A stretch of 38,211 nucleotides of DNA from Elusimicrobiota bacterium (GTDB taxonomy: Bacteria; Elusimicrobiota; Elusimicrobia; UBA1565; UBA9628), in contig JACQJQ010000111.1 of the NCBI GenBank assembly GCA_016204945.1, positions 1-38,211 on the forward strand, read 5' to 3'. Position numbers and translations under genes: made by a program. The notes below the pieces were generated by a model. That model was not told the origin of the DNA. It saw only the letters and a program-made list of their open reading frames with translations, and did no database searches. Positions 1 through 38,211 of this stretch are shown in pieces. The first letter of the stretch is position 1; every line of letters begins with the position of its first letter.

Positions 1-2203
1 GCACCAGGTGATCATCGTCGATGAGGACCGCGTCAGGGCGCATGGATGGGAGGCAGCGGATCGAAACGAACCCGGCCAACCCCTTGGGAATCATCCGCAC
101 ATTGAGCCGAAGACACTCATCCAGGATTGCCTTCTCCTCGAACCTGCTTGTGACCAAGATTGCCTGGTGTCCCAGGCCGAGTTCCTCAACGAGGGTCAGC
201 CCCGTTTCGGTGTGCCCGCGCAGTTCGTAGTCGAGCAAATAGAGCGCGCTTGCGGCCTTGTCCGGATTGGACCGCACCCATACCCGCAGCTCATCGGCCC
301 GCGAGAAATGCAGGGCCTCCACGCCGGTCTCTCGGACGGCCAGCGCGTCGAAGCGCCCCTGCCAAATCTGATGGACCGTCGTATCATCGTCGAGCACGAT
401 GACGGGGCTGTTCGGGACGAGTTCCAAGCGCGACACGAACCATGCCGGCGGCGGCGCGGCGGGCAGCGTGACCAGGAGGCTCGTGCCCTTGCCTACCTCG
501 GATGCGATCTCCAGGGACCCTCCCCAGGCCTCGACGCAGGTCTTGGCGTGGTAAAGCCCGAGGCCGGACCCGCCCGGTTTGCCGTGGGTCTCGCCCCTCT
601 GCCCCAGCCTTTCGCGCACGTCAGGCGGGATTCCCTTGCCATTGTCGTCTACCTTGAGCTGGACAGAGCCGCCTTGACCGCTGAGCGACACCGTCACGGC
701 TCCCTTGCCGGGGAGAGCCTCCACCCCATTGTCTATCAGGTTGGACAGGACGCGCTTGAACTCGGTGGGCTCAACGGCTGCGAAGTGGCCGTAGGCAGCC
801 GAGTCGAGCCGCGCGCCGATCTCAATGCCCAGGTGCGACCGGAATTGCAGGCGCTTTTCGGTGATGATTGGGGCGATCAAGCTGGAGAGAAGGTAGCCGT
901 CGGTGGGAATGGCAGCCGCTGGAGCCTCGCGGCGGTAACTGCCGAGGAGCTGGTTGGCGATATCGCCTATGCGGCCCACGGCGCTTCGAATGATGAGCCG
1001 TTGCTCCTCTGGGAGCTGGGAGACGTTCGTCGAGACGGAGTCCAGGGCGGCCAGCGGAGAGCGGATGTCGTGGGATACCTGTTGGGCCAGCTCGCCCCTC
1101 GCGGCCTCGCGCTTTGAGTTCACGATCTCGGTCTGTGCCTCACTCAGCGCGCCAAGAAGCCCGTTGAACTCCGAGGCCAGTTGGGCGATCTCGTCCTTGC
1201 CGCCGACCTCAAGTTGGGTGCCGAGGGACTTGGAGTGCTTCGCTTCCCGGATTCCAGAGATGACCCTTTCCAGTCTCTGCACCAAGGTCCGCGAGACGAT
1301 CTTGGCCGTGACCAGGGCGACAATTAGAGAGAAGACGGCGACGAGGAGGAAGAATCTCTCGATGGAGGCGAGCGCCGCGCCCAGTTCCGCCTTCGAGATC
1401 CTCGATTCAAGGACGTAGTAGTATTCGCTGTCCTTCGAGATTCCCGAGACCTCGCATTGGCAGCAGCGCGGCTGGGTCGATGGGACCTTTGTGAAGAACT
1501 GATAGGCATCCTTGGTCTCGACGACGCTGGGCACCTGTTCGGGCAGTGCCGCCTTGCCGGGAACCATGTTGAAGTCGTTCTTGCTGAAGTTGCCAAGCGA
1601 GGTGCCGTCCGGTGCATACAGATTGAGGTTGACGACGTTGGGGTCCGATTGGAGCGCCTTGGAAAGCGTCCCGCCGATAAAGTCAACGCGCAAGCCGACC
1701 TCGACCATCCTGGTCCGGCTCGCATTCGGAAGGGTAAGGAACTTATACGGCTTGGGCTCCGGCGTCGGCGGGATGATCGGCGTTCCCATCGACCGGACCC
1801 CGCCGGCGATCAGGTTGCTGTACTCTGAGCAGAACGAATAGAGGTTGGGGATGAGCTTGGGGTCCTCGTTGGTCGAGCGAACGAATCGTCCCTTCGCGTC
1901 GATGACGAAGATATGGGTGACGCTCAACTCGTCGCGGAACTGCTTGAGGCGCTCCGTCGGCAGAAGCCCCGCGCGATCGTCCTCCATTACGACCACCTTC
2001 CCGGCACTGTACATCAGCTTCTCGGCGTTTCCCTCAAGCTGATGCAGGGCGTGGCCCAGCGATTCCGAGAGCAGGGAATACTTTGAGACGTAGGTGTCCC
2101 TGGCCTGCCTCTTTACATAGCTCCGGGACGCCCAGGTGACGCCGAATCCCAGGAGACCGGCGACGAGAAATGTGAGCAGGAAGACTTTGTTCGCAAATCG
2201 CAT
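1..2203 (-). CDS. Hybrid sensor histidine kinase with N-terminal TM/sensor region, HAMP, HisKA/HATPase and C-terminal receiver-like domain (3' end outside window)
   Basis: Manual minus-strand translation from ATG at 2203 (MRFANKVFLLTFLVAGLLGF...) is open to the window edge; motifs ...QQVSHDIRSPLAALDSV (H-box), NLIDNGVEAL (N-box), DDNGKGIP, GGSGLGLYHAK (G-box), then VIVLDDDTTVHQIW...LYLLDYEL receiver-like. The ORF track shows only antisense ORFs here. Confidence 0.9.
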   Translation of the reverse strand, partial: MRFANKVFLLTFLVAGLLGFGVTWASRSYVKRQARDTYVSKYSLLSESLGHALHQLEGNAEKLMYSAGKVVVMEDDRAGLLPTERLKQFRDELSVTHIFVIDAKGRFVRSTNEDPKLIPNLYSFCSEYSNLIAGGVRSMGTPIIPPTPEPKPYKFLTLPNASRTRMVEVGLRVDFIGGTLSKALQSDPNVVNLNLYAPDGTSLGNFSKNDFNMVPGKAALPEQVPSVVETKDAYQFFTKVPSTQPRCCQCEVSGISKDSEYYYVLESRISKAELGAALASIERFFLLVAVFSLIVALVTAKIVSRTLVQRLERVISGIREAKHSKSLGTQLEVGGKDEIAQLASEFNGLLGALSEAQTEIVNSKREAARGELAQQVSHDIRSPLAALDSVSTNVSQLPEEQRLIIRSAVGRIGDIANQLLGSYRREAPAAAIPTDGYLLSSLIAPIITEKRLQFRSHLGIEIGARLDSAAYGHFAAVEPTEFKRVLSNLIDNGVEALPGKGAVTVSLSGQGGSVQLKVDDNGKGIPPDVRERLGQRGETHGKPGGSGLGLYHAKTCVEAWGGSLEIASEVGKGTSLLVTLPAAPPPAWFVSRLELVPNSPVIVLDDDTTVHQIWQGRFDALAVRETGVEALHFSRADELRVWVRSNPDKAASALYLLDYELRGHTETGLTLVEELGLGHQAILVTSRFEEKAILDECLRLNVRMIPKGLAGFVSIRCLPSMRPDAVLIDDDHLV

Positions 2204-2207
2204 CGGA

Positions 2208-3536
2208 CTATTCTCGGGTGAATCTCTTGATCAGCGCCGCCAACTTAGGGAATCGTGCAATCATGTCGGCCCTCTTACCCAGCTCGAAGTCGGCGAACTC
2301 GAACGCCGGGTAGACGGTCGTTCCCATGAGGGCGTATTTGCCGCCCTTGAGCAGCCTGGTTCCTTGCCAGGTGCCGGCCGGAACTGTGACCTGGGGCTGA
2401 TGACCCGCCAGCACGTCAGGACCTAGGATGATCGTCTTAACCTCGCCCGATTCGGAAATCTGGAGCATTTCCACCGGATCGCCCCCGTAGAAGTGGAAGA
2501 CCTCGTCGCTCTTGAGCTTGTGGAGCGCCGAAAACTCTCTCGGCGTGACGAAGTAGTAGATGGCCGTGCCGAGGTGGCGGATCACGGGCTGCTCGCCGTT
2601 CTTCGACGGTATGGGCACCTGAGTGCCTGACCTGTAAGTCTCGCGGTAGTATCCGCCTTCACCCGGCAGGGGCTGAAGGCCCAAGGCCTTGATGATGCGG
2701 GCCTTGATGCCGCGCGGGCTTCCGCCGGCGGTGGCCTTGCGTGCTTTGGCCTTTGTAGAGCGGGTGTTCATGGGTTCTCCTTGGTCCTTTGACTTGGCAC
2801 GGCTAGGGGCAAGCCCGGTGGGCCTGCGCAGAGGCGACTGGAAAGCCGAGGCGACGACAATGGGGGTCGGGCCCAGGCCCGACGACGGTGATTTGTTGGC
2901 GTTGTCGAAAATCGCCCCCTGGTTCGTTGGCGGGACAGCGAGGATCTCCTTGACCCTGCGCAGCGCCGGGTGCGTGGGCTCGGCGGCAGAAGACGGCGAG
3001 GTGATCCCGGCGATCCTTTCCTCCACATCGCGGCGGACTCTGGGGGACAGATAGAAGTTGTTGCCGATGATCGTTGCCAGCCGCTCCACCTCCGCGGCCG
3101 TGGCCTTGCCGGCGCCGATCTTTTCGGTCAGTTCGGACGCCTCGCCGTCCAGGGCCCGGCTCGCGGCGCGGACTCCTCGGGCCAGGCTGGCAATCTGCCT
3201 GTCCTCGGCCAGTCTTGCGAAGGCCTCGGGCCTCTCCCTGTAGGTCTTGGGCATGAATCGGACGAACTCCATGCTCTCGATACCGGCCAGATGGTTCTCT
3301 GAGAGTCTCAAATTGACCTGGCTCAGGACGCCATGGAGCGGCAGTAGCCGGGGGTTGAACAGGGCTTGCGACTGTACCATGGGAGACAGGTTGTGGACCA
3401 CGCCGCCCCAGCCGGCAAGCGGGAGGGCATAAAAGGCCGGGCCCGCGGGGACGGGCACAACCACGGCCGCGCCCGCCGCGCCCGGGCTCAGGCCGACGAG
3501 GGCGATCAGGGCACCTACGGCTACTATTCGCTTCAT
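2208..3536 (-). CDS. Signal-peptide-bearing N-terminal domain fused in frame to a cupin DUF985 (cupin_5) domain
   Basis: C-terminal GLQPLPGEGGYYRETYRS...RHLGTAIYYFVTPREFSALHKLKSDEVFHFYGGDPVEML...GHQPQVTVPAGTWQGTRL is typical DUF985; N-terminus MKRIVAVGALIALVGLSPGAAGAA looks like a signal peptide. Confidence 0.8.
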   Translation of the reverse strand: MKRIVAVGALIALVGLSPGAAGAAVVVPVPAGPAFYALPLAGWGGVVHNLSPMVQSQALFNPRLLPLHGVLSQVNLRLSENHLAGIESMEFVRFMPKTYRERPEAFARLAEDRQIASLARGVRAASRALDGEASELTEKIGAGKATAAEVERLATIIGNNFYLSPRVRRDVEERIAGITSPSSAAEPTHPALRRVKEILAVPPTNQGAIFDNANKSPSSGLGPTPIVVASAFQSPLRRPTGLAPSRAKSKDQGEPMNTRSTKAKARKATAGGSPRGIKARIIKALGLQPLPGEGGYYRETYRSGTQVPIPSKNGEQPVIRHLGTAIYYFVTPREFSALHKLKSDEVFHFYGGDPVEMLQISESGEVKTIILGPDVLAGHQPQVTVPAGTWQGTRLLKGGKYALMGTTVYPAFEFADFELGKRADMIARFPKLAALIKRFTRE

Positions 3537-4597
3537 CGTGAAACCTCTTGTCCGCCTCTTTGGCCGCAGCCGCCGAGGCCGAGTTCTTTGCGGTACTGGA
3601 TGATCGACGGCCGCGAGAGCGTCGCGCCGTAAAGCCTGTGGATCTCTTCCCGGAGCGCGTCATCGCCGGCTTCCGGGCGCTCGATGGCCAGATCGTAGAG
3701 GCGGTCGCGCATCATGGTCTTCCGGCTGGGCAGCAGGACCTTCAGGGGAATCTCCAGGCGCCAGGGCGTCTCGACCGACTTATTGCCGATGAGCCTGTTC
3801 AGCACGTCCGGCGACACCCCGAGGCGCGCCGCGACTTCGCGCTGCGTGAGCGGAACGCGCTTGTCGGGATCGCCGGTCGTCAGGTAGGCCGCCTGGGCGT
3901 CGATCAGGGCGTCCAGGACGCGGAACAGCGTCGTCTGCCGGAAAGTCAGAAGATCGACTTGGCGCATGAACTTTTCTACCTCGCCGGCCTGGCTCGGCGG
4001 GAGCGTGGTTCTCCACTCGGCGTATCGCGCCTCGTCCATTCGGTAGCGGCCCTTCCATATTTCGCGGTTGAAGAAGGCGAGAACCGGCCGGCCGCCTTCC
4101 AGCTCGACCCCGGCGACCGAGCTGTACACCGTGGCTGGCGCAGGGTTCCGGGCGGGCTCGAATTCGGAGCGGACATAGAGCCGGTCCATGAACTCGCGCA
4201 GCTTCCGCCCCTCGGCTTGCGATATGCCGCAGGCGTCTGCCCGTTCCTGGTCGGAGTAGGACTGGTCGTTGAGAAAATACTCGCGGAAATTCTGGAGTCC
4301 AACCCTTCTTATGAGCTGCGGGATTGCTCCGTCGCCATCGAGCAGTTCGCCGAGGCCCTCATCGGAAGTGCATAGACTGCGGCCTTCGAGCGAGCGCACG
4401 GCGTACTTTGAGCGGGGCAGGGGCTGGATCGTCAGCACACCTGCCTCGGAGAGGCGGCGGAAGAGCGGGTGCGCCTCGATTTCGCGGATGCGCGATTCCA
4501 AGGCATTCTCGGGCAGCTCCAGGAGTCGCGCCAGCTTGATCCCCGCCTGGGTGCGAAGGCCCGGCCGTCCGGCAACGGCAATCCGCGGCCCACTCAT
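3533..4597 (-). CDS. Divergent sigma-54 (RpoN)-like factor, 354 aa, start at ATG 4597
   Basis: ARLLELPENALESRIREIEAHPLFRRL resembles region I (RLLQLSTLELQQEIQEALEENPLLE); RQTTLFRVLDALIDAQAAYLTTGDPDKRVPLTQREVAARLGVSPDVLNRLIGNKSVETPW resembles the sigma-54 core-binding/HTH segment; C-terminal LSRPSIIQYRKELGL resembles a degenerate RpoN box (ARRTVAKYRE). ATGA overlaps with both neighbouring genes. Confidence 0.75.
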   Translation of the reverse strand: MSGPRIAVAGRPGLRTQAGIKLARLLELPENALESRIREIEAHPLFRRLSEAGVLTIQPLPRSKYAVRSLEGRSLCTSDEGLGELLDGDGAIPQLIRRVGLQNFREYFLNDQSYSDQERADACGISQAEGRKLREFMDRLYVRSEFEPARNPAPATVYSSVAGVELEGGRPVLAFFNREIWKGRYRMDEARYAEWRTTLPPSQAGEVEKFMRQVDLLTFRQTTLFRVLDALIDAQAAYLTTGDPDKRVPLTQREVAARLGVSPDVLNRLIGNKSVETPWRLEIPLKVLLPSRKTMMRDRLYDLAIERPEAGDDALREEIHRLYGATLSRPSIIQYRKELGLGGCGQRGGQEVSR

Positions 4598-4791
4598 GGC
4601 AGCTTGCCGTCCTTCTTGAATTTGGCGAGGAATTGGGCGAGGAATTCGGCATGCTGGGCCATCAGAGCGAGAAGTTCCTCGCGCTCCGCCGGCGTGGCTT
4701 TCCCAAGCAGCGCCGCGGCGCCGCTCAGACTTGAGGCCTTGGAGCCGACCTCGTGCATTACCGATTCGAGGGCTTCGGGGGTGTCGCTCAT
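4594..4791 (-). CDS. 65-aa helical protein, translationally coupled (possible DHp/HPt-like)
   Basis: ATGA overlaps at both ends (4594-4597 and 4788-4791); MSDTPEALESVMHEVGSKASSLSGAAALLGKATPAEREELLALMAQHAEFLAQFLAKFKKDGKLP. Confidence 0.75.
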   Translation of the reverse strand: MSDTPEALESVMHEVGSKASSLSGAAALLGKATPAEREELLALMAQHAEFLAQFLAKFKKDGKLP

Positions 4792-6140
4792 GGCTCGGTT
4801 GGCTTGCTGCCCGCGCCGCCATTGCTTCTCTTGAGCGAGGCGTACAGGAGCCGGGTCGAGATTCGGAGGTCGCCGAGGGTCTTGGCCTTGGTCCCGGTGT
4901 TCTCGGCGAGGCTGCGCCGGATGATGCTATCGACGAGACGATTCACCGTCGCGGTCAGGCCGTTCTGCAAGGCGAACTGGAACTGCTCCTCGCTCGCGAA
5001 GTCGCCGGCTTCCTCGGCCAGAGCCGTCGCGAAGAGCTTCTTCAGGTCGTCCAGCGTGACATGCCCCTGTTCACCGGCGCTCAAAAGATCGACCAGCTTC
5101 TTCAATTCGCGGACGTTGCCGGGCCAGGCATGCCCGCTAAGGAACGCCTTTGCCTCGTCCGTGAACGAGAGCCGGCGGCCGTCCCGCGTGAAGAACGCGA
5201 TCAGCGGGAAGATGTCGCGCTTGCGCGCGGCCAGGGGTTTGAGCTGGATGGTCAGGCCGTGGATGCGCTGGAAGAAGTCGAAGCGCAGCCGGCCGGCCTT
5301 GATGAGGTAGTGGAGATCCTCCAGCGTCGCGCTGACGATGCGGAATTCCGACTTCTCCGGCTTGTCCGAGCCCAGGGGATAAAACTCGCGTTCCTCGATG
5401 GCCTTCAGGAGCTTGGTTTGCATCTTGAGGCTCATCGCGCCGATTTCATCGAGGAACAAGGTCCCCTGGTGGGCGGACAGGAGCCTGCCCTTGTGGTTCT
5501 CCGCCGCTCCGGTGAAGGCGCCCTTCCGGTAGCCGAATAGCTCGGCCTCGAGCAGGTCTTCGGTGTAGGCCGAACAGTTGATCGCAACGAACTCCCCGGG
5601 CCGGTTGGACTTGTCGTGGATGATGCGGGCCAAGCTGGTCTTTCCAGTGCCGGACGGGCCGAGAATGAGCACGGGAATGTCGGATGCCGCGTACTTGACG
5701 GCCTCCGAGATGCTGGTGCGCGTGCCGGGCTCGACCGTCACGAACCGGTCCTCGAAGATGTCTTCGGCCCCGGCATTCCGGTGATTGCGGTACCGGGCCA
5801 GCACCGCGGGGACGTTCGTCTCTTCGTTTCCTTTCTTGTAGAAGTCCGGGCAGCCGAGCTCGTGGGCCTTTTTGACCATGCCTTCGGAGTCAAGTCCCGA
5901 CATGACGACCGGGTAGATGCCTTTGGATTTGGCGAGGGGGATCAGTTGGAGGCCGGACGCGGGGTCCTGGTCCGCCAGGTGGAGGTCGATGAAGCAGATA
6001 TCGTGCCCGCCGGCCTGGAGCTTCTGGCGGGCGCTGCCGGCGTCGTGGGCGAAGTCAACCTGGTGGCCGCCCAGGTGATTCCCCAAGACCTTCCTGGCTA
6101 GAGGGTCGTCTTCAACTACGAGGATCGAGAGTTTCGGCAT
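4788..6140 (-). CDS. NtrC-family response regulator / sigma-54-dependent activator (REC-AAA+-FIS-like HTH)
   Basis: MPKLSILVVEDDPLARKVL receiver; Walker A GPSGTGKTS; GYRKGAFTGAAENHKGRL (GAFTGA loop); Walker B GTLFLDEIG; WPGNVREL. Confidence 0.95.
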   Translation of the reverse strand: MPKLSILVVEDDPLARKVLGNHLGGHQVDFAHDAGSARQKLQAGGHDICFIDLHLADQDPASGLQLIPLAKSKGIYPVVMSGLDSEGMVKKAHELGCPDFYKKGNEETNVPAVLARYRNHRNAGAEDIFEDRFVTVEPGTRTSISEAVKYAASDIPVLILGPSGTGKTSLARIIHDKSNRPGEFVAINCSAYTEDLLEAELFGYRKGAFTGAAENHKGRLLSAHQGTLFLDEIGAMSLKMQTKLLKAIEEREFYPLGSDKPEKSEFRIVSATLEDLHYLIKAGRLRFDFFQRIHGLTIQLKPLAARKRDIFPLIAFFTRDGRRLSFTDEAKAFLSGHAWPGNVRELKKLVDLLSAGEQGHVTLDDLKKLFATALAEEAGDFASEEQFQFALQNGLTATVNRLVDSIIRRSLAENTGTKAKTLGDLRISTRLLYASLKRSNGGAGSKPTEP

Positions 6141-6150
6141 AAATTAAAAA

Positions 6151-6185
6151 ACGGGAGGCGAGCGTTGCTGATGCTCGTCTCCCGT
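6151..6185 (-). terminator. Terminator-like hairpin followed by a T-tract, abutting the start codon of the NtrC-like gene
   Basis: Minus strand: ACGGGAGACGAGC-ATCAGCAAC-GCTCGCCTCCCGT-TTTTTAATTT-ATG; 13-nt arms with one mismatch. Confidence 0.6.
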
Positions 6186-6468
6186 GGGCACATCCCGTTA
6201 CGGCGGAATCGTGGATACCCCCGCGCCAATTCGCGGAGCTACACGGCGTCCACACATCTTAGCAAATCACCAGATACGTTTCAAGCGAAATGCATCGCGT
6301 TTCGCGCGAGATGGCTTGGCGAAGCGTAGCGCGAAGCCAGCGGGGAATCCGAGCGGCCGGAGGGGTGTCAGAAAAATTGACCCACTAGCAAGTGGCGGCC
6401 GGCGCGACCGGCAGCCGCAGGACTCGGCCACTTCAACGGAACGCCGAGCCGTTGCGGGAAGGTACGAC

Positions 6469-6849
6469 ATGTCAGCCATGGACTTTGGAGGAAAGGAAGC
6501 GGCGTGGACGCAGTTCATCAACATGATCCGGGAAGAGTGCCCGCATTGCCAGGTCGAGAACCTGGTCGTGATGGACGGCGCGCCGTGGGGCTATACCTAC
6601 ATCGACTTTACAAAGGTCCGGCCGCGCGAGGCGCAGGGGGTCGGACCCGATCCCTCCGACCGGCTGAACTCCGATTGGCAGTGGTTCATCCGGGAGTGCC
6701 AGGAGCTGCGCGACGGCATCATCGCTGAGGTTCATTTTAGAGACAGAAATCCGATCACGATTCGTGGAGTGAAAACCGCGATGGGCCGGATCAACGGCCT
6801 TCTGGGAGGTGATAAAGCCAAGCCGCGAAGGGCTCTGGCAGTGGCGTAG
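6469..6849 (+). CDS. Hypothetical protein (126 aa)
   Basis: ORF from ATG 6469 with upstream GGGAAGG; MSAMDFGGKEAAWTQFINMIREECPHCQVENLVVMDGAPWGYTYIDFTKVRP. Confidence 0.65.
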   Translation: MSAMDFGGKEAAWTQFINMIREECPHCQVENLVVMDGAPWGYTYIDFTKVRPREAQGVGPDPSDRLNSDWQWFIRECQELRDGIIAEVHFRDRNPITIRGVKTAMGRINGLLGGDKAKPRRALAVA

Positions 6850-6950
6850 ATCAACGTCGCGTCGTAAGGCCCTTCGGGGCCTCAAAATCAAACATACGCC
6901 CATCGCAACCCACCGAGGACCGGCGGCCAAAATGGCGAAGGAGACCATAC

Positions 6951-7778
6951 ATGGCACCGGAACTCACAGTCGCAACCGAAGGAACGAAGCTTGGCAAATG
7001 GGAGGCGCAGCTCGCCTCCAAGGCGGCAGCGGAGCTGTCGCCGAGCCTTGTCGGGAAGTCCCCAAAAGTCATCGTTGAGGAGCTTCTCACCTGCCTGCGC
7101 AACGAGAAGCATGAGCGCACCAGCCAGAACCTGAATCACTGGCAGGAGCATGCGCCGCGCTTCCTCAAATCCGTAGTCCACGTCTGGCGCGAGGCGGACC
7201 GGCGGGATGCCTTCCTCAGGAAAAGCCACGGCAGAGCGGTGAGCGTCGCCCTGGCCGTGACCAGCGACCCGACCCTTGCCGAGGACGCGGTCAGCAGGAC
7301 GGACATCGAATTCATGACCGAGAAGGTGCGCGAGCGGTACTACTTCCTGGCCGTCAAACGGAATGCCCGAGACATCATGCGGGAAGTCCGGCGGGAGCAG
7401 GAATGGCTGACATCTCTGGAGAAGGCGCGCGGCTCTACTGGCGACGCCTGGGCCGAGTTCTCGGATGAGTCCATGGACGACGTTCAAAGCGCAGACCCTG
7501 CGGCCGGAAGTCTAGACGGCTTGGACCCGCTGGAAGCCATCCTCCGGCGCCAAGACCAGGTCAAATTGATGGGGGACCTCGCTCGCGCAAAAAAGAAGGT
7601 CGAAACGGAGTCGAAATACCGGGGCGTCCGACGGAGAAAGTGGTGGAAGGAGCTGCTGTCCCGCGACGCGAAACTCGCCGAAAAAGCGGTCCGAAATGCC
7701 CGGCTCAAACGATTAGTAAGTGCCGGGTCACTTTGCGGGCAGAGCGGTGGCCAGTCGCTGCGAAACCGGGGAGCGTGA
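6951..7778 (+). CDS. Hypothetical protein with sigma-70 region-2-like stretch
   Basis: AAGGAGA upstream; TLAEDAVSRTDIEFMTEKVRERYYFLAVKRNARDIMREVRREQE resembles ECF sigma region 2; family assignment weak. Confidence 0.6.
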   Translation: MAPELTVATEGTKLGKWEAQLASKAAAELSPSLVGKSPKVIVEELLTCLRNEKHERTSQNLNHWQEHAPRFLKSVVHVWREADRRDAFLRKSHGRAVSVALAVTSDPTLAEDAVSRTDIEFMTEKVRERYYFLAVKRNARDIMREVRREQEWLTSLEKARGSTGDAWAEFSDESMDDVQSADPAAGSLDGLDPLEAILRRQDQVKLMGDLARAKKKVETESKYRGVRRRKWWKELLSRDAKLAEKAVRNARLKRLVSAGSLCGQSGGQSLRNRGA

Positions 7779-7786
7779 TCCCCACC
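7737..7786 (+). repeat. Tandem structured repeat, copy 1
   Basis: gggcagagcggtggccagtcgctgcgaaaccggggagcgtgatccccacc; two predicted stems (AGCG/CGCT and GGGGA/TCCCC). Confidence 0.6.
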
Positions 7787-7814
7787 CGCCCGGCAAGGTG
7801 AGGCGATGAATCTT

Positions 7815-7869
7815 GGGCAGACCGGTAGCCAGTCGGTTCAAAACTCGGGGAGCGCGATGAATCCCCACC
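7815..7869 (+). repeat. Tandem structured repeat, copy 2
   Basis: gggcagaccggtagccagtcggttcaaaactcggggagcgcgatgaatccccacc; stems ACCG/CGGT and GGGGA/TCCCC. Confidence 0.6.
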
Positions 7870-7908
7870 TGCTCATCATCACCGGATTAGCCGGGAAAGG
7901 AGGCTTGA

Positions 7909-8127
7909 ATGGAGAGTCAGGAAGCGCCGGAGAGCACGCAGAAAGAAGGCCGCGGACGGCAGGGCAAGACCATCCCGATCACCCTGAACTTGAGCATGTC
8001 GGATCACGGAATCCTGTCCACTTCCCAGCTTCGGCTCATGCGGCGAACGGGGGAGGATGTGACCCGGGAGCGCGCGGTCTCCGAGGCGCTTCAGTGCCTG
8101 CTGAAGTCGTTCAGCTCCCAGGAGTGA
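7909..8127 (+). CDS. Small protein with ribbon-helix-helix-like C-terminus (possible relaxosome accessory)
   Basis: Strong SD AAAGGAGG; TIPITLNLSMSDHGILSTSQLRLMRRTGEDVTRERAVSEALQCLLKSF. Confidence 0.55.
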   Translation: MESQEAPESTQKEGRGRQGKTIPITLNLSMSDHGILSTSQLRLMRRTGEDVTRERAVSEALQCLLKSFSSQE

Positions 8128-8164
8128 GGAAACTAAGAATGACAAAACCCCCCGGCCAACATGC

Positions 8165-8205
8165 TGTCCAACAAGGTGTCCCCTTGTTGGACAAGGTGTT
8201 GGACA
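8165..8205. repeat. Inverted repeat with a third overlapping half-site
   Basis: TGTCCAACAAGG (8165-8176) / CCTTGTTGGACA (8182-8193), then another TGTTGGACA (8197-8205). Confidence 0.8.
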
Positions 8206-8279
8206 TGCCTGGGGTCTTGGAAAGCGACGATCTTCGCTGCCCTTTTTCACCCTCCTCTCAACCGGCTGCGCCGGTTTCG

Positions 8280-8334
8280 CTTCCCGACCCCACTCCCCCA
8301 ACGATGAGGATGTTGTGGTACTGGGGTCGGGAAG
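8280..8334. repeat. Perfect 13-bp inverted repeat upstream of the Replic_Relax-like gene (candidate oriT component)
   Basis: CTTCCCGACCCCA (8280-8292) ... TGGGGTCGGGAAG (8322-8334). Confidence 0.8.
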
Positions 8335-8391
8335 ATGGAGGGTTTAGGGCAGCGAAAGGAAGAGTTTTAGGAATGGAAGTGAATACAACCA

Positions 8392-8442
8392 ACAGCAACA
8401 ACAGCAAGGCAAAACAGCAACGGAAGGACAGCAAAGTAGCAA
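8392..8442 (+). repeat. Short direct repeats ACAGCAA (x4) plus a partial copy
   Basis: ACAGCAA at 8392, 8401, 8414 and 8428; AGCAA at 8438. Confidence 0.65.
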
Positions 8443-8470
8443 CTGCAATTCATGAAGAAGGGACCGGATC

Positions 8471-9574
8471 ATGCTGAGGAAATTGAGTCATCGAGGTCCG
8501 GGGCTTTCGTTACAACCGACGGACTGGAAATGGCTTTCAGCTCTGGAGGTCTACGGGATATTTGGCCTGGGCCAACTGGTCGGCCTGGGCCTGGTTAGGA
8601 CGTATGAACCCGCGAACTTGGTCCGGCTCTTCTTCAATGACATGGAGCGTCACGAGCATTGGATTCGCCGGGCAAAGCGGGTCAGAAAGCTCGTGGAGTC
8701 CGGTTACCTCCAAGCGCAGCGCTTTCCTCATCGGTTGCTGTTTTTCACCTTGACGGAGAAGGCTCACAAGGTCCTCCAAGAGGCGGGTCTCGCCAGGCTG
8801 CCGGGGTTCCGGCACCGCATCTCGGAGTCCATGGCCAACCATGAAACCCTGGTGGCCGGCGTCGGCCTGGTCCTTTCGGAACTGATGGGCCTTGAAGTCC
8901 TGACGGCCCGGGAACGGGTGGAGTGGAAAGGCCGGGGCGGGCGGCCGGCCACGGACTCCCGGATCGTCCCGGACCTCTGGATCGCGGACGACTCCGAGGC
9001 CAAGGGCGTGGAAATCGAGCGGGGCCCGAAGTCCAAGGAAGAGTATCGGGAAAGGTGGCGCACCATGCGCCTGATCCTGCCGGAGAACGGCGTCCTCCTT
9101 TATCTCACGGTCTGGCCCGGAGGCAAGCGCTTCATCAAGGAGCTGGCCCAGGACTACCGGGCGGACTTCATCCTGGTAGCCGAGCTCGACGAGTTCATTC
9201 AAGCGAAGGGGCGATGCCGCTTCGTGGGCTACGAGCCGGGGCGTTCTGTCACGCTGAAGGCCGCGTCCATCCCCTATGCGGGCGCCGCTTACCAGCGCGT
9301 CCCGCCGGCCGGCCCGCCAGCCCGCCAGGACGTGTCGGCAGGGGGCGGGCCCGCCGCCGGGCCGTTCGCTCCGCCTCCCCGCCGCGTGCGCGTCGGGGAG
9401 CTCACCCCGCCGCAACAGCGGCGGGGTCAGTCCGCTGCGCCGCTGGAAAGCGACGCCCGCCCCCACCCCCTTCCTCTACCGTCTCCTTCCCCATCCCCGG
9501 AAGGAGACCCGCGGGCGGCAAGCCGCCCGCTTGAATCGGCAGCACCTAGAACGACTGGAGGTATGGACCAATGA
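8471..9574 (+). CDS. Replication-relaxation (Replic_Relax-like) family protein
   Basis: WLSALEVYGIFGLGQLV...RVRKLVESGYLQAQRFPHRLLFFTLTEKAHKVL...NHETLVAGVGLVLSEL...RIVPDLWI...GVEIERGPKSKEEYRERW winged-helix plus endonuclease-like layout. Confidence 0.75.
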   Translation: MLRKLSHRGPGLSLQPTDWKWLSALEVYGIFGLGQLVGLGLVRTYEPANLVRLFFNDMERHEHWIRRAKRVRKLVESGYLQAQRFPHRLLFFTLTEKAHKVLQEAGLARLPGFRHRISESMANHETLVAGVGLVLSELMGLEVLTARERVEWKGRGGRPATDSRIVPDLWIADDSEAKGVEIERGPKSKEEYRERWRTMRLILPENGVLLYLTVWPGGKRFIKELAQDYRADFILVAELDEFIQAKGRCRFVGYEPGRSVTLKAASIPYAGAAYQRVPPAGPPARQDVSAGGGPAAGPFAPPPRRVRVGELTPPQQRRGQSAAPLESDARPHPLPLPSPSPSPEGDPRAASRPLESAAPRTTGGMDQ

Positions 9575-11337
9575 ACCAACTCGAATTCTTCGGCTGTATG
9601 GGCGCCTTCCTGGCGGGCTTGATCGCCCTTGGAACGGGCTGGAAGAAGACCGCCGCGCCCGTGATCGCGGCGGCCATCTTCTTCTTCGTGGCGTTCATGC
9701 CCTGGGCGACGTTCGACCTCCTTATGAAGGAGAACCGTCAGCTCCGGCGCTTGGCCGCGCCCCGCATGAAGGAGATCCATTGGGTCTGGTACGGCGTTTC
9801 CGGGGCCTTCTCCGTGGCGGTGGCGCTCGGCGTGCTCCTGATGAAGCCGCCGGTGGGAAAGCGGGAAGCCAGGTGGGACAAGCCGAGCGGGAGCTGGGAC
9901 ACGGGCAAGACCTTGGCGAAGCTTTTTAAGTCCTGCAAGGCCGACGCCGGCACCTTCCTTGGGATCGCGAACGGCAATACGAAGGTCTTCCTCAAGGACG
10001 AGGCCCGCGAGCGGCACATGCAGATCGTGGGGCCGACCCGGGCCGGGAAGTCCCAGCTCCTCCTGGCTCTCGCGGGCCAGGACATGCGGCGGGGCTTGCC
10101 GGTCTTCCTTATGGAAGCCAAGGGCGACCGGTCCGACTTCGACCAATTCCTCAAGCTGGCGACCCTGACGGGCCGGGAAGACCGCGTCCTGTACTTCAAC
10201 CCGCAGGATGCCCGCTCGATGAGCTTCAACCCCATCCGCATGGTGCCGGGCCAGGACTCGACCTCCATCGCCAACCAGATCGCCCGCGCGATCGGCCGCG
10301 AGCCCACGGCCTCCGGCGAGGGCCAGGATTATTACCGCTCCGTGGACTACGCGAAGATCCAGAACATGGCCGAGGTCTTCTGCCGGACGGGCAAGCAGTT
10401 CACGCTCAAGGACTGCTTCCACTACTTCACCTCGGAGGAGGCTCGGACCAAGGCGTTCCGCGAGTGCAAGGACCAGCGCCTGGTCCAGATGGTGAAAGAC
10501 GAGTTCAAGCGCAACCCGGACACGACCGCGCTCTCCGCCGCCTTCCAGCCTTGGACGACGGGCAGCCTGGGGCGGCTGCTCAACAGCTACGCGCCTACGA
10601 TCCGGCTGGAGAACATCTTTTAGGAAAGCCGCCTCGCCTATTTCGCCCTGCCCATCGGCCACCTTCAGGTCCTGGCCAACCCGCTCGGCCGGATGATCAT
10701 TTCGGGGCTGCTCTCCGTCGCGTCCTGGCGCCAGCAGACCGAGCCCAAGCCGGGCCCGGCCTGCGTGATCCTGGATGAGTTCGCCGAATTTGCGACGCCC
10801 GTGTTCGCTTCCTTCATCGCCACGGTCGGGTCCGCCCGGCTCTGGACGATCCTTTCGCACCAGGACCTGGGGCAGCTCAAGAAGGTGCAGGGCATGGACG
10901 CCGATGCCTTCGCCTCCGCCGTCTTCAACAACACGTCGGGGTGCAAGGTGTGTTTCCGGGCTCCGGACCCGGAGGACGCTGAGTTCTGGTCTTCGACCCT
11001 CGGCACCTACACCACCTACGACACAACCGAGCGGGTTCAGAAAGGCCTGTTGGGTCTGCAGCGCACGGGCGAGATGTCTCTGCGCGAGGTGGAGCACTTC
11101 CGCATCCACCCCAACGGCTTGAAGAACCTGGCGCCGGGCCAAGCGCTCATCTTCTCGCCCGGAAGCCAGGACTGCCTCGCCCGCACCGCGGGCGTGGCGA
11201 CCCTCCTGCGGGATATCGCGGTCCCGCCGCTCAGGACGCCGGCGGCACAGATGGAAGAGGGCTTGGACCTGGAGGCGGCCGTCCCGGCCGACCCCGGCGT
11301 GGCGTTCGTCCATGCCTCCGGGAGGGCGATAGCTTGA
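9571..11337 (+). pseudogene. VirD4/TraG-type coupling protein interrupted by in-frame TAG (10621-10623)
   Basis: Walker A GPTRAGKSQLLLAL in the first part; after TAG the same frame continues ESRLAYFALPIGHLQVLANPLGRMIISGLLSVASW...ACVILDEFAEFA (Walker B)...RLWTILSHQDLGQLKK. Confidence 0.85.
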
Positions 11338-14300
11338 AGCGCCTCTCCTTGGCAGTCGTCCTCTCCCTCGCCGGCCTCTCGCGGGCCCATGCGGCGGCCT
11401 ATTTCCAACAAGCGAGCCTGCCGCCCGCTTTTCCCGTGACCGCCGGGATCGACCGCGACTCCCTGGGCAATGTGTACGTGCTCGGCCAGCCGACCGGCTC
11501 CGCGACCTATTGGGTCGCGGCCTTCCGAGCCCCGGAGATGACGCCGCTCTTCTCCTTCGATACTGGGGTCTCGACGCCGGCCGCCTTCGCCGTAGAGGGG
11601 TCGGGCATCGTCGATGTGGCGGACCTCGGCGTCAGCACGACCGCCATGATCCTGCGCCGGTTCCAGAACACCGGTGCGTTCATGGGGCAGGCGGAGATCT
11701 CACTCTCGATGGGGCCGTATTACCCTCCCAAGACCGTGATGTCCGCCACGATAGACAAGTCGAATCGCTTGGTTCATATCACCAGCCAGCACCATGTGAC
11801 TTACTACTGCCTGATGTGCCTGGGCTGCGGGTGCCCTCCCAGCGGCACCAAGGGCTTCATCGACACGTTCGATTTCTCTGGGACTCTGGTGCGCACGACC
11901 ACCATGCCCGGCATCAGTGCCACCTACGGTTCCTGTTATACGCCGTCCAAGGTCTCGGCGGACCCGCAGGGCAATATGTTCGTGGCCGACAACACCTGCC
12001 AGCACGTTCTGAAGTATTCGCCCACGGGAGCGCTTCTCAACGACTGGGCGGCCTCGAAGTGGAGCAACTACTATCAGTTCACGTCGCGCGCCATGTGGAG
12101 CGACCCGGACTCAAACCTCTATATCGGCCAGCCGGTGTGCGGACCTTCGGGATGCCAACCCGGCGTCGTGAAGCTCGACGGCTCGGGCAACTCCCTCGCG
12201 CAATTCGCGGGGGACTCCAGCGCCGCCTGCGCCTGGGATGACCGGATGCTGTATCTGGCCGGACCGGCGACCGCCTCGCAGAGGCGCATGGTCTACAACT
12301 CGGCTCCGGCCGTGCCGGCCGAGATCGCGCCCATCGGCCCCGTCGTTCAGCATTCCTCGTCGACCGTCCTCGCGTGGCAGTACGCCTCCGATCCCGAGGG
12401 CGACCCGGTTGTCTACTCGGTGTTCCTCGGCAGTTCGCCGTTGGCTCTGACCCCTATCGGAACGACGCCGACGCAGAGCCTCGAAACCGCGTCCCTCGTC
12501 TTTGAAACCACCTACTACTGGCAGGTGACGGCGCAGGACCAGTATGAGGGCGTCCCGCTCCAGACGCAGCAGGCGCCGGTGGTGAGCTTCCGCCTGAGCC
12601 TTCAGAATTCGGCGCCGTCAGCTTTCGCGGTCGCGGGAGGAACCGGCACCGTCGTCACTCGGGACACCTCGGTCCGCCTGTCCTGGCAGCGGCCCTCGGA
12701 CGCCGACGGTGACCCCTTGGTCTACGACCTCACGTGGCGGGCCCCGGGACAAGCGGCGGTCACGGTGTCCTCGATCCCGGAGACCTCGCGGCTCATGTCG
12801 GGTCTCGCCTTCGGCGGCACCTACTACTGGTCGGTCCGCGCCCGCGACGTCTACGGAGCCTCTTCGTCGATGGCCGGAGGGCAGGAGCAGCCGTACTATC
12901 CGGTCTTCCGCAACGGCGCGCCTTCGATGCCGGTCTCTTTGAACGTCGCGTCGGTCTATTCCCTTCATACGGCTTCTCCGGCCGTCACCTTGTCTTGGTA
13001 TCCGTCCGAGGACCCGGACGGGGACCCGGTGACCTATCGGGCCGAGCTGGCCTCCGGCGTCGAGACGTGGAGCGTGGCTCTCGGCAGCGCGACCGCATTC
13101 ACTTTGCCGCTCGCCTACGAGACCACCTACTACTGGAGGGCTATCGCGCTCGATTCTTACGGCGGGGCTTCGACGGGTCCCTGGCAGAGTCTCGTGGCCC
13201 ATCTCGCGAACCGGGAGCCGGCCGCGCTCGTGTACACAGCCCCGTCGAGCCTCGTCACGCGCTCCACTTCAGTCGCGCTCTCCTGGCAGGACACCGGCGA
13301 TCCGGACGGCGACCCGTATGCTTACGCCCTGTCCATTTCGACGGACCCGGGAACTCTGACTCAGGTGCAGTCCGGGTTGCGAACCTCCTATTCGCTGGGT
13401 TTTCAGTACGGGACGACGTACTACTGGCAGGTCGCGGCAACGGATTCCTTCGGCGCTCGGGCTGAGGGTCCGGTGCAGAGCTTTCTGGCGCTGTTCAAGA
13501 ACGCGGTCCCCGGGATGCCAACCATCTTCTCGGGCGCTGGAACGAGTTTCCAGCACACGCTCACGCCTGCGGCCGTTCTCGATTGGTCCGCCGTCGGCGA
13601 CCCGGACGGCGACTTGACGGCCTACCGGCTGTGGGTCGGCGGCTCCCCGCAATCAATGGCCGTCGCGCAGGACGGGCCCGAGACCTTCTACAGCCTGCCG
13701 AGCCCGCAGCTCGGCGCGACCTATTACTGGCAGGTGAGCGCCTATGATCCCTACGGCGGCGCCGCGACGACTCCGGTGCAGGCCCTTCTCATCCAGCTCC
13801 AGAACGCCGCACCGACCGCGCCGGGGGCGCTGACGGGCTCGGGCCTGCTGTCTACTCGCGGCACCAGCCAGGTCCTCTCGTGGAGCGCCGCCTACGACTC
13901 CGACGGGGACGCCGTGGCCTATGAGTTCGCGCTCTCGACCAACGCCGCGGCCCTGCCGGTGGTGCGGGTATCGAGCGCCACGAGCTATACCCTGAGCTTC
14001 CAGTACGGCACGACCTACTACTGGCAGGCCGCCGCGCGGGACGGCTTCGGCGGCGTAAGCGCGACCGGGGTGCAGACCCTCCTGCCCGTGTTCCGCAACT
14101 CGGCGCCGACCGTGCCCTCGAACCTTTCCAAGACGGGGACGCTCTCATACCACGGCTGGTCGCCGTCGCAGTCGCTGTTCTGGCAGGACGCGGCCGACCC
14201 GGACGGCGACGCGTTTACCTACAGCGTCTACTTCGGAACTGACAGCGAGCGGCCTTCGCCGATAGGCTCGGCGCCGCTCGGCTACACCGTCTCCAACCTC

Positions 14301-17300
14301 GCGGTCAATACGGCCTACTACTACCGGATCGTCGCGACGGACATCTACGGCGCGGCCTCCGCGTCGCCGCTCAACTGGGTCTACTACCAGTTCTACAACA
14401 CCGCGCCGCGCGCCTTCGATCCAGTCGGCCCGACAGGATCGCTCATCACTCGGGATGCCAACCAAAGCCTTTCGTGGACGGCTTCCGGCGATCCTGACGG
14501 GGACTTGGTGACCTACCGCGTCTACGTCGGGACTTCTTCCGGTTCGCTGGCCGCGCTCACCGACACGACGCAGACCGCCGCGCCGTGGACGGGCCTTCCG
14601 TTCGGCGCGACCTACTATTGGCGCGTCGATGCCTTTGACGCCTTCGGGGCGACCACCGCCGCGAGCGGCGGCGTCCAGAGCTTCGGCTTGACCTTCCGGA
14701 ACTCCCCGCCATCCGCGCCGGGCTACGTCAGCACGGCGGCCGTCCACGAGTTCCACACGACGTTCCCGAGCATCGACCTCAGTTGGTCCGCGTCCCCGGA
14801 CGCCGACGGAGATCCCGTTTCCTACCGGTTGGACCTCGGGCTCAGCACGGGGAGCGCGCAGGCCTTCAGCCTGGGCGCGTCCACCTCGTTCAACCTGAAG
14901 CCGCTCTTCGAGACCACCTACTACTGGCGCGTCACGGCGGCCGACCCTTACGGCGGAGCCACGACCGGCCCGTGGACGAGCGCGCTGGCCCGCTTCGTCA
15001 ACCGCGCCCCGGCCGTTCCGGCCGTTCTGGGCGGCGCCGGTGTGAGCCGGCAACACACCCTGACGCCGAGCGTCAGCCTCTCCTGGTCAACCTCGGCGGA
15101 CCCGGACGGCGACCCCACGGCGTACCGCTTGGCGGTTGGGAGCGCGCCGCAAGGTCTCTCCGTCATTCAGGACGGGCCGTTGACCTCCTATGCGATCCCG
15201 GCTCCGCAGCTCGGGACGACGTACTACTGGCAGGTCAGCGCCTACGATCCCTATGGGGGCCTCGCCTCCACTCCGGTCCAGGCGCTGCTGGTCGAGCTTC
15301 AGTACGAGGCGCCCGCCGCGCCCGCGCCGCTGACGGGCACGGGGCCGCTCTCGACGCGCAACACCAGCCAGATCCTTTCATGGAGCAAGGCCGCCGACCC
15401 GGACGGCGACGCCGTGACCTATGAGTTCTCGCTCTCGACCGATCCCACGGCCCTGCCGGTGGTGCAGGCATCGACCGCGACAAGCTACGCCCTCGCCTTC
15501 CAGTACGGGACGAACTACTACTGGCAGGCCGCCGCGCGCGACAGCTTCGGCGCCGTCAGCGCGACCGGCGTCCAGGTCTTCCAGCCGTCGTTCCGAAACT
15601 CGGCGCCGACGGTACCGGCGAACCTCTCGAAGTCGGGGACGATCCCCTACCACGGCTGGTCGCCTTCGCAGTCCATCTTCTGGCAGGACTCGGCCGATCC
15701 GGATGGGGACTCGTTCACCTACAGCGTCCAGTTTGGCACGAACAGCGAGCGCCTGTCGCCGGTGACTCCGGCGTCGCTCGGGCACACCTTCCAGAATCTC
15801 GCCGTCAACACGGCCTACTACTACCGGATCGTCGCGACGGACATCTACGGGGCCGCCTCCGCCTCGCCGCTGAACTGGGTCTTCTACCAGTTCAGCAACG
15901 GCGCTCCGCAGGCGTTCGATCCCATCGGCCCGGCGGGGACTTTGGTGACTCGGAATGCCAACCAAAGCCTCTCCTGGACGTCGTCCAGCGATCCCGACGC
16001 GGACCTCGTGACCTACCGCGTCTATGTCGGCACGTCAGCGGGCGCGCTGGCCGCGCTGGCCGACACGACGCAGACCTCGGCGCCGTGGCCGGGCCTCGCT
16101 TTCGGCTCCACCTACTATTGGCGCGTTGACGCCTACGACGCCTTCGGCGCGACCACCGCCGCGAGCGGCGGCATCCGGAGCTTCGCCTTGGTCTTCAGGA
16201 ACTCCGCGCCCGGCGCTCTGCTCTACACGAGCACGGCCGCGGTCCGGGAGTTCCACACGCTCTCGCCCGAGCTGTCGTTGAGCTGGGCGCCTGCGGGTGA
16301 TGCCGACGGCGATACCGTCGCCTACCGACTGGACCTCGGCCTCAGCACGGGGAGCTGGCAGTCCACCGACCTCGCAGAAGCCACGGCGTTCGCGCTCAAG
16401 CCGCTGTTCGACACGACCTATTACTGGCGGGTCACCGCGGTGGATTCCTACGGCGCTTCTACTACCGGTCCGTGGTCGAGCATCGTCGCGCGCTTCGTCA
16501 ACCGCGCCCCGGCCGTGCCGTCCATCCTGAGCGGGGCCGGTGAGAGCCGCCAGCATACCTTGACGCCGAACGTCGTGTTCTCCTGGTCCGCCGCGGCCGA
16601 CCCCGAGGGCGATCCCGTCGTCTTCCGGCTGCAGGTCGGCACCGCGCCCTCGGCGCTCGCGCCGGTCCAAGAGGGCGCGCAGACCTCGTATCTCCTGCCC
16701 GCTCCTCAGTTCGGGACGACCTACTACTGGCAAGTTACTGCCTTGGACCACTTTGGCGCGACGGCGGCGACGCCGATGCAGAGCCTCGGGCTGTCGCTCG
16801 ACAACACGGCGCCCGCGCCGTTCTCTCCGTTGACCGGGACGGGCGCCCTCTCGACGCGCGAGACCACCCAGCTTCTCTCCTGGGAACCCTCGCAGGACGC
16901 CGACCTCGACCCGCTCGCTTACGGCCTCTTTCTTTCGAGCGGCGCCGCCGCGCCGGCTCTGGTCCAGTTCTCCACCACCACGAGCTTTCCGCTCGCGTTC
17001 CAGTTCGGGACGACCTACTACTGGCGCGTCGATGCCTTCGACGGCTTCGGAGGGACGACGACGGCGAACGGAGGGGTGCAGACCTTCCTCCCGACGTTCC
17101 TCAACGACCCGCCGGCTCCGCTGAACGTGACATCTCCGTTCAAGGGCTCCCCGGTCGTCAGCACGATGCACAACCAGGTCTCGCTCGCCTGGGAGCGGGT
17201 GACCACGCCTCAGGGCGATCCGATCACGTACACGGTCTATCTCGGGGAGTCTCCCGACTCCTTGCAGGTCCTGACCCGGATCAGCCAGGAGCAGGTCCCG

Positions 17301-17792
17301 GCGGGATTGATGGTGTCCGCGCGGCCGTCGCAGTTGCGTCCTCAAACCGAGGTGAGCGCCGATGGGAACACGGTCAAGCTGACGATCACGAGCCTGGACT
17401 ATTATCGGCGCTACTACCTTCGGATCACCGCGTCCAATCCTTACGGCTCCACGAGCCAGACGCCCTTGCAGGCCTTCTCGTTAAGCGCCGCGAACGGCTT
17501 TCCGAAAGCCTACAACTACCCCAATCCCTTCAGCCCCGGGCGCGGCGGGACGCGCATCGTCTTCAACGCCCCGCCTTCGGGCTATACCCGCGCCGTCGTC
17601 TCGGTCTACTCCGAGCTGCAGGACCTGCTGTTCCGTCGGGAGTACGCGAACATTCTGCCGGGCATCAGCGAAATCGTCTTCGAGGGCAGGGACAGGTACG
17701 GCCGCGCCTTCTTCAACGGCAGCTATATCTGCCATGTGCGCTTCGAGGGGCCGGACGATAAGGAGACCTTCTATCTCATGGTGGTGAAATGA
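11334..17792 (+). CDS. Giant secreted surface protein (2152 aa): N-terminal propeller-like region, about 17 fn3-like repeats, C-terminal YPNPF/FlgD-like domain
   Basis: TTG start overlapping the upstream stop; signal peptide MKRLSLAVVLSLAGLSRAHAA; recurrent SW...DPDGDPVTY...TTYYWQVxAxDxYGG; C-terminus YNYPNPFSPGRGGTRIVFNAP...VVSVYSELQDLLFRREY...GRDRYGRAFFNGSYICHVRF. Confidence 0.9.
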   Translation: MKRLSLAVVLSLAGLSRAHAAAYFQQASLPPAFPVTAGIDRDSLGNVYVLGQPTGSATYWVAAFRAPEMTPLFSFDTGVSTPAAFAVEGSGIVDVADLGVSTTAMILRRFQNTGAFMGQAEISLSMGPYYPPKTVMSATIDKSNRLVHITSQHHVTYYCLMCLGCGCPPSGTKGFIDTFDFSGTLVRTTTMPGISATYGSCYTPSKVSADPQGNMFVADNTCQHVLKYSPTGALLNDWAASKWSNYYQFTSRAMWSDPDSNLYIGQPVCGPSGCQPGVVKLDGSGNSLAQFAGDSSAACAWDDRMLYLAGPATASQRRMVYNSAPAVPAEIAPIGPVVQHSSSTVLAWQYASDPEGDPVVYSVFLGSSPLALTPIGTTPTQSLETASLVFETTYYWQVTAQDQYEGVPLQTQQAPVVSFRLSLQNSAPSAFAVAGGTGTVVTRDTSVRLSWQRPSDADGDPLVYDLTWRAPGQAAVTVSSIPETSRLMSGLAFGGTYYWSVRARDVYGASSSMAGGQEQPYYPVFRNGAPSMPVSLNVASVYSLHTASPAVTLSWYPSEDPDGDPVTYRAELASGVETWSVALGSATAFTLPLAYETTYYWRAIALDSYGGASTGPWQSLVAHLANREPAALVYTAPSSLVTRSTSVALSWQDTGDPDGDPYAYALSISTDPGTLTQVQSGLRTSYSLGFQYGTTYYWQVAATDSFGARAEGPVQSFLALFKNAVPGMPTIFSGAGTSFQHTLTPAAVLDWSAVGDPDGDLTAYRLWVGGSPQSMAVAQDGPETFYSLPSPQLGATYYWQVSAYDPYGGAATTPVQALLIQLQNAAPTAPGALTGSGLLSTRGTSQVLSWSAAYDSDGDAVAYEFALSTNAAALPVVRVSSATSYTLSFQYGTTYYWQAAARDGFGGVSATGVQTLLPVFRNSAPTVPSNLSKTGTLSYHGWSPSQSLFWQDAADPDGDAFTYSVYFGTDSERPSPIGSAPLGYTVSNLAVNTAYYYRIVATDIYGAASASPLNWVYYQFYNTAPRAFDPVGPTGSLITRDANQSLSWTASGDPDGDLVTYRVYVGTSSGSLAALTDTTQTAAPWTGLPFGATYYWRVDAFDAFGATTAASGGVQSFGLTFRNSPPSAPGYVSTAAVHEFHTTFPSIDLSWSASPDADGDPVSYRLDLGLSTGSAQAFSLGASTSFNLKPLFETTYYWRVTAADPYGGATTGPWTSALARFVNRAPAVPAVLGGAGVSRQHTLTPSVSLSWSTSADPDGDPTAYRLAVGSAPQGLSVIQDGPLTSYAIPAPQLGTTYYWQVSAYDPYGGLASTPVQALLVELQYEAPAAPAPLTGTGPLSTRNTSQILSWSKAADPDGDAVTYEFSLSTDPTALPVVQASTATSYALAFQYGTNYYWQAAARDSFGAVSATGVQVFQPSFRNSAPTVPANLSKSGTIPYHGWSPSQSIFWQDSADPDGDSFTYSVQFGTNSERLSPVTPASLGHTFQNLAVNTAYYYRIVATDIYGAASASPLNWVFYQFSNGAPQAFDPIGPAGTLVTRNANQSLSWTSSSDPDADLVTYRVYVGTSAGALAALADTTQTSAPWPGLAFGSTYYWRVDAYDAFGATTAASGGIRSFALVFRNSAPGALLYTSTAAVREFHTLSPELSLSWAPAGDADGDTVAYRLDLGLSTGSWQSTDLAEATAFALKPLFDTTYYWRVTAVDSYGASTTGPWSSIVARFVNRAPAVPSILSGAGESRQHTLTPNVVFSWSAAADPEGDPVVFRLQVGTAPSALAPVQEGAQTSYLLPAPQFGTTYYWQVTALDHFGATAATPMQSLGLSLDNTAPAPFSPLTGTGALSTRETTQLLSWEPSQDADLDPLAYGLFLSSGAAAPALVQFSTTTSFPLAFQFGTTYYWRVDAFDGFGGTTTANGGVQTFLPTFLNDPPAPLNVTSPFKGSPVVSTMHNQVSLAWERVTTPQGDPITYTVYLGESPDSLQVLTRISQEQVPAGLMVSARPSQLRPQTEVSADGNTVKLTITSLDYYRRYYLRITASNPYGSTSQTPLQAFSLSAANGFPKAYNYPNPFSPGRGGTRIVFNAPPSGYTRAVVSVYSELQDLLFRREYANILPGISEIVFEGRDRYGRAFFNGSYICHVRFEGPDDKETFYLMVVK
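13681..16740 (+). repeat. Higher-order tandem repeat, period about 1500 bp (five fn3-like domains)
   Basis: Homologous blocks at 13681/15181/16681, 14281/15781 and 14881/16381 are each offset by exactly 1500 bp with high nucleotide similarity. Confidence 0.85.
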
Positions 17793-19651
17793 TGCGAGTC
17801 CTTCTTCAACTGCTGGCGCTTTACCTGGGCGGCGTCCCCGTCTGCGCGCAGACCTCCGGCGCGACCCACCTGCTGACCCGCGGGCCGGGCGCGGAGGCCG
17901 CCGCCCTCGGCAATTCGGTCGTGCCCGTGGTGCGCGACCCCTCGGCGCTGTACTGGAACCCGGCCGGGCTGGCCAACGCGGGCGGGGCGGTCATGGGCGA
18001 GCATCTCTTCCTCTATGACGGCGCCCGCTACAACTTCGTCGGGCTCTCCGTGCCTTCGCGCCTCGGGGCCTTCGGCATGGGCGCCATCCAGCTCGAACGC
18101 GGGAACATCATCGCCCGGAATGCCATCGACGAGCCGGGAACCAAGGTCTCCAATACCCAGACGAGCCTCCTCCTGGGCTTCGCCCGCCGCATCGGCGATT
18201 ACTTCGCGGCCGGCGGCACCGCGAACATGCTGCGCTTTGATCTCGCCGGGAACAAGGACGTGGGCTTCGGCTTCGATCTCGGCGGCCAGGCGTTCCTGCC
18301 CTCCGACGATTTCGGGGCGCTGCGCCAGCCGTTCTGGTCCTTCGGGGCGGTGCTGAAGAACCTCCTTCAGCCCGAGTTGAAGCTCGCCGAGGAGAAGGAG
18401 ACCTTCCCGCGCGAACTGCGCGGAGGCGTGAGCGTCTCCTTCGCGGCGCTGTCGCGCGCCTCCTTGGGCTCCGGCGTCGTGCGCCATGACCGGGCCGAGC
18501 TGTCCACGTCCTTCCGGAAGGTCGCGGGCGAGCCGGGCCTGCATCCCGGACTCGGCTTCAGCTACGCCTACGAGAACATGCTGGTTTTCCGCCTCGGCTA
18601 TGACAAGGGTCTGGCCGCCGGCGTCGGGCTGCGCACGGGCGACGGCAAGTTCTGCGTGGACTACGCCATAGAGAACAAGCCCCTGTCCATGAACCACCGC
18701 TTCACGTTGTCCTATCGCTTCATCCAGCCCCAGCTTCCGGCCCGCAGGCCCGTCGCCGAGGAGCGGGACGAGGATTACGCCCGCGCTCTCGCGCGAGCGC
18801 AAGGCCTCTCCCAGGAGCATTCCCTGAGAGGCCAGGGCTACTTCAAGGAACAGGACTATCACAAGGCGCTCGAGCCCTTGCGTCTGGCCGTCCTGCTCGA
18901 TCCCGAGAGTTCGGACAAGGCTGCGTTCTACCGTCGGGCGCTTGAGGTCGCGCGCCGGGAGAAGCTGCGTCGGCTCAACGGGGAGATGAACGAGGCCTTG
19001 GCGAAAGGCGACGACGCCGCGACCTACAAATCGGCGGCTCGCATGCTTGGACTTAAGCCCGGGGACCGCGAGAGGCTCTTGGCGATTTTGAGGAGCGTCG
19101 CCGCGCGCGCCAAGGACTCCGCCCTTGAGCCCGTCGCCGCCGAAGTCTTTGCGGAGCGGCAGGTCCTGGCCCTGCGGATGGCTTCGGCCGGCCTCGATTC
19201 CGACTCCATGCGGCTGGTGGACAGCCTGGAACTGTGCCGGACGACTGGAACCGCGCTCGGCGTGGAGTCCCTCAGGAGCAAGGTCGCCGCCGCCGGGCAG
19301 GCTTCGCGGGCCAGGCTGGAGGCGGAAGCCGCCGAGGTGGAGCAGGCCGGCGCCCACGGCAAGAGCTACCGGGCGCTCGCCGCGCTGCGCCGCGCCTATC
19401 CGCAGGACGCGGCGCTTGAGAAGCGCGCGGACTCGGCGCGCAAGGGGCTGCGCGTCTCTTTGAGCCTCAAGGAAAGGCTCTACCTGCGCCGGCTCTACTT
19501 TTTGGCCGCGATCCAGTACGCCAACGGAAACGAGGAAGGCGCGCGCGACATGATCGCGGAGATTCTCCGGCGCGATCCGGCGGACGCCCCGGCCGACGGC
19601 CTTGAGGCCGCCATGGCAGGCGCGGTCGTGATGGAAGACGAAGTCAGATAG
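17789..19651 (+). CDS. PorV/PorQ-family outer-membrane beta-barrel protein with C-terminal TPR-like helical region
   Basis: ATGA overlap with upstream gene; signal peptide; GATHLLTRGPGAEAAALGNSVVPVVRDPSALYWNPAGLANAGG..., FRLGYDKGLAAGVGLRTGDGKFCVDYAIENKPLSMNHRFTLSYRF. Confidence 0.85.
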   Translation: MMRVLLQLLALYLGGVPVCAQTSGATHLLTRGPGAEAAALGNSVVPVVRDPSALYWNPAGLANAGGAVMGEHLFLYDGARYNFVGLSVPSRLGAFGMGAIQLERGNIIARNAIDEPGTKVSNTQTSLLLGFARRIGDYFAAGGTANMLRFDLAGNKDVGFGFDLGGQAFLPSDDFGALRQPFWSFGAVLKNLLQPELKLAEEKETFPRELRGGVSVSFAALSRASLGSGVVRHDRAELSTSFRKVAGEPGLHPGLGFSYAYENMLVFRLGYDKGLAAGVGLRTGDGKFCVDYAIENKPLSMNHRFTLSYRFIQPQLPARRPVAEERDEDYARALARAQGLSQEHSLRGQGYFKEQDYHKALEPLRLAVLLDPESSDKAAFYRRALEVARREKLRRLNGEMNEALAKGDDAATYKSAARMLGLKPGDRERLLAILRSVAARAKDSALEPVAAEVFAERQVLALRMASAGLDSDSMRLVDSLELCRTTGTALGVESLRSKVAAAGQASRARLEAEAAEVEQAGAHGKSYRALAALRRAYPQDAALEKRADSARKGLRVSLSLKERLYLRRLYFLAAIQYANGNEEGARDMIAEILRRDPADAPADGLEAAMAGAVVMEDEVR

Positions 19652-19660
19652 AGGGAGGTC

Positions 19661-19969
19661 ATGCGAATGAAAAGAGTGAAGACGAACGTGCTGGCCGGGC
19701 TGGGCGTGATGCTGATGAGCGCCCCCGCCTGGGCGGCCTACGGCAACGAGGGGCAGGTCGGGAGCTTCCTGGACTCGTCGGCGAACTGGATGGTGACGAT
19801 CCTGGGGCCGGGCATCTTCGTGATCGGCGTCATCATGGTCGGCATCAGCCTGGCCATGGGCGACCAGGACGCGATGCGCAAGGGCGGCTACGTGATCGGG
19901 GGCGGGACGCTCATCTTCCTGTCCCAGGCCGTGGTGGCGCTCCTGAAGCGGCTGGCCGGCGGGTTCTAG
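19661..19969 (+). CDS. VirB2/TrbC-like pilin
   Basis: 102 aa with signal-like N-terminus and two hydrophobic helices (GPGIFVIGVIMVGISLAMG; GGYVIGGGTLIFLSQAVVAL); position upstream of virB3/B4-like genes; SD GGGAGG. Confidence 0.75.
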   Translation: MRMKRVKTNVLAGLGVMLMSAPAWAAYGNEGQVGSFLDSSANWMVTILGPGIFVIGVIMVGISLAMGDQDAMRKGGYVIGGGTLIFLSQAVVALLKRLAGGF

Positions 19970-20061
19970 GCGTGCGGCGAACCCGGGAATTTTCGAGCGC
20001 CGGGGAAGTGGTCCCGCAGGTCATGCAGGCCATCTGGGACCTAAAAAGGAGGGTGATACGC

Positions 20062-20526
20062 ATGGACGACGGAAACGAGCAGGACAGGGCGCCGCAGGCG
20101 CCGGGGAGGCCGGGGAAACCCGCGATCCCCCAGGAGAACGAGGCGTGCGTCGTGGGGCGGATGGTCAACCCCCCGAAGTTCCGGGAGGGTAAGTCGGAAA
20201 AGGGGTCGCCCTGGAAGATGGCCCGCTTCATGGTGGCCGTCAACCGCACCTACAAGGGCCGCGAGGAGACGGACTTCATCCCGGTCGTGGTCTGGGAGGG
20301 ACTGGCCGAGGCGGTCCGGAACGCGGGCAAGGGGACCGCCCTGCGGGTGTCGGGGAGGATCAAGACCTACGAGGTCGAGGGCAAGCAGTACCGCTGGGAA
20401 CTCAGCGGGGAGGTCCTGCAGGTGCTGGACCTGCGGCCCCTGGCGCAGCCGGCGCCGGGAGACGGGAAGACGCAGGCCGCGGGCGAAGGCGTGGCGGAGC
20501 AGCAGGAGGAGCTGGTCCCGTACTGA
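20062..20526 (+). CDS. Single-stranded DNA-binding protein (OB fold)
   Basis: SD AAGGAGGGTGAT before ATG 20062; ACVVGRMVNPPKFREGKSEKGSPWKMARFMVAVNRTYKGREETDFIPVVVWEGLAEAVRN..KGTALRVSGRIKTYEV. Confidence 0.85.
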   Translation: MDDGNEQDRAPQAPGRPGKPAIPQENEACVVGRMVNPPKFREGKSEKGSPWKMARFMVAVNRTYKGREETDFIPVVVWEGLAEAVRNAGKGTALRVSGRIKTYEVEGKQYRWELSGEVLQVLDLRPLAQPAPGDGKTQAAGEGVAEQQEELVPY

Positions 20527-20532
20527 CGGACC

Positions 20533-20560
20533 GCCCCGGCGGCTTCGCCGCCGCCGGGGC
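20533..20560. repeat. Perfect 11-bp stem hairpin between the ssb-like and virB3-like genes
   Basis: GCCCCGGCGGC-TTCGCC-GCCGCCGGGGC; no T-tract follows. Confidence 0.6.
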
Positions 20561-20573
20561 ACACTTTGAACCC

Positions 20574-20870
20574 ATGGAGCCCATTCGCGTGTATAGAAAC
20601 CTGAACACCCCGGACAAGTTCTTCGGCCTTGAGCTGGCGGACGGCTGCGCCCTGCTCTTCGTCTTCTTCGCGGCCTTCATGGTCAACCGCGAGGGACTGT
20701 TCTCGAACGGGGTGCTCCTGCTGCTGGTGTACCTGGGCCTGCGGGCCCTCAAGCGCGGCAAGCCCCAGGGCTACCTGCTGGTGCTCGGGCGCTACGTCCT
20801 CATGAGCCGGTTCAAAGGGGTCCCGGCGTTCGGCGAGGCGGAGCATTCGGGTCCCGAGGGGTCGCGATGA
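20574..20870 (+). CDS. VirB3/TrbD-like membrane protein
   Basis: 98 aa; VYRNLNTPDKFFGLELADGCALLFVFFAAF...LLLLVYLGLRAL; directly upstream of the VirB4-like ATPase. Confidence 0.75.
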   Translation: MEPIRVYRNLNTPDKFFGLELADGCALLFVFFAAFMVNREGLFSNGVLLLLVYLGLRALKRGKPQGYLLVLGRYVLMSRFKGVPAFGEAEHSGPEGSR

Positions 20871-23302
20871 ACGGAGTCGAACTCGGCCTGACCCGGCTGC
20901 GAGCCGCCATGCACGACCCCAAGGCAACGCCCCTGCCGCAGTTTCTGAATCTGTGGAGGTTCTGCGGCGACGCTCTGGCCGGCGTCAACATGGACTTCTC
21001 CTCGGTCTACGAGCTGGACTGCGAGAACGTCTTTCTCATGGAGCCCGGGCGGCAGGAGCTTTTCACGGCCCAGTCGCGCTCGCTGCTCAACTCCCTGCCG
21101 CCGGACTCTACGCTTCAGTTCGTGGTCCAGGTCCGTCGCGGCGACCCGGGCGCGCTGAGCGCGCACCGCCAGGAGGCCCTGGCCGATAATACCGACGACT
21201 TCGGGCGCCTCATCATCGAAAAGAAGTGCGGGTTCATCGCCGGCAAGTTCACGCAGCGCCGCCGGTATCTGCTGTACGTGACCAGCCATCCGCGGGATCG
21301 CAAGGCGCCCATGACCTTCATCGTCCCGCGTTTCCAGCCGAACTGGCGCGACAACCTGCGCCGGTTCGAGGCAGCGCGGCTCAAGGAGCATCAGGCGCTG
21401 GAGCAGATCGTCTCCGAGCGCCTCCACAACATGGGCTTGCGCTTCAGAAGGCTCGACAACCAGGAGGTTCTGGACCTCTTGTTCGACCAACTCAACCCTG
21501 GACGGCCGAAGGGCATGGCGCTCAAGTCGCTCTCGGCTTCCCGCACCCTCCGGGAACAGCTCGTGCTTCACCCGCTGAAGGAAGAGTTCGACCACCTCCA
21601 GGTCGCGGGCTCCTTCTGCCGCGGGGTCTCTCTCCTGCGCCTGCCCGAAGTCTCGCACCTGGGCTACACGCAGAAGCTCATCAACAGCCTGTGGCCCGAC
21701 TGCGACCTCGTGCTCACCGTGCACGCGCTCGACACCGAGCAGTCCATCGCCGGGCTCAAACTCAAGAACAACATCACCCGGACTCTCGCCTTCTCGGCCT
21801 GGACCAAGAACTACGAGGCCGAGCAGAAGCACCTGGAATTGGATGAGCTGATCACGGAACTGCGCGGCTCGGCCCAGAAGCTCTTCCGGTTCGGCCTCTC
21901 GGTCCTGGTCCGCGGCGCGAGCGCGGATGACGTTCGCGAGCGCGCCGCCGCGCTGGTCGGGGCCTTCAACGACTTCGCCTCCGCCGAAGCCGCGGCCGAC
22001 GACATGAACCACTTCAGACTCTTCCTTCAGCCACTCCCGGGCCATGGGGAGCTTAACGACCGGAAGTTCTATATGCAGACCAACGCGCTGAGCGGCTTTC
22101 TGCCGCTCACCGGCACCTGGCGCGGCAGCCCCCGCAAGAAGATCCTCCTGGAGACCCCGCTCGGGGAGCTGGTGGGGCTCGATACCTTCGACGACGAGCT
22201 GCCGGCCAAGCACGGCCTCGTCCTGGGCACCACGGGTTCCGGCAAGAGCTTCACCACCAACTACCTCCTGAGCAACTTCCTGGCCGAGTCCGACAAGAAC
22301 CACGTCGTCGTCATCGACGTGGGCGGTTCCTACCGGAAGCTCGCCAGCTCCTTCCAAGGCGCCTATGTCGAGGTCCGCCTCGCCGAGGAGTTCGGCTTCA
22401 ATCCCTTTCCGCCTGCCGACGAGATCATGGAGAACGGCCAGTTCGACGACGACACGGTGGCCTACTTGAGCCTGCTCATCTCCCGGATGTGCCTGGGGGA
22501 AGGGCGCTCGGTCACGGTGGAGCAGAAGGGCCTCCTGGAGAGGGCCATCAAAGCGGCCTACGCCAAGGGCGAGGTGTTGCTTCAAAACGTCCGCGAGGAG
22601 CTGGCGCTCCTGGCGGTCGAGCAGCCGGCCGCCAAGATGTTCGCCGACGCGCTCGAAATGTGGACCGCCGGGATGTACGGGCGGCTCTTCAACCGGCCCG
22701 GAACCTTCGACATCGACAAGCGCCTGGTCGTCTTCGACCTCCAGAGCCTTGAGGACCACCCGGAGCTTCAGAGCGTGTACTTCTTCGTCATCCGCTCGAT
22801 CATCTGGAAGAAGCTCCAGGACCGGGGCCTCAAGAAGATCATCGCCATCGACGAAGGCTGGAAGTTCTTCAACGACGACGTGGGCGCCTCCTTGATCGAG
22901 AACCTCTACCGCACCGCCCGCAAGTTCAACGGGGCGGTCTTCTCGATCTCGCAGTCCCCGACCGACTTCCTGGAGACGCGGGCGGCCAAGGCCATCATCG
23001 CCAACAGCTACGTGAAGATCATCTTGAAGCTCGCCAAGGGCCACGAGCTGCTGCCGCAGTTCGACCTCAACGCCAACGAGATCGAGGCCGTGCGGCAGCT
23101 CCAGTCCAAGCCCGGCGTGTTCTCCGACGTGTTCCTCAAGTTCGGAGGACACTCCCTGATCGCCCGGATCGAGCCGAGCCCGCTCGACTACTGGGTCTGC
23201 ACGACCAATGCCCAGGACTGGCTCACGGAAGAGAAGGCCCGGGCCGCGAACCCCGGGCTCTCGCAGGCCGACTTGCTGCTCAAACTCGCGGAGGGACGAT
23301 GA
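20867..23302 (+). CDS. VirB4/TrbE/TraC-family T4SS ATPase
   Basis: Walker A GLVLGTTGSGKSFTTNYLLSNF, HVVVIDVGGSYRKLA, IIAIDEGWKFF, 811 aa. Confidence 0.93.
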   Translation: MNGVELGLTRLRAAMHDPKATPLPQFLNLWRFCGDALAGVNMDFSSVYELDCENVFLMEPGRQELFTAQSRSLLNSLPPDSTLQFVVQVRRGDPGALSAHRQEALADNTDDFGRLIIEKKCGFIAGKFTQRRRYLLYVTSHPRDRKAPMTFIVPRFQPNWRDNLRRFEAARLKEHQALEQIVSERLHNMGLRFRRLDNQEVLDLLFDQLNPGRPKGMALKSLSASRTLREQLVLHPLKEEFDHLQVAGSFCRGVSLLRLPEVSHLGYTQKLINSLWPDCDLVLTVHALDTEQSIAGLKLKNNITRTLAFSAWTKNYEAEQKHLELDELITELRGSAQKLFRFGLSVLVRGASADDVRERAAALVGAFNDFASAEAAADDMNHFRLFLQPLPGHGELNDRKFYMQTNALSGFLPLTGTWRGSPRKKILLETPLGELVGLDTFDDELPAKHGLVLGTTGSGKSFTTNYLLSNFLAESDKNHVVVIDVGGSYRKLASSFQGAYVEVRLAEEFGFNPFPPADEIMENGQFDDDTVAYLSLLISRMCLGEGRSVTVEQKGLLERAIKAAYAKGEVLLQNVREELALLAVEQPAAKMFADALEMWTAGMYGRLFNRPGTFDIDKRLVVFDLQSLEDHPELQSVYFFVIRSIIWKKLQDRGLKKIIAIDEGWKFFNDDVGASLIENLYRTARKFNGAVFSISQSPTDFLETRAAKAIIANSYVKIILKLAKGHELLPQFDLNANEIEAVRQLQSKPGVFSDVFLKFGGHSLIARIEPSPLDYWVCTTNAQDWLTEEKARAANPGLSQADLLLKLAEGR

Positions 23303-23988
23303 TGCGTCGATTGCTGCTGTGCCTCATTCTGCTCGGCGGGCTACAGGCTCCGGCCCACGCCTTCTTCGTCGATACCGTCGTCAACGGAGCCAAGTACGCC
23401 AAGGACCAGGCGTACCAGGCCTGGATGAAGATCAAGATCATCGAGCAGATCAGGATCATGAAGCAGAACTACGACGCCTCGGTCCGCTACTACAAGGAGT
23501 TCCAGCGCCTCAACCAGGGGCGCGGCATCCTCTACAACGTAGGCATGCAGCTCAAGGAGGGCGCGGAGCAGATGGGCGACGAGCTTCGGGCCTCCATCGA
23601 CCGCGACTTCATCCACACCTACAACACCGACACCGGCGTGGACCGTTTCTTCAACAGTATCGACCGCTCCATCGCCAACAACATGAAGTACGCGGGCGAC
23701 GAGCTGGGAAACCTGATCGCCAACAGGAAGGTCGGCGTGCAGATTGCGAAGAACGCGGACGGCCTCTCGCCGAAGGACGCGGCCAATCTGGGCGTGAAGG
23801 CCCAGGGCATCCAGCTCCAGATGATGGCGCAGCTCCATGAGGACAACGTGCGGCTCATTCAGATCCAGTCCATGATCCTCGCCAATGAGACGAGGCGACA
23901 GCAGGCCGAGCAGAGGCTTATCCAGAAGATTCGCAAGAGCGTGGAGCGCGTCTCACCCGAGGCCGCCCGGCGGGAGGAACAGGAATGA
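23299..23988 (+). CDS. VirB5/TrbJ-like T4SS component
   Basis: Signal peptide MMRRLLLCLILLGGLQAPAHAFFVDT followed by long helices; syntenic position between VirB4 and VirB6 candidates. Confidence 0.65.
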   Translation: MMRRLLLCLILLGGLQAPAHAFFVDTVVNGAKYAKDQAYQAWMKIKIIEQIRIMKQNYDASVRYYKEFQRLNQGRGILYNVGMQLKEGAEQMGDELRASIDRDFIHTYNTDTGVDRFFNSIDRSIANNMKYAGDELGNLIANRKVGVQIAKNADGLSPKDAANLGVKAQGIQLQMMAQLHEDNVRLIQIQSMILANETRRQQAEQRLIQKIRKSVERVSPEAARREEQE

Positions 23989-24959
23989 CGCCCAGCCTTC
24001 TTTTAGACATCAGCCAGATACCGGACAAGCTCGCCGGATTGGCGGCGGTGACCAAGGGCATGTCCCTGGCCATGCTGGCCTTCATGATCCCGTTCACGAT
24101 CATCGAGATGAACATGAGGAGCCTGGAGCAGAAGGAGATGCCCAGCTACAGCGGGCTATTGGCGAGAGTCTTCGCCGTGGCCGTGTGCCTGCTCTGCTAC
24201 AAGCGCCTCTTCTACTTCATCCTCAAGTTGTCGCAGATCATGGCCTTCGCAATCCTGAGCGAGCAGGATTGGGGCAACTTCCTGACCCAGACGCTCAAGG
24301 GCAGCGACTCCCGCTTCCCGACGCTCTCGATCCTGTTCCACTCGGCGACCTCGATCCAGCAGATCATCCTCTTTCTCTCCACCTTAATCGCGGTGACGGT
24401 GAGGGACGTGATCGTCATGCTCCAAGGATGCTTTCTGAGCCTGCTCTACGCCTTCGGGCCCCTCGCCATCGTCTGCGCCGTGAACCAGCGGACCAGCCAG
24501 GTCACGCGGGGCTGGATCGCGAACTCCTTCCAGGTCGCCTTCTGGAGCTTCTTCCTCCGGCTCGTGATGAGGGTCTGGCTCACCTTGGGCCCCGTCGCGG
24601 CTGCCTCCGGCGCCGGAGCGGGCGAGGACTACATCGGGATGCTGACCGTCAACGTCACCTTCATTCTCCTGGTGATGGGAACGCCCATCGTGGCAGCGCG
24701 GCTTCTCTCGGGTGAGAACCTGGCCGCCTTCGGCGAGGCGGCGCTCGGCGCGGTGCAGACGATCTCTTTCGTCAAGACGATGCGCGCCGGCAGCTTCATC
24801 AGCTCCAAGGTCGAGGCCTTCCGGCGAGACAAGGACCCCTTCAAGAACCACATCTTCCATCATCCCATGGCCTATCCGGTGGCGGCTACCATGACGGCGG
24901 TCGGGAGGCGCATCTTCCCGCAAAAAGACGCCAAGCCCGGCAAGGAGAACAGACCATGA
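23985..24959 (+). CDS. VirB6/TrbL-like polytopic T4SS protein
   Basis: Multiple TM helices (MSLAMLAFMIPFTIIEMN; VAVCLLCYKRLFYFILKL; DVIVMLQGCFLSLLYAFGPLAIVCAV) and synteny. Confidence 0.7.
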   Translation: MTPSLLLDISQIPDKLAGLAAVTKGMSLAMLAFMIPFTIIEMNMRSLEQKEMPSYSGLLARVFAVAVCLLCYKRLFYFILKLSQIMAFAILSEQDWGNFLTQTLKGSDSRFPTLSILFHSATSIQQIILFLSTLIAVTVRDVIVMLQGCFLSLLYAFGPLAIVCAVNQRTSQVTRGWIANSFQVAFWSFFLRLVMRVWLTLGPVAAASGAGAGEDYIGMLTVNVTFILLVMGTPIVAARLLSGENLAAFGEAALGAVQTISFVKTMRAGSFISSKVEAFRRDKDPFKNHIFHHPMAYPVAATMTAVGRRIFPQKDAKPGKENRP

Positions 24960-25228
24960 CCCAACCCGGAGCGTTGGAAATGAACGGGAACGGCCGCTGG
25001 CAGTACGGCGAGCGCGAGCTTACCTGCGGGGATCTCGTTGAGATCAACCTGGGGGGGCAGTGGTGCCGCGGCCGCATCGAGCACACGCCGCGCCACGGGT
25101 ATTACTTCCTCCTGCCGGTGAGCGACGCGCAAGCCATCGGCGTCTTCCACGACCGCGGCGGCGCCGTCGTTCTGCTCCATGAAGGGATGCCGGCGCGAAC
25201 GCCGGAACGCTCCAGGGTGTGGCCGTGA
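24956..25228 (+). CDS. DUF5348-like small protein
   Basis: NGRWQYGERELTCGDLVEINLGGQWCRGRIEHTPRHGYYFLLPV resembles my recollection of DUF5348; not searched. Confidence 0.5.
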   Translation: MTQPGALEMNGNGRWQYGERELTCGDLVEINLGGQWCRGRIEHTPRHGYYFLLPVSDAQAIGVFHDRGGAVVLLHEGMPARTPERSRVWP

Positions 25229-25923
25229 ATCTTCTCCGCCGCCTGTTCCGCAGGAAGGCTGCGGTGCCGACGCAGGCGCCCGCGCCGACGGCCGAGGTCG
25301 CGGCCGTCGAGACAGCCGCCTACTACGAGGTGTGGGGCGGTCTTGAGAGCGCCAACCGGGCCCTCTGGACGGGGCTGTGGTTCTCGATCACCGTGGCGCT
25401 GCTCTGCCTGGTTCTCGTGCGGCTGCTCCTGACCCGGCCGCCGGTCGTCATCCGCGTCTCGGACTCGGGCGCGGCGCAGGCTGTCTCCGAGCCCGGCCGC
25501 CAGCCGCCAGTCAGCGAAGTGGAGATCAAGAATTTCCTGTCGCTGTTCGAGCGCTTCTTCTGGGGACTCAACTTCTACGGGTACGAGCAGGACCTCAAGT
25601 CGGCATTCTCGATGATGACCCCGAACTTCCAGCGCAAGGCCGACGATCTGCTCAAGCGCGAGGGCATCGTCGAGAGCCTCCAGGCCAATCAGTCCAAGGT
25701 GACGGTGACGCTTACGGACCTGGAGGTTCTTCGCGACACGCCGGAGCTTCTGGAGTGCCGCGTGCTCGGAAGCCGGCAGATCGTCTCCTACAAGCCCGAG
25801 GGGCCGTCGGGCGAAGTTGTCTTCGAGCACAACATCATCCTCCGGAAGGTCCCGCGCTCGGAGCAGTCGCCGTACGGCGTGCTCGTCGAGGACATGAAGG
25901 AGCGGGTATTCAAGCGGCAATGA
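25219..25923 (+). CDS. VirB8/TrbF-like T4SS protein
   Basis: Cytoplasmic N-terminus, single TM (LWFSITVALLCLVLVRLLL), NTF2-like periplasmic part; GTG start at 25219 or 25225; synteny. Confidence 0.65.
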   Translation: MAVNLLRRLFRRKAAVPTQAPAPTAEVAAVETAAYYEVWGGLESANRALWTGLWFSITVALLCLVLVRLLLTRPPVVIRVSDSGAAQAVSEPGRQPPVSEVEIKNFLSLFERFFWGLNFYGYEQDLKSAFSMMTPNFQRKADDLLKREGIVESLQANQSKVTVTLTDLEVLRDTPELLECRVLGSRQIVSYKPEGPSGEVVFEHNIILRKVPRSEQSPYGVLVEDMKERVFKRQ

Positions 25924-26735
25924 GCATAACGCCCTGGATCGCGGGAGGAATTACGATGGCCCTATGCGCGGGTTTCTCGATGCCGCTCGGCAGGGAGCGG
26001 GCCTACCGGACGAATTACGCCAACCTTGCCGGGCTGAGCGCGCGCTTCGCCCCGCCCTCCATTCACCCGGCGCGATCCGGTTCGGCGCAAATGCCATCAG
26101 ACGCCCTGCTCCCAGGCGGCGAGCCGTCGTCGCTTCCGCCGGCGGCGCTCGCGGGCGGCTCCAAGCTGGCCCAGCCGGTCCGGCCTGCGCGGGTCAGCCG
26201 GCGGCCGGCCGGGACGCGCTCGCGTCCCAACGCTCCTCGCGGCGAGGTCGCGGTGGCGGTCTCCACCACGGCCGTGCCCCAGCCGGATCGAACGCCTATC
26301 GCCGTCGCGTCGCCGCTGGAGGGAGTCCCGCGGCAGGTGCCGAGGCCGGCCGCGGCCGAGCTGGACGACTCTCCGGAGGCGCTCCGCGACGCCTTCGAGG
26401 CGGACCCCTCCAAATTCCCGTTGGACGCCAAGGTCTGGGCCGACGGCGTCCATCTCCGGCTCGCGGGGCTTTGCCGCCTGAACGGCCGCTACATCTTGAA
26501 GGCGACCGTCACCAATCGGAGCGGGGCCGACTTCTTCGTCAAGGAGTTCGGAGCCTACAACGGCGAGGACGTAATCTCGGTCCGGTCGCACATCAGGCTG
26601 TTCGTCGAGCCGGGCAGGACGCGCGACGGCTACTTGCTGTTCACGCCCCCAGCGGGGGCTCAGGTCAAAATAAAACTCAAGGAGGATAGGGAGAAGGGCC
26701 GGGTTCTCGAAGTCCCGGTTCGATATCCCTTCTAA
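25920..26735 (+). CDS. Probable envelope T4SS component in VirB9/TrbG position
   Basis: ATG 25920 overlaps upstream TGA; secreted-type N-terminus, Pro/Ala-rich linker, C-terminal beta-rich domain KVWADGVHLRLAGLCRLNGRYILKATVTNRSGADFFV. Confidence 0.5.
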   Translation: MSITPWIAGGITMALCAGFSMPLGRERAYRTNYANLAGLSARFAPPSIHPARSGSAQMPSDALLPGGEPSSLPPAALAGGSKLAQPVRPARVSRRPAGTRSRPNAPRGEVAVAVSTTAVPQPDRTPIAVASPLEGVPRQVPRPAAAELDDSPEALRDAFEADPSKFPLDAKVWADGVHLRLAGLCRLNGRYILKATVTNRSGADFFVKEFGAYNGEDVISVRSHIRLFVEPGRTRDGYLLFTPPAGAQVKIKLKEDREKGRVLEVPVRYPF

Positions 26736-26740
26736 ACGCC

Positions 26741-27295
26741 ATGGAAACGACCATACCGGAGTACCTTCGGGCCAAGCTGGACGCGCCGCTGAAGCCGACC
26801 CCGCCCACGAGGGACATGATCGCCGCGCTCAGGCGGCCGTTCGTCGAGGCGTCGTTCCCGCCGCTCGACGCGATGGGCGTGCCCCAGGAGGAGTTCGGCC
26901 GCTGCAAGGCCTCCGCACGGTCCGCGCCGGCAGCGCCGCGTCCCGAAGCGCGCCCGGACTCGCCCGCCGGCGGGGGCACCCCGCCGGCTCAACTCCGGTA
27001 CCAATTCCGGAGGGAGTACGGCGAAATCTTCACGAACAAGGACTGCAAGTTCGTCCTCCGCGAGGAGCACGTCGCAGACCTCCTGCGGCTCTACCACGAG
27101 TTCAACAAGCACCGGCACGAAGACGCCCTGCCCATGACGCTCTCCGACATCGTGAACGCGGCCCTGGATTTCGTCCTCGACCATCCGGTCTCGTTCAAGG
27201 GCTTGGCGGAGGCCTCGCAGGCACGGGATGCCATCGCGAGCGCCGTGCAGCGCAAAGCCTTCTCTCGGCTCCTCCCGGTCTATGAGAGCCTTTAG
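26741..27295 (+). CDS. Hypothetical protein with ribbon-helix-helix-like C-terminal domain (paralog of 27953-28390)
   Basis: FREEYGEIF-type stretch then CKFVLREEHVADLLRLYHEFNKHRHEDALPMTLSDIVNAALDFVLDHPVSF. Confidence 0.6.
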   Translation: METTIPEYLRAKLDAPLKPTPPTRDMIAALRRPFVEASFPPLDAMGVPQEEFGRCKASARSAPAAPRPEARPDSPAGGGTPPAQLRYQFRREYGEIFTNKDCKFVLREEHVADLLRLYHEFNKHRHEDALPMTLSDIVNAALDFVLDHPVSFKGLAEASQARDAIASAVQRKAFSRLLPVYESL

Positions 27296-27956
27296 ATCCT
27301 TGGCGTTCCTCGCGGCAGGCGCCGTTCTCTCCTGTCCGGTCCGCGCCGAAGACCGGCGCGCCGGCGACCCGCCGCCGGCCGCCTGCAAGCGCGGCCGGCA
27401 CAAGCCGGCCGAGGGCGGGCAGCCGCAGAAGCCGGATTGCTTCTTGCCCACCGGCTTGTCCTTCCCGGCGCGGCTTGATAACGCGGTGTACTCCTACAAC
27501 GTGGAGACCCCGGCCGTGGCCGTGGTGGAGCGGCCCATCAGCTTCCTCAACAGGGTCGTAATCCCGGCCGGGACGCGCGTGATCGGGACGGTCGCCATCC
27601 AGAAGAGCCACGACCGGGTGCTCGTCAACTTCCACACCGTCGTGTTTCCGGAGGGCGATGAGATCAAGCTCTCGGGGATGGCGCTGTCGCTTGACGGCTC
27701 CGCCGGGCTCAAGGGCAAGGCGGAGAATCACAAGGACTCGGCTGTGGCGAACACGGTTCTGCGGTCCGTGGTGTCGGGCACACAGGCCGCGCTCGACATC
27801 ACCGGCGTCAGCCCCATCGCGTCCCAGGCGACCCAGGGCATCTCGCAAGAGGCCTTGAGGGAGCTGGACATGGAGAAGCAGCAGGTGACGACCAGCATCT
27901 CGGTGGACGCCGACACCGGGCTGCGCATCTACGTGAACCAACGGCTGGAGTATTGA
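27282..27956 (+). CDS. VirB10/TrbI-like protein (short, secreted form)
   Basis: FLPTGLSFPARLDNAVYSYNVETPAVAVVERPISFLNRVVIPAGTRVIGTVAIQKSHDRVLVNFHTVVFPEGDEIKLSGMALSLDGSAGLKG. Confidence 0.75.
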   Translation: MRAFRSLAFLAAGAVLSCPVRAEDRRAGDPPPAACKRGRHKPAEGGQPQKPDCFLPTGLSFPARLDNAVYSYNVETPAVAVVERPISFLNRVVIPAGTRVIGTVAIQKSHDRVLVNFHTVVFPEGDEIKLSGMALSLDGSAGLKGKAENHKDSAVANTVLRSVVSGTQAALDITGVSPIASQATQGISQEALRELDMEKQQVTTSISVDADTGLRIYVNQRLEY

Positions 27957-28390
27957 GCTTGCAACTCGAAATCATCCACGGACCGGAGAGCTACGCGCTG
28001 GAGAACTACTCCTGCGAGGACGCGGCATGCCCGGTGCACCAGCCGCGGACCAAGCGCCCCGCACCGCCGGCAGCAGACGACGCTTCTATTCCCGAGGCCC
28101 GAGGAGGCTACTCGGAAGTCTACAGCAACAAGCACGAGAAGCTCCTGCTCCGACTCGATCACATCGACAGGATGGACGCGATCCGCAGGACGTTCAACAA
28201 GAACCGGCTGCACGAAGGCAAGGCTCCCATGACGACGAGCGACATCGTGAACGCCTGTCTGGACTTCGTCTTTGAGCAGCGCGTGCCATTCCACGAGCTG
28301 AAGGACGCATCCGACCTGGCCGGGCTGATCGGAAGCCAGGTCTACCGCCATGCCGTATACCGCTGGCAGCAGTTCAATGAGAGGTTCTAA
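27953..28390 (+). CDS. Hypothetical protein with ribbon-helix-helix-like domain (paralog of 26741-27295)
   Basis: TTG start overlapping upstream TGA; HEKLLLRLDHIDRMDAIRRTFNKNRLHEGKAPMTTSDIVNACLDFVFEQRVPF. Confidence 0.6.
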   Translation: MSLQLEIIHGPESYALENYSCEDAACPVHQPRTKRPAPPAADDASIPEARGGYSEVYSNKHEKLLLRLDHIDRMDAIRRTFNKNRLHEGKAPMTTSDIVNACLDFVFEQRVPFHELKDASDLAGLIGSQVYRHAVYRWQQFNERF

Positions 28391-28617
28391 TGGAATCCAA
28401 CCTATCAGACACGACCTCCTCTACCGGCCCGGTCACTCCGCGCATGTGCCTCGCTCACGGCAGGGAGTGCGGTCGCCCGAGCGTCGAAGCCTTCAGCGAA
28501 GCCGACCTCCGCAGCTTCAGCCGGTTCAGCGGCGCGGTCCTGGGGCGGCTTCTTGAGGACGGCGATGGTCGGAGAGGTCCGGCCGCCGGCACCCCGCCCC
28601 GGGCTGATAGGTCTTGA
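28390..28617 (+). CDS. Hypothetical protein (75 aa)
   Basis: ORF overlapping previous stop by 1 nt; no recognised motif. Confidence 0.4.
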   Translation: MESNLSDTTSSTGPVTPRMCLAHGRECGRPSVEAFSEADLRSFSRFSGAVLGRLLEDGDGRRGPAAGTPPRADRS

Positions 28618-28641
28618 CTTATATAGGCTGGGTGCTATAAT
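28614..28641 (+). promoter_or_regulatory. Sigma-70-type promoter for toxin-antitoxin operon
   Basis: TTGACT (28614-28619), 16-nt spacer, TATAAT (28636-28641). Confidence 0.75.
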
Positions 28642-28656
28642 ATGGGGGACACCGAG

Positions 28657-29010
28657 ATGCTGCGCGTCGAATTCTATCCTGACGGTGATGACGGTCCGGT
28701 TCTGGAGTATCTTCGGGAGCTGAAGCATGACCCTTACCGAAAGGCAGTCGCGACGCAGCTCGGCCTCGACCTGCACTTACTCCAGCTTGAGGGCTTGTCC
28801 TCGCGCAAGGTTGACGTCAAGCGGGTCACCGATATTCCGGGCTCGGTGTGGGAGCTGCGACGGCTGATCGAGGGCATTCAGTATCGGCTGTACTTCTGCG
28901 TGAAGCGCGGCGAGTTGTGGTTGCTGCATCATCTTGAGAAGAAGTCGCGGAAAATTCCGCGCAGCGACCTGGAGATCATTCGGAAGAGGGCGAAGGAGGT
29001 GTTGTCATGA
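28657..29010 (+). CDS. RelE/HigB (Gp49)-like toxin (start may be 28642)
   Basis: VEFYPDGDDGPVLEYLRELKHDPYRKAVATQLGLDLHLLQLEG...KRVTDIPGSVWELRRLIEGIQYRLYFCVKRGELWLLHHLEKKSRKIPRSDLEIIRKRAKE. Confidence 0.85.
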   Translation: MLRVEFYPDGDDGPVLEYLRELKHDPYRKAVATQLGLDLHLLQLEGLSSRKVDVKRVTDIPGSVWELRRLIEGIQYRLYFCVKRGELWLLHHLEKKSRKIPRSDLEIIRKRAKEVLS

Positions 29011-29384
29011 GAGCTGGCAAGCGAAAGGAAAGCGGCCTGGATAAGTTCCTGCGGGAGAGCATGGAGGACGACGAGGAGTTCAAGTCCTTGTTCCTGGCGC
29101 AAGTCCTGGAGCTTCCCGTCTCGACGCAGCTCCGCGTCCTTCGGAACTTCCGCGGTTTGTCCCAGGCGGCGCTCTCCAAGAAGACTAGGATCGTGCAGCC
29201 CGAGGTCGCGCGGATCGAGCGCGCCGACGCCAATCCCAAGGCGCGGACGTTGGAGCGCATGGCCGAAGGGCTTGGGGCGCGAGTGGAGATCGTGCCGCTG
29301 AACGTCATCCCGCTCGTGGCCGCGCAGCAGATCAGGACTCAGGGAGAGGACTACTTCGACCACGTCACGGTACGCGCGCGCTGA
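29007..29384 (+). CDS. HigA-like XRE-family antitoxin
   Basis: ATGA overlap with toxin; HTH TQLRVLRNFRGLSQAALSKKTRIVQPEVARIERADANPKARTLERMAEGLG. Confidence 0.88.
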   Translation: MRAGKRKESGLDKFLRESMEDDEEFKSLFLAQVLELPVSTQLRVLRNFRGLSQAALSKKTRIVQPEVARIERADANPKARTLERMAEGLGARVEIVPLNVIPLVAAQQIRTQGEDYFDHVTVRAR

Positions 29385-29758
29385 TGCCGAAGGTCGATAT
29401 CCTCAATCTCATTTTGTACCACACCGGCAAGGCGGACGCCCCGGAGACGCTCAACGGCGTCACGCCGGCGCATGCCGCCGAGCGCGTTCGCCGGGCTTGC
29501 GAGGAGCAAGGAGCGAGCTTCAAGGAGTGGAGCGCCGGGATCATCCGCCATTGCGTGATCCCGCCCGAGCATCCCTACCGGAAGCTGCTCAAGAAGCGCA
29601 AAGTCCCGCAGGGCGATCCGCTTTGGGTGCTGGGCGCCATCGCCTACGGCACGCACAGTCCTTGGATCGTCTTCCGAAAGATCGAGTGGGACGACGGGAA
29701 GGTGGAACTTCCGGACACCCTCGAACGTAAGTGGATAGTGAAGCACGGAACACTTTGA
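29384..29758 (+). CDS. Hypothetical third gene of the TA operon
   Basis: TGATG overlap with antitoxin stop; 124 aa. Confidence 0.6.
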   Translation: MPKVDILNLILYHTGKADAPETLNGVTPAHAAERVRRACEEQGASFKEWSAGIIRHCVIPPEHPYRKLLKKRKVPQGDPLWVLGAIAYGTHSPWIVFRKIEWDDGKVELPDTLERKWIVKHGTL

Positions 29759-29760
29759 AC

Positions 29761-31398
29761 ATGATTCGAGCCGGCATCTATATCCGGAAGTCCAAACTGG
29801 ACAAGGGGCAGGAGGCCCACAGGCTGGAGCTTCAGCGCAAGAAGCTCCCGGCCTACGCCGCCTCCCAAAACTGGTCCTATGAGGTCTACGACGACGGCAT
29901 CATTTCGGGCGCGGAAGTGGAGAACCGGCCTCAGATGGTGCGCCTGATCCGGGATATAGAGAAGGGTCTCATCAACATGGTCCTGGTCATCGAAGTCTCG
30001 CGGCTCTCCCGCGATGACAACATGACGGACCATCTCAGCTTCATAAACCTGTGCGCCTCCAAGAAGGTCAAGATCGCGACGCCGGACCGCGTGCTCGACC
30101 CGAGCGACACGCCGTCGTGGTTCATGAGCATGATGGAAGGCGGCTTCTCCGCGGTCGAGATGCGGACTCTCAAGAAGCGCATCATGGAAGGCCGGGAGAT
30201 GGCCCGCAGCAAGGGCCGGTGGCTCGGAGGCCCGTCGCCCTTCGGCTACGATTACGACAAGAACCGGAAGATCCCCGTGCCGAACCCGGTGACGGCGGAG
30301 ATCGTAAGGACGATCTTCCGCGAGCGGGTCAAGGGCAAGAGCATCGATGAGATCGTCAGGATGGCCCGAGACCGTCGCTGGCCTTCGACCGGCGGCGGCT
30401 CCTTCTGGTGGAACACCACCGTGTTCCGCCTGCTCAAGAAGCCCATCTACGCCGGATTGCTTCGGCACAACGGAGAACTCATTCAAGCGGTGTGGGAGCC
30501 CTTGGTGGACAGGGCCACGTGGGAAGCGGCTCAACCGGTGCGCGTCCGACCGCCCGGGAACAGGCAGCCGGCCTTGCTCCTGACCGGAGGCGGTCGGGTG
30601 CGCTGCGGCTATTGCGGGAGCACCGTCAATTGCCAGGGCTCGTGGCGGCTGGAACCCAACGGCGAGCGCCGCACCCTGCGCTACTATCACTGCTATGGGC
30701 GCAACCAAGGAGTCAACTGCCGCGCGCTGAGGAACGTCGCGCAGGAGGAGGTGGACGGCCTCGTCCTCTCGCTGCTCCGCCAGATCGGCTGCAACGAGCG
30801 GGAAATCCTGCACGGCATCCAGGAATTCCTGACCAAGCGGCAGGGTGAAATGCCGGAGCGCAAAAAGCGGCTGGAGGATCAACTCCAGCACTCGATGGCC
30901 GCCAGTCAGAAGATGCTCAACGCCTACGAGCAAGGAGTCATCTCTCTGGAGCAGCTCAAGGATAGGAACGCGGAGCACAAGAATCGCATCGATGAGCTGC
31001 GAAAGGCTATAATTGACATCGACTTGGAGTTGGCGCGCGAGGGGCTCGACGTGGACCTCCCGACGCTCAAGAAGCGTCTGCGCCGCTTCCAGGCCGATTT
31101 AACGCGGATCGACCCGCAGGGGCTCAGGGCGCTCGTGGACCCTCTGATCACCAAGGCGCGGTTGTTCAACGAGAAGGTGGAGTTGACCTTCTCTTTCCCG
31201 GTGGACGGCGAGCACACGCACGTCTACGCGCTCCCCGGGAATTGGCAAGCGGATTCGCGCCCCCGTAGCTCAATGGATCAGAGCACGCGCCTTCTAAGCG
31301 CGACATCCAGGTTCGATTCCTGGCGGGGGCATGTGCCTTTGGAATTGTTAGGATCGACGCATAGTAAAGTTACAGGCCCTAGAGCCTCCGCCTTCTAA
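29761..31398 (+). CDS. Large serine recombinase (resolvase, recombinase, zinc-ribbon and coiled-coil regions)
   Basis: MIRAGIYIRKSKLDKGQEAHRLELQRKKL (catalytic Ser), VIEVSRLSRDD, RWLGGPSPFGYD, TGGGRVRCGYCGSTVNCQG...YYHCYGRNQGVNCRA. ORF runs through the tRNA-Arg gene; true C-terminus uncertain. Confidence 0.92.
   Translation: MIRAGIYIRKSKLDKGQEAHRLELQRKKLPAYAASQNWSYEVYDDGIISGAEVENRPQMVRLIRDIEKGLINMVLVIEVSRLSRDDNMTDHLSFINLCASKKVKIATPDRVLDPSDTPSWFMSMMEGGFSAVEMRTLKKRIMEGREMARSKGRWLGGPSPFGYDYDKNRKIPVPNPVTAEIVRTIFRERVKGKSIDEIVRMARDRRWPSTGGGSFWWNTTVFRLLKKPIYAGLLRHNGELIQAVWEPLVDRATWEAAQPVRVRPPGNRQPALLLTGGGRVRCGYCGSTVNCQGSWRLEPNGERRTLRYYHCYGRNQGVNCRALRNVAQEEVDGLVLSLLRQIGCNEREILHGIQEFLTKRQGEMPERKKRLEDQLQHSMAASQKMLNAYEQGVISLEQLKDRNAEHKNRIDELRKAIIDIDLELAREGLDVDLPTLKKRLRRFQADLTRIDPQGLRALVDPLITKARLFNEKVELTFSFPVDGEHTHVYALPGNWQADSRPRSSMDQSTRLLSATSRFDSWRGHVPLELLGSTHSKVTGPRASAF
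31259..31331 (+). tRNA. tRNA-Arg (anticodon TCT)
   Basis: GCCCCCG-TA-GCTC-AATGGATCA-GAGC-A-CGCGC-CTTCTAA-GCGCG-ACAT-CCAGG-TTCGATT-CCTGG-CGGGGGC-A; all arms pair. Confidence 0.93.
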
Positions 31399-31432
31399 GC
31401 GGATGATCCAGGTTCGATTCCTGGAGGGGCCA
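31375..31432 (+). pseudogene. D-arm-less tRNA-Arg(TCT)-like remnant / attachment-site candidate
   Basis: GGCCCTAGAGCC-TCCGC-CTTCTAA-GCGGA-TGAT-CCAGG-TTCGATT-CCTGG-AGGGGCC-A; shares CGCCTTCTAAGCG and ATCCAGGTTCGATTCCTGG with the upstream tRNA. Confidence 0.75.
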
Positions 31433-31444
31433 CGATTTGTTTGG

Positions 31445-31450
31445 TATTGT
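31445..31450 (+). promoter_or_regulatory. -10-like TATTGT at -12..-7 of the protease start
   Basis: TATTGT-CGGGCC-ATG. Confidence 0.55.
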
Positions 31451-31456
31451 CGGGCC

Positions 31457-32401
31457 ATGACACGACCAACGCTCTTCGTCGCCGTTCTTCTCGCCGCCCT
31501 CCCGCCGCTGCGCGCCGCCGAGGCCGAGGCGCCCGCCGCCAAGACGATGTCCGCCAAGGAGCTCTACCAGCGCGCCGCGCCCTCCGTGGTGCTGATCTTG
31601 GCGGCTGAAAAAGAGGGCGCGGGAGAGCTCGGCACGGGCAGCGTCATCGAGGGCGGCCGCGTCCTGACCAACGCCCACGTGGTGATCAACGAGAAGACCC
31701 GCCGCCCCTATCCGGCCGTCCGCGTCTACCTGAAGCCCAAGCGCGTCAGCGGCGACACGAAGCGCGACCTGCGGAACCCCGTCTCCGCCAAGGTCGCGCG
31801 CTTCGACCGCGGCCTCGACCTGGCGATCCTCGAGCCCGAGAGCCCGCTCAAGGCCGAGGCGCTCGCGCTCGGCGACGACTCGGCCGTGGAGCCCGGCGAC
31901 CCGGTCGTCGCGATCGGCCATCCGGAACAGGGCGGCCTCTGGACGCTGACGCAGGGCGTGGTCAGCACGGTGATCGCCGACCTCGGCGGCGTGGCGGGCA
32001 AGGACGCGTTCCAGACCGACGCCAGCATCAACCGCGGCAACTCCGGCGGTCCGCTGCTCGACCGCTCCGGCGCCATCATCGGCGTGAACACCTCGATGGC
32101 CCGCAAGGCGGCCGACGGCCTCACGATCACGAGCGTCAACTTCTCCGTGAAGTCCTCCGTCGCCCGCCGCTGGATCGGAGAAGACGCTCCCGTCGTCGCC
32201 GCGTCCGAGCCAGCCGAGGAGACGCCCGCCGAGGCGGCGCCCGCCATGCCCGTCCCGCTGCCGCCGCCTCCGAAGACCAAGCCCGTCATCGTGACGACTC
32301 CGGCCCCCTACGACATCGACGACGTGCTCGAGGCCGAGATGAAGGAGATGGAGGACCTGGAGGGGGAAATGCGCAAGGAGATCGAGTCGCGCCGGCGCTA
32401 A
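31457..32401 (+). CDS. Secreted trypsin-like (S1C/DegP-like) serine protease
   Basis: Signal peptide; LTNAHVV (His), GLDLAIL (Asp), RGNSGGPLLDRSGAIIGVN (Ser). Confidence 0.9.
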   Translation: MTRPTLFVAVLLAALPPLRAAEAEAPAAKTMSAKELYQRAAPSVVLILAAEKEGAGELGTGSVIEGGRVLTNAHVVINEKTRRPYPAVRVYLKPKRVSGDTKRDLRNPVSAKVARFDRGLDLAILEPESPLKAEALALGDDSAVEPGDPVVAIGHPEQGGLWTLTQGVVSTVIADLGGVAGKDAFQTDASINRGNSGGPLLDRSGAIIGVNTSMARKAADGLTITSVNFSVKSSVARRWIGEDAPVVAASEPAEETPAEAAPAMPVPLPPPPKTKPVIVTTPAPYDIDDVLEAEMKEMEDLEGEMRKEIESRRR

Positions 32402-32411
32402 GGCCGGGGGC

Positions 32412-33452
32412 TCATCTCTTCAGGCCTTCGGTGCTCTCCAGGGCCCACTTCTCCCAACTCGCGTAATCGCGCCGATCGAAGCTCTTCTGCGCGAGTTGGC
32501 CGAGGACGGTGTAGGCCAGATCGTGGCTGCCGGGCTCGGTCAGCTTGAGGATGTCGATGAGGCGCGGAGCGGCCGCGAGGATCTTCGCGCGCTGCGCCGG
32601 ATCGTCCACCATGGGCACGAGCAGGCCGAGGGTCTTGCCCCGCGCGGAGCCGCTCGGATCGTCGAGGAGGGGGATGATCAGGCCGGCGTCCACGCGCAGG
32701 TCCTTGCGATGGTTGACGATATCGGCCAGTATCTGAAGGCTGGCGCCGCGGACGACGGGGGAGGAATCCTTCAGCGCGCCCAGGCAGGATTCCACCACTC
32801 TCTCGCCGCGCGGTCCGTAGCTCAGCGCGAACAGCGCGGCCGCGCGCTTGTCGGCGTCCGCCTCGTGCGCCAGCACCGTCCTCAGCTCGCGCTCCTTGGC
32901 CGCGGCGCCGGCGACCAGCTTGCTCTGCAGGGCGGCCAGCTCGGGAGTCACCCCGCCCCAAAGGCAGTAGAAGCCGGGGCAGTCCGGGCGGTCGACGGGC
33001 ATCTGTCCGCGCCGGGATAAGGCCGAGCCGAGCTCATAATAGGCCTTCCAGACGGCGAGCAGGCCGTCGGGATCGGAGAGGGTCTTTTTCGGCGCGGGAA
33101 CGAACGCCAGGCGGCCGCGATCCGCCTCGTCGACGACGTCGAACGTGGCGTACATCGCGTGGTCCACGGAGGTGAAGTACTCGGAGATCACGAGCTTGAC
33201 GTCGGCGATGCCGGGAATCTTCCCCGCCTCGCGCTCGATCTCGCGGCGGATGGCCTCGGCCTTCTCCAGCGAGGCGGGCCGGCGCTGGTTGCGCAGGGCG
33301 ACGATCGAGCTCAGGCGCTCGCCGAACTGCGCGCGCGCCGAGGCGGGCGTCAGCGCCGCCGAGCGGTAGACGTCGAGACCGCGCAAAGTGGCGGTCGACT
33401 GGGCGCGCGCGCTCGCCGACGCCAGAAGCAAGGACATCCATAGGGTGGTCAT
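32412..33452 (-). CDS. Secreted HEAT-repeat-like protein
   Basis: MTTLWMSLLLASASARAQ signal peptide; helical repeat region KDSSPVVRGASLQILADIVNHRKDLRVDAGLIIPLLDDPSGSARGKTLGLLVPMVDDPAQR. Confidence 0.75.
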   Translation of the reverse strand: MTTLWMSLLLASASARAQSTATLRGLDVYRSAALTPASARAQFGERLSSIVALRNQRRPASLEKAEAIRREIEREAGKIPGIADVKLVISEYFTSVDHAMYATFDVVDEADRGRLAFVPAPKKTLSDPDGLLAVWKAYYELGSALSRRGQMPVDRPDCPGFYCLWGGVTPELAALQSKLVAGAAAKERELRTVLAHEADADKRAAALFALSYGPRGERVVESCLGALKDSSPVVRGASLQILADIVNHRKDLRVDAGLIIPLLDDPSGSARGKTLGLLVPMVDDPAQRAKILAAAPRLIDILKLTEPGSHDLAYTVLGQLAQKSFDRRDYASWEKWALESTEGLKR

Positions 33453-33459
33453 CGCGGAA

Positions 33460-33465
33460 ATTATA
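33460..33465 (-). promoter_or_regulatory. -10-like TATAAT 7 nt upstream of the HEAT-like gene start
   Basis: Minus strand TATAAT-TTCCGCG-ATG. Confidence 0.6.
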
Positions 33466-33475
33466 GCCATTTTGC

Positions 33476-33481
33476 TATCGT
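33476..33481 (+). promoter_or_regulatory. -10-like TATCGT at -12..-7 of the epimerase start
   Basis: TATCGT-CATCCA-GTG. Confidence 0.5.
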
Positions 33482-33487
33482 CATCCA

Positions 33488-34537
33488 GTGCCCAGAACCG
33501 CCGTCGCCTCGGCGCGCGTCGAACTCGTCGAGGCTCCGCTCCGGCGCCCCTTCATCACCGCCCAGGGCAGGCGCGAGCGCACCGTCAACGCCGCGATCAC
33601 GCTCAGGCTGCGCGGCGGCGCAGTCGGCTACGGCGAGGCCTCCACCTCGATCGCCCGGAAGCGCCTGACGCCGGCCGCCCTGCTGGGGGCGCTCCAAAAA
33701 ATGGCCCTCCGCGCCCGCGGGCGGGACGTCCGCGGCTGGCGCGCGCTCGTCGACGACGCCTGGACGCGGCACGGGGCCTTGAGCCCCGCCGTCGCCGCCT
33801 TCGAGGCGGCGCTTCTCTCGGCCCTGGCGGCCGAGGCCGGAACCGGGCTCGCATCCTGGCTCGGCGGGGCGCTGGAGCGCGTCGAGACCGATCTCACGAT
33901 CTCCGCGTCCGATGATGAAGAGTCGACGCGCGCGGCCGCGGCCGAGGCCGCCGCCGCCGGCTTCCGCGTCCTCAAGATCAAAGTCGGGGGCCGGCTCGCC
34001 GAGGACATGGCGCGGGTGGGCGCCGTGCGTCGCGCCGCGCCCGACGCCCGCCTCCTGCTCGACGGCAACCAGGGATTCTCTCCGGCGTCCGCGCTGAGGT
34101 TCCTCGAGGCGGCGCTGAAGACGGGCGCGCCGGTGGACCTCTTCGAGCAGCCCACGCCCAAGTGCGATCTCGCCGGCCTGGCCTTCGTCGCCAAGCGCAG
34201 CCCCGTGCCGGTCGCCGCCGATGAGAGCGCGGCGTCGCCCTCCGACGCCGCGCGGGCCCTGGAGGCCGGGGTGAGCGCGCTCAACGTCAAGCTCGCGAAG
34301 TCGGGGATCACGCGCGGGCTGGAGATCGCGGCGCTGGCGAAGGCCGCCGGAACGCCCTTGATGATCGGCTGCATGGCCGAGACGGCGCGCGGCCTCGCCG
34401 CGAGCGTGCACCTGGCCCTCGGCGCCGGCTGCTTCAAGTGGTGCGACCTCGACAGCGACCTGCTGCTCGCGGAGGATGCGCGGGCCCGGCGGCTGGCGGG
34501 TTGGACGCGCCGCGGGCGCTTCGCCTCGCTCGCTTAG
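33488..34537 (+). CDS. Enolase-superfamily dipeptide (L-Ala-D/L-Glu) epimerase-like
   Basis: FRVLKIKVGG (KxK), LLLDGNQGF, DLFEQPTPKCDLAGLA, PVAADESAASP, LNVKLAKSGITRGLEIAALAKAAGTPLMIGCM. Confidence 0.88.
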   Translation: MPRTAVASARVELVEAPLRRPFITAQGRRERTVNAAITLRLRGGAVGYGEASTSIARKRLTPAALLGALQKMALRARGRDVRGWRALVDDAWTRHGALSPAVAAFEAALLSALAAEAGTGLASWLGGALERVETDLTISASDDEESTRAAAAEAAAAGFRVLKIKVGGRLAEDMARVGAVRRAAPDARLLLDGNQGFSPASALRFLEAALKTGAPVDLFEQPTPKCDLAGLAFVAKRSPVPVAADESAASPSDAARALEAGVSALNVKLAKSGITRGLEIAALAKAAGTPLMIGCMAETARGLAASVHLALGAGCFKWCDLDSDLLLAEDARARRLAGWTRRGRFASLA

Positions 34538-35442
34538 CGCAGGCTCCACCAGCGCCGCTTTTTCTCCTCGTGCGTGGGCAGGAGCACCAATCCGTGGGGA
34601 ATCGCGAAAACCTTGCCCTCGAGCGAATGCACTCGGTCGCGAATTCCGGCGGGGGTGATCTCGACCGTCAGGTAATGATGGAAGCGGTCGTCGTTGCCGG
34701 AGGGAAACAGCGCCGAGCCGCCGCCTCCGGTCAGCACGTAGCGCACGCCGCCGTGATCCTGCACGCCGAAGGCGTGCACGTGGCCCATGTAGACGCGGCT
34801 GACCCCCGCGGCGGAGACGAGCTCGGCGAACTCCCGGGCTCCGCCGACGAAGCCGCCGAGCTCGTGCACGCGGCCGACGCCTCCCCACAGGCTCAACTGG
34901 ACGGGGGGCATGTGCGTGAACACGATCTTTCGACCGGGAACATCGAGCGCCATCCGCAGCCATTTGAGCTGCGCCTTGGTCACGCGCTTGGCGCTTGAGT
35001 CGAGAACCACGAAGCGCGCGCCCGCGTGGTCGAAGAAGTAGTTCGGCTTGCCGAACAGGCCGCGGTACAAGATCGAATTGGACTTCCCGTTGGGCCGCGA
35101 GCGGTCGTGATTGCCGATCACGGTGATGTAGGGCCGGCCGGTCCAGACGCGGCGCAGGCCGCGGAGAAAGGCCTCGTAATGCTCGGGGGTGCCCTTGCTC
35201 ACCATGTCGCCGAGCTGCACGGTGAAGGTCAAGGGCATCGCCTGCAGCTCGTGCATCTGATCGTGAAACACGCCCTCCCGGTTGAACAGCTTGCGGTAGA
35301 TCCAGAAGCGCGAGGGCTCCGCGTCGCCGAGCACGGCGAAGGAGACCTTGTCGCCCTCCGCGCTCGGCAGGCGCGAGAGGCGCCGCAGCTGTCGCTCGGT
35401 GCGAAAGCGCGCGGCCATCAACTTGAGGCGCTCGGGGACCAT
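34534..35442 (-). CDS. Calcineurin-like metallophosphoesterase
   Basis: VLGDAEPSRF, VQLGDMVSKG, VIGNHDRSRPNG, VFTHMPP, YMGHVHAFG. Confidence 0.88.
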   Translation of the reverse strand: MVPERLKLMAARFRTERQLRRLSRLPSAEGDKVSFAVLGDAEPSRFWIYRKLFNREGVFHDQMHELQAMPLTFTVQLGDMVSKGTPEHYEAFLRGLRRVWTGRPYITVIGNHDRSRPNGKSNSILYRGLFGKPNYFFDHAGARFVVLDSSAKRVTKAQLKWLRMALDVPGRKIVFTHMPPVQLSLWGGVGRVHELGGFVGGAREFAELVSAAGVSRVYMGHVHAFGVQDHGGVRYVLTGGGGSALFPSGNDDRFHHYLTVEITPAGIRDRVHSLEGKVFAIPHGLVLLPTHEEKKRRWWSLR

Positions 35443-35448
35443 GTCCAT

Positions 35449-35454
35449 AGGATA
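35449..35454 (-). promoter_or_regulatory. -10-like TATCCT at -12..-7 of the metallophosphoesterase start
   Basis: Minus strand TATCCT-ATGGAC-ATG. Confidence 0.45.
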
Positions 35455-35464
35455 ACGGTTTTGA

Positions 35465-35470
35465 TAGGAT
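35465..35470 (+). promoter_or_regulatory. -10-like TAGGAT at -12..-7 of the flippase start
   Basis: TAGGAT-GCCGCC-ATG. Confidence 0.5.
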
Positions 35471-35476
35471 GCCGCC

Positions 35477-36919
35477 ATGCTCCGGGAGCTGCGCGGCCTC
35501 GCGCGCGAGACGGCGGTGTACGGCCTGGCCACCGTCCTCGGGCGCATGCTGAGCTTCCTGCTCACGCCGCTGTACTCGCACCTCCTGGAGCCCGCCGACA
35601 ACGGCGCGATGCAGTCCGTCTACGCCTGCATCGCCTTCCTGTCCGTGATCTATGGGCTCGGTTTGGACACGGCCTATCTGCGGCTGGGCCGGCGGGAAGG
35701 AAAGGCCGATGAATCCGCCTTCGGCGCGGCTTTCCTGACGATAATGGGCTCGGCTCTCGCCGTCTCCATCCTGCTCCACCTCGCTGCGGCGCCCCTGGCC
35801 CGCGCCCTGGGCCTGCCCGAGGAGATGTCCGTCCTCGTCCGCTACGGCGCCTGGATACTGGCCGCCGACGCCGCCATGCTGCTGCCCTACGCGGAGCTGC
35901 GCGGCTCCCACCGCGCCGGGGCCTACGCGGGAATCAAGCTCGCCGGCATCGGCTTGAACCTCGTCCTCGCCTACGCGTTCGTGCGCGTCATGCATCTCGG
36001 CCTGCGCGGGGTGTTCCTGGCGAACCTCATGGCCTCGCTCTCGACCCTCGCGATGCTGGCGCCCGTCATCGTCTCGCGCCTCGGCGCGCTCGATCGCGCG
36101 CGCCTGCGGGAGATGCTGTCGTTCGGCCTGCCCCTGGTCCTCGCCGGCGTGGGCTCGATGATCGTGCAGGTCGCCGACCGGCCCATGGTCGCGCATGCGG
36201 CGGGCCTCGCCTCGGCCGGCGTCTACGGCACCTGCTATAAGCTCGGCATCGGCATGATGCTGCTCGTGGGCATGTTCGACCAGGCGTGGAAGCCCTTCAT
36301 CCTCGAGCGCGCCGACCGGCCCGACGCCGGCGCGCTCATCGCGCGCGTGCTCACCTATTTCGGCGCGCTCGGCGCGTGGGCCCTGCTCGCCATCGTCTTC
36401 TTCACCGGGCCGCTCGTCACCGCGCCGCTGCTCGCGGGCAAGCCCCTGATCCACCCGTCGTTCTGGAGCGGACTTCCCGTCGTGCCGATCGTGGCCCTCG
36501 CCTACCTTTTCAACGGCCTGTATTTCGTCATGCTGGCGCCGCTGATGCTCGACAAGCGCACCGGCGCGGTCTCGGCCGCGACCTGGGCGGGCGCGCTCGT
36601 CAACGTCCTGCTCAATGCCCTGCTGATCCCGCGCATCGGGATGATGGGCGCCGCATGGGCCACCTTGGCCGCCTACGCGGCGATGGCGGCGGCCGTGTGG
36701 GCGCTCGGGCGGGCGTCGCGCCCCGTGCCCTACGAGTGGGGGCGGCTCGTCCTGCTCGCGGGCTGGACGGCGGCGCTCTGGTGGCCGGCCGCGAACGCCG
36801 GCCTCGCCGTCCGCTTCGCCCTTCTCGCCGCCTACCCGGCCGGCCTCGTCTTGTCGGGTTTTCTCGGCGCCGACGAGCTCGCCGAGCTCCGGTCCCTGCT
36901 CAGCGCCCGACGGGCCTGA
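35477..36919 (+). CDS. Polysaccharide flippase-like membrane protein (MOP superfamily, Wzx-like)
   Basis: LARETAVYGLATVLGRMLSFLLTPLYSHLLEPADNGAMQSVYACIAFLSVIYGLGLDTAYLR; many TM segments. Confidence 0.88.
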   Translation: MLRELRGLARETAVYGLATVLGRMLSFLLTPLYSHLLEPADNGAMQSVYACIAFLSVIYGLGLDTAYLRLGRREGKADESAFGAAFLTIMGSALAVSILLHLAAAPLARALGLPEEMSVLVRYGAWILAADAAMLLPYAELRGSHRAGAYAGIKLAGIGLNLVLAYAFVRVMHLGLRGVFLANLMASLSTLAMLAPVIVSRLGALDRARLREMLSFGLPLVLAGVGSMIVQVADRPMVAHAAGLASAGVYGTCYKLGIGMMLLVGMFDQAWKPFILERADRPDAGALIARVLTYFGALGAWALLAIVFFTGPLVTAPLLAGKPLIHPSFWSGLPVVPIVALAYLFNGLYFVMLAPLMLDKRTGAVSAATWAGALVNVLLNALLIPRIGMMGAAWATLAAYAAMAAAVWALGRASRPVPYEWGRLVLLAGWTAALWWPAANAGLAVRFALLAAYPAGLVLSGFLGADELAELRSLLSARRA

Positions 36920-38192
36920 TCTCGAGGAGCCGCGCCTCGACGCGGGGCGCGAACGGATCGGCGAGGGGCAGCGCGGGGCGGGGGGGCTCGAGCGCCCGCG
37001 CGTGGTGCGCGATCAGCCGCCCCCTGGAAAACGAGAACGCGACCTCGACGCCCGCGTCCTTCCAGTCGTCGAGCGCCCGCGCCAGGCGCGCGACGCGGGC
37101 CAACTGCGAATCGGACAGCGCGGGCGGCTCCGCGCCGGAGCGCGGCGCCGCCGCGCGGCCCGTGCGCCGGTCCAGCGCGTAGGACGCGGTCTCGGCGTCG
37201 CCGGCGAGAAAAAGATCGAGGGGGCGCGCGGCCGCCTCGACGAAAATACGCTCGCGCCGACCGGAGCCGGGATCCCGCGAGAACGCCACGCCCGACGCCT
37301 CGGCCGGGGCTATTTTCTCGATGAGGACGCGGCCGTCGTAGCCCGCACCTCGTCCCGCGCGCTCCCGCGCGCCCAACGGGCCCGGCATCCACGACGCCGC
37401 CCAGACCTCCTTGACCCGGTCGAGCACGTCGACCGGACCCGAGGCCTTGAGCGCCGCGTCCTCTCCCACGACAAGCCCTCCCCCGGCCGCGGCGGCCAGC
37501 GCCGCGGCGCCCGCCGGCGAGGACGCGTCGAGCTTGGCGGCCATGATCCTGTCGCGGATGCGCTCGGATTTGCGGCGCAGGCCCAGAGACGCGTCATCGA
37601 GCGTCCGCTCGAGCCACTCCGCCAGGCCGTTGCCCTCGACGAAGCGCTTCCACGCGCCCGCCGGCAGCTCCACCCCCTCGGGCCCGTCGGCGCCCCCCGC
37701 GGCGGCGGCGGCGGCGAAGTCCGCCCGCTTTCCGGCGCGGGATTTCGCGCGGGCCAGCGCGGACTCGAGGCAGGCGCGCGCGGCCGCGGCGGCCCCGCCG
37801 TCGGACAGCGACAAGAGGCGGGCGACGGACGCCGCGCCGCCGGCCGCCGCGCGGGCCTCGTCGACGGACATCGCGCAGTCCTCGGAGCGGCGCATCCCCT
37901 CGCGGACGGCGCGGGCGAAGGCCAGCGCCTCGGCGCGCCGCATATCCTCGCGAGACGACGCGGGCAAGGAGCGGTCGGCGGCGCGCCGGATGCGCGCTAA
38001 ATCGTCGACGGGCATGGCGCCCGCGGCCGCGCGCGGAACCAGCTCCCCGAGCAGGGCCGCGCCGCGGCCCGCATCCGCGGCCTCCGCGAGCCACTGCTCG
38101 AGCGCCTGCGCGTCGCGCAGTCCGTCATAAGCCCGCGCGGCCTCGGCGGCCGCGACCCGCGCCTCCGCCTGCGCCGGCGGCACCATGGTCAC
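36900..38192 (-). CDS. PPDK/PEP-synthase N-terminal (ATP-grasp)-like protein; start may lie outside window
   Basis: VLDRVKEVWAASWMPGPLGARERAG...VLIEKIAPAEASGVAFSRDPGSGRRERIFVEAA and C-terminal SFSRGRLIAHHARAL. Confidence 0.65.
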   Translation of the reverse strand: MTMVPPAQAEARVAAAEAARAYDGLRDAQALEQWLAEAADAGRGAALLGELVPRAAAGAMPVDDLARIRRAADRSLPASSREDMRRAEALAFARAVREGMRRSEDCAMSVDEARAAAGGAASVARLLSLSDGGAAAAARACLESALARAKSRAGKRADFAAAAAAGGADGPEGVELPAGAWKRFVEGNGLAEWLERTLDDASLGLRRKSERIRDRIMAAKLDASSPAGAAALAAAAGGGLVVGEDAALKASGPVDVLDRVKEVWAASWMPGPLGARERAGRGAGYDGRVLIEKIAPAEASGVAFSRDPGSGRRERIFVEAAARPLDLFLAGDAETASYALDRRTGRAAAPRSGAEPPALSDSQLARVARLARALDDWKDAGVEVAFSFSRGRLIAHHARALEPPRPALPLADPFAPRVEARLLEIRPVGR

Positions 38193-38211
38193 GCGGCCGC
38201 TCGCCGCGTCC

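Follow-up and report, generated by a model that had tools for sequence, protein, structure and literature searches.

The window analysed here, a stretch of 38,211 nucleotides, corresponds to contig C9 in the draft genome (2.49 Mb) of an Elusimicrobiota bacterium. It carries a VirB/VirD4-type mating system (a type IV secretion system, T4SS), with VirB4, VirD4 and VirB2, VirB3, VirB6, VirB8 and VirB10 in one cluster, and a gene in this cluster encodes a giant secreted protein. The features are given below by position and strand, with profile matches and other support in brackets.

9571-11337, +: VirD4/TraG coupling protein, as 9571-10623 and 10624-11337 in one frame (TraG-D_C 1.3e-10; T4SS-DNA_transf 5.5e-6)
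11334-17792, +: giant secreted surface protein, 2152 aa, with propeller head, ~17 fn3 domains and T9SS-like C-terminal domain (CTD)
11334-12299, +: its N-terminal domain, aa 1-322, signal peptide and NHL-like beta-propeller head (alignment A1 of 16 loci, AlphaFold, PDB matches)
12300-17460, +: its stalk, ~17 fn3 domains of ~100 aa each (5-domain super-repeat, 1500-nt period)
17466-17789, +: its C-terminal YPNPF domain, the CTD, FlgD-Ig-like/T9SS-CTD-like (alignment A3)
17789-19651, +: PorV-family barrel with C-terminal TPR-like region, 620 aa, proposed dedicated shuttle/anchor (NF033709; weak TPR matches)
19661-19969, +: VirB2/TrbC pilin (TrbC 2.7e-12)
19972-20526, +: single-strand-binding protein within the operon, retained in relatives (SSB 2.9e-13)
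20574-20870, +: VirB3/TraL, 55-73% identity in relatives (TraL 7.5e-4, below cut-off)
20867-23302, +: VirB4 ATPase (TraG P-loop 2.3e-35; TraC_F_IV 1.6e-11)
23985-24959, +: VirB6/TrbL (TrbL 2.1e-4, below cut-off; synteny)
25219-25923, +: VirB8-like protein (DotI/IcmL 0.07, weak; synteny)
25920-26735, +: VirB9-position protein P0002, between VirB8 and VirB10
27228-27956, +: VirB10/TrbI (TrbI 1.3e-18)
29731-31398, +: large serine recombinase, candidate integrase of the element (Resolvase 1.9e-22; Recombinase 7.5e-15)

The transfer cluster and its mobile element

The giant gene opens on a TTG with GGGAGGG immediately 5' of it. The TGA stop of the C-terminal VirD4 ORF (11335-11337) overlaps this TTG by 4 nt (TTGA), and the TGA of the giant gene (17790-17792) shares 4 nt (ATGA) with the PorV-family ATG at 17789; the in-phase ATG at 17792 is another possible start of that gene. 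A preliminary description had reported a secreted ORF of this size, joined by these overlaps to a coupling protein and a PorV-like gene and followed by VirB genes. This is borne out; the giant gene lies upstream of VirB2, VirB3, VirB4, VirB6, VirB8 and VirB10 as recognized by profile or synteny. For VirB3, VirB6 and VirB8, the profile matches are weak but the positions are syntenic. P0002, the only VirB9 candidate, matched no family in a Pfam search. An uncharacterized conserved gene lies between VirB4 and VirB6. A scan of positions 9400-20900 for promoter- and terminator-like sites gave none above chance, which may weakly favour a single polycistron.

The neighbouring coupling protein is indeed VirD4, but in the window it is split by an in-frame TAG (10621-10623), whereas its relatives are single, uninterrupted ORFs of ~560-620 aa. 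Conserved recoding of this TAG is ruled out by sense codons at that site in the relatives; the copy in the window may be decayed or defective, or may contain a sequence error.

The large serine recombinase would supply the integrase or recombinase of an integrative conjugative element, and locus L022 also has one. No canonical relaxase was recognized by Pfam in the window. One relative encodes a wHTH protein whose match to Replic_Relax stays below threshold, and a TrwC relaxase (8.6e-60) lies alongside the T4SS of L062, which bears the gene cassette described below. Two contigs from different species, G000:C126 and G004:C41, have 12.8 kb in common at 92.6% nucleotide identity, whereas the SprA-like gene of the two hosts is 79% identical; thus, the element moves between species as a block. 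Contig C126 of the genome to which the window belongs carries a further T4SS cluster with a second copy of the giant gene, 48% identical.

Architecture of the giant protein and its PorV-family partner

The preliminary description regarded the protein as one of fn3 repeats, which applies to the stalk; aa 1-322 form a beta-propeller instead. A signal peptide, MKRLSLAVVLSLAGLSRAHA-A, was identified by eye at the N-terminus, and a Cys cluster (C159/C162/C165/C167) is conserved in the head domain. The AlphaFold model of aa 1-322 is all-beta (pLDDT 84), and its top matches in the PDB are NHL propellers (Brat, TRIM2/3; E 9e-11). The fn3 match of the whole protein in Pfam is 5.8e-39, and a repeat motif occurs 17 times at ~100-aa spacing. 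Stalk units i and i+5 have a mean identity of 54%, against ~36% at most other spacings, and the stalk DNA is 75% identical across 1978 nt at a 1500-nt offset, which together indicate that the array grew by 5-domain blocks. The Pfam matches of the giant are to fn3 and Ig_Rha78A_N, with no Big family domain above cut-off.

The last 100 residues contain the YPNPF motif and a FlgD-Ig-like fold. This CTD exceeds the cut-off of neither T9SS sorting model (TIGR04183, PF18962), so that the window protein is not classed as T9SS type A cargo by them. The homologous CTD of L106, alone among the homologues, passes TIGR04183 (24.7 against a cut-off of 23), while that of L069 comes near CHU_C (PF13585, 3e-5, below cut-off). 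A fold search against the PDB was unspecific, with FlgD and PorZ among weak Ig-fold matches. The CTD is likely a signal for secretion and anchoring.

The gene directly downstream scores 99.3 bits against NF033709 (cut-off 90). The PorV and PorQ equivalog models are not reached by the PorV of the cassette, which is therefore a family member and not PorV itself. Family members are abundant in these genomes (6-34 per genome). In a maximum-likelihood tree, 19 T4SS-linked and 19 chromosomal PorVs fall on opposite sides of one branch (support 100/97); the chromosomal sample, 19 of many, consists mostly of those with the best NF033709 scores, so that intermediates may be missed. A search of plasmid records for the cassette PorV found none at the sensitivity used, apart from a single weak match in Rhodothermus.

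A SprA-like translocon of the SprA/Sov type is encoded in 21 of the 25 relatives, including the host itself; a SprA_N-bearing protein of 1.86 kaa has a homologue at G000:C80. The giant is probably exported through this SprA-like translocon of the host. Anchoring of the CTD by the adjoining PorV may be proposed by analogy with cognate CTD/shuttle pairs (PMC12618676, PMC9143113).

Conservation and variation of the cassette in Elusimicrobiota

The head domain was searched for across 341 genomes of the phylum. It was found at 17 loci (16 of which make up alignment A1) in 15 of these genomes, all Elusimicrobia/Elusimicrobiota MAGs, in identical gene order throughout and never outside T4SS loci. VirD4 directly precedes the head gene at 16/16 loci with a visible start, with the 4-nt overlap at 15 of the 16 (L031 has a short gap instead), and PorV directly follows at all 12 loci where downstream sequence is visible. 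With the overlap at 15/16 loci, the VirD4-giant-PorV arrangement is not due to chance. In the relatives, its total length runs from 842 to 2546 aa, with ~3 to ~20 fn3 units; the protein is under purifying selection (dN/dS about 0.2 in close pairs).

Comparison of distance matrices gave r 0.955 between CTD and PorV. Against VirB4, the values are r 0.907 for the CTD, 0.95 for PorV, 0.92 for VirB2 and 0.91 for VirB3, while the head follows VirB4 more loosely (r 0.78); these correlations partly reflect shared host ancestry. Host cargo or chance placement of the giant gene is rejected in view of synteny, selection and the PorV tree.

Relatives of VirB4, at identities down to 31%, occur in 24/341 genomes. 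Six of their loci end at contig edges and were left out (G064, G007, G298, G300, G301, G002). At each of the 20 assessable T4SS loci, a CTD-type secreted protein is followed by a PorV-family gene. The part in front of the CTD varies, the window type being an NHL propeller with fn3. In L102 (2203 aa, after VirD4) and L108 (1296 aa), it is a Kelch propeller with fn3 and CTD, the CTD of L108 being the weakest case (FlgD_ig 4e-4, below cut-off). L107 has Big_9/fn3 with a very weak match to a phage propeller-receptor-binding domain, and L101 has CarboxypepD_reg with fn3. A separate phage-tail-collar-like protein precedes a mini protein of 281-294 aa, which has one fn3 and the CTD, at G030 and G062 and probably also at G004:C74 and G050. 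The Pfam Collar match exceeds its cut-off at the first two loci; the other two are linked to them by sequence similarity only. A phage tail-collar-domain protein and a mini fn3-CTD protein are present at L069 and L064. At L062 and L064, the cassette is flanked by VirB8 and the VirB9-position protein and is not beside VirB2; it is thus retained while its place in the operon shifts.

The preliminary description had named related elements that lack the gene but still transfer as evidence that would count against its proposal, and this is partly the case. Four related loci (G030, G050, G004:C74, G062) do lack the giant, which rules it out as a universal T4SS part, yet they keep the mini fn3-CTD protein, PorV and the collar-like protein. 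The cassette is thus the constant feature, of which the giant form represents one variant. The further claim that the gene is dedicated to the transfer cluster, and is not housekeeping cargo, is well supported by the strict synteny, the co-divergence with VirB4, the T4SS-specific PorV lineage and the 20/20 assessable loci. Pairs of PorV and a large CTD protein are also found outside T4SS loci (e.g. L063), and pairing alone therefore does not imply conjugation.

Proposed role and relation to known systems

We consider it fairly probable that the giant acts as adhesin subunit in a surface cassette that is dedicated to the T4SS and carried by an Elusimicrobiota integrative conjugative element. 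The cassette would be a PorV-anchored adhesin for binding recipients, with adhesion, anchoring and export route all putative. The giant, VirD4 and PorV would be translated from a single polycistron, as the 4-nt overlaps suggest, the three genes presumably being co-transcribed. Sec would carry it to the periplasm by means of its signal peptide, and the YPNPF CTD would direct it across the outer membrane, probably via the SprA-like translocon encoded on the host chromosome. There, the PorV-family barrel of the cassette would hold the CTD and could itself be attached to the T4SS through its TPR-like tail. The ~17 fn3 domains, at 3.5-4 nm each (60-70 nm fully extended), would project the propeller head from the donor, and the head would bind a receptor on the recipient and draw the cells together for DNA transfer. 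Stalk length varies through duplication of 5-domain blocks and heads are swapped between elements, a pattern that suits a recognition module exposed to variable selection. Such a module would be expected to look like this, with an anchor that stays constant and a head that varies and can be replaced by phage-tail-like alternatives. The mating-pair adhesin or long surface fibre of the preliminary description agrees with the propeller head, the fn3 stalk, the anchoring by CTD and PorV and the exchange of heads, phage-tail-collar-like ones included, and still stands as a proposal. The label 'adhesin' is drawn from architecture, and propellers can also serve as enzymes or scaffolds.

The PorV-TPR barrel and the CTD protein could instead be structural outer-membrane parts of the T4SS, such as a channel or pilus-exit collar, with fn3 domains and propeller forming a scaffold or pilus sheath that binds no receptor. 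We regard this as unlikely, although it accords with the conservation of PorV and CTD and their co-divergence with VirB4 in the manner of VirB2 and VirB3, with the presence of the cassette at every assessable locus, with a lone VirB9 candidate that matches no family and with the existence of minimal one-fn3 versions. Exchangeable, hypervariable heads and a stalk of 3 to ~20 fn3 domains are ill-suited to a fixed part, however, and the mini CTD protein comes with a separate collar-domain protein, as if the head function had moved between genes.

Less probable still is a Big/RSP-like protein secreted by way of the T4SS itself, which would coat pili or flagella, slow motility and aid mating, as in IncHI plasmids. 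RSP is a large Ig-domain IncHI protein that leaves through the plasmid T4SS and is needed for efficient conjugation (PMC6764697), and tra regions encode related Big proteins (PMC8730810). The Sec signal, the T9SS-like CTD and the adjoining dedicated PorV point rather to a PorV route and anchoring; the giant may nevertheless act like RSP without being a member of the Big/RSP group. Cargo for host colonization or a surface fibre, riding on the element and in the operon by accident, is disfavoured and given very little weight. The abundance of PorV-family genes and the PorV/large-protein pairs seen elsewhere (L063) would permit it, but the strict position with 4-nt overlaps, the confinement of the head to T4SS loci, the T4SS-specific PorV lineage and the retention of the cassette when its position shifts all speak against it.

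If the adhesin reading is extended to the phylum, the T4SSs of Elusimicrobiota might form a distinct class of conjugation machine that has adopted a type IX-style module for anchoring among its core parts. In this class, the T4SS-specific PorV-TPR barrel would display exchangeable receptor binders, either propeller-on-stalk or phage-tail-like, that set the recipient range. We hold this broader proposal tentatively, at slightly under even chances. If true, conjugation would need two secretion pathways together, the T4SS for DNA and SprA/PorV for the adhesin. How conjugative elements choose recipients is largely unknown beyond a few model plasmids, and the CTD-protein/PorV pair shared across the phylum suggests how a cell may grip its partner in DNA transfer. 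A phylum of uncultured diderms would retain in its transfer operons an adhesin slot, with a constant CTD and PorV-TPR anchor and swappable heads. Such a slot would make recipient range accessible to testing and would connect conjugation by T4SSs with surface display of the T9SS type. Similar systems elsewhere may be recognizable by a CTD protein with PorV-TPR after it, next to VirB2 or VirB9/VirB10.

The idea of a conjugation adhesin is already known. A literature search of freely available journal papers found no work joining T9SS/PorV with conjugation or describing integrative conjugative elements of Elusimicrobiota; within the same scope, neither a T4SS-bound PorV/CTD display cassette nor its phylum-wide conservation was found. 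The preliminary description was aware of no described equivalent. Large Ig-domain conjugation proteins of tra regions (PMC6764697, PMC8730810) and the pLS20 adhesin (PMC8092201) are in fact known, although no PorV/CTD anchor is reported there for any of them.

RSP, RSP2 and related Big proteins (IncHI, IncA/C, IncP2) resemble the giant as large secreted proteins of Ig-fold repeats whose genes lie in or close to tra regions, and efficient conjugation requires them (PMC6764697, PMC8730810). RSP leaves through the plasmid T4SS, binds flagella and pili and is not detected in the outer membrane (PMC6764697, PMC8730810). No PorV partner or CTD is described in the sections consulted, whereas the Elusimicrobiota protein has a propeller head, an fn3 stalk, a CTD and a dedicated PorV.

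Those T9SS cargo proteins that have a shuttle of their own (CTD/PorV in type A, CTD/PorP-SprF in type B) are similar in that a surface protein with a C-terminal sorting domain adjoins its cognate shuttle gene. T9SS shuttles fix the final localization of their cargo, putative adhesins included (PMC12618676, PMC9143113). These pairs differ in having no T4SS linkage and in belonging to Bacteroidota, not Elusimicrobiota. The PorV of T9SSs is also not known to have the C-terminal TPR-like region.

The TIE thioester adhesin (p34) of Bacillus subtilis pLS20 is likewise a multi-domain surface adhesin on a conjugative plasmid, needed for efficient mating in liquid (PMC8092201). It belongs to a monoderm and has a thioester head with Cna domains, unrelated in fold and anchoring. 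In R64, PilV undergoes C-terminal switching. The PilV proteins of IncI plasmids (TP114, R64) are conjugation adhesins with exchangeable recognition parts (for TP114, PMC9045228). Unlike the heads of the Elusimicrobiota cassette, however, PilV sits at the tip of a type IV pilus, and the switching of its C-termini takes place within a single plasmid; the proteins are unrelated.

Genes in and beside the T4SS cluster

Four features of the window accompany its VirB/VirD4-type DNA-transfer cluster (T4SS) and its large serine recombinase:
3533-6140 (-), adjacent RpoN-like protein and NtrC-type activator, from profile matches
8471-9574, wHTH protein, directly upstream of the coupling-protein gene VirD4
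19972-20526, SSB, its gene lying inside the T4SS operon and flanked by VirB2 and VirB3
31403-32401, trypsin-like serine protease of the HtrA type, whose gene immediately follows that of the recombinase

The wHTH gene is kept across the element family, and its relative in locus L031 gave a sub-threshold match to Replic_Relax (0.0016; this one relative). Its product is a candidate for the relaxase missing from the window or for an accessory factor. VirD4 itself is split by an in-frame TAG (10621-10623), at which point L023, L026, L027, L031, L033, L034 and L036-L039 carry sense codons in an uninterrupted frame. The SSB diverges rapidly, with about 30% identity among relatives, yet is retained.

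The RpoN-like protein matched Sigma54_DBD at 1.2e-9 and the activator its NtrC-type profile at 5e-56; homologues of the pair adjoin the T4SS in L027, L029, L035 and L039. Could the pair be a sigma-54 switch borne by the element?

Collar-like proteins in related operons

In four T4SS operons, the gene for a mini CTD protein (single fn3, T9SS-like C-terminal domain) adjoins one for a phage-tail-collar-like protein:
L069 4298-6523, Pfam Collar above cut-off
L064 2617-4023, Pfam Collar above cut-off
L062 13457-14878, assigned by similarity
L100 11245-12207, assigned by similarity

Genomic setting

The window's genome holds a second T4SS element (contig C126, L022). This element encodes a separate propeller-fn3 protein of 842 aa and a serine recombinase of its own, and its VirB4 is 65% identical to that of the window. 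Genomes surveyed from the organism's order encode 6-34 PorV-family outer-membrane barrel proteins each, far more than the 14 control genomes, which gave one weak match.
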